Positions 1 to 64,000 of a DNA stretch of 64,000 nucleotides are shown piece after piece. The notes beneath the pieces were generated by a model, which saw only the letters and a program-made list of their open reading frames with translations, made no database searches and was not told the DNA's origin. The translations under genes were made by a program, and so were the position numbers. Within the stretch, counting starts at the first letter, position 1. Each line of letters starts with the position of its first letter. Source of the stretch: Halarchaeum nitratireducens. GTDB lineage: Archaea > Halobacteriota > Halobacteria > Halobacteriales > Halobacteriaceae. Location of the stretch: contig NZ_BMOQ01000006.1 of assembly GCF_014647155.1 (NCBI RefSeq), forward strand, positions 62,001-126,000. Reading direction: 5' to 3'.

Positions 1-28
1 ACTGCGTCGCTCATTCGTTGTCTGTCTC

Positions 29-2584
29 CTATCTGATGATCTTCTCTCGCCCGGGATCGAACAACGGTTCCTCGCGAACTGTCGCGTCGTACGTCTCGCC
101 CTCGCACGCGACTCGGATGTCGGTGCCGGGGTCGGCGTGCTCGCTCGGGACGTACGTGTACGCGATCGACTCCCCGACGGAGTATCCGTAGTCGCCCGCC
201 TGCACGTAGCCGAGCGTCTCCTCGCCCTCGGCGTCGAGCACGGGCCGGCCGCTCAGCGCGATGTCCGTCGAGTCGTCGAGCGTCACCGGGACGATATGGC
301 TGTCGATGCCGTCCTCGCGCGCCCGTTCGAGGGCGTCGCGGCCGACGAAGTCGGTGTCCATGTCGACGGCGAACCCGAGGCCGGCCTCGAAGGGGTTGGC
401 GTCCGTGTCGATGTCCGTCCCCCAGAGCCGGAACCCCTTCTCTAAGCGCATCGATTCGAGCGCGCCGCCGCCCATCGGCCGCACGTCCAGGTCCTCGCCG
501 GCGTCCTCCAAGACCTCCCAGAGCCGCCGGCCGTACTCGGTCGGCGTCCACAGCTCCCAGCCGAGTTCGCCGACGTAGGAGACGCGCATCGCCATCACCG
601 GGACCTCGCCGACGTAGATGCGCTTCGCGCTGAAGTACGGGAAGCCGTCGTTCGAGACGTCCGCGTCCGTGACGCGCTGGAGGAGCAACCGGGACTTCGG
701 CCCCCAGAGGCCGATGGTCGACCGCCCGCCCTCATCGACGTTCACCGAGACCGTCTCGGGCGCGTGCTCGTCGAGCCACGACCCGTGGATGCCGGGGGAG
801 TTCCCGCCGCCGGTCGTGACGACGTACTCCTCGTCGCCGAGGCGCGCGACGGTGACGTCCGCCAAAACGCCGCCGCCCTCGTTGCAGAGCAGCGAGTACG
901 TCACGTCCCCGACGTCCATCTCGACGTCGTTCGTGCAGACGCGCTGCAGGAACGCCTCGGCGTCGGCGCCCGAGACGTCCACGGCGCTGAACGACGTCAT
1001 GTCGAACATCGAGACGTGCTCGCGCGTGTGCAGGTGCTCCGCGCCCTCGATCGGCGAGCGGTTGATCCCTCGCCAGCCCTCCTGTTCGGGGATCTCGTCG
1101 GCGTAGCGCTCCGCGAGGTCCGCGTTCGACTCGTAGTACTGCGGGGACTCCCAGCCGCCGCCCTGGTAGAACTCCGCGCCGAGTTCGCGCTGGCGCTCGT
1201 GGAACGGGCTGGTGCGGAGGCCGCGGTGATCGTCCGGCTGCCAGCGCGGTTCGACGATACTGTACACCTGCCGGTAGCGCGTCGCGCCCCGATCCACGAA
1301 GTAGTCCTTCTCGCCGGCGTGCGGTTCGAAGCGCCGGACGTGGATGCCGCCGACGGGAACCGGGCCGGACGGGAGGCGCGGGACGCCGTTCTCCATCCAC
1401 TCCGCGAGGATGCGCCCGTAGCCGCCCGAGTGCGTCCACCAGACGGCGAGCGCGGTCCAGAGGCCGTCCACCTGCGCCGTCTCGCCGACGGCGGGCATCC
1501 CGTCGGGCGTGAAGACGAAGATGCCGTTCTCCGTCGTCTCGTAGTCGGCGTCCGCGGTCGCGGGCAGGAGGCCGTCGAACGCCTCCTTCGCGGACGTGTC
1601 CCGGTCGGGGTGGGTCGCGCGCTCCCAGTGCTCGCGGGAGAACCCCCTGACCGAGGCCTGGTGCTCCTCTGTGTTCTTCCCCATCGCGTCCGGGTCGACG
1701 GAGAGCGTCTCGTGGTTGTACGATCCCATGCCGACGGCGTCGCCGTGCGTGCGGAAGTAGAGCGAGTGGTCCTGGTCGCGGCCGACCGGTCGGTTCGGCC
1801 CCTCGCTCATCTGCTCGGCGACGTCGCGCTGGCCGGGGACGTCGAGGCCGGTCGTGTTCTCGCCGACGTCGCTGTCCTCCTCCGCGAGTTCGTCGAGCGG
1901 TTCGGTGACGACGTACTGGTGTTCGACGGGCGCGATGGGGAGGTCGACGCCCGCCATCTGCCCGGTCTGGTAGCCCCAGTTGTTCGTCGCGACGACCGCG
2001 CGATCGCAGTCGATGCGGCCCCTGTCGGTCTCCACGGCGGTTATCTCGCCGCCCTCGACGTCGAGGTCGGTGACTTCGGTGTTCCCGACGAACGTCGCGG
2101 GCGTCTCCTCCATGTACCACTGGAGCGCGGCGATGCCGTCGACGCGGCCGTCGGTGGGCGAGTAGTAGCCGCCGAGGATCTCGTCCTCGTCCACGAGCGG
2201 CAGGTGTTCGCCGACCTCCTCGGGGGAGAGCAACTGCGGTTCGGGGAGCCCGTAGGAGGTCGCCCACTCGACGCGCCGCCGGAGGAAGTCCATGCGCTCC
2301 TCGGAGCGCGCGACCTCGATGCCGCCGACCTCGTCGTAGACGCCGGCGTCCTTCAGCAGTCTGGTCGTGTAGTGGGCGGCCTTCGTCTGCGTCTTCGACG
2401 GCGACGTCTGGAAGACGATGCCGGGCGCGTGGACGGACGATCCGCCGGTGACCGGGAGCGGTCCCTGGTCGACGACGACGATGTCCTCCGCGCCGAGTTC
2501 GGCGAGGTGGTAGGCGACGCTACAGCCGACCGCGCCGGCGCCGACGACGACGGTCTCCGCTTGCGAGGGTGGCTCCGTGCTCAT
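29..2584 (-). CDS. Dimethylglycine/sarcosine dehydrogenase (FAD oxidoreductase fused to GcvT-type domain)
   Basis: A protein of 851 residues that would oxidatively demethylate dimethylglycine or sarcosine in the cytosol and pass the one-carbon unit to a folate. The N-terminal half is a DAO-type FAD domain: the dinucleotide loop GAGAVG is at residues 15-20 and His52 in SVHAPG matches the histidine that binds FAD covalently in this family. From about residue 470 a GcvT/aminomethyltransferase domain follows, ending in the barrel-like C-terminus. The length equals that of the family. An upstream ATG is open to 2740, but the start at 2584 gives the MSTEPPS N-terminus and lies about 30 nt downstream of a TATA-like box (CTTATCAG near 2614). 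Dimethylglycine versus sarcosine cannot be told from sequence. Confidence 0.85.
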   Translation of the reverse strand: MSTEPPSQAETVVVGAGAVGCSVAYHLAELGAEDIVVVDQGPLPVTGGSSVHAPGIVFQTSPSKTQTKAAHYTTRLLKDAGVYDEVGGIEVARSEERMDFLRRRVEWATSYGLPEPQLLSPEEVGEHLPLVDEDEILGGYYSPTDGRVDGIAALQWYMEETPATFVGNTEVTDLDVEGGEITAVETDRGRIDCDRAVVATNNWGYQTGQMAGVDLPIAPVEHQYVVTEPLDELAEEDSDVGENTTGLDVPGQRDVAEQMSEGPNRPVGRDQDHSLYFRTHGDAVGMGSYNHETLSVDPDAMGKNTEEHQASVRGFSREHWERATHPDRDTSAKEAFDGLLPATADADYETTENGIFVFTPDGMPAVGETAQVDGLWTALAVWWTHSGGYGRILAEWMENGVPRLPSGPVPVGGIHVRRFEPHAGEKDYFVDRGATRYRQVYSIVEPRWQPDDHRGLRTSPFHERQRELGAEFYQGGGWESPQYYESNADLAERYADEIPEQEGWRGINRSPIEGAEHLHTREHVSMFDMTSFSAVDVSGADAEAFLQRVCTNDVEMDVGDVTYSLLCNEGGGVLADVTVARLGDEEYVVTTGGGNSPGIHGSWLDEHAPETVSVNVDEGGRSTIGLWGPKSRLLLQRVTDADVSNDGFPYFSAKRIYVGEVPVMAMRVSYVGELGWELWTPTEYGRRLWEVLEDAGEDLDVRPMGGGALESMRLEKGFRLWGTDIDTDANPFEAGLGFAVDMDTDFVGRDALERAREDGIDSHIVPVTLDDSTDIALSGRPVLDAEGEETLGYVQAGDYGYSVGESIAYTYVPSEHADPGTDIRVACEGETYDATVREEPLFDPGREKIIR

Positions 2585-2773
2585 GTGTCTCGTGGTAGAG
2601 TGCACGAGAGCGTCTGATAAGTGCAACGGTGGGTGCAGCGAGCGGAACGCGGAGATACGGCGTGGAGAAGATTTATAGCGGCTATTCAGGGGTTCTCGAC
2701 GGACGCCCCGCGCGGCGGCGCGTTCGCCGCGAAACCACAAAACGTAAGAAATATTATGTCTCTCGTCACCGGC

Positions 2774-3425
2774 CTAGAGGAGCGGTTCCTCGCGAACCGT
2801 CGCGTCCACCAACTCCCCCTCGTAGCGCACCTGCACGTCCGTACCCGGTTCCGCGTACGCGGGCGGGAGGTAGGTGTAGGCGACCCGCACGTCGACCGTG
2901 TAGCCGTACTCAGCGCTGTGGACGTAGCCCAGCGACTCGCCCGTCTCCGGGTCGAGTACCGGCCGGTCCGCCATCACCATCGCCGCCGGGTCGTCCAGCG
3001 TCAGACACACGACGAGGTGCTCGCGCTCCGAATCGTCACGCGCGGCCGCCTCCGCGACGGCGACCCTCCCGACGAAGTCGGTGTCGAGGTCCACCGCCCA
3101 CCCGAGCCCCGCTTCGTACGGATCGTGCTCGGTGTGCAGGTCCTCGCCCCACAGCCGGAACCCCTTCTCGATGCGGAGCGCGTCCAGCGCGCCGTTCCCG
3201 TACGGCCGGATGCCGTACTCCTCGCCCGCCTCCAGCAGGAGCTCCCAGAGGCGCTCGCCGTACTCGCTTGGCGTGTAGAGCTCCCAGCCGAGTTCGCCCG
3301 CGTAGGAGACACGGAGCGCCGTGACGGGGGACGTTCTTCACGAAGAACTGCTGGCTCGTGAAGAACGGGAACGCCGAATCACTGAGGTCGGCGTCGGCGA
3401 CCTCGGAGAGGACGTCGCGGCGCGC
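2774..3425 (-). pseudogene. Decayed C-terminal copy of the dimethylglycine dehydrogenase
   Basis: Only the last roughly 215 codons of a GcvT-type C-terminus remain. They align through their length with the end of the neighbouring dehydrogenase (shared blocks GFRLWG, DTDFVGR, DATVREEPL). The reading frame breaks once at a run of five G (3326-3330). Removing one base would restore FVKNVPVTALRVSYAGELGW, matching the intact gene. No FAD domain and no start codon with upstream homology exist. This is a 5'-truncated, frameshifted remnant of a tandem duplicate or of a second dehydrogenase. A sequencing error in the homopolymer could explain the frameshift but not the truncation. Confidence 0.75.
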
Positions 3426-3564
3426 GTGGACGCACTGACGGACGAGCACCAGCTCTACGGCTGACGTCGCGGCCGGTCGTCACCTCGGATCGACACCGAT
3501 GACATAAACAGGGGGCGATATCAACACGTTCTTTTATTCGGGTTTGTCGGCTTGGTCCACAAGC

Positions 3565-4923
3565 ATGTCCGGTGAGGAAGACCACCCCAACCATCCGAGT
3601 ATAGATCAGTCAGACCGCACCCTCCCACGGAACCTCCGGCAGACCGGCGACCCCGGGATCGAGATGCTCGTCTCGACTCGCGTCCGCAAGTCCCCGTTCT
3701 TCGATAAGTCCTTCAACGAGAACGGCGCGTGGCGCGCGACTGTCTACAACCGCCTCTATCACCCGCGCGGCCTCGTCGAACCCGAGGACGGCGGTGCGAT
3801 GGTGGAGTACGACGCCCTCGTCAACAAGGTGACGCTGTGGGATGTCGCCGTCGAGCGGCAGATCCGCGTGAAGGGCCCAGATGCCGAGGCACTCACGAAC
3901 TACGTCATCACGCGCGACGCCACGGAGATCGAGTCGATGAAGGGCAAGTACGTCATCCTCTGCAACGAGGACGGTGGCATCCTGAACGACCCGATCCTGC
4001 TCCGGGTCGAGGACGACGAGTTCTGGTTCTCCATCTCCGACAGCACCCTGATGCAGTGGCTCCAGGGAATCAACGTCAACGGCGACTACGACGTCGAAAT
4101 CGACGAGATCGACGTCGCGCCGATGCAGATCCAGGGCCCGCTCTCCGAGGACGTCATGGTCGACGTCGTCGGCGAAGAAGTCAGCAAGATCCCCTACTAC
4201 GGCCTGATGGAGGCTGATATCGACGGATGTGAGGTCCTCGTCAGTCAGACCGGGTTCTCCGGCGAGAAAGGCTTCGAGATATACGTGAAGGAGGCCTCGA
4301 AGTACGGCGAGCGCGTCTGGGACCCCGTGATGGAGAGCGTCGAGGACCACGGCGGGATGCAGATCGCGCCCGGCCACCACCGCCGCATCGCGGCCGGCAT
4401 CCTCTCCTGGGGCCAAGACATGGACCACGAGACATCGCCATTCCAGGTGAACCTCGGCTACCAGGTTCCTGACGACAAGGACGCCGACTACGTCGGGAAA
4501 GAAGCCCTCGAGACGCAGCAGGCACAGATCGAGGACGACGAATACCCGTTCAACCTGAAGATGGTCGGCCTGAAGATGGCCGGCGAGCCGATCCGCGATT
4601 ACGCCTCCGACTTCTGGATCATCAGTGATCCAGAGACGGGCGAGGAATGTGGCTACGTCACATCGCCGTGGTGGAGTCCCGACCTCGAGACGAACATCGC
4701 GCTCGGCTTCGTCCCGGCGGAGAAACTCGAAGCCCCGCTCGACGACCGCGTCTACGACGCGGACCTCGACACCGAGTTCCAGGTCCACGTCCCCGACGAG
4801 TACACCGAGGACGGCGAGCCGGTGTTCGCGACTATCGCGGAGGTCCCGTTCAAGGAGTCGGTCAATCCGAGCGCGCGCGAGCAAGCAAAGCTCAACGCGA
4901 AAAAGGAAGTGCAGGACGACTGA
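3565..4923 (+). CDS. DmdA-like GcvT-family demethylase (aminomethyltransferase fold)
   Basis: A 452-residue single-domain GcvT-family protein. The order of motifs follows dimethylsulfoniopropionate demethylase DmdA: VYNRLYHPR (about 60), LWDVAVERQ (about 92), a TRD..E block, CNEDGGILNDPI (about 136), FWFSISDS, IQGP, then the FSGEKGFEIYV block (about 232). DmdA moves a methyl group from DMSP to tetrahydrofolate; LigM-type O-demethylases share the fold. The protein is about 85 residues longer than bacterial DmdA, with an acidic N-terminal and a Lys-rich C-terminal extension. The ATG at 3565 sits 27 nt after a TATA-like CTTTTATTCGG, favouring it over the TTG at 3544. Substrate is inferred only: DMSP, an aromatic methyl ether or an N-methyl compound. 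Confidence 0.7.
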   Translation: MSGEEDHPNHPSIDQSDRTLPRNLRQTGDPGIEMLVSTRVRKSPFFDKSFNENGAWRATVYNRLYHPRGLVEPEDGGAMVEYDALVNKVTLWDVAVERQIRVKGPDAEALTNYVITRDATEIESMKGKYVILCNEDGGILNDPILLRVEDDEFWFSISDSTLMQWLQGINVNGDYDVEIDEIDVAPMQIQGPLSEDVMVDVVGEEVSKIPYYGLMEADIDGCEVLVSQTGFSGEKGFEIYVKEASKYGERVWDPVMESVEDHGGMQIAPGHHRRIAAGILSWGQDMDHETSPFQVNLGYQVPDDKDADYVGKEALETQQAQIEDDEYPFNLKMVGLKMAGEPIRDYASDFWIISDPETGEECGYVTSPWWSPDLETNIALGFVPAEKLEAPLDDRVYDADLDTEFQVHVPDEYTEDGEPVFATIAEVPFKESVNPSAREQAKLNAKKEVQDD

Positions 4924-5094
4924 GCGCGTTCCAGCGGACGCGAGGTAACTGAGAGCGCCCGCCTCGCTGTCGTAAACGCGCGTAAGCGCGTACTCGTCCG
5001 CACATCTCACTCGGCTCCGTCACGTCCGGCGGGCCGGCGGCGCGCGACCCCGGACGCGGACCATGACGGTGAGGTACCGCGTCGCGTTCGGGTT

Positions 5095-5748
5095 CTACGT
5101 ATCGCTGCTCTCGGAGAGCGTCGCGGAGAGGAGGTTCCGCATCCCGCGACGGAGGCGGCCACTCGTCGCGGTCGAGGAGAGCCCGAGTTCGTCCGCGATC
5201 TCGGTGAGCGAGGCGTCGCGCGGCTCGTTGAAGTAGCCACGATCGTACGCGACCCGTAACGCGGTGAGCTGTGCGTCGGTCAGGCCGTAGGTCTGCTCGC
5301 CGCTCGCGTCGCTCCCGTAGATTTCGATGATGTCCACGTCCATCCCGTGCTCGTTCGCGTATGTCCAGACGGTGTCGAGCGCCTCACGATTGGGGAGGAG
5401 GAGACGGACAATCCAGCCGGAGTCGTTCGTCTCGGTATCGATTAGATAGCCGTTCACGTCCATTACTGCGGGACTGATTAGTTCGGTTTCGGGCGTGTGG
5501 GAAATGTAGTAGATGCCCGTCCCCTCGGAGTAGTCGACGATGTCGTAGCTCGCGACCGTCGTGTCGTCCGTGAGCGCGGCCTCGAGTTCTGCCCGGTCGT
5601 CGTACTCGATGAGATACGGGAAGGTATCCACCCCAGGTGCGGTGTTCCCGTGTGAGATGACGCGCATGTCGACGCCGTTGAGCCGCCGGAGCGTCGGTGT
5701 AAGGGCGAGGCGATCGTTCTCGATTCGGAGTTTCGTCGTGATGGACAT
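5095..5748 (-). CDS. Bat-like HTH-10 transcriptional regulator
   Basis: A 217-residue protein with an N-terminal bacterio-opsin-activator-like sensing region (residues 1-150) and a C-terminal HTH-10 domain. The hallmark is LTDAQLTALRVAYDRGYF followed by the recognition part SLTEIADELGLSSTATSGRL (about 185-205). HTH-10 proteins are haloarchaeal DNA-binding regulators. The start was placed at the MSITTKLRI methionine because this matches the usual N-terminus; an upstream ATG at 5793 is in frame. It is convergent with the DmdA-like gene and may control the methyl-compound genes, but no target can be shown from this window. Confidence 0.85.
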   Translation of the reverse strand: MSITTKLRIENDRLALTPTLRRLNGVDMRVISHGNTAPGVDTFPYLIEYDDRAELEAALTDDTTVASYDIVDYSEGTGIYYISHTPETELISPAVMDVNGYLIDTETNDSGWIVRLLLPNREALDTVWTYANEHGMDVDIIEIYGSDASGEQTYGLTDAQLTALRVAYDRGYFNEPRDASLTEIADELGLSSTATSGRLRRGMRNLLSATLSESSDT

Positions 5749-6560
5749 GATGGGGACCGGCGTGACTGCTAGGGAATACCGCCGAAATGGCATAGCTGTT
5801 CGGGTGGTCGCGGACGAGCCGACGGGGTTCGCGGGGGGCTGGCGGGCACAACTGGTCGTGAAGGTGATCAGATGAAGTGCGCGACGGACCTCTGCGAGTC
5901 GATCGGGAGCGCGAGTGCAGACGGGGATCGACGTCTGACGGTTGCTCCGCCATCGTTTCGTCCGGTTCGACGGTTTCGTGGTTACGTTGGTCTACGGGAA
6001 TTTTGAGGCGACGAACTTGAACGTAGGGGACGATAGCACTGCATGCTGGGAGCCGTCGCGGATACCGGGGTCGGCAGGGCCGGCACAACAATCGGTTCGT
6101 CGCCCAGTACTTGCGTGGAGAAGTGACCGCCCATAACGAACTGACAGGTAGACAATTGTTGACAACAATATTAGTGTCAAACACGTCAGGCGCGTCGGAC
6201 GTCGCGAGACACACGTCAACCGCCTGATCGGGTTTCTGCGTAATACATACCAAGAGCTAGGTGCCAGTATAATAATTTGATCCGTTAGCTGTTTCAGCAC
6301 GGGTCGCTCGCGTTCCCGTTCCACGCGCTATAAGCGTGAAACCGGTGGTACGGTTTGTCGATACCCGTGAGGGGCGGGGCACACAAATCCCCACCCCATA
6401 CGATGACCAGCAGGTGGCGCCTGACGGTGGTTACAAGCATCTCCGTCGCGTTGACTACGAGAGTGAATACGGGCAAGTCCCCCGACCGAATGTCCGACTA
6501 TCTGAGTAGGTGAACCGCTCTAACCAACGCACTTACGCAGAGAGCGAGTCGGTTGGTTAA
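5749..6560. other. Gene-poor intergenic stretch
   Basis: No open frame here has a recognisable protein match or haloarchaeal composition. The part from about 6120 is visibly richer in A+T than the flanking genes. It holds a short dyad, TTGTTG-A-CAACAA at 6156-6168, next to AATATTAG, which may be an old promoter or operator. The stretch leads into the transposase remnant and is probably debris of an insertion event. Confidence 0.5.
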
Positions 6561-6692
6561 AGGAGCGAACGGCGTATTCGGAGCCCACGCGGCCACGGAC
6601 TCTCTCTTGAACAATTCATGCATTACTGCAACTGCCAAAGACTGCATCAAGCTCTCGATGGAAAGACGCCAACGCAGGAGGTCCAGAACTAG
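6561..6692 (+). pseudogene. Transposase C-terminal remnant (DDE/rve type)
   Basis: About 43 codons read ERRIRSPRGHGLSLEQFM followed by HYCNCQRLHQALDGKTPTQE and stop at 6690-6692. The block F(M/I)xYYNxxRxHQALDGxTPxE is the signature end of rve/DDE integrase-type transposases (IS3/IS481-like families). An in-frame stop at 6558 and the lack of the catalytic D-D-E region upstream show that only the 3' end survives. No terminal inverted repeats could be recognised. Family assignment below the DDE level is not safe. Confidence 0.65.
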
Positions 6693-7613
6693 ACAGTGTC
6701 TGATCGGAAGGCATATCTATACGGGACCAAGATGAAAGTTTTGTCTATTATATCGAAAGTTGAATGTATGTTTACTCTTGGAGTGCGTAAATGTTCGGTG
6801 ACGGAAACACATCGAGGACGGTCAAGCGATCGATCTGACCGCGAAGCTTGTAGCCGCGTTTCTGCACTCTCCGAGTTAACGTGTTCAAAAATGATACTGA
6901 TTGGGTAGGTAGTTTTTCTCATTCTCTCGTGTATACTTTCTAAATCAATGCAGTTTCTGTAGCGAGCAGTCTGAAATCGGAGCCCCAATTATTAGAGTGG
7001 GCGAGGGCTGGATTTCAGCGTTATTGGCGAGAAGCATGGCTTTGACGAGCGTGGTGTAGATCGGATTCACATCTCCAATAGACCGTAGATCTACCTTTGT
7101 GCCCAGCCGTACACGGCATTCTACAGCCGTATATTCTCAAAATATAAATTGCTATAACAGTTTAGTAAGTAAATAACATTGGTTCGTAAGGCCAAATGTT
7201 AAACACGACCCGGACTGGCGTGCGAAGACTGGTGAGTGCCTCGCCGGCCAGCGGAGTTTCCACGGCACCGCGATCGGGGTGGGAGTTCGGACGAGCCGAC
7301 GGTGATCTCGCACTGACTCGTCGAGGTCGAACTCGACATCGGGAACGACCTCGACGGCGAGATTGCGGACAGGGACGGTGTCGAGCGGGACAACGTCATC
7401 AGAACACACTCGTCACGAAACAACCGCCGCCTTTCGAGAACGTGGACGAAATCGGAACGAGGTACGAGAGACAATAGAATCGCCACCACTGGGCGCGACG
7501 AGCCCACACACAGTAACGGGAACGACATCGAGCCGACCAGCCGCGTGGTTTTCAGAGTACGCCGGTGCGTCGGTCAGACGCCGAGATGCGACGCGCCTTG
7601 CGTGACGAGTCGT
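6693..7613. other. AT-richer intergenic stretch, nothing recognised
   Basis: This stretch downstream of the transposase remnant contains only short, composition-atypical open frames on both strands. I see no known protein, tRNA or repeat. From about 7200 the base composition returns to the GC-rich type; a short frame there reading EVELDIGNDLDGEIADRD has no match that I recognise. It is most likely a scar of inserted and decayed DNA. Confidence 0.4.
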
Positions 7614-8180
7614 TCAGTCGAGGTCGTCGAGCGCGGCGCGGAAGAAGAGGCCGAGCGCGAGGTGTTGTTCCATCGCCGCCGTGATGCGTTCGACGAGCGC
7701 GTCGGTGTGTGCGACCTGGTACTCCTTGGTGCGGACGAGTTCCTGGACGTCGAGGTACCCGTCGGATTCGAGGTCGTGGAGACGCGGATAGACGGTCCCG
7801 GGACTGAGGTGCGTGTCGAAGACGGTGACGAGGTCCGTCATCAGCCCCTTCCCGTGGGTGTCGGCGGAGCGGTGGGCGACGAGGAGGAGGAGTATCTCGT
7901 CGAGGTTCTGTTTGACGAGGGACTCGCGGAACTGGAAGGCCTCGTCGTCGAACAGCACCGATTGGACCCGCGAGAGGAGCACTTCCGAGCGCTGTTCCGG
8001 CGTGAGTCGAACGTTCAACTCGGCGTCCGGGAGCGTGGCCTGTATCTCGGAGTATAGTTGATCTATTGTTACTCTATCAGTCCTGTTCTCTGATGGTTTT
8101 TCTGACGTGGCGGTACCTACACGCGTCGTAACGTCGCTAATCGTTCTCTCCCCCGTAGAGTTCGATTCTTTCGGTCTCAT
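7614..8180 (-). CDS. PadR-family winged-helix regulator with long N-terminal extension
   Basis: A 188-residue protein. Residues 90-180 form a PadR-type winged helix: LDEILLLLVAHRSADTHGKG, LSPGTVYPRLHDLESDGYL and a KEYQVA wing. The first 90 residues are a polar extension not found in minimal PadR proteins. The start codon lies about 30 nt after a TATA-like box on the minus strand (CTTATAA near 8210), so the mRNA is probably leaderless. It is transcribed from the same strand as, and downstream of, the archaellin pair, which makes it a candidate regulator of the archaellum locus; that link is only positional. Confidence 0.8.
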   Translation of the reverse strand: MRPKESNSTGERTISDVTTRVGTATSEKPSENRTDRVTIDQLYSEIQATLPDAELNVRLTPEQRSEVLLSRVQSVLFDDEAFQFRESLVKQNLDEILLLLVAHRSADTHGKGLMTDLVTVFDTHLSPGTVYPRLHDLESDGYLDVQELVRTKEYQVAHTDALVERITAAMEQHLALGLFFRAALDDLD

Positions 8181-8306
8181 ACGATAACAATATAGTCTCT
8201 TTGTCTTATAACCCCGTGTCGTTTTCCGCGTTGAATCGTCTTAGGTATCTATAATTGACTATCCTATCACTCCATCTCCTTATGTAAAATGTTGCCGCCC
8301 GACGGA

Positions 8307-8711
8307 TCACCGACCTCCGGGGTCGACCGCGAGGTCGAGCGACGCGTTCGAGAGCAGAACGGCGAGCGCGACCTCCGGTGGCTCGTCGGGCGCGACGCGC
8401 CCCGCGTACCACCGGAGGAACGACTCGAACGCTCTCGACACGTCGTTCGTCTCCACCCGCAGCGCGTCCTCTCCCGTTTCCGTTCGGGCGTGCGCACACA
8501 GCGCGTGCGCGCCATCGAGGTCGTCGAGCGGGTTCGTTCCGTCGGACGTGGACTCGCGCGACTCGCGCACCGCGTCCGTCCCCGCGTCTGCGTCGTCGTC
8601 CACGCGGACGACGTAGCGGTCGTCGTCGAGGCGACGGACCCGGTCGTCGGCCAGTTCGAGGTCCGCGGGCCGGACCGGATCGCTAGCGGCGCGCCCGGCG
8701 TCGTCGCTCAT
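8307..8711 (-). CDS. Small acidic haloarchaeal protein next to archaellins
   Basis: A 134-residue, strongly acidic protein with no membrane segment. Visible features are DLELADDRVRRLDDDRYVVR near the N-terminus, a low-complexity middle, and a C-terminal helical part FESFLRWYAGRVAPDEPPE. It resembles conserved haloarchaeal proteins of unknown function encoded beside archaellin genes, but I cannot name the family with certainty. It starts 54 nt after the stop of the second archaellin on the same strand, so co-transcription is likely. Start chosen at MSDDAGR rather than the upstream in-frame ATG at 8756, which would overlap the terminal part of that spacer. Confidence 0.6.
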   Translation of the reverse strand: MSDDAGRAASDPVRPADLELADDRVRRLDDDRYVVRVDDDADAGTDAVRESRESTSDGTNPLDDLDGAHALCAHARTETGEDALRVETNDVSRAFESFLRWYAGRVAPDEPPEVALAVLLSNASLDLAVDPGGR

Positions 8712-8764
8712 AGCCGATCGCGTCGGGCAGTCGTTGTCGGTCGATGCGAGTCGCACGGATGGCT

Positions 8765-9349
8765 TCAGACCTTCACGTAGCTCCCGGTGAGGACGTCGGG
8801 GACGTTGACCCCGTACGTGGTGGTGGCGCCGGACTGATCGACGATGTCCAGCGACGCGCTCGACCCCTCGTCGAGGCCGTTCGTTTCGAGGGCCGACGTG
8901 CTGATCTCGATTTCGACGCGCTCGCTGGTGTTCGAGAGCACCGTCGTCGGGCCGCCCCCGACCTGGTTGGTGGTGAACGTGGTGTCGTCGGCACCGGACG
9001 AGCCGTACGACAGCGTCGCCGACGTGTTCGCGCTCGTGTACTGGATGGTGGCCTCCGAGAGATCGATGGCCTTGGAGCCCGGCGACTTCTTCGCGACCAG
9101 CGTCACGGTGTCGAGGGCGTCGTCGTCGTTCGTGTCCTCGCCCGTCGCGGAGACGACGTCGATCTGGTTCGAGACCTGCGCCTGGGCGTCAGTGCCCGTG
9201 TCGGAGGCGCGCGTCTGGAGCTGGTCGGCGGTGGTGACGAGGACGCCGGCGGCGACGGCGGCGACGAGCACCAACGCGATGAAGATGATGAGCGTACCGA
9301 TCCCGACCTGTCCGCGGTCAGTCCGTTCGGGGAGTATGTCGTCGAACAT
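8765..9349 (-). CDS. arlA2: Archaellin (archaeal flagellin), second of two
   Basis: A 194-residue structural subunit of the archaellum filament. The N-terminus has the class III signal peptide cleaved by the PibD/FlaK prepilin-type peptidase: positively charged TDRG, then [20 protein letters not shown], which becomes the coiled hydrophobic core of the filament. NTS and NTT sequons in the exposed middle are possible N-glycosylation sites. The first about 65 and last about 30 residues are nearly identical to the archaellin just upstream; only the central surface domain differs. It starts three bases after the upstream stop and is surely co-transcribed. The numbering of the symbol follows gene order, not a proven orthology. 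Confidence 0.92.
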
Positions 9350-9352
9350 GGT

Positions 9353-9895
9353 TCAGACCTTCACGTAGCTTCCGGTGAGGACGTCGGGGACGTTGACCCC
9401 GTACGTGGTGGTGGCACCGGACTGATCGACGATGTCCAGCGACGCACTCGCGCCCTCGGAGAGCGCAGTCGGTGGCGTGACGACGATCTGCTTGCGGTCG
9501 CTCGTGTCGTCGAGCACCGTATCGCTCGCCGACGTGCCGTCCGTGTTCTGTACGGTCAGATTGGTGAACGTCTGGGAGTCGCTGTCGCTCGTGTACTGGA
9601 TGGTGGCTTCGGAGAGGTCGATGGACTCGGAGCCCGGCGACTTCTTCACGACGAGCGTCACGGTGTCGACCTCGTTCGAGTTCACCGCTCCGGTCGCGGA
9701 GACGACGTCGATCTGGTTCGAGACCTGCGCCTGGGCGTCGGTGCCCGTGTCGGAGGCGCGCGTCTGGAGCTGGTCGGCGGTGGTGACGAGGACGCCGGCG
9801 GCGACGGCGGCGACGAGCACCAACGCGATGAAGATGATGAGCGTGCCGATGCCGACCTGTCCGCGGTCGGCCTTCTCGGGTAGTTGGAGTTTCAT
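9353..9895 (-). CDS. arlA1: Archaellin (archaeal flagellin), first of two
   Basis: A 180-residue archaellin with the class III signal [20 protein letters not shown] and the same core and C-terminus ([10 protein letters not shown]) as its neighbour. The middle is shorter and differently charged. An upstream GTG/ATG extension exists to 10111, but the ATG at 9895 gives the canonical short signal peptide. A TATA-like CGTATTATG lies at 9961-9968 on the minus strand, which leaves a short leader, and GAGGGGG about 11-17 nt before the ATG could be a Shine-Dalgarno element, both unusual in this otherwise leaderless region and fitting high expression. Confidence 0.92.
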   Translation of the reverse strand: MKLQLPEKADRGQVGIGTLIIFIALVLVAAVAAGVLVTTADQLQTRASDTGTDAQAQVSNQIDVVSATGAVNSNEVDTVTLVVKKSPGSESIDLSEATIQYTSDSDSQTFTNLTVQNTDGTSASDTVLDDTSDRKQIVVTPPTALSEGASASLDIVDQSGATTTYGVNVPDVLTGSYVKV

Positions 9896-10122
9896 GGTGT
9901 CGGGTACCCCCTCGTGGCGAGGGCGGGGGGCTTCCCACTCCGCTATCGGTGAGCCCCGTTCATAATACGAAAAACGGCTTCGAGGGCGGACTCGCCGCGC
10001 GAATCGGAGCCGGCGTCGCGTGCGGATTCGTCGCGCGAATCGAGCCTCGAAACTCCCCGTGAATCCGGGCGCCGACCTATGTGTCCGCCGCCGGTAGCGT
10101 GACGCGAACACTACGAATCGCT

Positions 10123-11121
10123 ATGTTCCAGCGCATCAAACACCTGTTCGGGACATCGGACGCCGACACCGAGGCCGACGGTGACGCTGACGCTGACGAC
10201 CCCTCGCCGTTCGCCGACCCGCCGCCGCTCGATGACCTGTCGGAGGGCGACGCTCGCGACGCGGACGGCGACGCGGCGGGATCGCCGGCGGGGAGCGACG
10301 CGGACGACCGGGAAACGCTCGCGACGCGCGTCGACGACCTCGAAGAGGACCTCGAATCGACGGCGGCGTCGCTGCGCGGCGTCGAGGGCGCCCAGTCCGA
10401 CCTCGAGGACTCCGTGGACGAGATGCACCAGACCGTCCGCCGACTCGCCGGCGTCTACGACCGCGTCGCCGCCGCGGAGAACCCCTTCGTGGACGGCTCG
10501 CTCGAACGCACGCCCGGTGACACCGACGCCCCGGATGCCGTCGATACGGCCGCGGGCACGGGCGTGGACATCGCTTCCGACGCCGAACGCGGCGTCACGG
10601 CCGACGGCGCCGGCGACTCCGTCGTCTCCTTCGACGACCTCCGCGACGACGCCGGAGACGCCGACGACGGCACTGCGGACACCGACGTCGGTGACGGGGT
10701 CGCGTCTCCGTCGTTCGGCGGGCCGGACGATCCCGGTGCGGACGCGCACGCGGGCACGTCCAGAGGAGAGACGCGGACTCACGACGTCGCCGGGGGGGAG
10801 ACGCGAGCCCGTGGCGTTGGCGAGGACGAGATGCCGGTGGTGTCGTCGCTCCCGGGCGGCTACGCGGGCGACGTCCTCGTGATGGAGTGGCTCTCCGTGC
10901 TCATGGAGCGCTCCGGGCCGGCGGGCGCGCTGCGCGCCATCAGCCACTACGAGGCGGTCGGCTGGATCTCCGCGGACGTCGAGGCGACGCTCCTCGATAT
11001 CGTCGGTGGCCCCGGTCTCGACGTGTTCGTCGATCCGACGCGGCCGCGCGAGCCGTCCGCGGACGAGCACGCCCTCTCCTACGACTACCTCCGAGCGCTG
11101 CGCCACCTCCGGGAGAACTGA
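10123..11121 (+). CDS. arlCE: Archaellum motor accessory protein ArlCE fusion
   Basis: A 332-residue cytosolic protein. The C-terminal 90 residues are the archaella D/E domain (VMEWLSVLMERSGPAGALRA, then HYEAVGWIS). The N-terminal part is a FlaC-like coiled coil (about residues 75-140, DDLEEDLESTAASLRGVEGA) linked by a long acidic, low-complexity spacer. ArlC/D/E form the cytosolic ring that links the motor to chemotaxis proteins in Euryarchaeota. The ATG at 10123 is chosen because MFQRIKHLF is the usual family N-terminus. It is the first gene of a tightly overlapping operon divergent from the archaellins; I see no good TATA box directly before it. Confidence 0.87.
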   Translation: MFQRIKHLFGTSDADTEADGDADADDPSPFADPPPLDDLSEGDARDADGDAAGSPAGSDADDRETLATRVDDLEEDLESTAASLRGVEGAQSDLEDSVDEMHQTVRRLAGVYDRVAAAENPFVDGSLERTPGDTDAPDAVDTAAGTGVDIASDAERGVTADGAGDSVVSFDDLRDDAGDADDGTADTDVGDGVASPSFGGPDDPGADAHAGTSRGETRTHDVAGGETRARGVGEDEMPVVSSLPGGYAGDVLVMEWLSVLMERSGPAGALRAISHYEAVGWISADVEATLLDIVGGPGLDVFVDPTRPREPSADEHALSYDYLRALRHLREN

Positions 11122-11561
11122 TGGGGTTCAGTGTCAGCGGCGCGAGCGCGATCCTCCTCGTCGGCCTCCTGCTCAGCGCCGGCGCCCTCTATCCCGTGCT
11201 CGAACGCACCGCCGAGGAGCGCGCGGACGCGGTGACAGCGCGGGACGACCGGACGCTCCGCCAGCAGAACACGGCCGTCGGCGACCCCGGCGCGACGTAC
11301 GACGCGGCGAGCGATCGCCTGACCGTCACCGTCCGCAACGCCGGGACGAGCACGCTCTCCGTGGCCGCGACCGACCTCGTCGTCGACGGCCGCTACGCGT
11401 CCGTCCCGCCCGCGAACACGAGCGTCGCGGGGCGCCCGGAGAGCGACGTCTGGGCGTCGAACGAGACGCTGACGCTGACCGTCTCCCGGGCGAGCGCACC
11501 CGAACGCGTCGTCGTCGTCACCGGGCCCGGCGTCGCCGCGAGCGCGCGGGTGGTGGTCTGA
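11121..11561 (+). CDS. arlF: Archaellum stator-associated protein ArlF
   Basis: A 146-residue protein with one N-terminal membrane helix (ASAILLVGLLLSAGALYPVL, about 8-28) followed by a beta-rich extracellular domain. ArlF binds the S-layer and, together with ArlG, anchors the archaellum in the envelope. The membrane segment, domain size and position between arlCE and arlG support the call. The ATG overlaps the stop of arlCE (TGATG), so the two are translationally coupled. Confidence 0.87.
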   Translation: MGFSVSGASAILLVGLLLSAGALYPVLERTAEERADAVTARDDRTLRQQNTAVGDPGATYDAASDRLTVTVRNAGTSTLSVAATDLVVDGRYASVPPANTSVAGRPESDVWASNETLTLTVSRASAPERVVVVTGPGVAASARVVV

Positions 11562-12014
11562 GTGGCGAGCGCGTCAGTCTCCGAGCTCGTCCTCTTCATC
11601 GCCGCGCTCAGCGTCGCCGCGGCCGTCGCGGGCACGATGGTGACGACGGTGGGCGGTATCGCGGCGTCGCTCGACGACCACGGCGCGGACGTCGCGGCGC
11701 AGATCGACACCGACGTCGAGATAATCAGCGACCCCGCGAGCGGCGCGATGTACGACGCCGACGCGGGCACCGTCCGCGTCCTCGTGAAGAACACGGGCGA
11801 GCGCACCCTCGCTACCGACGGCACCGGCGTCGAACTGCTCGTCGACGGTCGCTACGTCCCGCGCGACGACTACGACGTCACCGTCCTCGACGGATCGGAG
11901 TGGCGCGACGGCGCCGTCGTACGCGTCCTCGCGAACGACTCGCTCACCGCGGGCGACCACACCGTCACCGTCGTCGTCACCGGCGACCGGGACACCGAAC
12001 GCTTCCACACGTGA
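11562..12014 (+). CDS. arlG: Archaellum stator-associated protein ArlG
   Basis: A 150-residue protein with an N-terminal hydrophobic helix (VSELVLFIAALSVAAAVAGT, about 5-25) and a soluble beta-sandwich region ending near RDTERFHT. ArlG caps and supports ArlF filaments in the pseudo-periplasm. It starts with GTG immediately after the arlF stop and its own stop overlaps the GTG of arlH by four bases, typical for the arl operon. Confidence 0.86.
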   Translation: MASASVSELVLFIAALSVAAAVAGTMVTTVGGIAASLDDHGADVAAQIDTDVEIISDPASGAMYDADAGTVRVLVKNTGERTLATDGTGVELLVDGRYVPRDDYDVTVLDGSEWRDGAVVRVLANDSLTAGDHTVTVVVTGDRDTERFHT

Positions 12015-12721
12015 ACTACCGCTCCATCGGCCTCGAAGACCGCGATCGCGTCAACCACGCCATCGGCGGCGGCTTCCCCGAGGGGAGCCTCGTCCTCCTC
12101 GAAGGCGGGACGGGCGCCGGGAAGTCCGCCCTCGCCTCCCGCGTCGTCTACGGCCTCTGCGAGGAGGGATCGCGGGTCGCGCTCGCGTCCACTGAGGGGG
12201 ACGTCGGGTCGTACCTCGAGCAGATGCACTCGCTCTCCTACGACGTCCTCGACCACCTGCTCGCCGGCCGCCTGCGCTACTTCCACGTCCCGCTGGAGCG
12301 CGAGCGCGCGCTCGTCGAGCGCTTCCTCCGGCCGGGCGCGCTCTGGGACGCGGACGTCGTCGTCGCCGACGGTTTCGGTGCGCTCTGTCGCAACGACCCG
12401 GCGTTCGCGGCCGCGCTCGGGACGCCCGCCGCCGACCGCGCGATGGAGCGCGTCGTCGCGCGCCTCGACGCGCCGCTCGACGCCGGACGCGTCGTCCTCC
12501 TCACCGTCGACCCGGCCGCGCTCTCCGAGGCCGCGCTCCGTCCGCTTCACGCGGCCGCGGACGTCTACCTCTCGCTTCAGACCGACGTCGTCGGCCAAGA
12601 CGTCCGCAAGAAGGCGGTGGTGCGACGCTTCACGGGCATGCGACGGCCCGTCGACGACACCATCGGTTTCTCCGTCAAGCAGGGCCGCGGCCTCGTCATC
12701 GAATCCCGGACCATCGCCTGA
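12011..12721 (+). CDS. arlH: Archaellum motor regulatory ATPase ArlH
   Basis: A 236-residue RecA/KaiC-like protein. The Walker A loop GGTGAGKS is at residues 32-39 and the Walker B-like VVVADGF at about 116-122. ArlH binds ATP and docks to ArlI and ArlJ, acting as a switch in motor assembly and rotation. The GTG start overlaps the arlG stop (GTGA). Length and motif placement agree with the family. Confidence 0.92.
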   Translation: MNYRSIGLEDRDRVNHAIGGGFPEGSLVLLEGGTGAGKSALASRVVYGLCEEGSRVALASTEGDVGSYLEQMHSLSYDVLDHLLAGRLRYFHVPLERERALVERFLRPGALWDADVVVADGFGALCRNDPAFAAALGTPAADRAMERVVARLDAPLDAGRVVLLTVDPAALSEAALRPLHAAADVYLSLQTDVVGQDVRKKAVVRRFTGMRRPVDDTIGFSVKQGRGLVIESRTIA

Positions 12722-12727
12722 GATACC

Positions 12728-14392
12728 ATGCCCGACACGCCAGACTCCCTGCGCGCCGTCGCCGCAGAACACGACCACGTCGCCGCTCACCTCGACGCGT
12801 TCGTCGCGCGCACCGGGACGCGCCCGACGCTCGTCACAGACCCGAGCGACGAGCACGCCGACGGGAAGCCGAACGTCCTCTACCCGGCCGACCCGCCGAT
12901 CTACGTCCACGTCCACGGCCGCCCGGGCGCGGACACGACCTACTACTGTCTGGAGCCGACGCTGCGCGACGGCGAGCACGACCTCTACGAGCGCGTGCGC
13001 ACGGAGGTGCTCGATCGCTCGGTATCGAAGCCCGCGCCCGCGGAGGACGACGACTTCCTCGCGCACCTCGGCGATCTCCTCGACGAGATACTGACCGTTC
13101 GGAGCGGTCGCGGGTCGCTCGGCGCGCGCGTCCGCGAGTCGCTGCTCGGTGACCGCTTCGTCGTCTCCGCCGAGACGGCGGCGCGCATCCGCTACGTCCT
13201 CGAACGCGACGTCGTCGGTCTCGGCCCGCTCGAACCCGTGATGAGCGACCCGCACAACGAGGACGTCCACGTCATCGGCCCGCACGCCTGCTACGTCGAC
13301 CACGGCGTCTTCGGGATGGTGGAGACGACGGTGGACTTCGGCGATCCAGACGAGTTCGGGAACTGGATCCGGAACATGGGCGAGCGGATGAACACGCCCG
13401 TCTCGGACTCCGATCCCGTCATCGACGCGACGCTCCCTGACGGCTCGCGCATCAACGTCATCTACTCGGACGACGTCTCGATCAAGGGCCCCTCGCTCAC
13501 CATCCGGCAGGGCGAGGACGTCCCGCTCTCCGTCTTCCAGATCACGAAGTGGGGGACGCTCTCCCCGGAGCTCGCGGCGTACCTCTGGCTCTGCATGGAG
13601 AACGAACAGACGGTGTTCGTCGTCGGCGAGACGGCGTCAGGGAAGACGACGACGCTGAACTCGATGTTCTCGTTCATCCCGCGCGACCACAAGATCTACA
13701 CCGCCGAAGACACCGCCGAAGTGAGACCGCCCCACGACAACTGGCAGCAGCTCCTCACCCGCGAGGGCGGCGACGCCGGCTCCGCCGTCGACATGTTCGA
13801 CCTCGTCGCGGCCGCTCTGCGCTCGCGCCCGGACTACATCGTCGTCGGCGAGGTGCGCGGCGCCGAAGCGCAGATGGCGTTCCAGGCCGCCCAGACGGGC
13901 CACCCCGTCCTCCTCACCTTCCACGCGAGCGACATCGTCTCGATGATACAGCGTTTCACCTCCAACCCCATCAACGTCCCCGAGACGTTCATGGACAACT
14001 GTGACGTCGCGCTCTTCCAGAACCGCGTGAAGCGCGGCGACGACGTCCTGCGGCGCGTGACGAGCGTTCAAGAGATCGAGGGCTACTCGGAGCACGAGGG
14101 CGGCGTCGTCACCCGCGAGGCCTTCTCGTGGGACCCCCGCGAGGACGACGTGGCGTTCAAGGGGCGGAACAACAGCCACGTCCTCGAGAACCAGATCGCG
14201 ACCCTGCTCGGCTACGACGACACCCGCCGCATCTACGACGAACTCGACCGCCGCGCCGAGCTCGTCCGCCGGTTCATCGACGCGGACGTCGTCGGCTACC
14301 ACGAGGTGAACGACGCCATCCGGACCGTCCAGCGCGACGGCGTGGGCGCGCTCTCGATAGACGTCACCGGCCTCACCGAGGGGCGTCCGTAG
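12728..14392 (+). CDS. arlI: Archaellum motor ATPase ArlI
   Basis: A 554-residue type IV secretion/pilus-like ATPase powering assembly and rotation of the archaellum. The Walker A motif GETASGKTTT is near residues 299-308, an Asp box VVGEVRGAE near 371-379, and the His box HPVLLTFHAS around 393-402. The N-terminal about 90 residues are an acidic extension usual in haloarchaeal ArlI. It follows arlH after six bases and directly abuts arlJ. Confidence 0.95.
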   Translation: MPDTPDSLRAVAAEHDHVAAHLDAFVARTGTRPTLVTDPSDEHADGKPNVLYPADPPIYVHVHGRPGADTTYYCLEPTLRDGEHDLYERVRTEVLDRSVSKPAPAEDDDFLAHLGDLLDEILTVRSGRGSLGARVRESLLGDRFVVSAETAARIRYVLERDVVGLGPLEPVMSDPHNEDVHVIGPHACYVDHGVFGMVETTVDFGDPDEFGNWIRNMGERMNTPVSDSDPVIDATLPDGSRINVIYSDDVSIKGPSLTIRQGEDVPLSVFQITKWGTLSPELAAYLWLCMENEQTVFVVGETASGKTTTLNSMFSFIPRDHKIYTAEDTAEVRPPHDNWQQLLTREGGDAGSAVDMFDLVAAALRSRPDYIVVGEVRGAEAQMAFQAAQTGHPVLLTFHASDIVSMIQRFTSNPINVPETFMDNCDVALFQNRVKRGDDVLRRVTSVQEIEGYSEHEGGVVTREAFSWDPREDDVAFKGRNNSHVLENQIATLLGYDDTRRIYDELDRRAELVRRFIDADVVGYHEVNDAIRTVQRDGVGALSIDVTGLTEGRP

Positions 14393-16114
14393 ATGGCGGG
14401 CGACGGCGACGCGGACGGCTTCGAGGTGGACGTGCGGGCGTTCGTCCGCTCGTTCGTGCGCGCGTATCGATACATGGACATCTCGGCGCGCCGCTACGCG
14501 CTCCTCGTCCTCCTGCCGAGCGCCGCGCTCACCCTCGGCGTCGCGGCCGCGGTCGTCGCGCTCGCGCCCCCGCTCTCCATCGCCCTCCCCGGCGTCCTGC
14601 TCGGCGTCCTGCCCGCGCTCGGCGCGCTCGCCTACCCGAAGATCGCCGCCGACCGCAAGCGACGCGAGGTCCGCGAGCAGTTCCACCTCTTCCTGACGCA
14701 CATCACCGTCCTCTCGATGACGAACATCGACCGCGTCGAGATATTCCGCACGCTCGCGCAGGTCGAGGAGTACGGGGCGCTCGCCGAGGAGATGGGACGC
14801 ATCACCGCGCTCGTGGACACGTGGAACCAGTCGCTCGACGACGCGTGCCGGCGCCGCGCGAAACGCGTCCCCTCAGACCTGCTCGCGGACTTCCTGGAGC
14901 GACTCGCCTACACGGTCGGCGCAGGGCAGGCGCTCGACGACTTCCTCCTCGACGAGCAGGAGTCCATCATCCGCGAGTTCGTCATCCGCTACGAGTCCGC
15001 GCTCGCCAAGCTCGACGTCCTGAAGGAACTCTACCTCTCGATGATGCTCTCGACGACGTTCATCCTCGTCTTCGCGACGGTCGTGCCCATCCTCCTCGAC
15101 GTGCCTCCGACGCTCCTCATCACCGCCGTCATCGTGATGTTCGCGCTCGTCCAACTCGCCTTCGTCGTCGTCGTCCACACCGTCGCGCCCCGCGATCCCG
15201 TCTGGCTGACGCCGGAGACGCACCACTCCCCGGCACACCGGGTGCGACCCGCGCTCTACGCGGGCGTCGGTCTCTCGTTGCTCGCCGTCGTGGGCGTCCT
15301 CGTCGTCGGCCTCGACTACACGCCGCTCGATCCCGGGCGGATCCCCTATCCGATCTCGCTCGCGATCCCGACGACGCCGCTCCTCCTCCCCGGCCTCGCG
15401 ATGCGCCGCGAGGAGCGCGCGGTGGGCGAGCGCGACGCGGGCTTCCCGTCGTTCATCCGCGCGCTTGGCGGCGTCGAATCCGTGAAGCAGACGTCGAGCG
15501 CGAACGTCCTCGAATCGCTTCGCCGTAAGGACTTCGGGGCGCTCACGGCGAACGTCGACGACCTCTACAAGCGCCTGCGAACCCGCATCGATACCGAGGA
15601 GGCGTGGGTGTTCTTCGCCGCCGAGACCGGGTCGTACCTCATCCACAAGTTCGGAAGCATGTACGTCGTCGGTCGCCGGATGGGCGGCGAACCGCGGCGT
15701 CTCGGCCAGGTCATCTCCGCCAACTTCAACGAGGTGCTCCGGGTACGCGAGCAGCGCCAGCAGGCGACGACGACGCTCATCGGCGTCATCTACGGCATCA
15801 CGGCGGCCTCCATGTTCTCCTCGTTCCTCGGTCTGGGCATCGCCGAGCAGATGCTCGACATCACCTCGCGCATCGCCGGTCAGAACGACGCCTTCATCCA
15901 GTCGCTCTTCTCGACGGGGAGCTACGACATCGCGACGATGACCGTCCTCCTCCTGCTCGTCGTGCTGTTGAACGCGCTGCTCTCCGCGCTGATGATACGC
16001 ATCACCGACCGCGGGCACTTCGTGAGCGCGCTCACGCACTTCACGCTGCTGACGTGGACGGGCGCCCTCGTCGCCGTCGCCACCCAGCGGGTCGTCAGCG
16101 GACTCATCGGCTGA
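14393..16114 (+). CDS. arlJ: Archaellum membrane platform protein ArlJ
   Basis: A 573-residue polytopic membrane protein of the GspF/TadB-like platform type on which ArlI and ArlH assemble. Hydrophobic segments are visible around residues 36-82, 214-263, 285-310, 460-486, 515-540 and at the C-terminus, separated by two helical cytosolic domains rich in charged residues. It begins right after the arlI stop codon without a gap. It closes the tightly packed part of the operon. Confidence 0.93.
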   Translation: MAGDGDADGFEVDVRAFVRSFVRAYRYMDISARRYALLVLLPSAALTLGVAAAVVALAPPLSIALPGVLLGVLPALGALAYPKIAADRKRREVREQFHLFLTHITVLSMTNIDRVEIFRTLAQVEEYGALAEEMGRITALVDTWNQSLDDACRRRAKRVPSDLLADFLERLAYTVGAGQALDDFLLDEQESIIREFVIRYESALAKLDVLKELYLSMMLSTTFILVFATVVPILLDVPPTLLITAVIVMFALVQLAFVVVVHTVAPRDPVWLTPETHHSPAHRVRPALYAGVGLSLLAVVGVLVVGLDYTPLDPGRIPYPISLAIPTTPLLLPGLAMRREERAVGERDAGFPSFIRALGGVESVKQTSSANVLESLRRKDFGALTANVDDLYKRLRTRIDTEEAWVFFAAETGSYLIHKFGSMYVVGRRMGGEPRRLGQVISANFNEVLRVREQRQQATTTLIGVIYGITAASMFSSFLGLGIAEQMLDITSRIAGQNDAFIQSLFSTGSYDIATMTVLLLLVVLLNALLSALMIRITDRGHFVSALTHFTLLTWTGALVAVATQRVVSGLIG

Positions 16115-16169
16115 CTCGCGTCCCGATTCGAGCCCACGTTTTTAGCCGGGGAACGCCGTCGCCTGAGTC

Positions 16170-16601
16170 ATGACGGACGCCTCGACCGAACGGCCGTACC
16201 TCGACACGCCGATCCCGGGCGACGCAACGCCGACGCTCCTCCAGTGGGCGAAATACCTCGGACGGACGTTCGGCGCGGGCGGCGCGCTCTGCGCGCTGCG
16301 CCATTACGAGCGCCTCTCGTGGCTTTCTCCGGGCGCGAGACGCGACGTCGAGCGACGCCTACAGGGCCTCTCAATCGAGGAGATCCACTCGAAGAAGTAC
16401 GACGAGCCCACGAGTCTCACCGGACCGCTCGCGTCGCTCTCCGGAACGCCGTTCGGCGCGCACGCGAAGTCCCTCGAGTTCATCGCGCGCCTCACCGACG
16501 ACGACCTCGAAAGCGAACTCCTCCGCGCGCGCCTCGCGAAGCACCGCGCCGGCGTCGCGGACGTCGATCCGAGCGACGACGCCACGTCCTCGCCGTCCTG
16601 A
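16170..16601 (+). CDS. arlD: Archaellum accessory protein ArlD (D/E domain)
   Basis: A 143-residue protein with an archaella D/E domain: YLDTPIPGDATPTLLQWAKY, then GGALCALRHYERLSWLSP, corresponding to the C-terminal domain of the ArlCE fusion upstream. It is likely part of the cytosolic ring connecting the motor to the chemotaxis switch. A TATA-like GTTTTTAGCC at about 16138-16146 lies 27 nt before the ATG, so it seems to have its own leaderless promoter even though it trails arlJ by only 55 bases. Confidence 0.8.
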   Translation: MTDASTERPYLDTPIPGDATPTLLQWAKYLGRTFGAGGALCALRHYERLSWLSPGARRDVERRLQGLSIEEIHSKKYDEPTSLTGPLASLSGTPFGAHAKSLEFIARLTDDDLESELLRARLAKHRAGVADVDPSDDATSSPS

Positions 16602-16839
16602 CCGTATCGGAGATGGCGAGAGCGGGCGATGATCGAGGACGCCGCGCGAGCACCGCGAGGGGCGGACGGCTCCGTCTGGGCGGCGGCCGAAATGAGTGTA
16701 TCTAACACTGTAACGCGAGCCGACAGGTAGTCAGATACCATCGAGCGTCGTAATCGGTCGCCCACCCGACTACCCGCGATGTACCGCACAGAGAATCGGA
16801 TCTCAGAGACCAGACGGCACATCGTATACCTTCTAGGAT

Positions 16840-17296
16840 GTGAAACTGACCGCGACTATCAATCGATCTATCATGTCTGGATACCGCGATCGAGCGTGCG
16901 CCGGAAGGGTATCTGTGGAGGACACGTACCGCCGAGCTGAGTCCGGCATCACGGTGTCTCTACTCACTGTCGCCGGCGTCGCGGTAGCCGTGTTCGTCGG
17001 GTTCAACATCGGTGGCTCGTCGACCGGCGTGACGGTCGGTCCGGCGGTCGGTTCGCGCCTCGTCCGCGAGGCGACTGCGGGGGTCCTCTTCGTCGGTTTC
17101 GGCTTCCTCGGGGCGTGGACCGCGGCCGGAACGTCATCGCGACGATGGGCAGTATCGTGCCGGTGATCCGGTTCACGCCGGCGACGAGCGGAGCCTCTTC
17201 GACCCGGGCGCGGCCAGACGGACCGTCGCGATGTGGGTGTTGACGCCGTCGTTGGCAGTCGCCGCCTCCTACCCGGTGTTCGTAGTGCTGCTGTGA
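16840..17296 (+). pseudogene. Phosphate permease (PiT family) pseudogene with internal deletion
   Basis: The first part reads a PiT-family N-terminus: VAVAVFVGFNIGGSSTGVT, GPAVGS, TAGVLFVGFGFLGAW. A frameshift near 17120 moves GRNVIATMGS and IRFTPATS to another frame. Then the whole middle of a permease is missing, and a third frame reads a plausible PiT C-terminus, SLFDPGAARRTVAMWVLTPS to VFVVLL and stop at 17294-17296. About three quarters of the usual protein are lost, so it cannot transport phosphate. It sits at the border between the archaellum locus and the next catabolic module. Confidence 0.75.
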
Positions 17297-17633
17297 GCAG
17301 GCGTCGGTCGGTGGCCCGCGGCCAAAGTGCGCCCTGCAGCGCACGCCGGCCACCGCGAGATCGGCTGACTCGTCGATTTCGGCACCGGAGTGAACGGTAT
17401 CATACACGCCCCTCTCGTGTATGTGCGTGTTGAGGTGTCATGTCGAGACGGCGGACGGCACCGATCTGCGGGGCTGGAGGAGATCCGGCGAGCCGTACGG
17501 CGAGTACGGCGGCGACGCCCACGCCGACGTCGTGAACGCAGTGATCGAGGCGGACGTCCCGGGAGACCCGAGGCGAGATCGTTCGACCCGCCACCGGCGG
17601 CGGACCGCGCCGGGCGGTTCGCGGCCGGTCGCG
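17297..17633. other. Intergenic stretch, no gene recognised
   Basis: GC-rich sequence between the permease pseudogene and the DUF59 gene. An open frame reads HADVVNAVIEADVPGD on the plus strand but has no start with promoter and no match that I know. It may be further debris of the deleted permease neighbourhood. Confidence 0.35.
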
Positions 17634-18368
17634 TCAGTCGTCGGCGAGTTCGGGGTTCCGCGAGGCGTGCAGGCTGGCGCAAACGCCGCCCTGACCGCCC
17701 ATATTCGTCTTTGCCAACCGGGACGCGCGGCGCGCTCGCGGGACATCCGCGGGAGAGAGCGTCTCCTCGTCTCGCGATGCGAAGAGCCGATCGTCGTCGT
17801 CCGTGACGAGGTCAACAGCGCGCGCCTTCTCGAGGTATCGTTCGAGGGGGCGCGCGTCGAGTTCGACGTAGAGACCGTCGAGATCGATCGTCACCCGGTC
17901 CTCCTCGACGGTAAGGTCGCCGCGGCGGAGACGTGCGAGCTGTCGGTCGTCGACTCCGGCGTCGTCGAGGGCTTCCATCGCGTCATACTGGCGAGCGAGT
18001 CGGGCCTTCCGGTCGAGGGTCGCACGGGTCGATGCCACCTCGCCGTCGGCGGTGTCAAAGGCCGTCTCGAAGGAGAGGTCCTCGTTCACGCCGCGCGTCA
18101 CCTCCTCAGCGTGCATGTGGTCGCGGAGTTCGATCCGGACGTCGGCGACGCCGTCGAGCGCGCTGGCGGCGTCGCGGGCATCGGCGGCCATCATCCACGC
18201 GAATGTCGGGGAACACCACGCGGTCGGGAGCACAAACGCGAGGTGGACGTCGCCGTCATCACTCACGTCGAGCGTCTCGATGTAGTCAAGGTCGGTGATG
18301 GGCTGGTCAAGTTCAGGATCGGTAACGTCATCGAGGGCATCGCGGACCGCATCGGCAGTGACGGGCAT
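17634..18368 (-). CDS. MIP18/DUF59-family metal-sulfur cluster assembly-like protein
   Basis: A 244-residue protein. Residues 5-100 are a DUF59/MIP18 domain: VTDPELDQPITDLDYIETL, PTAWCSPTFAWMMA with the conserved Cys, and VRIELRDHMHAEEV. The C-terminal half is variable and charged, ending in a GGQGGVC-containing tail. Proteins of this longer type are encoded next to an amidohydrolase and an alcohol dehydrogenase in bacterial propane/acetone monooxygenase gene clusters, where they are thought to help maturation. It follows the amidohydrolase by two bases, so they form one operon. The monooxygenase itself is not in this window. Confidence 0.75.
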   Translation of the reverse strand: MPVTADAVRDALDDVTDPELDQPITDLDYIETLDVSDDGDVHLAFVLPTAWCSPTFAWMMAADARDAASALDGVADVRIELRDHMHAEEVTRGVNEDLSFETAFDTADGEVASTRATLDRKARLARQYDAMEALDDAGVDDRQLARLRRGDLTVEEDRVTIDLDGLYVELDARPLERYLEKARAVDLVTDDDDRLFASRDEETLSPADVPRARRASRLAKTNMGGQGGVCASLHASRNPELADD

Positions 18369-18370
18369 TC

Positions 18371-19420
18371 TCAGTCGGCCGCCCCCTCGTACTGCGCGCC
18401 GGTGTCGAATTCGGCGGATAGGTCGTCGTCGCGAAGCGCGGCCTTGCGTTCCTCGATGTCGATGTCATAGAGGTCGGCAGCGTTCTCACCGAGGACTTTC
18501 TTCTTCGTCTCCATGTCGAACTCGAGGCCGTACTCCGCCTTTTCCTCCTCAGTGAACTCGGTGTTAACGACGGCATCGAGCACCCAGTCGGGCTCCCAGA
18601 TGCCGTAGTCGCTCCCGAAAAGGATCTTATCGTCGCCGAGCCAGTAGAGGAGTTCGCCGAGGATCTCGCGGAACTTCTGGGGGCGATCGCGCGCCATCGG
18701 TGCGGCGACGGCGAGGCCGCCGTATACGTTGGGTTCCTGAGTGCCGATCCAGCAGAAGTCGTCGAGGCGGGGGAGCCCGACGTGTTCGACGACGAAGTTG
18801 AGTTCGGGGAAGCTACTGGCGGCGTCGTCGACGTCGGCGACGTCGAAGGCGTCGCGGTTGAGCGGCCGGATGGTCGGACCCTTGTGAGCGTGGACGTTCT
18901 CGATACCGAGGTCCGCGCACTTCTGGAGGAACTCGAAGGAGTCCTCGGAATCAAGTCGCCACCCCTTCGAGTCGCCGCGCCACTCAGCGGTGTACACCTT
19001 GACGCCCTGGATGTCGTACTCGCGGGCCTGTCGTTCGAGGTCCTCGAGGCCGGCCTCGCCCTCTCGTGGATCGAAGCGCCCGTTCGTGATGAGCCGGTCG
19101 CCATACTCGTCGGCCAGCGCGCCGCAGTCGTCGATCGTGTTGAATCCGTCCTCGTAAAACTCCTTGAGGTACGTCGGTTGGAAGATGCCAACGTCAACGT
19201 CACCGGTGCCGAAGACATCCGAGAGGAACTTCTCGTCGCTGTACGTTCGGAACTCTTCCAGAGTCCACTGACGCTCCTCGGGAGTGAATCCGGTGTGATA
19301 ATCGTAGAAGCACTTGATGAACTGCTCACCGCCCTCATGGATGATGTTCTCTTTTGTCGCGTCCCACGCATGCAGGTGACCGTCGATGACGAAGATGTCC
19401 TCACCTTGATGCTGAAGCAT
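18371..19420 (-). CDS. Amidohydrolase family 2 protein (propane-monooxygenase-cluster type)
   Basis: A 349-residue TIM-barrel metal-dependent hydrolase of the amidohydrolase-2 group. Metal-site elements are DGHLHAW (about 13-19), HAHKGPTIRPL (about 176), FVVEHVGLP (about 213) and GSDYGIWEPDW (about 270). These blocks match closely the amidohydrolase encoded beside mimABCD/prm propane monooxygenases, for example CFYDYH, IFQPTYLK, NGRFDPR, KVYTAEW. A TATA-like ATTATTAT at 19446-19454 lies about 30 nt before the start, so it is probably leaderless and divergent from the alcohol dehydrogenase. The reaction it performs is not known. Confidence 0.82.
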   Translation of the reverse strand: MLQHQGEDIFVIDGHLHAWDATKENIIHEGGEQFIKCFYDYHTGFTPEERQWTLEEFRTYSDEKFLSDVFGTGDVDVGIFQPTYLKEFYEDGFNTIDDCGALADEYGDRLITNGRFDPREGEAGLEDLERQAREYDIQGVKVYTAEWRGDSKGWRLDSEDSFEFLQKCADLGIENVHAHKGPTIRPLNRDAFDVADVDDAASSFPELNFVVEHVGLPRLDDFCWIGTQEPNVYGGLAVAAPMARDRPQKFREILGELLYWLGDDKILFGSDYGIWEPDWVLDAVVNTEFTEEEKAEYGLEFDMETKKKVLGENAADLYDIDIEERKAALRDDDLSAEFDTGAQYEGAAD

Positions 19421-19592
19421 TGCGACTCGACAAAGGAAATGTGTGATAATAATTGTTAGGGTTAGACCGAGTTCGTGGCGTAGTATGAGTGTTTAATTCA
19501 CGATCGATCCCACATACCAAACGGTCTTTCGTGACAAATTTTGCCCGTATGGCGGTCTTTAGTATCGTTTCCTGTCCGCGTTGAATCGAACG
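19421..19592. promoter_or_regulatory. Divergent promoter region (amidohydrolase / alcohol dehydrogenase)
   Basis: This AT-richer 172-bp spacer carries two outward TATA-like boxes: ATTATTAT at 19446-19454 for the minus-strand amidohydrolase and CTTTAGTAT at about 19557-19565 for the plus-strand dehydrogenase, each about 27-30 nt from its start codon. Joint control of both units from here is likely; the nearby IclR protein is the obvious candidate. No clear dyad was identified. Confidence 0.55.
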
Positions 19593-20630
19593 ATGCGCGC
19601 AGCACGACTCCACGAGTACACGGACGACATGAACGATGCTCTCACCGTCGAGGAGGTCGAGCGGCCGGAGATCGAGGCGTCGGACCAGATCGTCGTCGAG
19701 GTCGAAGGAGCGGGATGGTGCCAGACGGACAACCACATCATCGAGGGGATGTGGGAGTCCTACGCCGATCAGGACCTCCCGATGACGCTCGGCCACGAGA
19801 ACGCCGGGACTGTCGTTGAGGTCGGCGAAGAAGTGACGACCGTCGACGTCGGCGACGCCGTGCTCTGTCACCCGCTTCGCACCTGTGGAAAGTGTCGTTC
19901 CTGCCGCCTCGGAAACGACATGTACTGCGAGAACGCCGCCTTCTCCGGGCTCGATACGGACGGCGGGTTCGCCGAGTATCTCCTCACTTCCGAGCGCGCC
20001 GCGATCAAACTCGACACGGTCGATCCCGTCGACATCGCGCCCCACGCGGACGCAGGGATCACGGCCTACCACGCCACGAAGAAAGCCGTCGATGTCCTCG
20101 TTCCCGGCGAGTACTGCGTGCTCTTCGGGATCGGGGGGCTCGGACACATCGGCCTGCAGGCCGTGGAGGCGATGAGCGCTGCACAGACGATCGCCGTCGA
20201 CGTCAAGGACGACGCCCTCGCGCTCGCCGACCGCCTCGGTGCCGACTACACCGTCAACTCCGCCGACGAGGACGTCACGGACGCCATCGTTGGAATCACC
20301 GACGGCGCGGGCGCACGGGAGGTACTCGACTTCGTCGGCGCCGACGTCACAACCGACCTCGCACCCGAGATCGTCTCGCCCGGCGGTGATCACCACATCA
20401 TCGGCTACGGTGGCCACATTCATCGCCCCGCACAGGACCTCGTCGACGGTGAGTTCGACTATCGCGGCAACCTCGTCGGCACCTACACCGAACTCCAAGA
20501 ACTCGTCGCGCTCGTCGAACAGGGCGAGATCCACCTCACCACGAGTGAATACGGACTCGACGAGATCAACGAGGTCGCCGAGCGGCTCGAACACAACGAA
20601 ATCGAGGGCCGAGCCGTCATCCGCCTGTAG
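19593..20630 (+). CDS. Zinc-dependent alcohol dehydrogenase (MDR family)
   Basis: A 345-residue medium-chain dehydrogenase. The catalytic zinc site is GWCQTDNH and LGHENAG (about 33-67), the structural zinc has four Cys in CGKCRSCRLGNDMYC (about 92-106), and the NAD-binding loop is FGIGGLGHIG (about 172-181). The ATG at 19593 is preferred over TTG at 19581 because it fits the TATA spacing. Its pairing with the amidohydrolase and DUF59 genes mirrors bacterial propane/2-propanol oxidation clusters, where such an enzyme oxidises a secondary alcohol; substrate here is inferred. Confidence 0.85.
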   Translation: MRAARLHEYTDDMNDALTVEEVERPEIEASDQIVVEVEGAGWCQTDNHIIEGMWESYADQDLPMTLGHENAGTVVEVGEEVTTVDVGDAVLCHPLRTCGKCRSCRLGNDMYCENAAFSGLDTDGGFAEYLLTSERAAIKLDTVDPVDIAPHADAGITAYHATKKAVDVLVPGEYCVLFGIGGLGHIGLQAVEAMSAAQTIAVDVKDDALALADRLGADYTVNSADEDVTDAIVGITDGAGAREVLDFVGADVTTDLAPEIVSPGGDHHIIGYGGHIHRPAQDLVDGEFDYRGNLVGTYTELQELVALVEQGEIHLTTSEYGLDEINEVAERLEHNEIEGRAVIRL

Positions 20631-20678
20631 CGCTCGTTCAACAGTAGTGAAGTGACGGTACGGCCGGTACCACCTACT

Positions 20679-20699
20679 TTTACGAAAATATAGTTGTCA
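20679..20699. promoter_or_regulatory. Copy 1 of a shared 21-bp AT-rich motif
   Basis: The sequence fits TTTACN2ANATATANTTGT with one further A at the end. It lies between the convergent alcohol dehydrogenase and the IclR gene, 70 bp past the IclR stop. Two more copies occur at 22579-22599 and 50825-50845. Partial dyad symmetry suggests a dimeric DNA-binding protein. Confidence 0.5.
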
Positions 20700-20768
20700 A
20701 GTAGTGGGTCGGATTCGCTCGTCGCTGGCTCATGACCCCGTCCAACGCGGTCGACGACCGGGCACCGC

Positions 20769-21536
20769 TCAGTACCCTTGCATCTCCAGCTCAATGAGGT
20801 TCGCGGCGTCCGAAACTCGCGGCGCGAGCGCTTCCAGTCGCTCGTCACTCATACGACTCGTCGGGCCCGCGATGCTGATCGCGCCGACCCTCCGATCCGC
20901 CCCAGCATCGCCACGGTTCTCCACGGCGGCGGCGACGCAGCACAACCCCTCTAGTTGTTCCTCCCGATCGAACGCGACCCCCCGTTCGCGGATGGTGTCG
21001 ATCTCCGCTTTGAGCGTGGAGCGGTCGGTGATCGTGTGCGGTGTCGTCTCCGGGAGGCCGCGCTCGTCCAAGATCTCGTTGACGCGTTCCGGCGGAAGTT
21101 GTGCGAGGACCGCCTTCCCGAGCGCGTTGTCGTGGAGATGCTTGCGTCGACCGACCGTGTCGAAACGGACGGCATCGTCGCCGTGAGCGTCGTAGACGTA
21201 GTATCCGTAGCCGTTCTCCTCGATCATCAGGATACTCAGCTCTCCCGTCTGCCGCGATAGCTCGTCGACTTTGGCCTTGCCGACTCGGTAGACGTCGAGG
21301 TTTTCGACCGCTCGGTGTCCCATGTTCAAAAGGCGCATCCCGAGGCGATACTGTCCATCTATCTCAACGACGTACGACTGATGTGCGAGCGTTTTGAGGT
21401 GGTAGTGCATCGTGTTCCTGGCAAGGTCGAGGTGGTCCGCGATTTCGGACGCCGTCGCCGGGCCGAGGACGGCGAGTGCGCCGAGGATGGTGAGCGATCG
21501 TTCGCTCGATTGAATCCGTTTTTGTTCGTCGACCAT
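20769..21536 (-). CDS. IclR-family transcriptional regulator 1
   Basis: A 255-residue IclR protein. Residues 10-75 are the winged helix (SLTILGALAVLGPATASEIA, LDLARNTMHYHLKTL), and the rest is the IclR effector domain with LGKAVLAQLPPERVNEIL and the IAGPTSRM end typical of the fold. Such proteins bind small catabolic ligands. It is convergent with the alcohol dehydrogenase and divergent from the GlcG-like gene, so either the propane-type module or that gene could be its target. Confidence 0.87.
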   Translation of the reverse strand: MVDEQKRIQSSERSLTILGALAVLGPATASEIADHLDLARNTMHYHLKTLAHQSYVVEIDGQYRLGMRLLNMGHRAVENLDVYRVGKAKVDELSRQTGELSILMIEENGYGYYVYDAHGDDAVRFDTVGRRKHLHDNALGKAVLAQLPPERVNEILDERGLPETTPHTITDRSTLKAEIDTIRERGVAFDREEQLEGLCCVAAAVENRGDAGADRRVGAISIAGPTSRMSDERLEALAPRVSDAANLIELEMQGY

Positions 21537-21716
21537 ACATCGCTATCCATTCTCCAGGTTGATCAATGTTCATCACGATTGAACGAAGGGGCTGCTCCGG
21601 GTGATCAATGAGTGGATCGTGACGATCACCCGAGGGACGACTCGTCGTGGGGACCGTCCGACGATCGACCGGGTTCCGCGACGTCGGTCACGGCCGTCGA
21701 AGCGATTATCGAATTT

Positions 21717-21752
21717 ACCTCACGTAGCTACCGTAGGTGGCTTAGCTGAGGT
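21717..21752. promoter_or_regulatory. Nested inverted repeat in the IclR-1/GlcG divergent region
   Basis: Outer arms ACCTCA (21717-21722) and TGAGGT (21747-21752) enclose a second stem, AGCTACC-GTA-GGTGGCT (21726-21742, one G-T pair). The 12-mer TAGGTGGCTTAG (21734-21745) recurs with one mismatch at 42843-42854 upstream of the CobW-like gene. It could be an operator or an RNA hairpin. Confidence 0.45.
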
Positions 21753-21874
21753 TTCTGACGTGGCTCTCCGTCATCGGTGTCGACGGTCTCCGTTCGAGTT
21801 TGACTAGGGTATATCGACAGTGAGACGATCGCGTCGATCCGTCGCGTACTATTAAGTATGGCCCGCTCGTATCT

Positions 21875-22303
21875 GTGAACGTCGTGAGCGAATCAATCAC
21901 GCTGTCGACGGCGAAGGAACTGATCGATGCGGCGGAAGAGGCGGCCGAGGAGATCGGAGTATCGATGGTCATCACGGTGGCGAATCCGGCGGGGAACCTC
22001 GTCGCCCAACACCGGATGGACGACGCGTGGCTGGCGAGCGTCTCCATCTCGCGCAACAAGGCCTACACCGCGGCGGCCCTCCAGATGCCGACGCACGAGC
22101 TCGCGGACCCCACCCAGCCCGGCGAATCACTCTGGGGACTCCAGACCACCGACGAGAACCGGCTGGTCGTCTTCGGCGGCGGCTATCCGCTCGAAGTCGA
22201 CGGCGAGATCGTCGGGACCATCGGCGTCAGCGGCGGCGAGGTCGCCCAGGACATGACCGTCGCCGAAGCCGGCGTCGAGCGCTTCGACGAGCTTACGGCG
22301 TAG
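21875..22303 (+). CDS. GlcG/HbpS-family (DUF336) protein
   Basis: A 142-residue protein of the GlcG/HbpS fold, a small alpha-beta protein seen alone or fused in glycolate, diol and haem-related loci; its biochemical role is poorly known. Family features visible are the first long helix TAKELIDAAEEAAEEIG, the strand VITVANPAGNLVAQHRMD, the YTAAALQMPTHEL block and the GTIGVSGGEVAQDM end (about 112-125). The GTG at 21875 or 21884 is the likely start, following a TATA-like CTATTAAGTAT near 21850-21860. Confidence 0.8.
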   Translation: MNVVSESITLSTAKELIDAAEEAAEEIGVSMVITVANPAGNLVAQHRMDDAWLASVSISRNKAYTAAALQMPTHELADPTQPGESLWGLQTTDENRLVVFGGGYPLEVDGEIVGTIGVSGGEVAQDMTVAEAGVERFDELTA

Positions 22304-22982
22304 CCCGGTACCCGGCACCGTACGACGGGCACACCGGCTATCGGTGCGGTACCTCCGTTCGACGTTTCGACGGGGACTCACGGTGCGCTCGCCGTGACGG
22401 TCGGCGCACCGCGGCTCACCGGTGGCCGCACGCGGCAGTCGATCCGGTGACCGCCGGTTCGACGCGAGACGCACGAGAGACGATGCGCGACCGAACGGCC
22501 GCGGGACGAAACGACTCGCCGACCGGGTGGTGATTCGCCGTCGCGCACCGATGCGCGCCGCGAACTGCCACCGTGTGCTTTACATACATATACTTGTAAA
22601 CAAATCTGGGTCGAGCGCGAGTCGACGTCCGGAACCGGACAGGACACCGGCACCACTCCCGCGAGCACCGAACGCTCCCACCCGTCCACCGCATCGGCAG
22701 ACCGACTGTTTCCGCACATCTCGATCGAGCCACGGCCGGGCCATACGACCCGAGGAGAGGCTTGAACGTTCTTCGTAGCGGAACAGTATGGAGAGTTCCA
22801 CACTATCTTTCGGTATTCGCGCCTCTGCCTGCGAGATAGATAATCGCGGCGTCGCTCTTGTTCCGTGTGGACGAATGTTTTTGCGATGATCGTGTGCAGG
22901 GGAGCGGACAGTGTCCGGAGAAGTCTGAGGAGCACGACGTGTCGGACAATACCGATATATATGGTACACGATCACAACCACC
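22304..22982. other. Long intergenic stretch upstream of IclR-2 unit
   Basis: No gene with a believable start or match is visible on either strand. It contains the second copy of the AT-rich 21-bp motif (22579-22599). Short GC-rich frames here are not supported by promoter position or similarity. Confidence 0.45.
22579..22599. promoter_or_regulatory. Copy 2 of the shared 21-bp AT-rich motif
   Basis: TTTACATACATATACTTGTA followed by A; this copy is nearly a perfect dyad (TTTAC at one end, GTAAA at the other). It lies in the long spacer between the GlcG-like gene and the IclR-2 unit. Confidence 0.5.
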
Positions 22983-23001
22983 GAACGCCTTATATGCGTT
23001 C
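22983..23001. promoter_or_regulatory. Perfect dyad overlapping a TATA box before the leader ORF/IclR-2
   Basis: GAACGC (22983-22988) and GCGTTC (22996-23001) are perfect inverted arms flanking CTTATAT, which itself is a good TATA element. The ATG of the small leader frame is about 30 nt further on. A protein bound here would cover the TATA box, as expected for autorepression by the IclR product. Confidence 0.55.
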
Positions 23002-23022
23002 ACGGGAGAGGAACAGTCGCAC

Positions 23023-23145
23023 ATGACGTCCGAAGGTGAGACGAGCACGTCGGTGTTGACGACCGGTCACTTCCGGGGCGTGCGCGATCGGCGCCCGAGG
23101 CGGAAGCGTGATGCTTTACCGGACGGCGAGAAAGATGAACTATGA
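23023..23145 (+). CDS. Small 40-residue leader protein overlapping IclR-2
   Basis: A frame of 40 codons, rich in Arg, Asp and Glu in its second half (RGVRDRRPRRKRD), begins at an ATG 27-30 nt after the TATA element inside the 22983-23001 dyad and stops in a TGA that overlaps the ATG of the IclR gene (ATGA). This geometry suggests translation and coupling to the regulator. I recognise no family. An alternative is that it is only untranslated leader and that IclR-2 uses the TTTACC box near 23115. Confidence 0.4.
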   Translation: MTSEGETSTSVLTTGHFRGVRDRRPRRKRDALPDGEKDEL

Positions 23146-23948
23146 CCGACCACGAGTCGTCCGGGGTGTTGCAGACGACGGCGATATCGCTCCGGCTCGT
23201 CGACGTCCTCTTGGAGCGAGAGGGAGCGAGCCTCACCGAGCTAGCCGAGGCGACCGGCCTCGCGAAGAGCACCGTCTACAGCCACCTCACCACGCTCGCC
23301 GAGTACGGGTACGTCGTCAGCGACGCGAACCGGTACCAACTCGGGGCGAAGTTCTGCCACCTCGGAGACTACGTCCGAACCCGAAAGGAGTACTACCAGA
23401 TCGCCGAGGAGGTCGTCGGGTGGCTCGCCGACGAGTCGACGATGGAAGTGGACTTCGCCGTCGAGGAACACGGTCGCGTCATCTCGCTCTACGGGAACCT
23501 CGAGTTCGCCAACACGCCGAGGTTCCTCATCGACGGCAGCCCGTTTCACGTGCACACGACCGCGTCGGGAAAAGCGATCGTCGCGGAGTACCCGGAGAGC
23601 CGGATCCACGAGATCCTCGACCGCTGGGGGCTCCCGGCGGCGACCGACGAGTCGATCACGACGGAGGACGCATTCTTCGCGGAGCTCGAGCGCGTCCGCG
23701 AGCAGGGGTACGCCGAGAACCGCGGCGAGGCGGTCGAAGGGTTCTGGGCGGTCGGCAAGGCGGTGAAGTCCCCGCGCGGCGGCGTCTACGGATCGCTGAA
23801 CCTGAGCGGGCCGGAGTACTTCGCCGACGCGGACACCAAGGCGACTCAGGTCGATCTCCTCGAACGCGCCGCGGCCGACTTCGAGCGGAAGATGGCCGAC
23901 AGATATCGGTCGTCTCGACCGGACCGGGACGTCACGGAGGATTCGTAG
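23142..23948 (+). CDS. IclR-family transcriptional regulator 2
   Basis: A 268-residue IclR protein: winged helix at about 12-75 (LTELAEATGLAKSTVYSHLT) and effector domain with FHVHTTASGKAIVAEYPESR and GSLNLSGPEYF. It stands at the head of the 24-42 kb catabolic island, directly before the BCCT transporter. It is therefore the best candidate for the protein that recognises the TACGGWWWCYGTGTA sites found throughout the island. The start is the ATG in the ATGA overlap with the preceding small frame. Confidence 0.87.
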   Translation: MTDHESSGVLQTTAISLRLVDVLLEREGASLTELAEATGLAKSTVYSHLTTLAEYGYVVSDANRYQLGAKFCHLGDYVRTRKEYYQIAEEVVGWLADESTMEVDFAVEEHGRVISLYGNLEFANTPRFLIDGSPFHVHTTASGKAIVAEYPESRIHEILDRWGLPAATDESITTEDAFFAELERVREQGYAENRGEAVEGFWAVGKAVKSPRGGVYGSLNLSGPEYFADADTKATQVDLLERAAADFERKMADRYRSSRPDRDVTEDS

Positions 23949-24046
23949 CCGAGACGCCCGTTCGCGTCACGACCGCTCCTCGCGAGTACACAGGATCCGT
24001 TGACAGTACACTCAGTAACCGAAATAATTATTGTTGATGGTTCGCG

Positions 24047-24238
24047 ATGTCGTGGCGTGCGGCACCACGAGGCTCGATACGGCCCACGGCAAAGAATATG
24101 ATGCGTTCCACGACACTACACTCAGACGGCTTCCGTCGTAGCGCTCGGCACGAACGCCCGTTCCGGCCCGACCCCGGTATCGACTCGGCGATCGACGATC
24201 GCGTCCGGGACGCGGACAACCGGGTGAGCGGTCGGTGA
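24047..24238 (+). CDS. Possible 63-codon leader frame overlapping the BCCT gene
   Basis: An Arg/Asp-rich frame begins at an ATG about 20 nt after a TATA-like AAATAATTATT (24022-24032) and stops in a TGA overlapping the GTG start of the transporter (GTGA). No promoter-like element is visible closer to the transporter start, so the leader region is transcribed in either case. Whether it is translated is uncertain; another ATG at 24037 opens a different short frame. Confidence 0.25.
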   Translation: MSWRAAPRGSIRPTAKNMMRSTTLHSDGFRRSARHERPFRPDPGIDSAIDDRVRDADNRVSGR

Positions 24239-25860
24239 GCGGCGCCGACGGACCGCTCTCGACGTTCCGCGACGAGATCGAGCCCGTCATCTTCACCTTC
24301 GGCGCGCTCATCACGTTGTTGTTCGTCGGCGCGTTCAGTCTCCGGCCGGACGCCGCCTACGACGTCGTCCTCGGGATCCGCAACTGGATCCTCTCGCAGT
24401 TCAACTGGTTCTTCCTCCTCGTCATGCTGGCCTTCGTGTTGTTCCTCGGGTTCGTCATCTTCGGGCCGTGGGGTCGCCTGACGCTCGGCGACGAGGACCC
24501 GGAGTACAGTTACCTCTCCTACTTCGCGATGATGTACTCCGCGGGACTCGCGGCGGGAATCGTCTTCTGGGGGCCGGCCGAAGCGCTGTTCCACTACTCG
24601 ACGGTCCCGCCGCTCTTCGATGGCGTACAGGCGGAAACCGCCGCGGCCATGCCGACCGCCGTGCAGTACGCCATCTTCCACTGGAGTCTCACGCAGTGGT
24701 CGTGTTTCACCGTGATGGGGCTCGCCATCGGGTACTTCGTCTACAACTACGACGCGCCGCTTCGCGTCTCCGCGGTCCTCACGCCGTTCGTGGGAGCGGA
24801 GAACGTCGACGGTCCGCTCGGACAGGCGGTGGACGTCCTCGCGGTGTTCGCCACCCTCGGCGGCGTCGCGACCTCGCTCGGGTTCATCGGCCAGCAGTTC
24901 ATCACGGGGCTGAACTTCCAGTGGGGGATCGAGCTCGGCGATCTGGGGACGATCGCGGTTATCACGGGGATGGTCGTCATCTTCACCGTCTCGTTGGTGC
25001 TCGGCGTCGACAAGGGGATCCGCCGTCTCTCGAACTTCAACATGACCCTGTTCGCGTTCCTCATGGTCGCCACGCTCGTGCTCGGACCGACGTTCCGGAT
25101 CCTCGAACTCGGGACGCAGGCCGTCGGCGGGTTCGTCGGCGACTTCTTCCAGATGAGTCTGTACACGCAGGTCGCGGCGGACAGCGCCGAGAAGTGGGTG
25201 AACGTCTGGACCGTCTTCTACTGGCTCTGGCCGCTCGCGTGGTCGCCGTTCGCCGGCCTCTTCATCGCCCGTATCTCGCGCGGTCGGAGCGTACGGGAGG
25301 TCGCGTTCGCGGGGATCGGTGCGACGGCGATGGCGACGATCCCGTGGTTCGTCATCGTCGGTGGCACCGGCGTTCTGATGCAGTTCTCGGACATGGCGGA
25401 CGTCCTCGGGCCGGTCTCGCAGTACGGCGAGGCGGTGTCGGGGTACGTGCTCTTCGGGAACCTCCCGGTCCTCGGATCGGTCCTCCTGTTCGCGTTCCTC
25501 GTCCTGGTGACGACGTTCTTCGTCACGTCGGCGGACTCCTCGACGCTCGCGGTGTCGATGATGACGACCGGCGGGAAAGAGGATCCGTCCGCCGTCAGCC
25601 GCATCTTCTGGGCCGTCCTGCAGGGGGTCGTCGCGTCCATCCTGATGGTCGTCGGTGGCGTTCGCGCCCTCCAGTCGGCGGCCATCATCACCGGCGCGCC
25701 GTTCGCGATCGTCTGCCTGTTCGCAATGATCGGGCTCGTCCGGACCTTCCGCGACGACTTCGGGCCGCTCCTCCTCAGGGAGGAGACGTCGCTCGTCGGG
25801 AGACCGGGCGCGAGCGACGGCTCGTCGGTGGACGCGGCCTCCGCCGTTGACGACGACTAA
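24235..25860 (+). CDS. BCCT-family compatible-solute transporter
   Basis: A 541-residue membrane protein of the betaine/carnitine/choline transporter family, with about twelve hydrophobic segments. Family hallmarks are MMYSAGLAAGIVFWGPAEAL (about 97-116), the WSLTQWSCFTVMGLAIGYF segment (about 150), FYWLWPLAWSPFAGLFIARI (about 325), SRGRSVREV and FFVTSADSST (about 425). The N- and C-termini are short, so it lacks the long osmosensing tails of BetP. It would import a trimethylated or zwitterionic solute such as glycine betaine or ectoine using Na+ or H+. Its place before ectoine-hydrolase-type genes favours a catabolic uptake role. The GTG start is the only one in frame with the family N-terminus. 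Confidence 0.9.
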   Translation: MSGADGPLSTFRDEIEPVIFTFGALITLLFVGAFSLRPDAAYDVVLGIRNWILSQFNWFFLLVMLAFVLFLGFVIFGPWGRLTLGDEDPEYSYLSYFAMMYSAGLAAGIVFWGPAEALFHYSTVPPLFDGVQAETAAAMPTAVQYAIFHWSLTQWSCFTVMGLAIGYFVYNYDAPLRVSAVLTPFVGAENVDGPLGQAVDVLAVFATLGGVATSLGFIGQQFITGLNFQWGIELGDLGTIAVITGMVVIFTVSLVLGVDKGIRRLSNFNMTLFAFLMVATLVLGPTFRILELGTQAVGGFVGDFFQMSLYTQVAADSAEKWVNVWTVFYWLWPLAWSPFAGLFIARISRGRSVREVAFAGIGATAMATIPWFVIVGGTGVLMQFSDMADVLGPVSQYGEAVSGYVLFGNLPVLGSVLLFAFLVLVTTFFVTSADSSTLAVSMMTTGGKEDPSAVSRIFWAVLQGVVASILMVVGGVRALQSAAIITGAPFAIVCLFAMIGLVRTFRDDFGPLLLREETSLVGRPGASDGSSVDAASAVDDD

Positions 25861-25969
25861 CCCGCCGTCGTCCGCCCCTTTCGTCCACCCTCTCGTCCGC
25901 CGCTGACCGCTCTCCGTCGCGTTCGGGGACGCATCACCGAACCTATAACAAGTTTTAATGTACACTATC

Positions 25970-25984
25970 AACGTTTGCTGTGTA
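25970..25984 (+). promoter_or_regulatory. Island operator site A (overlaps start of aminotransferase 1)
   Basis: AACGTTTGCTGTGTA matches 12 of 15 positions of TACGGWWWCYGTGTA. Its last base is the A of the start codon at 25984, and the TATA-like TTTTAAT lies at 25953-25959, so the site covers the expected transcription start of a leaderless mRNA. Confidence 0.6.
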
Positions 25985-27336
25985 TGGATAGGGATACCGC
26001 GGAGCCCGATACCGCAGCGTTTCCCGGGCCGAACGCCGAGCGGTGGATCGATTTTCACTCCCGGCACGCGGCGCCGAGCGAGTACTCCCACGAGTTCGTC
26101 TGGGACGTCACGGCGGAGGCTGACGGGCCGTTCGTGACCGACGTCGACGGGAACGTTCTCCTCGACTTCACGTGTCACATCGGCGCGGCACCGCTCGGCT
26201 ACAACAACGAGAAGGTGCTCTCGAAGCTCCGCGAGTTCGACCTCGTCGAGCCGATGAAGATCGCGGGACAGGACATGTACTTCGGCGCCGGCCCCGATCC
26301 CGAGACGGCCGAATTCCCGGGAGCGAGTTACCTGATGGAGGCGCTCGTCGACGTCTCCGATCAGTACGGGATGGACACCGTTTTCCTCTCGAACTCGGGT
26401 GCCGAGGCGGTCGAGAACGCGATGAAGATCTGCCACGACTACAAACCGCCGGCGAAGTACGCCTACGCCTTCGAGAACAGCTTCCACGGGCGGACCGTCG
26501 GGACGCTCTCGCTCACGAAGTCCAAGGAGGTCTACACCCGCCACTACCCCGAGGTCGGCGGCGTGCAGACGATCCCGTTCTGCGACTGCGAGAGCCGGGC
26601 GGCCTGCGACTGTGGCTTCTTCGCCGGCGGGAGCTCGCGCCTCCGGGACGCGCTCGCCCCCGAGGGCGGCCACGTCAACCCCGAGGAGGTCGCGTTCCTC
26701 GTCCTCGAACCCGTGCAGGGCGTCGGCGGCTACCGGTTCCCGAACGAGGCGTTCATGGCCGAAGTCGGCGACGTCTGCGACGCGTACGACATCCCGCTCG
26801 TCGTCGACGAGATCCAGTCCGGCGTCGGGCGGACGGGCGAGATGTGGGCGGCGGATCACTACCCCGTCGAGCCGGACGTCATCGCCGCCGCGAAGGGGCT
26901 CCGCGTGGGCGCGACGATCTCCCGCTCCGAGGTCTTCCCCGCGGAGAAGAACCGCCTCGGGTCGACGTTCGGCGGCGGCGACCTCCTCGCGTCCATGCAG
27001 GGTGCGCTCACCCTGGAGGCGATCGACGAGCACGACCTCCTCGAGAACGCCACCGAACGCGGCCGGCAGGCGAGAGAGATCCTCCGCGACGGCGCGCCCG
27101 ACCACGCCGTCGACGTGCGCGGCGAGGGGCTGATGCTCGCCGTCGAGTTCGACACCGGGGATCGCCGGGACGCCGTCGTCGCGGCGGCGCTCGATCGCGG
27201 TCTCCTCACCCTCGGGTGCGGGAAGAAGACGATCCGCCTCCTCCCGCCGCTCGATAGCACCGAGCGCGAGATCGAACTGGGCGCGGAGCTCTTCTGTGAC
27301 GCCATGAACGCCGTCACGGCGGACGCCGTGGCGTAG
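25984..27336 (+). CDS. Class III aminotransferase 1 (PLP-dependent)
   Basis: A 450-residue fold-type I, class III aminotransferase. Visible are SNSGAEAVENAMK (PLP phosphate region, about 138), FHGRTVGTLSLT (about 170), VVDEIQSGVGRTGEMW (about 263-278) and the PLP lysine in AAKGLRVGA (about 305). A Cys-rich insertion, CDCESRAACDC (about 200), is unusual and may bind metal or be structural. Members act on omega- or alpha-amino groups of 4-aminobutyrate, ornithine or diaminobutyrate. The gene is probably leaderless and controlled by site A. In an ectoine route it could serve the transamination step together with or instead of aminotransferase 2. Confidence 0.87.
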   Translation: MDRDTAEPDTAAFPGPNAERWIDFHSRHAAPSEYSHEFVWDVTAEADGPFVTDVDGNVLLDFTCHIGAAPLGYNNEKVLSKLREFDLVEPMKIAGQDMYFGAGPDPETAEFPGASYLMEALVDVSDQYGMDTVFLSNSGAEAVENAMKICHDYKPPAKYAYAFENSFHGRTVGTLSLTKSKEVYTRHYPEVGGVQTIPFCDCESRAACDCGFFAGGSSRLRDALAPEGGHVNPEEVAFLVLEPVQGVGGYRFPNEAFMAEVGDVCDAYDIPLVVDEIQSGVGRTGEMWAADHYPVEPDVIAAAKGLRVGATISRSEVFPAEKNRLGSTFGGGDLLASMQGALTLEAIDEHDLLENATERGRQAREILRDGAPDHAVDVRGEGLMLAVEFDTGDRRDAVVAAALDRGLLTLGCGKKTIRLLPPLDSTEREIELGAELFCDAMNAVTADAVA

Positions 27337-27447
27337 CGCCGCGTCGGTGCCGTGCACGTCCGGCGGTCGGCGACGCGTGGTGGCGCCTCGCTCGACGGCG
27401 TACCGGCGCCGCCCGAAAGATCCGCACTGATCGAGACGCGGCGATCG

Positions 27448-28770
27448 TCAGGGCCAGAGTCCGCGCATCTCCTTCGCGTCGCCGATGCGCGAGAGCGCCA
27501 CCGCGATTGCCGCGTCCCGCCACGTCATCTCCGATCCCTCGTACTCGGCGCGGACGGCGTTCCACGCCTTCAACATCTCCGCTTCGAGCTCCTCGTGGAC
27601 GCGTTCGAGCGACCACTGCCGGCGGTTGATGTCCTGGAGCCACTCGAAGTAGCTCACCGTCACGCCGCCGGCGTTGGCGAGGATGTCCGGGATCACCGGC
27701 ACGTCGCGCTCTTCGAGGATCGCGTCCGCCGCGAACGACGTCGGGCCGTTCGCGCCCTCGACGATCATGTCGGCGCGCACGTCGTCGACGTTCTCCGCCG
27801 TCACCACGTTGCCGACGGCCGAGGGGATCAGGACGTCGACGTCGAGTTCGAGCAGAGCGGCGTTGGACATCGACTCGGGGGCGTCGTATCCCGAGACCAT
27901 GCCGGGTCGCTCGTCGTGCCCCTCGACGTTCGCCGTGTCGAGGCCGCTCGGATCGTAAATCGCGCCGTCGACGTCCGAGACCGCGACGACATCGGCACCC
28001 CACTCGTCGAGCAGGCGCGCGGCGTTCGCGCCGACGCTCCCGAAGCCCTGGACGGCGATCGTCGCGTCCTCCAGGTCCCGGTCGTAGTGGTCGATCGCCG
28101 CGCGCGTGACGATGGCGACGCTCCGGCCGGGCGCTTCCTCGCGGCCGTACGAGCCGCCGATGACGGTTGGCTTCCCGGTGACGACGCCGGGGGTCGTCTC
28201 GCCCTGTTGCATCGAGTAGGCGTCCATGAACCACGCCATCTCCCGCGGGCCGGTCCCCATGTCCGGCGCGGGGACGTCTCGTTTCGGCCCGACGACATCG
28301 CGGATTTCCTCCGCGAAGCGCCGCGTGAGCCGCTCGGTCTCGTCCTCGGAGAGCGTCTTGGGGTCCACGGCGATGCCGCCCTTTCCCCCGCCGAAAGGCA
28401 GGTCCATCACGGCGCACTTCCACGTCATCCACATCGAGAGGCCGATACACTCCTCAGCGTCGACGTCGGGGTGATAACGAATTCCGCCCTTGTACGGCCC
28501 GCGGACGTCGTCGTGCTGTGCGCGATATCCCGTGAACACGTCGAGCGTCCCGTCGTCGCGGCGGAGCGGCACCGACACCTGCTGGAGCTTCGTCGGGTGT
28601 CTCAAGCGTTCGACGACGCCGCGATCGACGTCGACGTGGGCCGCCGCTCGCCCCAACTGTCGGCGGGCCGTCGCCACCGCGGATTCGCCCGCGACATCCC
28701 CGGCGTCGGTGTTCGGTGACGATTCGGCTGCGCCGCTACTCGGCGTTCCGGTCGGGTCTGAGGCGGTCAT
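27448..28770 (-). CDS. gdhA: Glutamate dehydrogenase (Glu/Leu/Phe/Val dehydrogenase family)
   Basis: A 440-residue dehydrogenase that interconverts glutamate and 2-oxoglutarate plus ammonia. The substrate domain has [15 protein letters not shown], the catalytic lysine region [15 protein letters not shown] and PAPDMGTG; the NAD(P) domain has [15 protein letters not shown]. The first about 35 residues are a Ser/Thr/Ala-rich acidic extension. It is convergent with aminotransferase 1 and would recycle the glutamate formed by the transaminases of the island. Cofactor preference cannot be judged. Confidence 0.9.
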
Positions 28771-29012
28771 CGGTCTCTGGATCGCGTCCGCGCGTCGGTC
28801 ACGAGCGACGCGACGCCGAACGGAGCGACGTCCTCACCGCGGCGCCGGGCGCGGCGGCCGTCGAGGCCGCGGTCGTGACTCGCGTCGACTCGTCGGGTGT
28901 TCGTGCGTCCGGTGCGTCGGTCGCGTCCGTCGCCGCTGGGGGTGGTCCTGGCCATACGAGCGACGCGTGGAGGATCGGCGACGAACTGTAAATAACTTTC
29001 GTGAATGTCAGA

Positions 29013-29027
29013 TACGGTATCTGTGTA
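29013..29027 (+). promoter_or_regulatory. Island operator site B1
   Basis: TACGGTATCTGTGTA fits the 15-bp consensus at every position. A TATA-like TAAATAAC at 28989-28996 places the transcription start inside or just before the site. It belongs to the semialdehyde dehydrogenase unit, whose ATG is 175 nt further. Confidence 0.65.
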
Positions 29028-29133
29028 CACCGGTCACGAGCGGGTCGGCGACGAGTCAAGAGCGGACGCGACGGGACGTCACAGCGGGCCAGTGTCCGTC
29101 TTTCGAGGGGTCACACGGACCCGACGAAGAAGA

Positions 29134-29148
29134 AACGGATACTGTGTA
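29134..29148 (+). promoter_or_regulatory. Island operator site B2
   Basis: AACGGATACTGTGTA matches 14 of 15 consensus positions. It lies 54 nt before the dehydrogenase start codon and downstream of the probable promoter, so binding here could act as a roadblock. Confidence 0.55.
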
Positions 29149-29201
29149 CACCATGCACGGAAACGTTATGTGGTCGGCCATGCAAGCGAGGATCACGTGT
29201 C

Positions 29202-30581
29202 ATGCAGACGGTGAACCCGACGACAGAGGCGGAGTTGGAGACGTACGCACACCACGACGGGGAGGCGATCGAGGAGGCGCTCGACGCCGCGTCGACGGCC
29301 TTCGAGGAGTGGAGCGCGCGCGACGTCACGGAGCGACAGACGCTCGTCGGCTCGATCGCCGGCGGCCTCCGGGAGAACCTGGAGGAGTACGCCGCGTTGA
29401 TGACCGACGAGATGGGAAAGCCGCTCGATCAGAGCCGCGGCGAACTCGAGAAGTGCGCGTGGGTCTGTGAGTACTACGCGGAGAACGCCGCGGAGTTCCT
29501 CCAAGACGAGCGCGTCGGCGTCCACCCCAAGGTGAAGACGAAGGTGTCCTACGAACCGCTGGGGCCGCTGGTCGCGGTCATGCCGTGGAACTACCCCTTC
29601 TGGCAGGTGCTTCGCGTCGCCGCGCCGACGCTCGCCGCCGGGAACACGATGCTCCTCAAACACGCCCCGAACGTCACGGGCTGTGCGACGGCCATCGAAG
29701 ACCTCCTCCACGACGTCGGCATTCCCGAGGGGACCTTCCAGACGCTCGTCGTCGGACCCGACGCCGTCCACGACGCGATCGCCGACGACCGCGTCGCCGC
29801 CGTCACCCTCACCGGGAGCACTCGCGCCGGCAGCGCCGTCGCCGAGACCGCCGGAAAACACCTCAAACCCTCCGTCCTCGAACTCGGCGGGAGCGACCCC
29901 TTCGTCGTCCTCGACGACGCCCCGATCGAGCGCGCCGCGAGCGTCGGCGTCGACGCTCGCACCAAGAACAACGGCCAGGCCTGCATCGCCGCCAAGCGCT
30001 TCATCGTCGTCGACGACGTCTACGAGGCGTTCAAAGAGCGCTTCGTCGCCGAGATGAACGACCTCGTCGTGGGCGACCCGACGGAGTCCGAGACGGACGT
30101 CGGCCCGCTGGCGCGCGACGACCTCCGCGACACCCTCGACGAGCAGGTCCGGGCGACCGTCGACGCCGGCGCAGACGTCCTGCTCGGCGGCGAACCGCTC
30201 GATCGCGAGGGCTACTTCTACGCGCCGACGGTCCTGGAGAACGTCCCCGAGGGGACGCCGGCGGCCCGCGACGAGCTGTTCGGGCCGGTCGCCAGCCTCT
30301 TTCGCGTTCCCGACGAGGCGGCCGCAGTCGAGCTGGCCAACGACACCGACTACGGGCTCGGCGCGAGCGTGTGGACGAGCGATCTGGACCGGGCCGAGCG
30401 GCTCACCGGCGAGATCGAGGCCGGTGCGGTCTTCGCGAACGAGCTCGTCTCCTCCGATCCCAGACTCCCCTTCGGCGGCGTGAAGAGCTCCGGGTACGGC
30501 CGGGAGCTCTCCTCGCAGGGGATCCGGGAGTTCACCAACGAGAAGACCGTCTGGCTCTCCCCGCCCGACGGTCTCGAATAG
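29202..30581 (+). CDS. Succinate-/aspartate-semialdehyde-type aldehyde dehydrogenase
   Basis: A 459-residue NAD(P)-dependent aldehyde dehydrogenase. Motifs are VMPWNYPFWQVLR (about 126), the nucleotide loop LTGSTRAGSAVAET (about 203), ELGGSDPFVVLDDA (about 227) with the general base Glu, and the catalytic Cys in NNGQACIAAKR (about 262). It is closest to the GabD/Sad semialdehyde dehydrogenase group. The DoeC enzyme of bacterial ectoine degradation, which oxidises aspartate semialdehyde to aspartate, belongs to the same group, so that role is inferred here. The ATG at 29202 gives the standard MQTVNPTTE N-terminus. Two operator sites lie in its leader. Confidence 0.85.
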   Translation: MQTVNPTTEAELETYAHHDGEAIEEALDAASTAFEEWSARDVTERQTLVGSIAGGLRENLEEYAALMTDEMGKPLDQSRGELEKCAWVCEYYAENAAEFLQDERVGVHPKVKTKVSYEPLGPLVAVMPWNYPFWQVLRVAAPTLAAGNTMLLKHAPNVTGCATAIEDLLHDVGIPEGTFQTLVVGPDAVHDAIADDRVAAVTLTGSTRAGSAVAETAGKHLKPSVLELGGSDPFVVLDDAPIERAASVGVDARTKNNGQACIAAKRFIVVDDVYEAFKERFVAEMNDLVVGDPTESETDVGPLARDDLRDTLDEQVRATVDAGADVLLGGEPLDREGYFYAPTVLENVPEGTPAARDELFGPVASLFRVPDEAAAVELANDTDYGLGASVWTSDLDRAERLTGEIEAGAVFANELVSSDPRLPFGGVKSSGYGRELSSQGIREFTNEKTVWLSPPDGLE

Positions 30582-30713
30582 GCTGTCAACGATTTCTGAG
30601 TACTCTCGGCCCCGAGACCCCGCGTCGTGAGCGACGGTCGCCCCGACGCGGGGATGGGAGCGCGTCGTTCGCCTCCGAGAGCGCCGTTTGCACAAACGTT
30701 AAACACGTCTGTA

Positions 30714-30728
30714 TACGCAATCTGTGTA
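30714..30728 (+). promoter_or_regulatory. Island operator site C (overlaps start codon at 30728)
   Basis: TACGCAATCTGTGTA, 14 of 15 consensus positions. As at site A, the last base is the A of the ATG, and a TATA-like CGTTAAAC is about 25 nt upstream, so the site covers the start of a leaderless transcript. Confidence 0.65.
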
Positions 30729-31357
30729 TGGGAGAACACGACCCGACCGAAGACGAGAGCCGGCCGCGGGGTATTCTGACGCCGAGCGACCGGGAGTTCC
30801 TGCTCGGACACAAGACGGACTACACGGACCACTCGAAGAAGCAGAAGCGAAACCGGATCCGACGACGGCTCCGGAACGCGATCCTGGATTTCTCGATCCT
30901 CTTCGAGCACCTCGAAGAGCGCGACCGGGAGACGGTGTTCGACCCGGACGACGAGGCCCGCGAGGCGTACACGCGGGGCATCACGAACATGCTCGGCTTC
31001 CTCCATCTGGGGACGATCGGCTACTACGTGCCGTTCAAGCACATGCTCGCGGAAGGCGTGAACAAGGCCGAACAACAGCTCGCGGACTCCGATTATCGGA
31101 TGGTGAACGTCGAGTTCAACGTCGATCCCGTCGGCCGGATCGACGTCGACGACGTCGTCGATAAGATCGAGAACGACGAGTTCGAACAGCTCACCGACGA
31201 GGAGCTCCGGGCGTTCGTCCGTCTGCTCACCGAGAGCGACGACTTCTCGCCGGACGCCGCCCGCGAGAACCTGCACGCACAGATGGAGGATTACGTCGGA
31301 AAGGTCGAGTCGGCGGCGCAGCGACGCGAGCAGAAGGTCGAAGAGCTGAGCGAGTAA
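30728..31357 (+). CDS. Conserved haloarchaeal protein of unknown function
   Basis: A 209-residue soluble, highly charged protein. It opens with GILTPSDREFLLGHKTDYT and a basic helix RRRLRNAILDFSILFEHLEE, then MLGFLHLGTIGYYVPFKHML, an acidic middle with VEFNVDPVGRIDVDDVVDKI, and a helical C-terminus. Similar LTPxDREFLLG proteins are widespread in haloarchaea, but no function is known to me. It is preceded by a consensus operator overlapping its start codon, and so is a member of the island's regulon rather than a bystander. It could be a DNA- or membrane-associated accessory factor; that is open. Confidence 0.75.
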   Translation: MGEHDPTEDESRPRGILTPSDREFLLGHKTDYTDHSKKQKRNRIRRRLRNAILDFSILFEHLEERDRETVFDPDDEAREAYTRGITNMLGFLHLGTIGYYVPFKHMLAEGVNKAEQQLADSDYRMVNVEFNVDPVGRIDVDDVVDKIENDEFEQLTDEELRAFVRLLTESDDFSPDAARENLHAQMEDYVGKVESAAQRREQKVEELSE

Positions 31358-31525
31358 GCGCCCATTTCCCGCCTCGCGCGGTGGGCCGTGTTTTCGACGC
31401 CCCGTAACGAGGCGAGGATCGACGAGCAAGTGCTCGGGGTCGACGATCGCGGGCGACGCCGAGCCGGGTCGCGGGCGTCGAATATCGACGACGCTGCGAA
31501 CGGCATCGGACAGCGACGCGTGAAA

Positions 31526-31540
31526 TACACGGAATTCGTA
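31526..31540 (-). promoter_or_regulatory. Island operator site D1
   Basis: On the minus strand TACGAATTCCGTGTA, 14 of 15 consensus positions. It is 24 bp centre-to-centre from site D2, i.e. about two helical turns, and both lie upstream of the ABC transporter operon. Confidence 0.6.
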
Positions 31541-31549
31541 GACGATACC

Positions 31550-31564
31550 TACGGTATCCGTAAG
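31550..31564 (+). promoter_or_regulatory. Island operator site D2
   Basis: TACGGTATCCGTAAG; the first 13 bases are a perfect dyad TACGG-TAT-CCGTA. With D1 it forms a tandem pair about 95-130 nt before the substrate-binding protein start, upstream of its TATA-like GAATAGTAT (31623-31631). This placement fits activation rather than simple occlusion. Confidence 0.6.
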
Positions 31565-31657
31565 ACTTATGATATCGTCTAGCATGGTTCGCGCTGTGAT
31601 TGAAGATGACAGCGAAGTGGCGGCGAATAGTATCGACACCGAACACAGTGACGCGAA

Positions 31658-32845
31658 ATGAGTGACCAAAGACCGACTTCGACCGTGAGACGGCGGACGG
31701 TTCTCGGATCGATCGGTGCCGGTGCGATCGCCGGTCTCGCGGGGTGCGGTTCGAGTAGCGGTGACGGCGACGAGGGCGGCACGACCGGCGGGACGGCGTC
31801 GAGTTCGACCGGCACGGCGTCGGGCGTGAAGGACTTCGGCGGGACCGAGATATCCGTCCTCCTCAACGGCGGGCCGATCCAGGAGGGGTTCCGGCAGATC
31901 GTCATCCCGCACGTCGAGGAGAAGTACAACATGACGATCAACAGCTCGGTCGCGTTCACGAGCGAGCAGATGTCGCAGGCGCGTTCGAATCCGAACAACC
32001 CTCCGGACGCGTTCAACATGGACGTCATCGGCGTCGCCGCGGGGAACCGCGAGGGGTGGCTCGAAGACCTCTCGGCACACGCCGACGCGCTCGCGAACTG
32101 GGACAGCATCCACCCGAAGCTCCGCCACGAGGACTACGGGCACGCCGGCGTCTCGTGGCAGATCGGTGAAGTCGGCCCCGTGCTCAACACCGGCACGGGC
32201 GTCTGGGACGCGGGGTCGCTTCCCGCCACGCAGGACGCGATCTTCCGGAACTGTCGAGACGTCTCGATGACGCCGTTCTCGTGGACGAACGGACCGTACA
32301 CGCTCCTGCTCGCGTCCACCATCGCCACGGACAACGGCAAGGAGTACTTCCAATCGAGCGACGTCGACGTCGAGGCGGGGTTCGAGTACCTCCGAGAGAC
32401 GCTCGCGCGGAAGAACACGACGACCATCACCGGCGAGTCACAGCTCCGGAACATGATCGGCTCCGGGAACGCCGACACCATCCCCAGCATCTACATGTTC
32501 GGGATGATCGACGTCTGGCAGAACGTCGACGACGTCACCTTCGCGCGGAACCTCGACCCGCTCTCCATCCCCATCGCGGAGTCGCTCGGCGTCGCCGCCG
32601 AGAGCGACAACAAGGAGGCCGCGCTCGCGTACGTCAACGAGGCGTTCGATCCCGAGATCCAGCGCCGGCTCTCGCAGTTCATGGGCACCGGTACGGCCGT
32701 CGAGGGGGTCGAGAACCAGCCGAAGGCCCGGGAGTTCGGCGCGCCGACCCCGGACGAGTTCGACAACCTCGTCTGGCCGGACTTCGACTACGTCTCGGAG
32801 AACCGCTCGCAGTGGAGCAACCGCTGGTCACAGATCTTCGGGTGA
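31658..32845 (+). CDS. ABC transporter substrate-binding lipoprotein (spermidine/putrescine type)
   Basis: A 395-residue extracellular lipoprotein. The N-terminus carries a Tat motif RRRTVLG (residues 11-17) and a lipobox LAGC with the acceptor Cys30, followed by a flexible Ser/Gly/Thr linker. The rest is a type II periplasmic-binding fold of the PotD/extracellular solute-binding family 1 kind. It is the first gene of an operon with one ATPase and two permeases of the PotABC type. The ligand may be ectoine, a polyamine or another amino compound; gene context favours the first. A TATA box 27 nt upstream indicates a leaderless start. Confidence 0.87.
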   Translation: MSDQRPTSTVRRRTVLGSIGAGAIAGLAGCGSSSGDGDEGGTTGGTASSSTGTASGVKDFGGTEISVLLNGGPIQEGFRQIVIPHVEEKYNMTINSSVAFTSEQMSQARSNPNNPPDAFNMDVIGVAAGNREGWLEDLSAHADALANWDSIHPKLRHEDYGHAGVSWQIGEVGPVLNTGTGVWDAGSLPATQDAIFRNCRDVSMTPFSWTNGPYTLLLASTIATDNGKEYFQSSDVDVEAGFEYLRETLARKNTTTITGESQLRNMIGSGNADTIPSIYMFGMIDVWQNVDDVTFARNLDPLSIPIAESLGVAAESDNKEAALAYVNEAFDPEIQRRLSQFMGTGTAVEGVENQPKAREFGAPTPDEFDNLVWPDFDYVSENRSQWSNRWSQIFG

Positions 32846-32849
32846 ACGC

Positions 32850-33941
32850 ATGAGCACCGACAGCCAGGGCCGCGTCGAGTACGCGGACGTCGTGAAGGAG
32901 TACGGCGACGTCACCGCGGTGAAGGAGGCGAGTTTCACCGTCGAGCCCGGCGAGTTCGTCGCGCTCCTCGGGCCCTCGGGCGCGGGCAAGACGACGCTCC
33001 TGCGGATCCTCGCCGGCTTCGAGGAGACGAGCGGCGGTCGCCTCACGCTCGACGGGCGCGACGTCGACGCCGTCCCGCCACACGAGCGCAACACGGGAAT
33101 GGTGTTCCAGTCGTACGCGCTCTTCCCGCACATGACGGTCCGAGAGAACATCGAGTTCGGCCTGAAGCGCAACGGCTTCGACGGCGACGAGATCGACGAG
33201 CGCGTCGAGACCGTGCTCTCGATGGTCGACCTAGCGGGGTACGGCGACCGGAAGCCCGCGAACCTCTCCGGCGGCCAGCAACAGCGCGTCGCGACGGCGC
33301 GCGCCGTCGCCATCGAGCCGAGGGTCCTACTGATGGACGAACCGCTCGGCGCGCTCGACAAGAAGCTCCGCGATCAGCTCCAAGTGGAGTTGACGGACCT
33401 CCAGAGCGACCTCGGCATCACGACCCTGTACGTCACGCACAACCAGTCCGAGGCGCTGACGATGGCGGATCGAATCGTCGTGATGAGTCAGGGGCGCATC
33501 GAGCAGATCGGCACGCCGACGGAGATCTACGACGCCCCCGCGACGCGGTTCGTCGCGGAGTTCATCGGCGACGCGAACTTCTTCGAGGGCGACCTCGACG
33601 CCGACGGCGAGTCGTTCACGACCGCCGGCGGGACGACGCTCGACGTGACGTACGATTCGGCACCGGCGGGGACGCCGTGCGCGTTCGTTCGTCCCGAGCG
33701 GATGGATCTCGCCCCTCGCGGGGAGGGGGACGGCGCGAACGTCGTCGCCGGCACCGTCGAGAACGTCCGCTTCGTCGGATCAACGACGCAGTACTACGTG
33801 TCGACGGTCGACGGCCGACTCCTCGTCGAGCGGCAGAACCAACGCGTCGACGCGGCGTTCGCCGAGGGCGACGCCGTCGACGTGACGTGGGCGCTCGCGG
33901 ACACGCGTGTCGTCACGGACGATCCGGCGGACGGAGCGTGA
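32850..33941 (+). CDS. ABC transporter ATP-binding protein (PotA-like)
   Basis: A 363-residue ATPase. Walker A is GPSGAGKTT at 41-49, signature LSGGQQQR at about 134, Walker B VLLMDEPLGALD after it, and a switch His in YVTHNQSEAL. The C-terminal about 110 residues form a TOBE/OB domain (PERMDLAPRG), as in the polyamine and iron type importers. It starts four bases after the binding-protein gene and energises the two following permeases. Confidence 0.93.
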   Translation: MSTDSQGRVEYADVVKEYGDVTAVKEASFTVEPGEFVALLGPSGAGKTTLLRILAGFEETSGGRLTLDGRDVDAVPPHERNTGMVFQSYALFPHMTVRENIEFGLKRNGFDGDEIDERVETVLSMVDLAGYGDRKPANLSGGQQQRVATARAVAIEPRVLLMDEPLGALDKKLRDQLQVELTDLQSDLGITTLYVTHNQSEALTMADRIVVMSQGRIEQIGTPTEIYDAPATRFVAEFIGDANFFEGDLDADGESFTTAGGTTLDVTYDSAPAGTPCAFVRPERMDLAPRGEGDGANVVAGTVENVRFVGSTTQYYVSTVDGRLLVERQNQRVDAAFAEGDAVDVTWALADTRVVTDDPADGA

Positions 33942-33947
33942 GCGCGG

Positions 33948-34868
33948 ATGTCGATCATGAGTAAACGGTTCCGCGAGGGCGTCTCGAAGCGCCTCACGAC
34001 GATGCTCGGTACGTACGGGGGGTCGCGCCACGCGAAGTGGCTCCTCCTCGCCCCGGCGCTGCTCGTGCTCGTCGGCCTGCTCTACGCGCCGACCGCGTTC
34101 ATCCTCCAGGAGAGCGTCCGCGTCGGTTCGCACCTCGGTCTCACGCACTACGCGAGCGTCGTCGTGAGCGGCTACTACCGGTCGGTCGCCCTCCGCACGC
34201 TCGGGATCGGACTGCTCGTCACGCTCCTCACGTTCGCCCTCGGTTTCCCGCTCGCGTACGCGGCGGTCCGCGGGGGCCGCCTCCTCGGCGGCGCCATCGT
34301 CGTCGCGACGCTCGCGCCGCTCTCCGTCGACCTCGTCATCCGCACGTACGGGTGGTACATCCTGCTGGGGCAGGGTGGACCCGTGCCGAAGCTCCTCGTC
34401 GCGCTCAGAGTTGGCACGGTCGAGAGCCCGCCGCAACTGCTCTTCAACACCGCCGGTATCGTCGTCGGCCTCACGCACGTCCTCCTCCCGTTCATGGTGT
34501 TCCCGATCATGACCGTCCTCCACACGATCCCGAGGGAGTACGAGGAGGCCGCGCGCAACCTCGGCGCGAACCGCCTCGGGGTGTTCGCGCACGTCCTCCT
34601 TCCGCTCGCGCTCCCGGGGATCGCCGCGGGGATGCTCCTCGTCTTCACGAACAGCATCGCCGCGTACGTCACCCCGGCCATCCTCGGCGGGAGCACGCAG
34701 ACGCTGGCGACCGAGATCACGTCGATCTTCACGACGACGAACGACTGGGGGCTGGGCTCCGCGCTCGCGGTGTTGCTGGTCGTCGTTGCCGTCTGCATCA
34801 TCGTCGGCTATCAGCGGGCGATGGAGGCCGCGGGCGGCGCGATCGGCGGGACCGGGGGTGAGCGCTGA
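33948..34868 (+). CDS. ABC transporter permease 1 (PotB-like)
   Basis: A 306-residue inner permease with six predicted membrane segments (for example WLLLAPALLVLVGLLYAPTA and GLLVTLLTFALGFPLAYAAV). The EAA loop, EYEEAARNLGANRLGVFAHV, which couples to the ATPase, is near residues 197-216. Alternative ATG codons at 33948 and 33957 differ by three residues. Its stop overlaps the next permease start (TGATG). Confidence 0.9.
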   Translation: MSIMSKRFREGVSKRLTTMLGTYGGSRHAKWLLLAPALLVLVGLLYAPTAFILQESVRVGSHLGLTHYASVVVSGYYRSVALRTLGIGLLVTLLTFALGFPLAYAAVRGGRLLGGAIVVATLAPLSVDLVIRTYGWYILLGQGGPVPKLLVALRVGTVESPPQLLFNTAGIVVGLTHVLLPFMVFPIMTVLHTIPREYEEAARNLGANRLGVFAHVLLPLALPGIAAGMLLVFTNSIAAYVTPAILGGSTQTLATEITSIFTTTNDWGLGSALAVLLVVVAVCIIVGYQRAMEAAGGAIGGTGGER

Positions 34869-35734
34869 TGGCGACCGCGAGCGAGGAGAGCGACGGCAGT
34901 CGACTGTCGGCCGGCGTCGGCGCGGTCGCCGACTGGGCGTACCGGCTGCTCGTCTACGGCGTCCTCCTGTTCACGGTCGCACCGCTCGTCGTCGTCGTCC
35001 TGCTCTCTTTCCGACCGAACCCCTACGGGAACTCGGTCTTCTCGGCCGGGTGGCCGTCAACGACGTGGTACGCGAACCTCCCGGACCTCCTCGCCTCGCT
35101 CGGGTTCGCGAGCTCGCTGATCGCGAGCCTCAAGATCGCGGTCGTCACGACGATCCTGTCGCTCCTCATCGGCGGGCTGGCGGCGTACGCGATCGTACGC
35201 AAGGAGTTCAGCTACTCCTCGCTGCTCGAAACCGTGCTGATCTCGCCGCTCGTCTACCCGTGGCTCCTGATGTCGCTCGCCATCCTGATGACGGCGTCCT
35301 ACCTGAGCGGGGCGTTCGACGTCCGGATCTCGATGTCGTTCTCGACGCTGCTCGCCGGACACGTCCTCTTCACGTTCCCCTATCCGATCCGCACCATCGG
35401 GGCGGGACTCCAGAACTACGACGACGAACTCGACGAGGCCGCGCGCAACCTCGGTGCGACGCGCCTCGACACCGTCTGGAACGTCACCCTCCCGCTACTC
35501 CGCCCCGGGATCATCAGCGGCGCGGCGTTCGTCTTCATCCTCTCGTTCAATCAGTACATCATCTCGCTGTTCCTCTCCGGGACGAGCATCCAGACGGTGC
35601 CGCTCCTCATGTTCAACCTCATCAAGGCACAGAGTCCGCCGCAGATAGCCGTACTCGGGACGATGCTCATGGCCGGCATGGTCGCGTTGACGATCGTCGT
35701 CGAGTACGTCGCCGGAATGAGCCGCTACATATGA
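34868..35734 (+). CDS. ABC transporter permease 2 (PotC-like)
   Basis: A 288-residue permease with six membrane segments and the coupling loop ELDEAARNLGATRLDTVWNV (about 191-210). It pairs with permease 1 to form the transmembrane channel. The last four bases overlap the start of the RidA gene (ATGA), so the RidA-like protein is translated from the same mRNA. Confidence 0.9.
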   Translation: MATASEESDGSRLSAGVGAVADWAYRLLVYGVLLFTVAPLVVVVLLSFRPNPYGNSVFSAGWPSTTWYANLPDLLASLGFASSLIASLKIAVVTTILSLLIGGLAAYAIVRKEFSYSSLLETVLISPLVYPWLLMSLAILMTASYLSGAFDVRISMSFSTLLAGHVLFTFPYPIRTIGAGLQNYDDELDEAARNLGATRLDTVWNVTLPLLRPGIISGAAFVFILSFNQYIISLFLSGTSIQTVPLLMFNLIKAQSPPQIAVLGTMLMAGMVALTIVVEYVAGMSRYI

Positions 35735-36135
35735 CAGAGAGACGCACACTCGCCACGGCTGACGCACCGGACACGGACACCCCCTACTCGCAGGGCGTGC
35801 GAGCCGGCGACTTCGCCTTCGTCTCCGGCTTCGGTCCCGTCGACCCGGAGACGATGGACGACGTCGAGGGCGACGTCGCCGCGCAGACGCACCGCTGTCT
35901 CGACAACGTCGAGGCGGTGCTCGCGGACGCGGGCGGGGGCCTCGCCGACGCGGTGAAACTCACCGTCTATCTCGACGACATGGGCGACTACGACGCGGTC
36001 AACGAGGCGTACGCGGCGCGCGTCCCGAACGACGTCCCGCCCGCGCGCGTCTGCGTCGAGACGGCCCGCCTGCCGGGCGACGTCGCGGTCGAGATCGACG
36101 CCGTCGCCTACCTCCCCGGGGGCGACGGCGAGTAA
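35731..36135 (+). CDS. ridA: RidA-family reactive-intermediate deaminase
   Basis: A 134-residue RidA/YjgF-type protein. Conserved features are the N-terminal TPYSQGVRAGDFAFVSGFGP (about 16-35), VKLTVYLDDMGDY (about 73) and the active-site region VPPARVCVETARLP with the key Arg (about 102). RidA hydrolyses enamine/imine intermediates released by PLP enzymes such as threonine dehydratase. Here it would protect against intermediates made by the two aminotransferases and the dehydratase-like enzyme of the island. Confidence 0.88.
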   Translation: MTERRTLATADAPDTDTPYSQGVRAGDFAFVSGFGPVDPETMDDVEGDVAAQTHRCLDNVEAVLADAGGGLADAVKLTVYLDDMGDYDAVNEAYAARVPNDVPPARVCVETARLPGDVAVEIDAVAYLPGGDGE

Positions 36136-36369
36136 GCTCGCTCGCGGGGTCACCGCCGGCCGATACACGGACGGCGACGCGGTCTCTTTCGTTCGACGGG
36201 CGACGCGAACCGCCACGGAGGGTCCGGGGGGATGGGTGCGGTGCGGGACGAGCGGAGAGCGACGCAGGATAGAAAACGCCCGCCGGATGGGACTGACGGC
36301 GAGGGAGAGTGCAGATCAGGACGGCGGAGAGAGAAGGGGACGGCGAGAGCGGCCGAGAGGTCGGGGCGC
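36136..36369. other. Spacer between convergent RidA and aminotransferase 2
   Basis: GC-rich spacer between two convergent genes. No gene, dyad or operator is visible; it is likely only the shared terminator zone. Confidence 0.4.
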
Positions 36370-37743
36370 TCAGGCGGTGGCGCCACGCTCGGCCGTGACG
36401 TGGTCGATGGCCTCGCAGATGACGTCGAGTGCGGTGTCGGCCTGCGCCTCGGTGAGCACGAGCGGCGGGAGGAGGCGGAGGACGTTCCCGTGCGGGCCGG
36501 CCTTCCAGACGAGGACGCCGCGCTCGTAGCAGTACCGTTGGACGGCCTTCACGGCGTCCGCGGCGGGCGTTCCGTCTGGATTCGTGAACTCGGCGCCGAC
36601 GAACAGCCCCTTCCCGCGGACGTCGCCGACGAGCGGGGCGTTCACGTCGCGCAGGCGCTCGCGGACGTGGGCTCCGAGGTCGCGGGCGTGCGCGAGCAGG
36701 TCGTGTGCCTCGATGTACTCGATGGCGCGCGAGCCGGCGCGCATGGCGACGACGTGTCCCCGGTAGGTGCCGGCGTGATCGCCGGGGCCCCACGTGTCGA
36801 GGTCCTCGTGGTAGATCGTCGCGGAGAGGGGGAAGCCGACGCCGCCGAGCGCCTTCGCGGTGGTGACGATGTCGGGCGTCACGTCGTAGTGGTCGCTCGC
36901 CCACCACTGTCCCGTGCGGCCGAGGCCGGCCTGGATCTCGTCGACGACGAGCGGGAGGTCGTTGTCGTCGGCGATCTCGCGGAGGCCGGCGAGGAACCCC
37001 TCGGGGGGCGTGACGACGCCGCCCTCGCCCTGGATGGGCTCGACGAAGATGCCCGCGGGGTTCGTGAGGCCGCTGTACGGGTCCTCGACGATGGCGCGCA
37101 CCTCTTCGAGCGAGCGCGCGACGGCCTCCTCGGGGGGCCGGTCCTGCGCGTAGGGATGGGGGTAGGGTGCGAACTCGACGTCACCGAGGAGCGGGGCGTA
37201 GGGCTCCTTGAAGTCCTTCTTGCCGGTGATGCTCATCGCGCCGCTGGTCGCGCCGTGGTAGGAGCCGCGGAAGGCGATGAGACCGTGGCCGCCGGTGTTG
37301 TACTTGGCGAGCTTGATCGCGGCCTCGATCGCGTCGCTCCCGGTGGGACCGCCGAAGACGACCTTGCTGTTGCCGGCGAGGTCGCCGGGCGCGCGCGCCT
37401 CGAGCTTCTCGATGAGGTCGAGACGCGGCTCGCTCGGGAAGTCGACGGTGTGGACGAGCTTGTCGGCCTGCTCGTGGACCGCCTCCATCACGTAGGGGTT
37501 GGCGTGGCCGACGTTCAGCACGCCGATACCGGCGAACATGTCGAGGAAGACGTTGCCGTCGACGTCCTTGATCGTCGCGCCCTTCGCCGCGTCGGGGACG
37601 AGCGGGATGTGGTCGGGGTAGGCGACCGCGTTCGAGTCGATCGCCTCCTGACGTTCGAGCAGGTCGCGTCCCTTCGGGCCGGGGAACTCCCCAACGTGCG
37701 GTGCGTCGTCGAAGTGGATGTCCTCGATCGGTGGTCCGACCAT
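36370..37743 (-). CDS. Class III aminotransferase 2, candidate diaminobutyrate transaminase
   Basis: A 457-residue class III, PLP-dependent aminotransferase. Motifs: VVFGGPTGSDAIEAAIKLAK (about 130), FRGSYHGATSGAMSITG (about 158), VVDEIQAGLGRTGQWW (about 258-273) and the PLP lysine in TTAKALGGVGFP (about 292). The GPTG-DA and YHG-T-GA blocks resemble diaminobutyrate-2-oxoglutarate aminotransferases, which fits a DoeD-like step from 2,4-diaminobutyrate to aspartate semialdehyde. The start at 37743 lies 25-30 nt from the TATA-like TAAGTTATTT and so is probably leaderless. It is divergent from the ectoine-hydrolase gene with an operator between them. Confidence 0.83.
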   Translation of the reverse strand: MVGPPIEDIHFDDAPHVGEFPGPKGRDLLERQEAIDSNAVAYPDHIPLVPDAAKGATIKDVDGNVFLDMFAGIGVLNVGHANPYVMEAVHEQADKLVHTVDFPSEPRLDLIEKLEARAPGDLAGNSKVVFGGPTGSDAIEAAIKLAKYNTGGHGLIAFRGSYHGATSGAMSITGKKDFKEPYAPLLGDVEFAPYPHPYAQDRPPEEAVARSLEEVRAIVEDPYSGLTNPAGIFVEPIQGEGGVVTPPEGFLAGLREIADDNDLPLVVDEIQAGLGRTGQWWASDHYDVTPDIVTTAKALGGVGFPLSATIYHEDLDTWGPGDHAGTYRGHVVAMRAGSRAIEYIEAHDLLAHARDLGAHVRERLRDVNAPLVGDVRGKGLFVGAEFTNPDGTPAADAVKAVQRYCYERGVLVWKAGPHGNVLRLLPPLVLTEAQADTALDVICEAIDHVTAERGATA

Positions 37744-37800
37744 ACGCGTTGTCACGCGGTACGACACCAAATAACTTATCCACAGATTCGAGAGACATCA

Positions 37801-37817
37801 TACACAGATTCTGCGTA
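37801..37817 (-). promoter_or_regulatory. Island operator site E (between aminotransferase 2 and doeA)
   Basis: On the minus strand TACGCAGAATCTGTGTA, a 17-bp near-perfect dyad (TACRCAGA-A-TCTGYGTA). Its right part matches the 15-bp consensus with 12 of 15. It lies about 60 bp before the aminotransferase start and about 100 bp before the ectoine hydrolase start, so it could control both. Confidence 0.6.
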
Positions 37818-37918
37818 CATACTTCGCACAGAGAGAGTCCCGTACACGAAAAGCGATTCGAAGAGACACGCAAAATGTTTAATAGCGGGATCGTCGAAGT
37901 GGAGACGAACGATACCGC

Positions 37919-39094
37919 ATGGCACGAACCCCGTTCTCGCAGACAGAGTACGATCGGCGTCTCGAACGTACGCAGGAGCGACTCCGCGAGGAGGGCCTCG
38001 ATGCGCTCGTCGTCGCCGATCCGGCGAACATGAACTACCTCTCAGGCTACGACGGATGGTCGTTCTACGTTCATCAGTGTCTCATCGTCACGCCGGAGCG
38101 CGATCCCGTCTGGATCGGCCGCGGACAGGACGCGAACGGCGCGCGGGCCACCGTCTGGCTCGACGACGACGACATCCTCGCGTACTCCGACGACCACGTC
38201 CACTCGCCGGTCGACAAGCACCCGATGGATTTCGTCGCGTCGGTGTTGGAGGAGATGGGACTCGCGGACGCGACGATCGGACTGGAGATGGACGCCTACT
38301 ACTTCACCGCGAAGTCCTACACGCGCCTCCAGTCGAACCTCCCGGCGGCGACGTTCGAGGATCACACCCTCCTCGTCAACTGGGTGCGGGTGAGGAAGTC
38401 CGACGCCGAGATCGAGTACATCGAGCAGGCGACGGACATCTCGGCGGCCGCGATGGACGCCGCGATGGACACGATCGCCGAGGGCGTCCCCGAGTCCGAA
38501 GTCGCCGCCGAGATCTACGAGACGCTCGTCGCCGGGACCGAGGCCCACGGCGGCGACTACCCCGCGATCGTTCCGCTGATGCCCTCCGGCGATCACACCG
38601 ATACGCCACACCTCACGTGGACGGACCGGGAGTTCGAGGACGGCGACCCGGTCATCGTCGAACTCTCGGGCTGTCGACACCGCTATCACTCGCCGCTCGC
38701 GCGAACCGCGTTCGTCGGCGACCCGCCCGAGATCCTCACCGAGACGGCGGACATCGTCGTCGAGGGGCTGAACGCCGCGCTCGACGCCGCCGAGCCCGGC
38801 GTGACCGCCGAGTCCGTGGAGAAGGCGTGGCGGGACGTCATCGAACGCCACGGGATCGAGAAGACGTCCCGGATCGGCTACTCGATGGGGCTGGGCTATC
38901 CGCCGGACTGGGGCGAGCACACCGCGAGCCTCCGTCCGAAGGACGAGACGGTGTTGGAGGCGGGCATGACGTTCCACCTCATTCCCGGCATCTGGACGTC
39001 CGACGTCGGCTTCGAGCTCTCCGAGACCTTTCACGTCACGAAGAACGGCGCCGAGCGCTTCTCGACGTACCCGCAGCGGCTCTTCGAGCGCTGA
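37919..39094 (+). CDS. doeA: Ectoine hydrolase DoeA/EutD homologue (M24 creatinase-like family)
   Basis: A 391-residue creatinase/aminopeptidase-fold enzyme. It matches Halomonas DoeA (about 399 residues) through most of its length: NYLSGYDGWSFYVHQC (about 39-54), WIGRGQDANGAR (about 63-74), HPMDFVASVLEE (about 100), GGDYPAIVPLMPSG (about 207), PHLTW, the ELSGCRHRYHSPLARTAFVG block (about 242-261) and GYPPDWGEHTASLRP (about 325). DoeA opens the ectoine ring to N-acetyl-L-2,4-diaminobutyrate in the cytosol. As in that group, the usual M24 dinuclear metal ligands are not all present. A TATA-like GTTTAATAG lies near 37877-37885. A different creatinase-like substrate is the main alternative. Confidence 0.83.
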   Translation: MARTPFSQTEYDRRLERTQERLREEGLDALVVADPANMNYLSGYDGWSFYVHQCLIVTPERDPVWIGRGQDANGARATVWLDDDDILAYSDDHVHSPVDKHPMDFVASVLEEMGLADATIGLEMDAYYFTAKSYTRLQSNLPAATFEDHTLLVNWVRVRKSDAEIEYIEQATDISAAAMDAAMDTIAEGVPESEVAAEIYETLVAGTEAHGGDYPAIVPLMPSGDHTDTPHLTWTDREFEDGDPVIVELSGCRHRYHSPLARTAFVGDPPEILTETADIVVEGLNAALDAAEPGVTAESVEKAWRDVIERHGIEKTSRIGYSMGLGYPPDWGEHTASLRPKDETVLEAGMTFHLIPGIWTSDVGFELSETFHVTKNGAERFSTYPQRLFER

Positions 39095-39097
39095 GGA

Positions 39098-40063
39098 TCA
39101 GTCCGAACCGCGAACGAGGTTCGTCAGGTCGTCGACCGAGCCGCCTCGATCGAGGTGGCGGACGTTCTCGGCGACGATGTCGGCGAGACGCGTCCAGTGT
39201 TTCGGCGTGTGACCGCCGGTGTGGGGCGTGATGAGCGCGTTTTCGAGCGTCCAGAGCACGTGGTCCTCGGGGAGCGGCTCGGGGTCGGTGACGTCGAGGG
39301 CGACGCCGCGGAGCGCTTCGGTCTGGAGGGCGGAGACGAGCGCGTTCGTGTCGACGAGGCCGCCGCGCGCGGCGTTCACGATCACGGCGCTCGGGTCGAG
39401 CGTGGCGAGTTCCGCCTCGCCGATGAGGCCCCGAGTCGTCTCGGTGAGCGGACAGGCGAGCACGAGGTAGTCCGTGCGCGCGAGCGCGGCGTGGAAGTCG
39501 CGCTCGTCGAAGCCGATGACCTCGTCGGTCGGCCCGCCCTTCGCGGGCGTGTAGCGCACGCCGACGGTGTCGACGCCGAACCCCCGGAGGCGCTCGACGA
39601 CGCACTGGCCGATCGCCCCGAGGCCGACGACGGTGACGGTCTTGTCGGTGAGTTCGTCCGATTGGAAGTGGCGCCACTCGCGCCGTGCCTTGCGCCGCCA
39701 GGCCTCGTGGAGGCGGCGGTCGAAGGTGAGGATGTGCCCGATGGCTTGCTCGGCGATCCCGGGCGCGTGGATGCCGCCGGCGTTCGTGACGGCGACACCC
39801 CGCGAGACGAGGTCGTCGACGGGGACGTGATCGGTGCCGGCGAAGGTGCACGCGAAGAGATCGAAGGAGCCCGCGGCGTCGAGGACGCCGTCGTCGACGG
39901 TGATACCGGTGATGACGTCCGCGTCGGCGGCGAGATCGCGTTCCTCGTGCGGGGTGCGGGCGTGCCCGATATCGTGGTCGGGGAGACGCTCGCGGAGTTC
40001 GTCGGCGTAGTCGGCCATCGAGAGCCCCTCGGTGCCTTCGCGGAGGACGAGTACGTCGCTCAT
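39098..40063 (-). CDS. D-2-hydroxyacid dehydrogenase 1
   Basis: A 321-residue NAD(P)-dependent 2-hydroxyacid dehydrogenase. The dinucleotide fold motif VVGLGAIGQCVVERL is at about 144-158, the catalytic Arg in NAARGGLVDT (about 233), and the catalytic His in TPHTGGH (about 285). The haloarchaeal RYTPAKGG insertion (about 170) is shared with a paralogue at 60943-61872. The ATG at 40063, not 40087, matches the usual MSDVLVL start and lies about 32 nt from a CTTAAG box. It is convergent with doeA, with only three bases between the stops, and divergent from the M20 gene with operator F between. Substrate unknown; glyoxylate/hydroxypyruvate or a keto acid side product is possible. Confidence 0.87.
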   Translation of the reverse strand: MSDVLVLREGTEGLSMADYADELRERLPDHDIGHARTPHEERDLAADADVITGITVDDGVLDAAGSFDLFACTFAGTDHVPVDDLVSRGVAVTNAGGIHAPGIAEQAIGHILTFDRRLHEAWRRKARREWRHFQSDELTDKTVTVVGLGAIGQCVVERLRGFGVDTVGVRYTPAKGGPTDEVIGFDERDFHAALARTDYLVLACPLTETTRGLIGEAELATLDPSAVIVNAARGGLVDTNALVSALQTEALRGVALDVTDPEPLPEDHVLWTLENALITPHTGGHTPKHWTRLADIVAENVRHLDRGGSVDDLTNLVRGSD

Positions 40064-40119
40064 CGTGTCGTCGGTACCGACTGTCACGAACGTCTTAAGC
40101 CTTTCTCGTAGATGGCGAA

Positions 40120-40134
40120 TACGGTTTCCGTGTA
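40120..40134 (+). promoter_or_regulatory. Island operator site F
   Basis: TACGGTTTCCGTGTA fits the consensus at all 15 positions. It lies between the TATA-like boxes of the divergent hydroxyacid dehydrogenase (CTTAAG, 40095) and M20 amidohydrolase (ATTTATT, 40135-40141) genes. Confidence 0.65.
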
Positions 40135-40167
40135 CATTTATTTGGGTCGACGCCGTTGGACACGCCG

Positions 40168-41451
40168 ATGACGAGCGAGCACGTTCGCGGCCGGCTGAGC
40201 GAGGTCCGCCGGGCGTTCCACCGACACCCCGAGCCCGCGTGGTGTGAGTTCCGAACCACGTGTCGGCTCGTCGAGGAACTGCGGGGGATCGGCGTCGACG
40301 AACTGCACGTCGGGCGCGACGCGATCGCCGAGGACGAGCGCATGGCCGTCCCGGACGCCGACACGCTCGATCGGTGGTACGAGCGGGCGCGGGAGGCCGG
40401 TGTCGATCCGGGCGTCCTCGAACGACTCGTCGGCGGCTACACGGGCGCCGTCGCGGTGCTGGAGCGCGGCGAGGGACCGACGATCGGGCTCCGCGTCGAT
40501 ATCGACGGCCTCCACATCGAGGAAGCGGCGGGCGAGTCGCACGCGCCCGCGGCCGAGGGGTTCCGGTCGGAGACCGACGGAACGATGCACGCTTGCGGGC
40601 ACGACGCCCACGTGACCGTCGGTCTCGGCGTCCTCGAAGCCGTGAAGGCGAGCGAGTTCGCGGGGACCTTCAAGGTGTTCTTCCAGCCCGCGGAGGAGGA
40701 GTCCGGCGGCGGGAAGGCGATGGCGGAGAGCGAGCACATGGACGACGTGGACTGCCTCTTCGCGGTCCACGTCGGTCTCGGACACCCGACGGGCGAGGTC
40801 GTCGCGGGCATCGTCGAACCGCTGGCGATGGCGCACATCACCGCGACGTTCCACGGCGAGGCCGCACACGCCGGCAACGCGCCACAGGAGGGGCGAAACA
40901 CGATCCAGGCCGCGTCGCGCGCGGTGGGTGACCTCTACGGCATCCCGCGGCACGCCGACGGGGCGACGCGCGTGAACGTCGGGCGTATCGAGGGCGGGAG
41001 CGCGAGCAACGTCGTCGCGGACGAGACGACCGTCTGGGGCGAGGTGCGCGGCGAGACGACCGCGCTAATGCGCTACATGCAGGACGCCTTCACGCGGCGC
41101 GTCGAGGCGGCCGCCGCGGCCCACGGCTGTACGGTCGACGTCGACGTCGTGAGCGAGTCACCGCGCGCCGACAGCGACCCCGACCTGGCCGCGCTCGTCG
41201 GCGACGCCGCCCGCGGTCGCGCCGACGTCGACACCGTCCACGAGAGCGCGCCGTTCGGCGCGAGCGAGGACGCGACCTTCCTGATGCGACACGTGCAGGA
41301 GGCGGGCGGGCTCGCGACGTACGCCGTCGTCGGCACCGACCACCCGGGGGACCACCACACGCCCACCTTCGACGTGGACGAACGAACGCTCGATACGGGT
41401 GTCGGCGTGCTCAGCGACGCCGTCCTCGCGGCGGCGGAGGATCACCGATGA
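40168..41451 (+). CDS. M20-family amidohydrolase, candidate N-acetyl-diaminobutyrate deacetylase
   Basis: A 427-residue zinc amidohydrolase of the M20D (aminoacylase/AbgB) type. Metal-site elements are GLRVDIDGLHIEEA (about 110), HACGHDAHVTVGLG with the conserved Cys and His residues (about 144-157), QPAEEESGGGKAM (about 177) and the lid domain after AEAAHAG-like GEAAHAGNAP. Such enzymes remove acyl groups from amino acids. In ectoine degradation the step after DoeA is deacetylation of N-acetyl-diaminobutyrate; bacteria use the unrelated DoeB, so an M20 enzyme may replace it here (inference). The ATG at 40168 fits the TATA box at 40135. It overlaps the next gene by four bases. Confidence 0.8.
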   Translation: MTSEHVRGRLSEVRRAFHRHPEPAWCEFRTTCRLVEELRGIGVDELHVGRDAIAEDERMAVPDADTLDRWYERAREAGVDPGVLERLVGGYTGAVAVLERGEGPTIGLRVDIDGLHIEEAAGESHAPAAEGFRSETDGTMHACGHDAHVTVGLGVLEAVKASEFAGTFKVFFQPAEEESGGGKAMAESEHMDDVDCLFAVHVGLGHPTGEVVAGIVEPLAMAHITATFHGEAAHAGNAPQEGRNTIQAASRAVGDLYGIPRHADGATRVNVGRIEGGSASNVVADETTVWGEVRGETTALMRYMQDAFTRRVEAAAAAHGCTVDVDVVSESPRADSDPDLAALVGDAARGRADVDTVHESAPFGASEDATFLMRHVQEAGGLATYAVVGTDHPGDHHTPTFDVDERTLDTGVGVLSDAVLAAAEDHR

Positions 41452-42740
41452 GCGAGCACGGGGACGGCGACCGCACCGCGGACGGCGTCGTCACGCTCGC
41501 GGACATCGAGGACGCACGCGAGCGCATCGACGACGTGATCAACGACACGCCGCTCGACACCTCGCGGACGCTCGCGGAGCGGTCGGGAGCCGCCGCGGTC
41601 GGCCTCAAGCTGGAGAACATGCAGCGTACGGGCTCGTTCAAGATCCGCGGCGCGTACAACACGATGGCCCAGCTCCCCGAGTCGGCGCGCGAACGCGGCG
41701 TCGTCACGTCGAGCGCGGGGAATCACGCACAGGGCGTCGCTCACGCCGGGGAGCACCTCGGGATCGACACGACCATCGTCGTCCCGGAGGTGACGCCCGC
41801 GGCGAAGATCGACGCCACGCGGGGATACGGTGCCGACGTCGTGGTCCACGGCGACATCTACGAGCGCTCCTACGAGCGCGCGCTCGCGCTCGCCGAAGAA
41901 CACGGATACGCGTTCGTTCACCCGTTCGACGACGGCGACGTCATCGCTGGGCAGGGAACGATCGGCCTCGAACTCCGCGAGGAGTTCGGCGACATCGACA
42001 CCGTCCTCGTCTCGATCGGCGGGGGCGGACTCATCGCCGGTATCGCCACCGCACTGACCGCCCACGACGACGACATCCGCGTCGTCGGCGTCCAACCCGA
42101 GGGCGCTGCCCACGTGCCTCCGTCACTCGAAGCCGGCGAGATCCGCGAACTCGGCGGCGTCGATACGGTCGCGGAGGGGATCGCCGACACCCGTCTCCTC
42201 GAACGTACGTGGGCGGTCGTCTCGGAGCGCGTCGACGACGTCGTCACGGTCAGCGACGCCGAGATCACGTGCGCGCTCGCGGTGCTCGCGGAGCGCGTGA
42301 AGACCGTCGCGGAAGCGGCGGGCGCCGCGCCCGTGGCGGCGCTCCTCGGCGACGACCTCGACATCACGGGAGAGCGCGTCGCCGCCGTCGTCTCGGGCGG
42401 GAACACCGACCTCACCGAACACGGCGAGCTCGTTCGGACGGGCCTGATGCGTCTCGGCCGCTACGCCGAGGCGCGCGTCGCCGTGGCCGACTGGCCGCAC
42501 GGTCTCGACGCGCTCACCGACGTGATCGCCGACGCCGGCGCCGAGCTCGACGAAGTCGCCCGCCGGCGGCTGACGAGTGCGGACCACCCGAACCGGACTC
42601 CGGTCGCCGTCTCGCTCGCGGGGAGCGGACCCGCGCACCTCCGCGAGACCGTCGCGGCCGTCGATGCGACCGACGGGCTCGCAGTCGTCGAGCACTCGAT
42701 CGGTGCCGGCGGCGAGACCGGAGCGGGCGACGGCGGATGA
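41448..42740 (+). CDS. Threonine dehydratase-like PLP lyase (IlvA/EutB type)
   Basis: A 430-residue fold-type II PLP enzyme. The PLP lysine is in RTGSFKIRGAYN (about 64-69), SSAGNHAQGVAHA (about 86) holds the substrate loop, and SIGGGGLIAGIA (about 188) binds the phosphate. The C-terminal about 110 residues are a divergent ACT-like regulatory region. Threonine dehydratase makes 2-oxobutyrate from threonine. In some bacterial ectoine clusters a related protein, EutB, is linked to hydroxyectoine use. Overlap with the M20 gene (ATGA) puts it in the catabolic operon, so the second role deserves thought, though ordinary IlvA cannot be excluded. Confidence 0.8.
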   Translation: MSEHGDGDRTADGVVTLADIEDARERIDDVINDTPLDTSRTLAERSGAAAVGLKLENMQRTGSFKIRGAYNTMAQLPESARERGVVTSSAGNHAQGVAHAGEHLGIDTTIVVPEVTPAAKIDATRGYGADVVVHGDIYERSYERALALAEEHGYAFVHPFDDGDVIAGQGTIGLELREEFGDIDTVLVSIGGGGLIAGIATALTAHDDDIRVVGVQPEGAAHVPPSLEAGEIRELGGVDTVAEGIADTRLLERTWAVVSERVDDVVTVSDAEITCALAVLAERVKTVAEAAGAAPVAALLGDDLDITGERVAAVVSGGNTDLTEHGELVRTGLMRLGRYAEARVAVADWPHGLDALTDVIADAGAELDEVARRRLTSADHPNRTPVAVSLAGSGPAHLRETVAAVDATDGLAVVEHSIGAGGETGAGDGG

Positions 42741-42804
42741 AAGGGCGGTCGTCTCGCGTGGGAGCTACTTGGCCTGCAATAGCCACTTTATCTACGTTAT
42801 GTAC

Positions 42805-42854
42805 CGTAACTACCGTGAGTATCGTAACTACCTTAGCTAACTTAGGTAGCTTAG
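42805..42854. repeat. Repeat/dyad array upstream of the CobW-like gene
   Basis: CGTAACTACC occurs twice 18 bp apart (42805-42814 and 42823-42832), followed by the dyad CTACCT (42828-42833) / AGGTAG (42844-42849) and TAGGTAGCTTAG (42843-42854). The last 12-mer recurs with one mismatch at 21734-21745. It lies about 160-210 bp before the metallochaperone start and may be a metal-regulator site. Confidence 0.5.
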
Positions 42855-43015
42855 TTATACTAGAGGCGGCAGCGAACCGTCTCCGGGCTCGCTACACAGA
42901 GCGGGAAACCCGTTCCCGGGCGCGGAGGTCGTCCCCGCGCCGTCGGACACCGGCGTCCCGAACGGCGAGTCCGTGGGCGAACCTTTTAGCGCGGCCGCCG
43001 TGTACGACGTTCGTG

Positions 43016-44098
43016 ATGACGGGTCCCATTCCGGTGACGATCGTGAGCGGCACCCTCGGCGCGGGAAAGACGACGCTGGTCAATCACGTCCTCGCAAATC
43101 AGCAGGGGTACGAGGTGGCGGTGATCGTCAACGACATGGGCGACGTCAACGTCGACGCCGAGCTCGTCGCCGACCGCGACGAGGAACGCGGCGTCGTCGA
43201 CCTCTCCAACGGCTGTATCTGCTGTCGACTCCAAGACGACCTGCTCACCGAGGCCCAACGGCTCGCCGACGAACGCGACTTCGACTACCTCCTCGTCGAG
43301 TCCTCGGGCATCAGCGAACCCGTCCCCGTCGCGCGGGTCTTCCTCGAGGGCACCGACGAGAGCGACGTCGATCCCGCCGAGCACTTCGAGCTCGACACGA
43401 TGGTGACGGTGCTCGACAGCTACGGGTTCTGGAAGGAATTCGACGCCGGCGCGACTCTCCCCGCTGGCGCGGACGCCGGCGACGACGAGCGCCCGCTCAG
43501 CGAGGTGCTCGTCGAATCCGTGGAGTTCTGCGACGTCCTCCTGCTCAACAAGTGCGACATGGTGCCCGGCGATACCCTCGACGAGATCGAGGCGGTCGTC
43601 CGCGAGCTCCAACCGCGCGCCGAGGTCGTACGCACCACGCACTCGGAGATCGATCCGGGCCGAGTCCTCGACACGGGGCGTTTCGACTACGCCGAGGTGT
43701 CACGCTCGCAGGGGTGGAAACGACACGCCGCCGGTGAGGGCGGACACGCGCACGACGGCGAGAGCGCTGCCGAGCACCACGGCGTCTCCTCGTTCGTCTA
43801 CCGGAGCGAGCGCCCGTTTCACCCCGATCGTCTCGCCGCCTGGCTCGACGATCCCGACCCCGAAGTGATTCGCGCGAAGGGATTCTGCCACGTCGCCGGC
43901 TCCGAGGACGTCCTCGGCGTTAGTCAGGCCGGCACCGCGGTACAGGCCGGCCCGCTCGGCGCGTGGGACGACGACGAGCGCGAGACGCGACTCGTCTTCA
44001 TCGGCCGTGAGCTGGACGAACGTCGCCTCCGGGCAGAGCTCGATGAGGCGCTGTGCGCGGACGACGAATCCCCCGTGACGTATCCGTTCCCGTTGTAA
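43016..44098 (+). CDS. COG0523 (CobW/ZigA-like) metal-chaperone GTPase
   Basis: A 360-residue G3E GTPase. Walker A GTLGAGKTTLVN is at about 11-22, the metal-binding CXCC motif NGCICCRLQDDLL at about 65-77, the guanine-specificity NKCD near 178, and a His-rich loop GGHAHDGESAAEHH near 240. The C-terminal CobW domain is complete. Such proteins deliver zinc, cobalt or nickel to enzymes. The start is 26-30 nt after the TATA-like CCTTTTAGC, so it is leaderless. A repeat array upstream may be a metal-responsive operator. The client could be one of the many metal hydrolases in this window, which is speculation. Confidence 0.9.
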   Translation: MTGPIPVTIVSGTLGAGKTTLVNHVLANQQGYEVAVIVNDMGDVNVDAELVADRDEERGVVDLSNGCICCRLQDDLLTEAQRLADERDFDYLLVESSGISEPVPVARVFLEGTDESDVDPAEHFELDTMVTVLDSYGFWKEFDAGATLPAGADAGDDERPLSEVLVESVEFCDVLLLNKCDMVPGDTLDEIEAVVRELQPRAEVVRTTHSEIDPGRVLDTGRFDYAEVSRSQGWKRHAAGEGGHAHDGESAAEHHGVSSFVYRSERPFHPDRLAAWLDDPDPEVIRAKGFCHVAGSEDVLGVSQAGTAVQAGPLGAWDDDERETRLVFIGRELDERRLRAELDEALCADDESPVTYPFPL

Positions 44099-44146
44099 GC
44101 GCTGGTACGACCCGCGTCGTGGACATCCCGTCGAGACGGCTCGTCT

Positions 44147-44299
44147 CTAAACGTCGAGTTCCTCGCGCAGGTCGTCCCAGGACTCCTGAAAGCCGTGCGT
44201 CGACGTCGACTCGCCGACCATCGCCTCCTGGTAGAGGTCGTCGTACTCGAGTAACTGTCCCCACCCCCCGTCGTAGACGGCGCCACAGTAGATGCACAT
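44147..44299 (-). CDS. Small protein with CxxC motif (50 residues)
   Basis: A 50-residue acidic protein beginning MCIYCGAVYDGGWGQ, with a single CxxC pair followed by an acidic helix (LEYDDLYQEAM). Haloarchaea encode many small zinc-binding proteins of this style, although those usually carry two CxxC pairs; dimerisation could complete the site. The ATG at 44299 is chosen because TTTAAGTTA at about 44321-44330 gives leaderless spacing; a GTG at 44341 is also in frame. It is convergent with the metallochaperone gene. Confidence 0.6.
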   Translation of the reverse strand: MCIYCGAVYDGGWGQLLEYDDLYQEAMVGESTSTHGFQESWDDLREELDV

Positions 44300-44411
44300 G
44301 CCTCCGTATACGCGGCGTACTAACTTAAACTCTCGCGGCACGGCGGAACCCGCAGAAGGGTCGGGCGTGTCGAGGCGAGGAGATGGGCGTCGACCGGTCG
44401 GAGTCGAGTGA

Positions 44412-44627
44412 TCAGTCGTCCTCGAACTTCCGGCGGCGCGCGTCGAGGATCTTCTCGACGATCAAGTCGGTGACGTCGGGAATAGTCCGGGCGATCGCGT
44501 CGTCGAGCTCGCGATCGGTGACGTCTTTCACGCCGTGGTCGCGGAGCTTCCGCTTGATGACGAGCCACGCCGCACACCGCGCGAGGACCGGACCGCGCCA
44601 CGCTCGATCGGCGCCACTCGCGGACAT
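44412..44627 (-). CDS. Small conserved-looking protein of unknown function
   Basis: A 71-residue, mainly helical soluble protein: RGPVLARCAAWLVIKRKLRD, then DRELDDAIARTIPDVTDLIV and a charged C-terminus. No family recognised. The TATA-like TTTTACCTA on the minus strand (near 44657) fits a leaderless start at 44627; upstream ATG codons at 44666 and 44690 are less well placed. Codon composition matches haloarchaeal genes. Confidence 0.55.
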   Translation of the reverse strand: MSASGADRAWRGPVLARCAAWLVIKRKLRDHGVKDVTDRELDDAIARTIPDVTDLIVEKILDARRRKFEDD

Positions 44628-45120
44628 GGGCTCGTCCTCGGCGACAGTCTTGTTAGGTAAAAGCATTTCTACCGCGAGCGATCGATCCAACGGACCGACG
44701 GCTACGGCTCGGCTCGATTCGACAAGCGAGTCGACGATCCCGTGCCGTATACGGCCGGCAAAGTCGGTATACTCGCCCGATCGTCGCCGTGTTCCGTCGA
44801 TATATCGGCGTCCGGAATCGAGTCGGCCGAGACGAGCAGTTCGAGACCGAAATCGACGTATCTGGCTATTTAGGGCAATAATCGGTCGTCTGGGTGGTCG
44901 GTCGAGGACGGTGCAACTGCGCGACGGAGATCGATATCGGACCGATTAGTATTGTTTCATATTTGCAATTCTTTCTGGTGGGTGGTCATTCCGTCGGCGA
45001 CATCTGCGACCGACCGGATCCGGGTCGAGACGGAGCCGGGAGATCGGCGTGTCGACCAGTCGCCCGGACTGCTCGACGCACGGACGTGACGAGCGACCCA
45101 AGCTGTCGGCATCCCGGACG
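44628..45120. other. Intergenic stretch, no gene recognised
   Basis: Between the small protein promoter and the MocA stop codon no coding region can be supported. A short AT-rich segment, GATTAGTATTGTTTCATATT, lies at about 44944-44963 and could be an isolated promoter or decayed DNA. Confidence 0.4.
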
Positions 45121-45699
45121 TCATCGATCGAGGTCGGCGACTGTATCGACATCGGCGTGGATTCCGGGGTCGTCGACGGCCACCCGAGCGACGGTCGAGG
45201 AGTCGAAGAGGGACCGGCCGCCGACATCGCCGCTGAGCGCGTCGAACGAGCGGAGGGCGCGCGCGTCGAAGACGACCGGATTCCCGCGCCGTCCGTCGGT
45301 GACTGGGACGGTGATGGGCGCGTCGGTGTCCGTGGCGGCGTCGAGGAGACGGGCGTACGTCGGGGACTCGACCCACGGCATGTCGCCGAGCGCGAACAGG
45401 GCGCGTTCGCACTCGCGGTCGAGCGCGACGCGGGCACCGCGACGTGCGGAAGTGCTCTGGCCGACGTGGTACCGCTCGTTCCGGACGATCGTCACGTGAT
45501 CGGTGACCGGCTCGAGCGCCGCACGCACTCGCTCGGCGTCGTGGCCGAGGACGACGACGGTCTCGTCGACCGGCGAGGCACGGAGACGGCGGGCGGCCCG
45601 TCGGACGATCGGCTCGCCGGCGACCGTCCGGCGGAGCTTGTTTCCGTCCTCGAAGCGTGAGCCGGTGCCGGCCGCGAGGAGGACGCCGATCGCGCTCAC
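45121..45699 (-). CDS. mocA: MocA-like molybdenum cofactor nucleotidyltransferase
   Basis: A 192-residue NTP-transferase. The nucleotide-binding signature LLAAGTGSRFEDGNKL is at residues 7-22, with GQSTSARRG (about 80) and ALGDMPWV (about 102) as further conserved blocks. MocA adds CMP to molybdopterin to form the cytosine dinucleotide cofactor needed by bacterial-type molybdenum hydroxylases. It is the last gene of the operon: its GTG overlaps the xdhC stop by four bases. Confidence 0.85.
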   Translation of the reverse strand: MSAIGVLLAAGTGSRFEDGNKLRRTVAGEPIVRRAARRLRASPVDETVVVLGHDAERVRAALEPVTDHVTIVRNERYHVGQSTSARRGARVALDRECERALFALGDMPWVESPTYARLLDAATDTDAPITVPVTDGRRGNPVVFDARALRSFDALSGDVGGRSLFDSSTVARVAVDDPGIHADVDTVADLDR

Positions 45700-46832
45700 G
45701 TGATCTCGGGGCGCTCGTGGATCGGACCAGGGCGCTCGACGAGCCGGCCACCACTGCGGTCGTTGTGGACGGCGAGGAGTTCGCTGACGATGCTGAAGCC
45801 GATCGCAGTCGGCTCGTCGCCACCGAGATCGAGCCCACAGGGCGCGGCGATCCGCGCTTCGTCGGCCGCGGTAAGCGACCGATCCATCGCCTCACGGAGT
45901 TCACGGAAGCGCGAGCGCGGCCCGAGCACGCCGACGTAGGGGACGTCGGTGTCGAGGAGGGCGTCGAGTGCGAGTCGATCGTCAAGAGCGTTGTGTGACA
46001 TGAGGACGGCGTACGTGTGTTCGGGCACGTCGACGACGGCATCGAGGTCGGCGGGCCGCGTCGAGACGACGTCGTCCGCGCTTGGGAATCGATCGGCGTC
46101 GGCCCACGCGCCGCGGGCGGTCGCGACTCGGACGCGGAAACCGGTGCGGGCGGCGAGCGACGTGACGGGGTTCACGTCTGGCTGGCCGCCGAAGACGAGC
46201 AGTTCGGGCGCGGGTAGCAGGCGGTTCGCGAAGACGCGAGCCGTGCCGGCTGCCGTCTCGACGTCGGTAGTGACCGCCACGTCCTCGGTCGCGTCGTCGA
46301 GACGTGACGCGACGGGTTCGACGACGGTGTCGGGAAGCGGGTCGCGGGCCGTCGATACGGTATCGTGGCCGACGATATGCCGGTCGCCGACGGCGAGTGC
46401 AGGATCGGAAGACGCGACCACGGTGAATACCGTCACGGGACGGTTGGCGTCGAGTGCGTCGAGTACGGGCGTGAAGCTCGTGTCGAGCGGCTCAACGAGG
46501 ACGTCGACGACCCCGTTACAGCCGAGCCCGAGGCCCCAGATATCGGCATCGTCGTCGCGGAGGTCGTAGGTGTGGAGACGGGAGCGTCCGTCGTCGATCG
46601 TCCGGCGGGCGGCGTCGACGACGGAGTCCTCGAGGCAGCCGGCCGTGACGGCGCCGTGACTGTCGCCGTCCGGGTCGACGACCATCCGCGCGCCCGGGCG
46701 CCGGTATCCGGAGCCCTCGACGTGGACGACGGTCGCGACGGCGGCGTCCGCAGCCGCGTCGACGTGCTCGCGCATCGACGTCCGAATGGTGCGCTGCGTC
46801 GCACTCCACGGATCGGTCGCTGGTCCCGTCAT
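45696..46832 (-). CDS. xdhC: XdhC/CoxI-family molybdenum cofactor insertion protein
   Basis: A 378-residue chaperone that sulfurates or inserts the molybdenum cofactor into the hydroxylase. The N-terminal XdhC domain has VVHVEGSGYRRPGARMVV (about 34) and GAVTAGCLEDSVVDAA (about 60); the C-terminal Rossmann part has LLVFGGQPDVNP (about 212) and a final GLDLGGDEPTAIGFSIVSEL. It overlaps the genes on both sides by four bases. Confidence 0.88.
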   Translation of the reverse strand: MTGPATDPWSATQRTIRTSMREHVDAAADAAVATVVHVEGSGYRRPGARMVVDPDGDSHGAVTAGCLEDSVVDAARRTIDDGRSRLHTYDLRDDDADIWGLGLGCNGVVDVLVEPLDTSFTPVLDALDANRPVTVFTVVASSDPALAVGDRHIVGHDTVSTARDPLPDTVVEPVASRLDDATEDVAVTTDVETAAGTARVFANRLLPAPELLVFGGQPDVNPVTSLAARTGFRVRVATARGAWADADRFPSADDVVSTRPADLDAVVDVPEHTYAVLMSHNALDDRLALDALLDTDVPYVGVLGPRSRFRELREAMDRSLTAADEARIAAPCGLDLGGDEPTAIGFSIVSELLAVHNDRSGGRLVERPGPIHERPEIT

Positions 46833-47692
46833 CGCTCACGGACCCCCACCGCGTCTTCGAGTGCCCGACGACAGTACGAGCGGACGAGGCGGCGCCGATA
46901 GCGCCCGGCGGCCGCGTCGTCGACGACGAGCGACGCGGGATCGACGTCCGCAAGCGCGGCGTCAGCTGCATCCGCCGCGGGGAGATCGTGCAGGGGCGCA
47001 CCGACGAGGCGCGCCTCGACCGCGGAGAGACGGATCGGATACGCTCTCGCACCGTTCGCCGCGACGCGGGCGGACATCACGGTGCCGTCCGCGACGTCGA
47101 GCGCGACGGCGACGCTCACGACCGCGTACCCGGAGTACTCGGAGGTGCGGATGTAGCCGCTCCGATCGGCGTCGGGGAGCACGACCTCGGTGGCGAGTTC
47201 GTCGTCGTCGAGCGCCGTGTGCCCCGAATCGCGGAACCAGTCGTCCGCGTCGATCGTCCGTGTCCCGTCGAGACTGCGGGCGGTGATGCGGCCGCCGAGC
47301 GCGAGGAACGCCGCGGGTGCGTCGTACTTCTGGTCGGCGAACACGAGGTTCCCGGCGATCGTCCCCTGGTGTTTCGCCTGGCGATCTCCGACCGAAGACG
47401 TGGCGAGCGCGAGCGCGCGAGCGTGTGTGCGGACCGCCGCCGAATCCGCGATTTCGGCATGCGTCGTCAGCGCGCCGACGCGCGTCTCGTCGTCGCCACG
47501 CGTGATCCCGGACAGTTCGTCGAGTCCCGCGATATCGACGAGCCGATCCGGCGACTCGACGCCGTCTTTCAACTCGGGGAGGAGGCTGTAGCCGCCCGCG
47601 ATCACGCTCGCGTCGCGGGTAGCGGCGAGGAGGTCGAGCGCTTCCGCGACCGAGGTCGCGCGGACGCGTTCACCAGCGTAGCGTGCAGGCAT
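46829..47692 (-). CDS. Molybdenum hydroxylase FAD-binding subunit (CoxM/XdhB type)
   Basis: A 287-residue middle subunit that carries FAD and passes electrons from the iron-sulfur subunit. The FAD pyrophosphate loops are VIAGGYSLLPELKDG (about 35-49) and TIAGNLVFADQKYDAPA (about 112-128). A C-terminal CO-dehydrogenase flavoprotein domain follows. It begins directly after the large-subunit stop codon. Confidence 0.9.
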   Translation of the reverse strand: MPARYAGERVRATSVAEALDLLAATRDASVIAGGYSLLPELKDGVESPDRLVDIAGLDELSGITRGDDETRVGALTTHAEIADSAAVRTHARALALATSSVGDRQAKHQGTIAGNLVFADQKYDAPAAFLALGGRITARSLDGTRTIDADDWFRDSGHTALDDDELATEVVLPDADRSGYIRTSEYSGYAVVSVAVALDVADGTVMSARVAANGARAYPIRLSAVEARLVGAPLHDLPAADAADAALADVDPASLVVDDAAAGRYRRRLVRSYCRRALEDAVGVRER

Positions 47693-50014
47693 CTAGGGCT
47701 CCCCCTCCATGCCGGCCCAGACCTTCGCGGGCGTGACTGGGAGGTCGTCGATTCGGACGCCGACGGCGTCGCGGACGGCGTTCGCGATCGCGGGTGCGGG
47801 TCCGAGGACGGAGACCTCGCCGACGCTCTTCGCGCCGAACGGCCCCGTGGGCTCGTGCGTCTCGACCAACTCGACGTCGAGATCGGGGAGGTCGGGCGCG
47901 TGAATCACCTCGTAGTCGCGGAGGCCGCGGTGCTCGGGGACGCCTTCCGCGTCGACCGAGAGCTCCTCGGAGACGGCTTGACCGAGCCCCATGACGGCGC
48001 CGCCGATCACCTGTCCGCGCGCGCCTTCGGGGTTGATCGCGGTGCCGCAGTCGACGGCGTTCGCGAGACGGACGACCTCGAATTCGCCGGTCTCGGTGTC
48101 GACGTCGACGACGGCGAGCTGCGCGGCGAACGGCTTCGGCGAGAGCGCGGTGAAGTGCCGGCCGCTCGCGGTGAGCCGACGCTTCGGACCCCCCTCCCCG
48201 ATGAACGCTTCCTCTGCGAACTGGCCGAGCGACAGCGACTCACCACTCGGGAGTCGGAGGTCGCCCTCGACGAGCTCGATAGCGTCCGCGGGAACGTCGA
48301 AGCGCTCGGCGGCGAGGTCGCGGACCTGCACTGCGAGGTCGCGTGCGGCCTTCTCGGTGGCGTTCCCGCTCACGTACGTGGTGCTGCTCGCGTACGCACC
48401 GTTGTCCCACGGCGTCGCGTCGGTGTCGTCGGCCGTCACGTGGACGGAGTCGACATCGAGGCCGAAGACGCCGGCGGCGATCTGGGCCATCACGGTCTCC
48501 GAGCCCTGGCCGGTGTCGCCGATGCCGACGCGGACGGTGAGCGTGCCGTCCGTCTCGAGCGTGACGTGCGCGCGGGCGAACTCGCTGCTCGGCACGCCCG
48601 ACTTCGCCATGGAGAGCGCGACGCCGTAGCCGCGCTGGTAGCGCTCATCGTCGGGCTCGTCGGGGCCGTCGTCCCAGTCGACGGCGTCGCAGACGCGATC
48701 GAGGCAATCGCCGACGCCGACGGACTCGAGGCGGCGTTTGCTCTCGCTGAACTCCGGCTCGAAGCTCTCGTCGCCCGCCTGAACGAGGTTGTGCCGCCTG
48801 AGCTCGACGGGGTCCATCCCGATCGCGTCGGCGACCTCGTCCACGTGGCTCTCGATGCCGAACGTCCCCTGGACGGCGCCGTAGCCGCGCATCGCACCGC
48901 CGGGCGTGACGTTCGTGTAGACCGCACGTCCGGTGAACAGCCGGTTCTCGCAGGGGTAGAGCGACATCGGCTCGTGCGCGGCGTTCGAGAGCACTGCGAA
49001 GCCGTGACAGCCGTACGCGCCCGTGTTCGAGGTGACGTCGACGTGCATCGCGGTGATCGTGCCGTCGTCGCGGACACCGGTCTTGACTGTGACGTCCTGG
49101 GCGTGGCGGGTCTGGGAGGCGTGGAGGTCCTCCGAACGCTCGTTTCGGAGGCGGACCTTCTCGCCGGTCTCGAGCGCGAGCGCGGCCGCGAGGAACTGGA
49201 CCGGGAGGACGTCCTGTCTGACGCCGAACCCGCCGCCGACGCGGGGCTTGATGACGCGGACGTCCGTCCGGTTCAGGTCGAAGGCACGCGCGATGGTGTC
49301 TCGACAGATGTGCGAGACCTGCGTCGTCGTCCGAAGAGTGAGACGTTCGCGTTCGTCGATCCACGCGATCGCCGTGTTCACCTCGAGCGGGAGGTGTTGG
49401 ACGACCTGCGTCTCGTACTCTCGTTCGACGACGGCGTCCGCCTCCTCGAAGCCGGCCTCGAGGTCCCCTTCCTCGTGGCGGGCCGCGCAGACGACGTTCC
49501 GCTCGGGGTCCGCGCCGTCCTGCTCGTTCTCGTACTCGTCAGGGTGAATCGTCGGTGCGTCCGGCTCCATCGCGGCGTCCGCGTCGAAGACGGCCTTACG
49601 GACGTCGTACTCGACGTCGATGGCGTCGACGGCGCGCTCGGCGGCTTCGGGGGTCCGCGCGGCCACGGCGGCGACGGGCTCACCGACGAAGCGCACCGTC
49701 TCGTTCAACACGCGTTCGTCGAACGGCGCGGGCGCCGGATAGGGGAAGCCGGTACGCGTGAATCGCCCCGCCGGGACGTCCTCGTGAGTGAGGACGGCCC
49801 GCACGCCCGGGATAGCTTCCGCGGTATCGGTGTCGATCGACTCGATACGGGCGTGGGCGTGCGGGCTACGGAGGACGTGTCCCGCGAGCGCGTTCTCGGT
49901 CGGGACGTCGTCGGTGTAGCGCGCGTTCCCGGTGACGAGCCCCCAGCCGTCGACCTTCTCGACGCTCTCGCCGACGGGAGCGTGGGCGTCGGCCGCGTTG
50001 TCGGGTGACGTCAC
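47693..50014 (-). CDS. Molybdenum hydroxylase large subunit (xanthine dehydrogenase / CoxL family)
   Basis: A 773-residue catalytic subunit binding the molybdopterin cofactor. Recognisable blocks are GNARYTDDV and GHVLRSPHAHARI at the N-terminus, VGGGFGVRQD (about 256), GAMRGYGAVQGTF (about 363), GDTGQGSETVMAQI (about 497) and the C-terminal PFGAKSVGEV (about 730) with the catalytic Glu. The CO-dehydrogenase-specific AYRCSFR loop is absent, so purine, aldehyde or N-heterocycle hydroxylation is more likely. It starts with GTG overlapping the small-subunit stop. The nearby ring-opening operon suggests a cyclic nitrogen compound as substrate. Confidence 0.9.
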   Translation of the reverse strand: MTSPDNAADAHAPVGESVEKVDGWGLVTGNARYTDDVPTENALAGHVLRSPHAHARIESIDTDTAEAIPGVRAVLTHEDVPAGRFTRTGFPYPAPAPFDERVLNETVRFVGEPVAAVAARTPEAAERAVDAIDVEYDVRKAVFDADAAMEPDAPTIHPDEYENEQDGADPERNVVCAARHEEGDLEAGFEEADAVVEREYETQVVQHLPLEVNTAIAWIDERERLTLRTTTQVSHICRDTIARAFDLNRTDVRVIKPRVGGGFGVRQDVLPVQFLAAALALETGEKVRLRNERSEDLHASQTRHAQDVTVKTGVRDDGTITAMHVDVTSNTGAYGCHGFAVLSNAAHEPMSLYPCENRLFTGRAVYTNVTPGGAMRGYGAVQGTFGIESHVDEVADAIGMDPVELRRHNLVQAGDESFEPEFSESKRRLESVGVGDCLDRVCDAVDWDDGPDEPDDERYQRGYGVALSMAKSGVPSSEFARAHVTLETDGTLTVRVGIGDTGQGSETVMAQIAAGVFGLDVDSVHVTADDTDATPWDNGAYASSTTYVSGNATEKAARDLAVQVRDLAAERFDVPADAIELVEGDLRLPSGESLSLGQFAEEAFIGEGGPKRRLTASGRHFTALSPKPFAAQLAVVDVDTETGEFEVVRLANAVDCGTAINPEGARGQVIGGAVMGLGQAVSEELSVDAEGVPEHRGLRDYEVIHAPDLPDLDVELVETHEPTGPFGAKSVGEVSVLGPAPAIANAVRDAVGVRIDDLPVTPAKVWAGMEGEP

Positions 50015-50523
50015 CGTTCGACCTCCATCGGCTCCGCCCGGTCGAGTCGGGTGGCCGCATCACGGATCGCCTCGATCTGCTGGGCGTAGCCCGTGCAGCG
50101 ACAGACGTTCCCGCTCAGGGCGTCAGCGATCTCGGCGTCGCTCGGATCGGTAGTCCGCTGGAGGAGGTGATAGGCGGCGACGAGGACGCCGGGAATACAG
50201 AAACCACACTGGGCCGCGCCGTGTTCGAGGAACTCCTCTTGGAGCGCGTGGAGGCCGTTATCGTCGTCGAGGAGCCCCTTCACCGTCGTGACGTCCGCGC
50301 CGTCGCAGCGCGACGCCGGTGTGAGACACGCACGCGTTAACTCCCCGTCGCAGAGGACGTTGCACGACCCGCAGACACCCTCGTCGCAGCCGTTCTTCAC
50401 CTCGTAGTGGCCGGCGTTCCGCAGGCTCTCGATGAGCGTCTCACCGCGCTCGGCGGCGAGAGTCACCGGTTCACCGTTGACTCGAACCGAAACGGTGCCG
50501 GCCGAACCGTCGTTTCCATCCAT
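50011..50523 (-). CDS. Molybdenum hydroxylase 2Fe-2S subunit (CoxS/XdhC-type small subunit)
   Basis: A 170-residue iron-sulfur subunit with two [2Fe-2S] clusters. The plant-type cluster ligands are in CDEGVCGSCNVLCDG (about 45-59) and the second cluster ligands in CGFCIPG (about 100) and CRCTGY (about 136). It is the first gene of the operon. A TATA-like TTTTAATC at 50548-50556 gives leaderless spacing to the ATG at 50523, though AGGAG is also near. The four-base overlaps downstream point to one mRNA for all five genes. Confidence 0.92.
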   Translation of the reverse strand: MDGNDGSAGTVSVRVNGEPVTLAAERGETLIESLRNAGHYEVKNGCDEGVCGSCNVLCDGELTRACLTPASRCDGADVTTVKGLLDDDNGLHALQEEFLEHGAAQCGFCIPGVLVAAYHLLQRTTDPSDAEIADALSGNVCRCTGYAQQIEAIRDAATRLDRAEPMEVER

Positions 50524-50896
50524 GACTCCTCATGCGTGGAGCTAGATCGGATTAAAACTTTGGATAAAAGACAAGATATCGAATAGACGAAAACGTTCAG
50601 ACAACGAATTACCGCAGAGCATTCGATATCGGTCACGGGACGGTTCGAGCAGTAGAAAAGGCGATGCCGAGGTATCGAGAGGCTAACGGTCGCGTTCCCC
50701 CGAGCGCGATCAGGTGTTCGCAATGCACGAACGCGACGCTGTCCCGCGTATTCGCGGCGAGCGTCGGTGGAGATATCGTCCGCTGTTGTGTCACTAGCTC
50801 TCACGGTCGGTGTGATACGGTGGGTTTACACAGATATATTTGTAATAGAGTCCGGACACCAGCCGCGTCGAGCCGTTCGGACATTGCAAACGGTTC
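50524..50896. other. Intergenic stretch before the molybdenum hydroxylase operon
   Basis: This holds the operon promoter (TATA near 50552) and the third copy of the AT-rich 21-bp motif (50825-50845), and no supported gene. The motif lies 52 bp past the IclR-3 stop and about 300 bp before the iron-sulfur subunit start. Confidence 0.5.
50825..50845. promoter_or_regulatory. Copy 3 of the shared 21-bp AT-rich motif
   Basis: TTTACACAGATATATTTGTA followed by A, matching TTTACN2ANATATANTTGT. Like copy 1 it is positioned just beyond the 3' end of a minus-strand IclR gene. Confidence 0.5.
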
Positions 50897-51691
50897 TCAG
50901 GCGTGGCTATTCATGTTCAGACTGACCTCGATGACGTTCACGGCGCGGGTGATGCGCTCCGGGAGGTCCTCGTGAAAGCGCTCGTCGCGCATGAAGCTCG
51001 CTGGACCGGAGACACTGAGCGACCCGAGCACCTCCCCTTTCGGGTTGCGGATCGGCGCACCGATCGCGCGGAACCCCTCGATTTCTTCACCGTCGTTGTA
51101 CGCGTAGCCGCGCTCGCGGATCGCCTCGAGTTCCGCGAACAGGTCGTCGGGGTTCGTAATAGTGTTGTCCGTGCGCGCGGGAAGGCCGTGGCTCTCGACG
51201 ATCTCCTCGACACGATCGCGGGGGAGGTAGGCGAGGATCGCCTTCCCGGACGCCGTATAGTGGAGGTGGTCGCGGTGCTGGGGCTTCTCGGACTGGTAGT
51301 CGTCGCTGATGCTCGTCTCCCCCTTCACCTGATAGAGGTTGATCCCGAAGCCGTTCTCCTCGGTGACGATGTGCGTGTACTGGCCGGTTTCCTCGGCGAG
51401 TTCGTCTACCTCGGGCTTCCCGTAGCGGTAGAGCGGACTCCGGTGACGGGCGTACTCACCGATCACGAAGAACTTGAACGCGATCTCGTACTCGCCGTCG
51501 CGCTGGACGAGAAAGCCGTTCTTCTCGAGTGTCTTGAGGTGGATGTAGGCCGTGCTCTTCGAGAGATCGAGGAGATCAGCCAGTTCCGTGACGCCGACGC
51601 TCCCGTGCTCGCGCACGGCCTCGACGACGTCCGCTGCCACTGAGACGGTCTTCAGCGTTCGTGGGCTGTCATCCGTATCACCCGCGGTCAT
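50897..51691 (-). CDS. IclR-family transcriptional regulator 3
   Basis: A 264-residue IclR protein. The winged helix (VGVTELADLLDLSKSTAYIH, about 27-46) is followed by an effector domain with YTASGKAILAYLPRDRVEEI and GSLSVSGPASFM. It lies between the molybdenum hydroxylase operon (same strand, downstream) and the divergent ABC importer/hydantoinase operon, so either or both are likely targets. The start is uncertain: ATG codons at 51691, 51718 and 51721 are in frame; the first gives the usual short N-terminus before SPRTLKTVSVA. Confidence 0.86.
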   Translation of the reverse strand: MTAGDTDDSPRTLKTVSVAADVVEAVREHGSVGVTELADLLDLSKSTAYIHLKTLEKNGFLVQRDGEYEIAFKFFVIGEYARHRSPLYRYGKPEVDELAEETGQYTHIVTEENGFGINLYQVKGETSISDDYQSEKPQHRDHLHYTASGKAILAYLPRDRVEEIVESHGLPARTDNTITNPDDLFAELEAIRERGYAYNDGEEIEGFRAIGAPIRNPKGEVLGSLSVSGPASFMRDERFHEDLPERITRAVNVIEVSLNMNSHA

Positions 51692-51721
51692 ATTCCACTC
51701 GAACGCCTCTACCCACATCAA

Positions 51722-52117
51722 TGTTCGGCTATTTCAACCGTATCTCAATGAGTTCGAAACAAACAGGCGGTTATCTGGAGTGTTAGAAAAACACCTCGAA
51801 GTAGAATGGGGTCCAGACGCAGAGTCATCAGCGGTCCGCTCTTCGGTCCGAGATATGTGAACGGTGACGTGTTCAGGGGGACAGTCGAGCGCGTGATCCG
51901 CAGTATACGAGAGACGGATTCTCCGATCGGGAACCGGGTGACTACACAGCCAGGAGAGTGGGGGGACAGACGCTGCGTAAGACTTTTCAACTATTGGTAG
52001 AAAGTGGTCTAATGTGTTCAGAACGAAGTCAATCGTCGAAGTATTTGGGCATAATGATGAACAATCCGCATCTGATACGCGGACAGCTGCACCGATCGGA
52101 ATAGTGGGGACGGAGAG
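51722..52117. other. Divergent control region of IclR-3 and the ABC/hydantoinase operon
   Basis: No supported gene. AT-rich segments at about 51991-52013 (CTATTGGTAG and vicinity) and 52040-52060 (GTATTTGGGCATAATG) may hold the promoter of the importer operon. No dyad like those of the 24-42 kb island is present. Confidence 0.4.
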
Positions 52118-53803
52118 ATGAGCGGCGGTAGAGACGGCGGCCGGATCGATCCGCGCGACCTGACGTCGCGGGGCTCGCGGCGTGACTTCCTCGCCGGGCT
52201 CGGTGCGGTCGGTGCCGCCGGCCTCGCGGGCTGTTCGAGCGACGCCGAGGACACGTCGTCCGACACCGCGACTGGCGACGGAACGACGACGTCGCAGAGC
52301 GGCTCGACGCTCACGGCGAACATCTCCCAGCGCCTCGGCACCATCGACCCCGCGAAGGGCACGGACTACGTGCAGGCGATGGCGCTCGTCAACCTCTACG
52401 ACCCGCTCGTGTTCCCGGACAGCGAAGGGGAGATCCAGCCGCACCTCGCGAGCGACTGGTCGGTCTCAGAGGACGGCACGACGTACACGTTCACGCTCCG
52501 CGACGACGCCACCTTCCACAGCGGGAACCCGGTCAGCGCCGAGGACGTGAAGTTCACCGTCGAGCGCTTCATGGACCTCGGCCAGGGCTACTCCTCGCTC
52601 CTGACCGGCGTGCTCGCGCCGGAGAACATCACCGTCGAGGACGAGCGAACCATCACGTTCGAGCTCGACCGGCCGTACACGCCGTTCCTCTCCATCCTCG
52701 TCCTCGTCTTCGTTGTCGACGAGGAGCTCGTGATGAACAACCTCGAAGACGGTGACTACGGCGAGCGCGGCGACTACGGACAGGCGTTCATCAACGACAA
52801 CGACGCCGGGTCCGGCGCGTACGCGCTCAAGGACTTCACGCGCGGCACTGGCATCACCTTCTCCAGGTACGACGACCACTTCGAGAGCTTCCCCGACGGG
52901 GCGTTCGAGACGGTGGACGTCGAGATCATCACCGAGAACTCGACCGTCCTCACCCGGATGAAGAACGGGACGCTGGACATGACCGGCCAGTATCAGAGCT
53001 CCCAGACGTACGGCGCCATCGAGGAGATGGACCACGCCCGCGTCGAGAAGATTCCGACGTTCGGCCTGCTCTACAACAAGATCAACACGCAGAAGCCGCC
53101 GACGGACGACCCGGCCGTCCGCGAGGCCATCGCGTGGGGCTTCGACTACGAGCAGGTCGTCAAGGATATCCGCCCCGACATGCAGAAAGCGCAGGGGCCG
53201 CTCCCACCGACGTGGGGCGCGCACAAGGAGGACGTCCTCCAGCCGTCCTACGACCCCGAGCGCGCGAAGCGGGTGCTCGAGGACGCCGGCTACACCGAGG
53301 GCGACATCACGATCACGAACACGTTCACGTCCTCCTACGCCTTCCAGGAGCGCATCGCGCTCCTCTTCAAGGACAACATGGCGGACATCGGCATCGACGT
53401 CGAGTTGAACCCGCAGACGTGGGGGACGATCACCGAGCTCGCGACGACGCCGGAGAAGACGCCCCACACCAGTCAGGTGTTCTACGTCCCGACGTACCCC
53501 TCGGCGGACTCGATGTTTTACAACCAGTTCCACTCGGAGGCCGCGAACACGTGGATGAGCATGGAGCACCTCGACAACGAGCAGGTGAATTCGCTCATCG
53601 AGGAGGCGCGCCGGACGCCGAACCGCGAGGAGCGCGTCGAGATCTACGGGGAGCTCCAGAGCGTTCTCGCCGAGCTCTACTGTGACATGCACCTCTACCA
53701 CACGGTGAAGACCATCGGTTTCCAGAACGACGTCGAGGGGCTCACGCTCCGCCCGGCACAGGGCTTCGAGTACACCTTCCGTGACCTCCACGCGACCGAA
53801 TGA
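52118..53803 (+). CDS. ABC transporter substrate-binding lipoprotein, oligopeptide family (SBP_bac_5)
   Basis: A 561-residue binding protein of the dipeptide/oligopeptide type. The N-terminus has the Tat motif RRDFLAG (residues 21-27) and lipobox LAGC with Cys39, then an acidic Thr-rich linker. The body shows YDPLVFPDSEGEIQPHLAS, FTLRDDATFHSGNPVSAEDV and the conserved DPAVREAIAWGFDYEQVV blocks of family 5. It is the first of nine closely spaced genes. Family 5 proteins bind peptides but also many other amides; context favours a cyclic amide or carbamoyl compound. Confidence 0.88.
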   Translation: MSGGRDGGRIDPRDLTSRGSRRDFLAGLGAVGAAGLAGCSSDAEDTSSDTATGDGTTTSQSGSTLTANISQRLGTIDPAKGTDYVQAMALVNLYDPLVFPDSEGEIQPHLASDWSVSEDGTTYTFTLRDDATFHSGNPVSAEDVKFTVERFMDLGQGYSSLLTGVLAPENITVEDERTITFELDRPYTPFLSILVLVFVVDEELVMNNLEDGDYGERGDYGQAFINDNDAGSGAYALKDFTRGTGITFSRYDDHFESFPDGAFETVDVEIITENSTVLTRMKNGTLDMTGQYQSSQTYGAIEEMDHARVEKIPTFGLLYNKINTQKPPTDDPAVREAIAWGFDYEQVVKDIRPDMQKAQGPLPPTWGAHKEDVLQPSYDPERAKRVLEDAGYTEGDITITNTFTSSYAFQERIALLFKDNMADIGIDVELNPQTWGTITELATTPEKTPHTSQVFYVPTYPSADSMFYNQFHSEAANTWMSMEHLDNEQVNSLIEEARRTPNREERVEIYGELQSVLAELYCDMHLYHTVKTIGFQNDVEGLTLRPAQGFEYTFRDLHATE

Positions 53804-54828
53804 TCGACCCGAAGCAGGTCGCACAACGCCTCTCGGGGATGGTCGTCAGCCTGCTCGGGCTGTCCGTCCTCATCTTCGTCATCTCGCGCGTCTTACCGGG
53901 GAACCCCGCGCGGATGGCGCTCGGCGCGATGGCGAGCGAGGAGCAGGTCCAGCGCCTCGCCGCCGAGATGGGGCTGAACGAGCCCCTGCCCCTCCAGTAC
54001 GCCGACTACATGCGCCGCCTGCTCGTCGGCGACCTCGGGCAGAGCCTCCAGACGAAGAACCCCGTCGTGCAGGACCTCATGTTCAAGCTCCCGGCGACGC
54101 TCGAACTCATCACCGTCGCGTTCGCGCTCATGGTGGGTCTCGGCGTGCCGCTCGGCGTGCTCGCCGCCGTCAACCACGGCGGACGCCTCGACAACCTCAC
54201 GCGCGTGTTCGCGTTCTCGACGGTGAGCGTGCCGAGCTTCTTCATCGGCATCCTCTTCCAGCTCGCCTTCGGCTACTTCCTCCAGTGGTTCCCGATCACG
54301 GGCCGCGTCTCCTCGGCGGCCGCCGCCGAGTTCACGCGCGTCACGGGCTTCTACCTGCTCGACACCCTGCTCGCCGGCGCGTTCGCGGCACACGTCGACG
54401 TCTGGGGTCACCTGCTGCTACCCGCGCTCGCGCTGTCGTTCAGCGGGATGGGGCAGGTCATCCGCATCACGCGCTCGAGCATGATCGACGTCGAGGGCAA
54501 GGACTACATCGTGGCCTCGCGCGGCTTCGGACTGCCGTCGTGGATGGTGACGCACAAGTACACGCTGAAGAACGCGTTCGTGCCGACGCTGACGATCCTC
54601 GGACTCCAGTACGCGTGGCTCCTCAGCGGCGCGTTCATCATCGAAATCGTCTACTCGTGGCCGGGCGTCGCGAAGTACGGCGTCCAGTCCGTCCTCACCT
54701 CGGACGTGAACGCCGTCGTCGGCGTGACGATGCTCATCGGCGTCGCGTTCGTCACCGTGAACTTCCTCGTCGACGTCGTCATGGCTGTCCTCGACCCCCG
54801 CATCGACCTCACGGGTGATACGACATGA
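53800..54828 (+). CDS. ABC transporter permease (DppB-like)
   Basis: A 342-residue permease with six membrane segments. It opens with the typical short helix (SLLGLSVLIFVISRVLPGNP) and carries an extracytoplasmic region, then the coupling region RITRSSMIDVEGKDYIVASR followed by ARG-like FGLPSWMVTHKYTLKNAFVP (about 225-260). The ATG overlaps the binding-protein stop (ATGA). Confidence 0.92.
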   Translation: MIDPKQVAQRLSGMVVSLLGLSVLIFVISRVLPGNPARMALGAMASEEQVQRLAAEMGLNEPLPLQYADYMRRLLVGDLGQSLQTKNPVVQDLMFKLPATLELITVAFALMVGLGVPLGVLAAVNHGGRLDNLTRVFAFSTVSVPSFFIGILFQLAFGYFLQWFPITGRVSSAAAAEFTRVTGFYLLDTLLAGAFAAHVDVWGHLLLPALALSFSGMGQVIRITRSSMIDVEGKDYIVASRGFGLPSWMVTHKYTLKNAFVPTLTILGLQYAWLLSGAFIIEIVYSWPGVAKYGVQSVLTSDVNAVVGVTMLIGVAFVTVNFLVDVVMAVLDPRIDLTGDTT

Positions 54829-55730
54829 GCACTGACACCGACCACTCACACGCCCTCGACCGGCTTGTTTCCCCGGCGAGACGCGAACTCTGGTACCGGT
54901 CGTATCGCCGCTTCGCGAACCAGCCGATGAGCATGGTCGGGCTCGGCATCGTCACCGTCGTCGTGCTCGCCGCTGTCTTCGCGCCGTACGTCGCGCCCTA
55001 CCCGGCACAGGTCGGCTCCTTCACCGACTTCGCGAACGCCTACCAGCCCCCGACGGTCGCTCACCCGTTCGGGACGGACAGCGCCGGCCGCGACATCCTC
55101 ACGCGCGTCATCTACGGCTACCGCATCTCGCTGCTACTCGTCGCGGTCGTGCTCGGAATCGGCGTCCCCGTCGGCGTGCTGCTCGGCCTCGTCGCCGGCT
55201 ACACCGGCGGCTGGGTCGACACGGTGATCATGCGCGTGACGGACACCTTCCTCGCGCTCCCGCCGCTCGTGCTCGCGCTCGCCATCGCGTCGGCGTTCGA
55301 GCCGACGCTCGAAGTCGCGATGTTCGCGGTCGCGTCGCTCTGGTGGACGTGGTACGCCCGCCTCGCGCGCGGACTCGCGGCTGGCCAACGCGACGAGGAG
55401 TACGTGCAGGCCGCGGAGCTCGCGGGCGCGGGCACGCCCCACGTGCTCTTTCGCGAGATACTCCCGAACTGCCTCTCGCCGATCCTCGTGAAGGTGACGC
55501 TGGACGCCGGCATCGTCATCCTCACGGGCGCGTCGCTCTCGTTCATCGGGCTCGGCGTCCAGCCGCCACAGCCCGGTCTCGGGACGATGGTCGCGAACGG
55601 GACGCAGTACCTGCCGGGCAAATGGTGGATCAGCGTCTTCCCCGGGTTCGCCATCTTCGTCCTCGTGATCGGGTTCAACATGCTCGGGGACGGCTTGCGT
55701 GACCTCTTCGACGTGGAGGTGGAACAGTGA
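54825..55730 (+). CDS. ABC transporter permease (DppC-like)
   Basis: A 301-residue permease with the N-terminal OppC-type segment (RFANQPMSMVGLGIVTVVVL) and HPFGTDSAGRDILTRVIYG (about 82-100), the signature of DppC/OppC proteins. The coupling loop is DEEYVQAAELAGAGTPHVLF (about 189-208). Four-base overlaps link it to both neighbours. Confidence 0.92.
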   Translation: MSTDTDHSHALDRLVSPARRELWYRSYRRFANQPMSMVGLGIVTVVVLAAVFAPYVAPYPAQVGSFTDFANAYQPPTVAHPFGTDSAGRDILTRVIYGYRISLLLVAVVLGIGVPVGVLLGLVAGYTGGWVDTVIMRVTDTFLALPPLVLALAIASAFEPTLEVAMFAVASLWWTWYARLARGLAAGQRDEEYVQAAELAGAGTPHVLFREILPNCLSPILVKVTLDAGIVILTGASLSFIGLGVQPPQPGLGTMVANGTQYLPGKWWISVFPGFAIFVLVIGFNMLGDGLRDLFDVEVEQ

Positions 55731-56821
55731 GCGACGACGCCCTCCTCGACGTCAGCGGCCTCTCCGTGGGCTTCGAGGGGTTCGACGGCTACGCGGACGT
55801 CGTCGGCGACGTCGACCTCCACGTCGAGCGCGGCGAGGTCGTGACGATAGTCGGTGAGACCGGCTGCGGGAAGTCGGTGACGACGAAGGCCATCACCGGC
55901 CTGCTCGACGAGCCGCCCGCGCACGTCGAGGGCGACGTCGAGTTCGACGGAATGGACTTGCGCGAGCTCTCCGAGGCGGAGCGCGAGGACCTGAACGGCG
56001 ACCGCCTCGGGATGGTCTCGCAGAACCCGCTCTCGAGTCTGAACCCCGTCTTCACCGTCGGTGAGCAGCTCACGGACACCGCGCAGTTCGGTGGGAGCGA
56101 CGACGCGGGGCTGCTCTCCTACCTCCGCCGGCGGCACTCGGGCTCGGAGCGGGCGGCGGCGCGTGAGCGCGTTCTCGAGATGCTCCGCGAGGTGCAGATG
56201 CCCGACCCGGAGGCCGTCATCGACAGCTATCCGTCGGAGCTCTCCGGCGGGATGCGCCAGCGTGCGCTCATCGCGCAGGCGCTCCTCAACGAGCCGGACC
56301 TCCTCATCGCCGACGAGCCCGGTTCCGCGCTCGACGTCACCGTCCACGACAGAATCCTCTCGCTCCTCACGGACGTCATCGCCGAGCGCGACATGAGCGT
56401 CCTGATGATCACGCACAACCTCGGCGTCGCGCGCCAGATCAGCGACCGGATATACATCATGTACGGCGGCCGCATCGTCGAGTCGGCGCCGACAGAGGAG
56501 ATATTCACCGAGGCCCGCCATCCGTACACGCAGGGCCTCATCGCGTCCATCCCCCGGCTCTCCGGCGAGCCGATGGCGGGCGGAATCGACGGCTCGGTGC
56601 CCGAGTACACCGACCCGCCCTCGGGGTGTCGCTTCCACCCGCGCTGTCCGTACGCGGACGACGACTGCCGGAGCGCGGCGCCGCCGCGTACCGACTTCGG
56701 TGAGGAAGCGCACGCGGTCTGCGTGCGCCACGTCGACGGCGGCCCGACGCCGACGATCGCGGAGACGAAGCGCCGACTGATGGCGGACGACGAGCGCGCG
56801 GAGTCGGAGGTGGAGCGATGA
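55727..56821 (+). CDS. ABC transporter ATPase (DppD-like)
   Basis: A 364-residue ATPase with Walker A GETGCGKS (about 43-50), signature LSGGMRQR (about 175), Walker B LLIADEPGSALD and the C-terminal oligopeptide-ABC motif GCRFHPRCPYADDDC (about 302), which in relatives holds a metal or cluster site. It starts with GTG in a four-base overlap. Confidence 0.93.
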   Translation: MSDDALLDVSGLSVGFEGFDGYADVVGDVDLHVERGEVVTIVGETGCGKSVTTKAITGLLDEPPAHVEGDVEFDGMDLRELSEAEREDLNGDRLGMVSQNPLSSLNPVFTVGEQLTDTAQFGGSDDAGLLSYLRRRHSGSERAAARERVLEMLREVQMPDPEAVIDSYPSELSGGMRQRALIAQALLNEPDLLIADEPGSALDVTVHDRILSLLTDVIAERDMSVLMITHNLGVARQISDRIYIMYGGRIVESAPTEEIFTEARHPYTQGLIASIPRLSGEPMAGGIDGSVPEYTDPPSGCRFHPRCPYADDDCRSAAPPRTDFGEEAHAVCVRHVDGGPTPTIAETKRRLMADDERAESEVER

Positions 56822-57846
56822 GCGCGCCCGTCCTCGAAGTGAAGAACCTGAAGAAGCACTTCGCGTCGGACGGCTGGCTCACGGACGAGCCGCCGGCGAA
56901 GGCGGTCGACGGCGTCTCGTTCAGCATCGACGAGGGCGAGACGCTCGCGCTCATCGGCGAGTCCGGGAGCGGGAAGTCGACGGTCGCGAAGACCATCATC
57001 GACATCCACGAGACCACGGACGGCCTCATCCGCTATCAGGGCGAGGACATCACGAACCCGATCCGCCGGCAGGTGGAGACGATTCGCTCGGAGATCCAGC
57101 TCGTCTTCCAGGACCCGACGTCGTGTCTGAACCCGCGGCGGACGATTCGGAAGACGCTGCTCGTCCCGCTGAAGGCGACGGGCGTCCCGCGCGAGGAGCG
57201 CGAGGCGCGCGTGAGCGAGATGCTCGAACGCGTCGGCCTCACGGACGAGTACCTCCGCAAGTACCCCCACGAGCTGAGCGGCGGCCAGAAGCAGCGCGTG
57301 AACATCGCGCGAGCGCTCGCCGTCGAGCCACAGCTCCTGTTGCTCGACGAGCCGACGAGCGCGCTCGACGTCTCGGTGCAGGCGAAGATCGTCGACCTGC
57401 TCGCGGACCTGCAAGAGGAACTCGGCCTCACCTACCTCTTCATCACGCACGACCTCTCGCTCGTCCGGAACTTCGCGGACGAGACGGCCGTGATGTACCT
57501 CGGGGAGATCCAAGAGCAAGGGCCGACCGAAGAACTCTTCGAGTCCCCCCGCCATCCCTATACGCGTGCGCTCCTCTCCTCGATTCCCGTGACGTCGGCG
57601 GCCGACGAAGCGTACAGACCGGAGAGCGAACCGCTGCGCGGCGAGGTGCCGAGCCCACGGGACGTCCCGTCGGGCTGTCGCCTCCACCCGCGCTGTCCAC
57701 ACGCCACCGAGGACTGCTCGATGCGCCAGCCAGACACACGACACGTGAACGACGTAGCGGTCAACTGCATCGCGTACGACGACGACACCGACGGCTTCGA
57801 CGCGTTGCTCGACGCCGCGAACACCACGCCGGGGGACGCGTCGTGA
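56818..57846 (+). CDS. ABC transporter ATPase (DppF-like)
   Basis: A 342-residue ATPase partner of the preceding one. Walker A GESGSGKST is at about 46-54, signature ELSGGQKQRVNIARAL near 156, Walker B LLLLDEPTSALD, and the C-terminal GCRLHPRCPHATEDC motif near 283. DppD and DppF form the heterodimer that drives the two permeases. Its stop overlaps the GTG of the hydantoinase gene, tying transport to catabolism. Confidence 0.93.
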   Translation: MSAPVLEVKNLKKHFASDGWLTDEPPAKAVDGVSFSIDEGETLALIGESGSGKSTVAKTIIDIHETTDGLIRYQGEDITNPIRRQVETIRSEIQLVFQDPTSCLNPRRTIRKTLLVPLKATGVPREEREARVSEMLERVGLTDEYLRKYPHELSGGQKQRVNIARALAVEPQLLLLDEPTSALDVSVQAKIVDLLADLQEELGLTYLFITHDLSLVRNFADETAVMYLGEIQEQGPTEELFESPRHPYTRALLSSIPVTSAADEAYRPESEPLRGEVPSPRDVPSGCRLHPRCPHATEDCSMRQPDTRHVNDVAVNCIAYDDDTDGFDALLDAANTTPGDAS

Positions 57847-59255
57847 GCGTCGACCTGACCGTCGTCGGCGGGACGCTCGCGACGGTGGATGGCCTCCGCG
57901 AGGCGGGGTTCGCGGTCGACGACGGAACCATCGTCGCGGTCGGTGACCCGGACCGACTCCCGGCGGCCGAGCGGACGCTCGACGTCGACGGCCGCCTCGT
58001 CATGCCGGGCGTCGTCGACCCGCACGTCCACGTCGACGGCTTCAACTCCATCGACAGCTACGAGACGGGGACGGCCGCCGCGGCGCGCGGTGGCGTCACC
58101 ACCGTCATCAACTTCGCGTGGCAGACGTGGACGGGCGAGCGCGAGTACGGCGCGGACGGCTCCGTCTGGGCGGACGAGGGGTCGCTACTCGACGCCATCG
58201 AGCGCCAGAAGCGCAAGGCCGGCGGCGCGTACGTCGATTACGGCCTCCACGCGACCGTGACGGCCGAGGACGAGTCCGTGTTCGAGGAGTTCGATGCCCT
58301 CATCGAGGCCGGCGTCCCGACGGTCAAGTTCTTCACCGCCTACGACATCGGCGTCTCGAACGGCTTCCTCCGGCTCGCGTTCGAGGAGCTCGCCGACCGC
58401 GACGCGGTCGCCGTCCTCCACACCGAGGACGCCGCCGTCTGCGAGGCCCTCAGGGAAGAGCGGCGCCGCGAGGGGCGGGGCGACCCGGTGGACTACCCGG
58501 GCGCGCGCCCCGACTACGCGGAGGCGATGGCGCTCGCGGACGCGGTCACGCTCGCCGACGCGACCGGCTGCAAGTACTACGGCATCCACACGTCCTCGCG
58601 CGCGGCCGCGGCGGAGCTCGCGGCCGTCCGAGAGGACGGCAGTCAGTTCCGTGGGGAGACCTGCACGCACTACGCGACGCTCACCGAGGACGCGTACGCC
58701 GAGCGGGGGACGCTCGCGCTCCAGTCGCCGCCGCTTCGACGCGCCGACGACGTCGACGCGATGTTCGAGTACCTCCGCGAGGGGACGCTCGACGTCGTCT
58801 CGACGGACCACGTCGCCTCGACGCGCGAGGAGAAGACCGTCGATGACTGGTGGGAGTGCTCGTTCGGCGTGAACGGCCTCCAAGCGAGTCTCCCGGTCTT
58901 CCACGACGAGGCCGTCAACGAGCGCGGGCACTCCTACGGGTTTCTCGTGCGCGCGATGTGCGCGAAGCCGGCGGCGACGTTCGGCCTCCCGAAGAAGGGT
59001 CGGCTCGCCGTCGGCGCGGACGCGGACTTCGTCGTCTTCGACCCCGACGAGTCGTACACCATCACGGCCGAGGAGAACGCCTCGAAGGCAGATTACTCGA
59101 TCTACGAGGGCCGCGAGGTCACCGGGCGCGTGACGGCGACGTACGTTCGGGGCGAACGCGTCGCCGACGAGTCCGGCGTCACGGTCGACCCCGGCTACGG
59201 CGAGTTCCGCGCACGGGACGTCCCGGAGTGGGGCGCGCGGGGAGGGAACACGTGA
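57843..59255 (+). CDS. Dihydropyrimidinase/hydantoinase-type cyclic amidohydrolase
   Basis: A 470-residue TIM-barrel amidohydrolase that opens cyclic amide rings. The metal ligands fit the dihydropyrimidinase/D-hydantoinase/allantoinase group: DPHVHV (His61, His63), the carbamylated lysine in TVKFFTAY (about 160), HTED (about 196), GIHTSSRA (about 246) and STDHVAS (about 320). The end is the small beta-sandwich typical of the group. Linked by GTGA overlap to the importer genes and by a four-base overlap to the carbamoyl hydrolase. Hydantoin, dihydropyrimidine and allantoin cannot be told apart from sequence. Confidence 0.87.
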   Translation: MSVDLTVVGGTLATVDGLREAGFAVDDGTIVAVGDPDRLPAAERTLDVDGRLVMPGVVDPHVHVDGFNSIDSYETGTAAAARGGVTTVINFAWQTWTGEREYGADGSVWADEGSLLDAIERQKRKAGGAYVDYGLHATVTAEDESVFEEFDALIEAGVPTVKFFTAYDIGVSNGFLRLAFEELADRDAVAVLHTEDAAVCEALREERRREGRGDPVDYPGARPDYAEAMALADAVTLADATGCKYYGIHTSSRAAAAELAAVREDGSQFRGETCTHYATLTEDAYAERGTLALQSPPLRRADDVDAMFEYLREGTLDVVSTDHVASTREEKTVDDWWECSFGVNGLQASLPVFHDEAVNERGHSYGFLVRAMCAKPAATFGLPKKGRLAVGADADFVVFDPDESYTITAEENASKADYSIYEGREVTGRVTATYVRGERVADESGVTVDPGYGEFRARDVPEWGARGGNT

Positions 59256-60520
59256 ACGTCGAGAGCGCCGTCGACGGCGACGCGCTCCGGCGCGACGTGG
59301 AGCGAACCGCCGCGTTCGGTGCGGTCGAGTCCGAGGCGGGACGCGGCCGAACGGCGCTCCCCGCGGACGCGGCGAACGCGCAGGCGCGCGACTACTTCGT
59401 CGAGCGACTGGAGGCCGCCGGCCTCGACGTGCGCGTGGACGCCGTCGGGAACATCGCGGGGCGCTGGACACCGCCGAGCGCGGACCCGGACGCTGCGCCC
59501 GTCGCCGCCGGCAGCCACCTCGACTCGGTGCCGCGCGGCGGCGTCTTCGACGGCGTCCTCGGCGTCTACGCCGCCCTCGAGGCCGTGCGCTCGCTCCAGC
59601 GCCGCGCGGTCGCACCGTCGCGACCACTCGACGTCGTCTGCTTCACGGGCGAGGAGGGAACGCGCTTCGCGGACGGCGTCCTCGGCTCGACGGTCGCGAG
59701 CGGGAAGCGCGGCGTCGAGGAGACGCTCGCGCTCTCGGACGGTGACGTCACGCTCGACGCCGCGCTCTCGGAGGCCGGCTACCGGGGGACCGGCCGACTC
59801 GACGCGGGCGCGTGGGACTCGTGGCTCGAGCTCCACATCGAGCAGACCACGCGCCTCCGCGACGCGGGCGTGCCGCTCGGCGTCGTCACCGACATCACGG
59901 GGACGGCGCGCTGCCACGTCACCATCGAGGGCGAGGCCGACCACTCGGGGACGACGGGGATGGGCGAGCGCCGAGACGCGCTCGCGGCGGCGAGCGAGCT
60001 CGTACTCGCGGTCGAGGAGCGTGCGACGGACGCCGCCGCGGACGGGAGCGGCACCGCCGTCGGCACCGTCGGCCGCCTCGACGTCGAGCCGAACACCGTC
60101 AACGTCGTCCCCGGTGCGGTCTCGCTCCGCCTCGACCTCCGGTCGGTCGAGCGCCCGGAGATACGGACGCAGCTCGACGCCGTGAAGCGCGCACTCGAGG
60201 ACATCGAAGCCGAGCGCGGCGTCGGGACGACGTTCGACTGCGACTACGACGTCCCGCCGACCACGCTCTCCGAACGCTGCCGGCGGACCGTCGCGGACGC
60301 GGCGCGCGCACGCGGCGTCGAGACGGCGGCCGTCCACTCCGGCGCCGGCCACGACACGATGCAGGTCGCCGACGTCACCGACGCGGCGCTCCTGTTCGTC
60401 GCGTCCGAGAACGGCCACTCGCACTCGCCGAAGGAGCGCGCGGACTGGGCGGACTGCACCACCGCGACGGCCGTGCTCGCGGACGCGCTCGCGGACCTCG
60501 CAACGAACACTGACCACTGA
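59252..60520 (+). CDS. N-carbamoyl amino acid / allantoate-type M20 hydrolase
   Basis: A 422-residue Zn/Mn-dependent amidase of the hydantoinase/carbamoylase family (AllC/AmaB/HyuC-like). Metal-site motifs are AGSHLDSVPRGGVFDGVLGV (about 87-106), FTGEEGTRF (about 130), LELHIEQT (about 192) and SGAGHDTMQVA (about 363). It would cleave the carbamoyl (ureido) product made by the preceding enzyme, releasing ammonia, CO2 and an amino acid. GTG start in a four-base overlap. Confidence 0.88.
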   Translation: MNVESAVDGDALRRDVERTAAFGAVESEAGRGRTALPADAANAQARDYFVERLEAAGLDVRVDAVGNIAGRWTPPSADPDAAPVAAGSHLDSVPRGGVFDGVLGVYAALEAVRSLQRRAVAPSRPLDVVCFTGEEGTRFADGVLGSTVASGKRGVEETLALSDGDVTLDAALSEAGYRGTGRLDAGAWDSWLELHIEQTTRLRDAGVPLGVVTDITGTARCHVTIEGEADHSGTTGMGERRDALAAASELVLAVEERATDAAADGSGTAVGTVGRLDVEPNTVNVVPGAVSLRLDLRSVERPEIRTQLDAVKRALEDIEAERGVGTTFDCDYDVPPTTLSERCRRTVADAARARGVETAAVHSGAGHDTMQVADVTDAALLFVASENGHSHSPKERADWADCTTATAVLADALADLATNTDH

Positions 60521-60529
60521 GAGAACACA

Positions 60530-60946
60530 ATGTTAGAGATAGAGATAGACGACACGACGTTGACAGCCGAACTGCACGAAGACCGAGCCCCGGAGTCCGT
60601 CGCCGCGGTCCGGGAGTTCCTCCCGCTGGAGTCGGAGCTGATGCACGTCCGCTGGAGCGGAATTGCGACGTGGATCAACATCGACGAGATCGAGCTGCCA
60701 GAGATTCCACGGGAGAACCACACGGTCTACCCCTCGCGGGGCGACCTCCTGCTCTACCCGGGCTACCGGAACGAACAGGAGATCCTCGTCCCTTGCGGGC
60801 CGACCTGTTTCAAGAGCCCGGCCGGGGAACTCGCCGGCAACCACTTCGCGACCATCGACGCCACCCCCAAGGAGCTGAAGGCCATCGAGGAGCGTACCCT
60901 CCGCGACGGCATGCTCGAGGTCACAATTCGGGAGGTGGAGGGATGA
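60530..60946 (+). CDS. DUF3830-family cyclophilin-like protein
   Basis: A 138-residue, beta-rich protein matching DUF3830, a cyclophilin-like family often found with hydantoin- or amide-degrading genes. Conserved blocks are the N-terminal IEIDDTTLTAELHEDRAPES, RWSGIATWI (about 41), SRGDLLLYPGYRNEQEIL (about 68-85) and PCGPTCFKSPAGELAGNHFA (about 87-106). Its role is not established; a binding or proofreading function for the ring substrate is possible. It starts nine bases after the amidase gene and overlaps the next start. Confidence 0.78.
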   Translation: MLEIEIDDTTLTAELHEDRAPESVAAVREFLPLESELMHVRWSGIATWINIDEIELPEIPRENHTVYPSRGDLLLYPGYRNEQEILVPCGPTCFKSPAGELAGNHFATIDATPKELKAIEERTLRDGMLEVTIREVEG

Positions 60947-61872
60947 CGGACGTGGTCGTCCTGCGGCAGAAGATCCACGGGCTCGATCCGGCGGATTACG
61001 CCGAGGCGATCCGCGAGCGCCTCCCCGAGGCGGACGTTGCGCTCGCGGGCACGCCGAGCGAGGAGCGCGAGCTCCTGATGGAGGCGACGGTGGCGACCGG
61101 CTTCCGGATCGACCCGGAGGTCGTCGCGGCGTCCGACAGCCTCGACCTCTTCGTCTGCACGTTCGCCGGTACCGACCACCTCCCGCTCGACGCGCTGGAG
61201 GAGGCGGGCGTGACGGTCGCGAACGCCTCGGGCGTCCACGGGCCGAACATCGCCGAGCAGGTGCTCGGGTACGTCCTCGCGGACGTCCGGAACCTCCGTC
61301 GGGGGTGGGCTCAACACGAGCGCGGCGAGTGGAACCACTATCAGGGCGGCGAGCTCGCGGGCTCGACCGCGACGGTCGTCGGGATGGGCCCCATCGGCGA
61401 GACGATCATCGACCGCTTCGGGGCCTTCGACGTCGAGACGATCGGCGTGCGCTACACGCCCGCGAAGGGCGGGAACGCAGACGACGTCATCGGCTTCGAG
61501 GAGACGGCGCTCCTCGACGCCTTCGCGCGCAGCGACTACCTCGTGCTCGCCTGCCCGCTCACCGACACCACCGAGGGGCTCGTCGACGAGGAGGCCTTCC
61601 TCACGCTCCCCACGGACGCGATGGTCGTCAACGTCGCACGCGGGCCCGTCATCGACACGGACGCGCTCGTGAGCGCGCTGCGCGGCAACGACATCGGGAG
61701 CGCCGCCCTCGACGTCACCGACCCCGAACCCCTCCCCGCTGACCACCCCCTCTGGACGATGCGGAACTGCCTCGTCACGCCGCATAACGCCGGACACACC
61801 CCCGAGTACTGGAACCGCTGCGCCGACATCCTCCTCGACGCCGCGAGCGACACCGCGCTCGCGGACGACTGA
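60943..61872 (+). CDS. D-2-hydroxyacid dehydrogenase 2
   Basis: A 309-residue NAD(P)-dependent dehydrogenase and paralogue of the protein at 39098-40063 (shared CTFAGTDH, GVRYTPAKGG, ALDVTDPEPLP). The nucleotide loop VVGMGPIGETIIDRF is at about 138, the catalytic Arg in NVARGPVID (about 225) and the His in TPHNAGHTP (about 277). Being last in the ring-degrading operon, it may reduce or oxidise a 2-keto/2-hydroxy acid product. The ATG overlaps the DUF3830 stop (ATGA). Confidence 0.85.
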   Translation: MTDVVVLRQKIHGLDPADYAEAIRERLPEADVALAGTPSEERELLMEATVATGFRIDPEVVAASDSLDLFVCTFAGTDHLPLDALEEAGVTVANASGVHGPNIAEQVLGYVLADVRNLRRGWAQHERGEWNHYQGGELAGSTATVVGMGPIGETIIDRFGAFDVETIGVRYTPAKGGNADDVIGFEETALLDAFARSDYLVLACPLTDTTEGLVDEEAFLTLPTDAMVVNVARGPVIDTDALVSALRGNDIGSAALDVTDPEPLPADHPLWTMRNCLVTPHNAGHTPEYWNRCADILLDAASDTALADD

Positions 61873-62054
61873 CCAGCCACGCGGGTGGCCTCGGCGTCAG
61901 TCTGACGGACAGGCGTGACAGACGTCACACGATCGCCAAGATGTCGGAGGTGATCTATGGTTCCGCTTATTCTACAGATTACTGGACGTACCCTCTCATA
62001 AGGGAAAATTTTATGCACTTCCTTTGAATTGTAGTCGATGAAGGTTGACACACA
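61873..62054. promoter_or_regulatory. Promoter region of the ECF transporter operon
   Basis: The spacer turns AT-rich near its end. AAATTTTATG at about 62005-62014 is a good TATA element, giving a short leader before the ATG at 62055. A small dyad, GTGAC-AGAC-GTCAC, lies near 61916-61929. Confidence 0.5.
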
Positions 62055-62258
62055 ATGACTACGGAATCCGCACGGACCAAACCGCTGCTCGCGATCGTCG
62101 GGGCGGCGGTGGCGTTGCTTGCGCTCGGATACGCAGTGATCATGCTCCCGGTGAGCGGGATGAAGGTAGTCGACTCGACGACGGCGCTCGCGGTCGTCGG
62201 TGTCCTGTTCATCCTCAGCGGTATCTGGGTGTTCAGAAACGCCCGGAGCACGGAATGA
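62055..62258 (+). CDS. Small membrane protein (two helices) preceding ECF ATPases
   Basis: A 67-residue protein with two hydrophobic helices, LLAIVGAAVALLALGYAVIM (about 11-30) and TTALAVVGVLFILSGIWVF (about 42-60), and short charged ends. No family recognised. It is 19 bases upstream of the first ECF ATPase and shares the promoter, so it may be an accessory subunit of the transporter. It is too short to be a complete S or T component. Confidence 0.65.
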   Translation: MTTESARTKPLLAIVGAAVALLALGYAVIMLPVSGMKVVDSTTALAVVGVLFILSGIWVFRNARSTE

Positions 62259-62277
62259 ACGAGCGTGTCGATAGCCC

Positions 62278-63117
62278 ATGCCAGCAATAGAACTCGACGG
62301 CCTCACGTTCCAGTACCGGGGCGAGAGCGAACCCGCAATCGACGACGTCTCGCTCACCGTCGAGCGCGGGGAGTTCCTCGGTATCGCCGGTGAGACCGGA
62401 GTGGGAAAGACGACGCTGCTCAAGTCGATCTGTGGCATCATTCCCTTCCAGGAGGCTGGAACGCGTGAGGGGTCCGTCGTCGTCGACAGCAAGCGCGTCA
62501 TCGACGCCGAGTCGGTCGATCAGCTCGCCCCGACGGTCTCGATGATCCTGCAGAACCCGGAGAGCCAGCTGTTCAACCTCCGCGTGTTCGACGAGATCAT
62601 CTGGGGGCCCGAGAACCTCGAGATGGACCGCGAGGAGATCGTCCGCCGCGGTGAGGAGGCCATGGAGTTGTTCGGGTTGGAGGGGTTCGGTGACCGAATC
62701 ACGTACAACCTCTCCGGGGGGGAGAAACAGAAGGTCGCGATTGCGTCAGTCTACGCGATGAACCCGGACATCATCCTGCTCGACGAGCCGACGAGTCAGC
62801 TCGACCCTATCGGGACCGAAATGGTCTTCGACGCGATCGACCGACTCGTCGATGAGGGTGTGACCATCGTCATGGTCGAGCACAAGATCGAGGAGCTCGC
62901 GGAGTACGCCGATCGCATCGCCCTGCTCGAGGACGGGTCGGTGACACGTCTCGACGAGACGCGCTCGTTCTTCACCGATACGACCGTCGAGCACGCCAGA
63001 CCCCAGGTCACGCAGCTCGGAATGCAGTTGAACGAGACCGGCGTCGCGGACGTCGATGTCCCGCTGACGCAGGACGAAGCGGTCGTCGAGTACGACGCGC
63101 TACTCGGAGAGCCATGA
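62278..63117 (+). CDS. ECF-type transporter ATPase 1 (CbiO/EcfA-like)
   Basis: A 279-residue ABC ATPase of the energy-coupling factor kind. Walker A GETGVGKTT is at 38-46, the ECF Q-loop LQNPESQLFNL near 91, signature NLSGGEKQKVAIASV near 144, and Walker B IILLDEPTSQLDP near 165. ECF modules pair two such ATPases with a T subunit and a substrate-specific S subunit for vitamins or metals. The stop overlaps the start of ATPase 2 (ATGA). The S and T genes, if present, lie beyond the window. Confidence 0.9.
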   Translation: MPAIELDGLTFQYRGESEPAIDDVSLTVERGEFLGIAGETGVGKTTLLKSICGIIPFQEAGTREGSVVVDSKRVIDAESVDQLAPTVSMILQNPESQLFNLRVFDEIIWGPENLEMDREEIVRRGEEAMELFGLEGFGDRITYNLSGGEKQKVAIASVYAMNPDIILLDEPTSQLDPIGTEMVFDAIDRLVDEGVTIVMVEHKIEELAEYADRIALLEDGSVTRLDETRSFFTDTTVEHARPQVTQLGMQLNETGVADVDVPLTQDEAVVEYDALLGEP

Positions 63118-64000
63118 GCGACTCACGACCGATAATCGAAATCGACAGTGTCGAGTTCGGATACGACCCCGGAACGACGGTCCTGCGAGGCGTCGACCTC
63201 ACATTCGACCGCGGCGAGTTCGTCACGGTCATCGGGCAGAACGGCTCGGGGAAGTCGACGCTCGTGAAACACCTCACCGGACTGCTCGAACCGGATGAGG
63301 GGTCGGTGACGCTGTACGACGGGACGGGCGAGTCGTACGATACGCGGCGGGACTCGATAACCGATCTCTCCGCACACATCGGCTACGTCTTTCAGAATCC
63401 CGACGACCAGATCTTCCACACGCGAATCGACGAGGAGATCGAGTACGGACTGAAGAACATCGGCGTGCCACCCGACGAGCGCGAGGAGCGGATCGAATCG
63501 GTACTCGAAGCCACGCAGCTCGAGGAACACCGATACGGGAATCCGTTCAGTCTCAGTATCGGGGAACGCCAGCGCCTCGCGATCGCGTCGGTCTTGGCGA
63601 TGGAACCCGACGTGATCTGCGTCGACGAGCCGACGACCGGACAGGACCACGCGGAAGCGCGGAAGATCATGGACATCCTCCAAGACTACAACGACCGCGG
63701 GCACACCGTCGTCGCGGTGACGCACGACATGGGTCTCGCCGCCGAATACACCGACCGCGTCGTCGTCGTGAAGGACGGTGATGTCATCGATGATGGTCCG
63801 CCCGAAGAAGTGTTCCTCCGCGGAGAGGTCTTAGAGGAGTCGAACATTCGCCCACCACAGATTACGCAGGTCGGCATTCAACTCGAGGAGGAATCACCGG
63901 CGGACGTCCTCGAGGAGATGTGGCTCACCGTGGAGGACGCCTACGACGATATCGAGTCGTTTCACCGCCGAGAGCCGGCACCGACGGGAGTAGCGGAGCG
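63114..64000 (+). CDS. ECF-type transporter ATPase 2 (partial, runs off the window)
   Basis: The first about 295 codons of a second ECF ATPase, open at the window end. Walker A GQNGSGKST is at 41-49, the Q-loop FQNPDDQIFHTRI near 92, signature SLSIGERQRLAIASVLAM near 145 (slightly altered LSIGE instead of LSGGE) and Walker B VICVDEPTTGQD. Together with ATPase 1 it forms the heterodimeric motor of an ECF transporter. The C-terminal part beyond the ATPase domain is longer than in most EcfA proteins, with a possible fusion downstream. Confidence 0.9.
   Translation, partial: MSDSRPIIEIDSVEFGYDPGTTVLRGVDLTFDRGEFVTVIGQNGSGKSTLVKHLTGLLEPDEGSVTLYDGTGESYDTRRDSITDLSAHIGYVFQNPDDQIFHTRIDEEIEYGLKNIGVPPDEREERIESVLEATQLEEHRYGNPFSLSIGERQRLAIASVLAMEPDVICVDEPTTGQDHAEARKIMDILQDYNDRGHTVVAVTHDMGLAAEYTDRVVVVKDGDVIDDGPPEEVFLRGEVLEESNIRPPQITQVGIQLEEESPADVLEEMWLTVEDAYDDIESFHRREPAPTGVAE

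Follow-up and report, generated by a model that had tools for sequence, protein, structure and literature searches.

A haloarchaeal amidohydrolase, DUF59 protein and alcohol dehydrogenase module related to the accessory genes of propane-monooxygenase clusters and kept without a monooxygenase

Gene content of the locus

The window analyzed here is a stretch of 64,000 nucleotides from Halarchaeum nitratireducens (contig NZ_BMOQ01000006.1, positions 62,001 to 126,000), and all coordinates given below are positions within it. A preliminary description of this DNA reported an amidohydrolase-2 protein, a DUF59 protein and a zinc alcohol dehydrogenase standing together, and a domain search of the window finds all three (hereafter AMH, FES and ADH, respectively) in the span 17634-20630. 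The features of the locus are as follows.

17634..18368, minus strand: FES, DUF59/MIP18 domain with a C-terminal half-domain (PF01883, E=1.8e-16)
18371..19420, minus strand: AMH, amidohydrolase-2 TIM barrel, first gene of the predicted AMH-FES operon (PF04909, E=2.9e-44)
19421..19592, no strand: putative divergent promoter region between AMH and ADH (arrangement in 75/88 haloarchaeal loci)
19593..20630, plus strand: ADH, medium-chain zinc alcohol dehydrogenase, divergent from AMH (PF08240/PF00107)
20769..21536, minus strand: IclR-family regulator adjoining ADH (PF01614/PF09339)

AMH lies upstream of FES with a gap of 2 bases, and the two are read as a probable two-gene operon, with ADH outside it and divergent; the orientation of ADH and a second domain in FES (244 aa) refine the earlier account. 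The open reading frame of ADH is listed from a TTG at 19581 and stops at 20630, but the ATG at 19593 is preferred and is the likely start. Within the AMH-ADH gap (~170 bp), a search for a shared operator across loci gave nothing beyond a TGGTA...ACTACACA-like string that recurs weakly, at some loci only, and may reflect chance. Archaeal flagellar-type genes lie upstream of the trio (12.7-16.6 kb), and past ADH follow, in order, the IclR regulator, an HbpS-like protein, a second IclR, a BCCT transporter and a class-III aminotransferase. The first IclR could be a local regulator of the trio; among haloarchaeal relatives it is kept only in the nearest (L037), and other IclR genes adjoin the trio in Thermomicrobium and Thermogemmatispora.

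Relationship to bacterial monooxygenase clusters

The preliminary description compared these genes with the set that accompanies propane monooxygenases, and this likeness is borne out. AMH is 47-58% and ADH 42-52% identical to trio members of bacterial clusters with the same gene company, with or without genes of a soluble di-iron monooxygenase (SDIMO); the AMH range includes relatives on bacterial plasmids (tblastn). A scan of one genome per species yielded 80 bacterial AMH loci, 59 with SDIMO genes and 21 without, so the prospect that the relatives would have no link to monooxygenases did not materialize. Sequence and locus comparison confirms the trio's relatives as accessory genes of group-5/6 SDIMO clusters. 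The gene order in Caballeronia, Aminobacter, Ponticoccus, Paracoccus and Bradyrhizobium is SDIMO alpha, reductase, beta, coupling protein and AMH, then FES and GroEL. An accessory amidohydrolase, metal-sulfur cluster protein, ADH and GroEL have been described in the SDIMO clusters of Rhodococcus, Gordonia and Mycobacterium (PMC4428276, PMC6849523), and Mycobacterium sp. AT1 carries an amidohydrolase, an unknown protein and an ADH at a chromosomal place apart from the oxygenase (PMC6849523).

The members of this set differ in how closely they follow the oxygenase. FES is present in 78 of the 80 bacterial loci (the remaining 2 lie at contig ends), and ADH in 50 of the 59 loci that bear an SDIMO. 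GroEL occurs in 56/59 loci with an SDIMO versus 1/21 without, the single exception being on a short cut contig, a distribution in line with the reported requirement for GroEL when the oxygenase is expressed heterologously (PMC6849523). GroEL thus follows the SDIMO, whereas AMH-FES does not. The SDIMO-free trio is also found in Thermomicrobium, Thermogemmatispora, Chloroflexus and Ktedonobacterales (Chloroflexota among these), Poribacteria and Bacillota. The SDIMO alpha/beta domain (PF02332) is nowhere in 13 of the 20 searched bacterial genomes with an SDIMO-free locus; Acidiphilium and T. roseum are among those with an SDIMO away from the trio.

Distribution in haloarchaea and absence of the oxygenase

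AMH occurs in 87 of 292 haloarchaeal genomes (~30% of the sample) and 36 of 77 sampled genera, and FES in exactly the same 87 genomes, a co-occurrence far beyond chance. FES lies directly downstream of AMH in 87/88 loci, the 88th being cut by a contig end. Relative to AMH, ADH is divergent in 75 of these loci and downstream in 3; the other 10 have no ADH next to AMH. Since ADH orthologues are found in 158 haloarchaeal genomes, versus 87 for AMH-FES, and are common without that pair, and since ~10 AMH loci lack an adjacent ADH, the link to ADH is looser; the AMH-FES pair forms the core, which ADH often accompanies. No conserved fourth gene was found around the haloarchaeal and SDIMO-free bacterial trios, whose neighbors vary between loci and indicate no pathway. 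The trio is thus a stand-alone haloarchaeal module, answering the earlier question of whether it is conserved alone in other haloarchaea.

The earlier suggestion that the oxygenase might be encoded elsewhere is not supported: PF02332 gives 0 matches in the whole H. nitratireducens genome and in 0/87 of the trio-bearing haloarchaeal genomes. The same search finds SDIMOs in 3/292 haloarchaea, all three without AMH, and in 10/24 other genomes or records, and is therefore valid; the assembly (98% complete, 27 contigs) leaves a small chance of an SDIMO in a gap. GroEL, whose absence from the window had been reported, has no match there or in the haloarchaeal trio loci. Since this genome and the other trio-bearing haloarchaea lack a propane-oxidizing enzyme, the trio must have a role of its own, which supports the other earlier suggestion, a different role in haloarchaea for a trio kept in 87 genomes without an SDIMO.

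The three proteins

AMH scores well above the PF04909 cut-off (152.4 bits; cut-off 26.4), and its metal-site pattern HxH, H, H, D (H15, H17, H179, H213 and D271) is invariant in 44 sequences; outside those 44, a Peribacillus AMH has Ala for H17. The AMH model (pLDDT 92.1) has as its best fold match the uncharacterized 3irs (Z 28.0, rmsd 2.7, 270 aligned) and matches ACMSD-type amidohydrolases/decarboxylases at Z 20-23, and AMH is accordingly predicted to fold like ACMSD-type decarboxylases. By sequence, AMH is far from solved structures, and its top PDB profile hit is again 3irs (E=0.0032). Neither an enzymatic activity nor a substrate was found for AMHs of the trio family.

FES is not a bare MIP18 protein. 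Its DUF59/MIP18 domain (residues ~5-95) is followed by a second domain (residues ~117-225), and in the AlphaFold model (pLDDT 94.9) residues 1-103 align structurally with CIAO2B/DUF59 (Z 12.8, rmsd 2.8, 101 aligned), and the stretch 119-222 with residues 151-273 of Cre recombinase (Z 10.7, rmsd 3.3, 99 aligned). A profile of 45 FES tails aligned with 13 tyrosine recombinases, drawn from six bacterial genomes and H. nitratireducens itself, at a probability of 89 (hhalign; E 2.3e-6, 81 columns), versus at most 0.2 for shuffled, reversed and unrelated controls. Because the Pfam integrase model PF00589 alone is nearly silent on the tail (1/45 at E=0.09), the homology rests on structure and profile comparison, by which the tail appears to be a degenerate N-half of a tyrosine-recombinase catalytic domain. 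Most sequences have S, T or D where the catalytic Arg I would be, and FES stops short of box II, so that the His/Arg/Tyr half is missing; FES is therefore not an active recombinase. C52 and C230 are invariant in a bacterial alignment that includes the window sequence (45/45) and in 22/22 haloarchaeal sequences. FES falls below the cut-offs of the PaaD model NF041868 (28.7 bits; cut-off 180) and the SUF-associated DUF59 model TIGR02945 (31.6 bits; cut-off 143.4). An identity as the PaaD of phenylacetyl-CoA epoxidase was ruled out, since PaaA/PaaC (PF05138) is absent from the H. nitratireducens genome and the Haloferax volcanii control gives a match. A search of the open-access literature found nothing relevant linking DUF59 with an amidohydrolase or with a recombinase.

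ADH is nearest in the PDB to 1h2b (E=2.7e-95), an archaeal ADH, and then to the secondary ADH-A of Rhodococcus ruber; the next ADH in its own genome is only 33% identical. Its domains and closest solved relatives fit an NAD(P)-dependent zinc ADH of secondary alcohols. From the ADH family together with the propane context, a small secondary alcohol or ketone is the best guess for the substrate of the trio.

Partners of distant AMH relatives

Ten distant AMHs (23-35% identical) all adjoin an Fe-S-type gene, which is DUF59 in 9 and NifU-type in 1, and no SDIMO is listed beside the annotated loci among them. Residues D13, H17, D76, K141, H179, K180, D196 and H213 are common even to these AMHs, and H15 and D271 are confined to the trio family. 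Their short DUF59 partners lack the recombinase-like tail, which was therefore probably gained in the trio lineage. Since a DUF59 or NifU partner is constant beside AMH and the oxygenase optional, we infer that FES serves AMH, and FES is best read as the metal or Fe-S partner of AMH itself rather than as an SDIMO factor. A broader reading, with a probability of about one in three, sees in AMH-FES a general uncharacterized class of amidohydrolase-fold enzymes that depend on iron and are each paired with an Fe-S assembly protein of their own (DUF59, DUF59 with a dead tyrosine-recombinase half-domain, or NifU). Such enzymes would transform small ketones or acyl compounds by non-hydrolytic chemistry, and the propane clusters would be only one site of their recruitment.

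Interpretation of the haloarchaeal module

The explanation that we favor, at a probability of about one half, is that the trio is a self-contained module working without a monooxygenase on a small secondary alcohol or ketone, with FES as the dedicated metal partner of AMH. ADH would use NAD(P) to oxidize or reduce a small alcohol (probably a secondary one) or ketone, and AMH, as a metal-dependent enzyme of the ACMSD/decarboxylase type, may act on that compound or a pathway neighbor by C-C, hydration or decarboxylation chemistry. Most likely, FES uses its DUF59 domain (C52) together with C230 to supply AMH with iron or an Fe-S cluster, or else remains attached to AMH. The same module may have joined propane/acetone monooxygenases in bacteria through its ability to process their downstream products, and haloarchaea would employ it alone, for a substrate that is imported or comes from a different route.

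A less probable alternative is that the haloarchaeal module was recruited to a new, unrelated substrate (e.g., one derived from amino acids or amides) and has only its catalytic machinery in common with the propane clusters. The long stem of the haloarchaeal AMH clade would fit such a change, as would the M20/M28 peptidase-like hydrolases in the vicinity of several haloarchaeal trios (some of them repeat counts of a single lineage), the amidase, SSF symporter and M20 genes adjoining a Bacillaceae trio, and the hydantoinase genes adjoining a Rhizobium pair. However, these neighbors are inconsistent between loci, and all three genes, including ADH, are retained together, with AMH and ADH ~50% identical to their bacterial counterparts.

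It is improbable that AMH and FES help to mature or assemble a di-iron monooxygenase and persist in haloarchaea as relics or for an oxygenase encoded at another site. Some DUF59 proteins, PaaD among them, do serve oxygenase systems, and AMH and FES stand with oxygenase genes in most bacterial loci (59/80). Nevertheless, the SDIMO is absent both from the 87 haloarchaeal trio genomes and from 13 of the 20 bacterial genomes with an SDIMO-free locus, the H. nitratireducens genome has no PaaA/PaaC epoxidase by a search with valid controls, and the active-site positions of AMH and the cysteines of FES are kept in haloarchaea, unlike in relics. Beyond the oxygenase genes themselves, the factor reported as essential is GroEL (PMC6849523).

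Finally, AMH is very unlikely to be an O2-activating di-metal (Fe/Mn) oxygenase that replaces the missing monooxygenase with iron from FES: the amidohydrolase-superfamily di-metal oxygenases AibH2 and PtmU3 (PMC7782822, PMC12141560) are a precedent, an iron-linked partner always adjoins AMH, and the di-iron amidohydrolase-fold protein SfbO (8sm6) ranks 44 in the AMH fold list, but a comparison by ligand list sets the published AibH2 ligands (D-x-H, H, E, D-x-x-H, including D25-x-H27 and D337-x-x-H340) against H15-x-H17 and no His three past D271 in AMH, and ferredoxin or reductase genes are not with the trio in the mapped loci.

Within propane-monooxygenase clusters, AMH and FES are usually read as oxygenase accessories of obscure role. 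Because AMH-FES persists without an oxygenase in ~30% of the sampled haloarchaea and in bacteria of several phyla, its function can be studied separately. Should FES indeed supply AMH with iron, an entire branch of the amidohydrolase superfamily would consist of iron enzymes with private metal-delivery partners. FES itself appears to be a case of half a tyrosine recombinase, catalytically dead, reused in a metal-handling protein.

Origin and spread

The haloarchaeal AMHs form one clade (SH-aLRT 100), and when the tree is rooted with distant relatives, the position of this clade and the deep branches lack resolution. The transfer from bacteria proposed in the preliminary description is therefore likely from the breadth of the distribution but, given the poorly resolved deep branches, unproven. 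Separately, a genome of another haloarchaeal family (G187) carries a 93% identical AMH copy beside its own 67% copy, which suggests either that haloarchaea exchanged the gene recently or that this fragmented assembly is contaminated.

Comparison with known systems

The accessory genes downstream of prmABCD/mimABCD share the three families and the AMH-FES order with the present locus, with AMH and ADH ~50% and FES ~30% identical. They differ in that the haloarchaeal cluster lacks oxygenase, reductase and coupling-protein genes as well as an adjacent GroEL, in that its genome is without an SDIMO, in that its ADH is divergent, and in that it is carried by ~30% of the sampled haloarchaea. The IclR-FES-AMH-ADH arrangement of Thermomicrobium roseum (NC_011961, L062) resembles it in the trio, the adjacent IclR and the lack of oxygenase genes alongside; there, however, FES, AMH and ADH lie on one strand, and an SDIMO is present ~370 kb away on the same replicon. 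Short AMH-DUF59 plasmid pairs (Natrinema, Haloarcula, Natronorubrum, Sphingopyxis and others; L189-L197) likewise have an AMH-fold gene followed by an adjacent, often overlapping, Fe-S-type gene, with acyl-CoA, SDR and aldehyde dehydrogenase genes among their neighbors, but their AMH is only 23-30% identical, the partner lacks the recombinase-like domain, and H15 and D271 are not kept. The AibH1H2 and PtmU3 systems have the superfamily in common with AMH, and possibly iron, but their published ligand motif is not apparent in AMH, nor are electron-transfer partner genes in AMH loci. ACMSD, gamma-resorcylate and 5-carboxyvanillate decarboxylases (PF04909) share with AMH the predicted fold (Z 20-23) and the HxH, H, H, D pattern; their sequence match is very weak, the ACMSD-type placement being by fold, and there is no substrate-site sign of an aromatic acid.

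Trio genes, their intergenic region and related loci

The window features concerned are:
17634-18368, minus strand: FES, DUF59 protein
18371-19420, minus strand: AMH, amidohydrolase-2 protein
19421-19592: gap between AMH and the divergent, plus-strand zinc alcohol dehydrogenase gene (ADH)
21875-22303 and 23142-23948: stretch with an HbpS-like (PF03928) protein that has an IclR-family regulator on either side, with no evident connection to the trio

Both the window FES and the FES genes of the compared loci L037-L149 encode, besides DUF59, one half of a tyrosine-recombinase catalytic domain in degenerate form, and two cysteines are invariant among them. Downstream of a distant AMH relative in Shinella (L192), a NifU-type protein (5996-6292; CxxC) replaces DUF59 as the partner. 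A TGGTA...ACTACACA-like string recurs close to the AMH start in the AMH-ADH gaps of L042, L045, L050, L055 and L066, and is possibly an operator. Genome G187, from another haloarchaeal family, carries the trio plus an IclR gene on contig C144 (L037; 81-93% identity to the window counterparts) besides its own 67% copy; L037 represents either a recent transfer or assembly contamination.

Soluble di-iron monooxygenases (SDIMOs)

Thermomicrobium roseum (NC_011961.1) encodes an SDIMO at 899 kb, ~370 kb from its trio (L062) on the same replicon. Three haloarchaeal genomes (L057 in G064, L058 in G217, L059 in G095) also encode the alpha and beta subunits of an SDIMO, with PF02332 matches reaching E = 1e-58; all three lack AMH-FES, and IclR genes lie close to two of these loci. 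These haloarchaeal SDIMOs are a separate oxygenase lineage, and their subunits share only ~25% identity with propane-type subunits.

Follow-up and report, generated by a model that had tools for sequence, protein, structure and literature searches.

Gene organization of the locus

Two genes on the forward strand, encoding an M20 hydrolase of 427 aa (40168-41451) and a PLP lyase of 430 aa (41448-42740), lie together in a haloarchaeal genome of 3.14 Mb, within the 64-kb stretch of DNA (positions 62001-126000 of the contig) that was analysed as a whole and is referred to here as the window. Both open reading frames are present and have the ATGA at 41448-41451 in common, in agreement with the four-base overlap described in an earlier note on this DNA. 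The first product is an AbgA-like M20 amidohydrolase, proposed to deacetylate alpha-N-acetyl-diaminobutyrate as a substitute for DoeB, and the second is an IlvA-like PLP ammonia-lyase, a proposed hydroxyectoine-branch enzyme in one operon with the M20 gene.

The rest of the locus is of the ectoine type. A DoeA/EutD-like ectoine hydrolase of the M24 family (37919-39094, plus strand) reaches 467.3 bits against TIGR02993, below the cut-off of 613, and aligns over nearly its full length with the solved DoeA 6twk (386.7 bits). A class III aminotransferase resembling DoeD (36370-37770, minus strand) has diaminobutyrate (DABA) transaminases among its best NCBIfam families, below their cut-offs, and a second class III aminotransferase (AT1; 25984-27336, plus strand), also recognized through NCBIfam, is kept in the haloarchaeal locus. 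In addition, there are a succinate-semialdehyde dehydrogenase (SSADH)-like gene with a proposed DoeC role (29196-30581, plus strand) and a gene for a RidA-family enamine/imine hydrolase (35740-36135, plus strand) that scores over the cut-off of TIGR00004. A D-2-hydroxyacid dehydrogenase gene (39098-40087, minus strand), divergent from the M20 gene, is a conserved partner; it is kept in most haloarchaeal loci and adjoins a FAD/Fe-S oxidase of 1,055-1,070 aa in some of them (L042, L109).

Transport is represented by a BCCT transporter (24235-25860, plus strand; PF02028, 503.8 bits) and by the genes of an ABC importer, namely a binding protein, an ATPase and two permeases (31658-35734, plus strand). 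An IclR-family regulator (23142-23948) adjoins the BCCT gene. The locus also encodes a conserved protein of 209 aa (30728-31357, plus strand), which matches no Pfam or NCBIfam family and has orthologues of 67-73% identity in ectoine-type loci; its predicted structure, built from six sequences, has a pLDDT of 44.8, and it is possibly a regulator or an accessory protein.

Families and ancestry of the hydrolase and the lyase

The M20 enzyme belongs to the AbgA-like M20D family TIGR01891 (260.2 bits; cut-off 153.75). Its score against DoeB2 (NF038260), 125 of the 550 bits needed, rules out membership of that NCBIfam family, and DoeB/EutE (TIGR02994) is absent among its listed family matches. The best solved relative is PDB 3io1, annotated as an aminobenzoyl-glutamate utilization protein (285.6 bits; next entry 106). 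The AlphaFold model (pLDDT 89.5) likewise has this AbgA structure as its closest solved fold (Z 47.7, 389 aligned residues, 2.2 A), the next entry reaching Z 40.1. Residues C143, H145, E176, E177, H201, H234 and H397 are identical across the M20 groups compared; we take C143, H145, E176, E177, H201 and H397 to be metal/catalytic-type positions, of which the enzyme thus has the complete set. The AbgAB aminobenzoyl-glutamate hydrolase requires an adjacent AbgB partner gene, and no second M20 gene adjoins this one among the open reading frames of the window, which sets it outside AbgAB.

The lyase scores above the cut-off of the threonine ammonia-lyase family TIGR01127 (IlvA_1Cterm; 391.8 bits, cut-off 378.75), a putative assignment as regards its substrate. 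It had been likened to the EutB of bacterial clusters, an identity that score, tree position and active-site motifs all rule out. Against the EutB family TIGR02991 it obtains 232.4 bits, below the cut-off of 413.35 (Rhizobium EutB as control, 545). In the tree, the lyases form a long-stemmed 100/100 clade next to TdcB and the IlvA proteins of haloarchaea (86/89), and EutB stands apart in a clade of its own (100/97). The motif SAGNHAQG is of the IlvA type, whereas EutB has T and G at its second and sixth places. The genome does contain further ilvA genes, with three paralogues at 44-46% identity. Clade-specific residues of the lyase include D247 and H222, and one may speculate that residues of this kind bind a cationic substrate; taken together, the residue differences in the M20 enzyme and the lyase hint at altered pockets.

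Bacteria, too, have an M20 gene next to DoeA, in 52 of the 65 bacterial loci (manual count), and in this respect the arrangement is less distinctly archaeal than the earlier note supposed. What does hold of that view is that the archaeal M20 is of another lineage. The haloarchaeal M20s group with the AbgA type, and the bacterial DoeA-linked M20s lie across a 100/100 branch. A single clade of haloarchaeal and bacterial DoeA-linked M20s is rejected by the AU test (p 0.00018, a loss of 208 log units), which rules out a common origin of all DoeA-linked M20s. Judged from these trees, the haloarchaeal M20 is a recruitment independent of the bacterial ones. The haloarchaeal DoeA-linked M20s fall on one side of a weakly supported branch (51/39, and 81/40 in another tree), and a Haladaptatus M20 copy without DoeA places close to them.

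Operator, linkage to DoeA and absence of DoeB

Genes of the locus are preceded by a 17-base palindrome with the consensus TACACAGATTCTGTGTA. At 12 or more of 17 matches, this consensus occurs at seven places in the window, all before genes of the locus, with 1.7 expected per Markov copy of the window. The consensus was derived from the window itself; an independent matrix was therefore of value as a second measure, and 23 sites from the promoters of doeA and AT1 in other genomes served to build it. The eight places in the window where this matrix scores best lie upstream of the gene for the 209-aa protein (30712-30728, rank 1), the DoeD-like and DoeA genes (two, including the palindrome between them at 37801-37817, rank 2), the SSADH-like gene (29011 and 29132, ranks 3 and 4), the M20 gene, the BCCT gene (23987-24003, rank 7) and the ABC genes (31526-31542).

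The site upstream of the M20 gene, AATACGGTTTCCGTGTA (40118-40134), had been called a perfect operator. It is a real one, with a matrix score of 19.1 that ranks fifth in 64 kb and exceeds the best among 30 Markov copies (15.2), but it is an imperfect palindrome, in which 5 of 8 arm positions pair (read by eye) and 12 of 17 bases match the consensus. Across 18 further loci, 27 sites match at 13 or more of 17 positions (expectation 2.2), and 14 of 18 M20 promoters of these loci carry the site at -45 to -57. Some M20 promoter sites are weak, at 10/17, a score reached by 22% of 720 random 150-base stretches. The operator is common to the M20 and doeA promoters and conserved across genera. Lyase promoters have no site beyond random (mean 8.6), as expected for a gene in an operon with the M20 gene, and the lyase is a member of the regulon. 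The IclR-family protein is a candidate binder of the palindrome.

The M20 enzyme (60-65% identity) recurs in 13, and the lyase (61-68%) in 11, of 15 named haloarchaeal DoeA loci. In a survey of 145 genomes of the class Halobacteria, DoeA (at 1e-130) was found in 51, at least 46 of which have an M20 gene no more than 12 kb from it and at least 20 of which have two M20 genes within 30 kb; in five there is no M20 near DoeA. Two loci, L035 and L037, are without an M20 nearby, yet their genomes carry two and three copies. As the M20 subfamily (1e-110) is present in 140 of the 145 haloarchaea, its basic function is presumably something else, and to our knowledge no function has been assigned to it. 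Two or more copies occur in all 51 genomes with DoeA versus 5 of the 94 without it, where 84 have one copy and five none (Fisher p 8e-34, a descriptive value, the genomes being related). These extra copies speak against the universal haloarchaeal M20 as the sole source of the signal. The lyase (1e-115) was found in 40 of the 145 genomes, all 40 among the 51 with DoeA. The profiles, 51/51 and 40/51, indicate that the extra M20 copies track DoeA fully and the lyase partly, as a side branch would.

A compact set in Halomarina sp. BND7 comprises genes for M24, D-2-hydroxyacid dehydrogenase, amidohydrolase, ilvA, aminotransferase, BCCT, RidA, a further aminotransferase, AOR and IclR; here an aldehyde ferredoxin oxidoreductase (19982-21643 of locus L110) stands in place of the SSADH-like gene of the window and is a possible alternative for aspartate-semialdehyde oxidation. 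In Halorubrum, a second M20 (63%) adjoins the 209-aa protein (L036, 19682-20962; L040, 18384-19871), and paired M20s might split the alpha and gamma isomers between them. Haladaptatus species (L037, L118) have an extra DoeA locus without an M20 nearby, and in one of these the neighbours of DoeA are the 209-aa protein and a transporter of the BCCT family. The second M20 copy of the source genome (60% identity) is located outside the window, at 50580-51806 of the contig, in a cluster of the glycine-betaine/serine type with Rieske oxygenase, RidA, IlvA, GlyA and HbpS, which resembles one in Halarchaeum sp. CBA1220.

No DoeB/EutE gene is present in the 64-kb window, as the earlier note had stated, and the search for an orthologue elsewhere in the genome, whose discovery would have told against an M20 substitute, returned with TIGR02994 three weak AspA-family matches of 98.7, 93.7 and 81.1 bits (cut-off 402.7). 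The family is over its cut-off in 0 of 14 haloarchaeal genomes, the Rhizobium plasmid giving 618 bits in the same search. Among the 145 Halobacteria genomes, there is no DoeB/EutE orthologue (best about 114 bits of 402.7) and no TIGR02994 match that reaches 1e-60; the control for the latter search is the separate Rhizobium plasmid result, its own controls having given no match. With Rhizobium proteins as queries against 18 haloarchaeal loci and the window, DoeB had no match, no EutC was found, and EutA had one match (28%), in L037. EutC (TIGR02992, cut-off 471.65) is likewise over its cut-off in 0 of 14 haloarchaea, with 173.6 bits in the source genome and 576 in the control.

It could be supposed that an AspA/AstE-family protein encoded elsewhere performs the deacetylation and that the M20 enzyme serves the gamma isomer or hydroxy-acetyl-DABA only. 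AspA-family matches at 1e-20 exist in all 145 genomes, none over the cut-off; six genomes, all of one genus, have such a gene at a distance of 16-24 kb from DoeA, and the two M20s within 30 kb in at least 20 of 51 genomes leave room for divided labour. This division is nevertheless quite unlikely, given that AspA-family copy number does not track DoeA (mean 2.39 vs 2.27, p 0.21), that the best match of the source genome falls so far below the cut-off, and that Rhizobium DoeB matches nothing in the regulon loci. The M20-lyase pair might also be a general amino-acid scavenging operon that came to lie near DoeA by chance, since an M20 and a threonine/serine dehydratase adjoin without DoeA in Natrononativus and are near each other in Halarchaeum. 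The co-location of M20 and DoeA, the nested profiles and the operator common to M20 and doeA make such a coincidence highly improbable.

A different question is whether the regulon degrades ectoine or another N-acylated or cyclic amino-acid solute that the M20 enzyme splits. The DoeA-like protein and both aminotransferases score below curated cut-offs, and members of the M20 subfamily are found in contexts of the peptide type too, for instance with M28 and TldD peptidases on pNMAG02 of Natrialba magadii. Another solute is still unlikely in view of the alignment of the DoeA-like protein with the solved ectoine hydrolase and of the Bacillota relatives at 50-59%, among which are loci where EutB and cyclodeaminase are annotated.

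A proposed haloarchaeal route and its relation to known systems

We therefore favour, at a probability of about 0.7, the reading that treats the locus as a regulon for ectoine utilisation in haloarchaea and its M20 enzyme as an alpha-N-acetyl-DABA deacetylase that substitutes for DoeB. Genomic context, operator, phylogenetic profile and the absence of EutE agree with the substitution that was suggested earlier. Since the DoeA-like protein reaches 467 of the 613 bits that NCBIfam requires, ectoine is put forward as the probable substrate, and the reactions, their order and their regulation are proposed in the same sense. Ectoine would be imported via the BCCT or the ABC transporter and its ring opened by DoeA to yield alpha-N-acetyl-diaminobutyrate, perhaps with the gamma isomer too. 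Next, the AbgA-like M20 enzyme, standing in for DoeB, would release the acetyl group, and DABA would be converted to aspartate via the aminotransferase and SSADH-like enzymes. The corresponding steps are known from Halomonas and Ruegeria, according to the portions available of PMC3187862, PMC8739950 and PMC5924519.

The IlvA-like lyase, encoded on the mRNA of the M20 gene, probably serves the hydroxyectoine branch, where it would deaminate a beta-hydroxy amino acid. An enzyme of its threonine-dehydratase fold could accept hydroxy-DABA, a compound that has the beta-hydroxy amino acid structure in common with threonine; the enamine would be cleared by RidA, whose presence in the locus is consistent with such a product. 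The sections found of PMC8739950 record the EutABC steps for hydroxyectoine as uncertain and DABA as present in hydroxyectoine-grown cells. It is conceivable, if doubtful, that haloarchaea rebuilt ectoine and hydroxyectoine catabolism round DoeA, with a duplicated AbgA-like M20 for DoeB, convergent with bacterial M20 lineages, and the IlvA-like lyase and RidA for EutABC, such that hydroxy-DABA would become 4-amino-2-oxobutanoate by direct dehydration/deamination without the EutC reduction. Because the EutABC chemistry is uncertain (PMC8739950, in part), an archaeal lyase working without EutC could help to settle how EutB acts.

Bacteria in brines commonly contain the solutes ectoine and hydroxyectoine, whose use by archaea has so far been proposed from gene clusters only (PMC13188858, as far as its text was available). 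Once the missing deacetylase has a candidate, for which both an operator and a clean phylogenetic profile are available, the archaeal route becomes testable with two or three enzymes. If the proposal is true, proteins of three or more separate lineages would carry out acetyl-DABA deacetylation next to one and the same hydrolase. Earlier reports already cover deacetylases of the M20 type in the ectoine loci of bacteria (NCBIfam DoeB2) and clusters in archaea (PMC13188858, in part); a literature search of partial coverage found no assignment of the M20 enzyme or the lyase in archaea, nothing on DoeB2 and nothing on EutB with hydroxyaspartate.

PMC13188858 (2026) describes, in the parts available, putative Halobacteria clusters, which it calls provisional and in which genes for EutD, an aminopeptidase, an aminotransferase and a BCCT transporter occur. 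These are of the same kind as the locus in the window, which also has EutD, aminotransferase and BCCT genes; aminopeptidase and aminotransferase genes are named there, and the deacetylase, the lyase type and the operator are not among the features found in those parts. The same parts provisionally record 'abgB' amidohydrolase genes in Bacillaceae where eutE is absent. The Bacillota and Thermodesulfobacteriota M20s beside DoeA resemble the present case in position and in the absence of eutE, but their identity is mostly 24-30%. DoeB/EutE (TIGR02994) shares the proposed reaction and the place after DoeA with the M20 enzyme, whereas it is aspartoacylase-like and belongs to another protein family. 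DoeB2 (NF038260), an M20-type deacetylase named in NCBIfam, shares both superfamily and proposed reaction, and yet the window enzyme is nearer to AbgA. This subunit A of p-aminobenzoyl-glutamate hydrolase is its nearest characterised relative (39.6% identity to the E. coli protein, besides the structural match), from which it differs in having no neighbouring AbgB gene and in its ectoine-type context. The lyase, for its part, has the fold family and the cluster context of the hydroxyectoine utilization dehydratase EutB (36% identity to the Rhizobium protein), while its IlvA-type motifs, its C-terminal extension and its separate clade set it apart.
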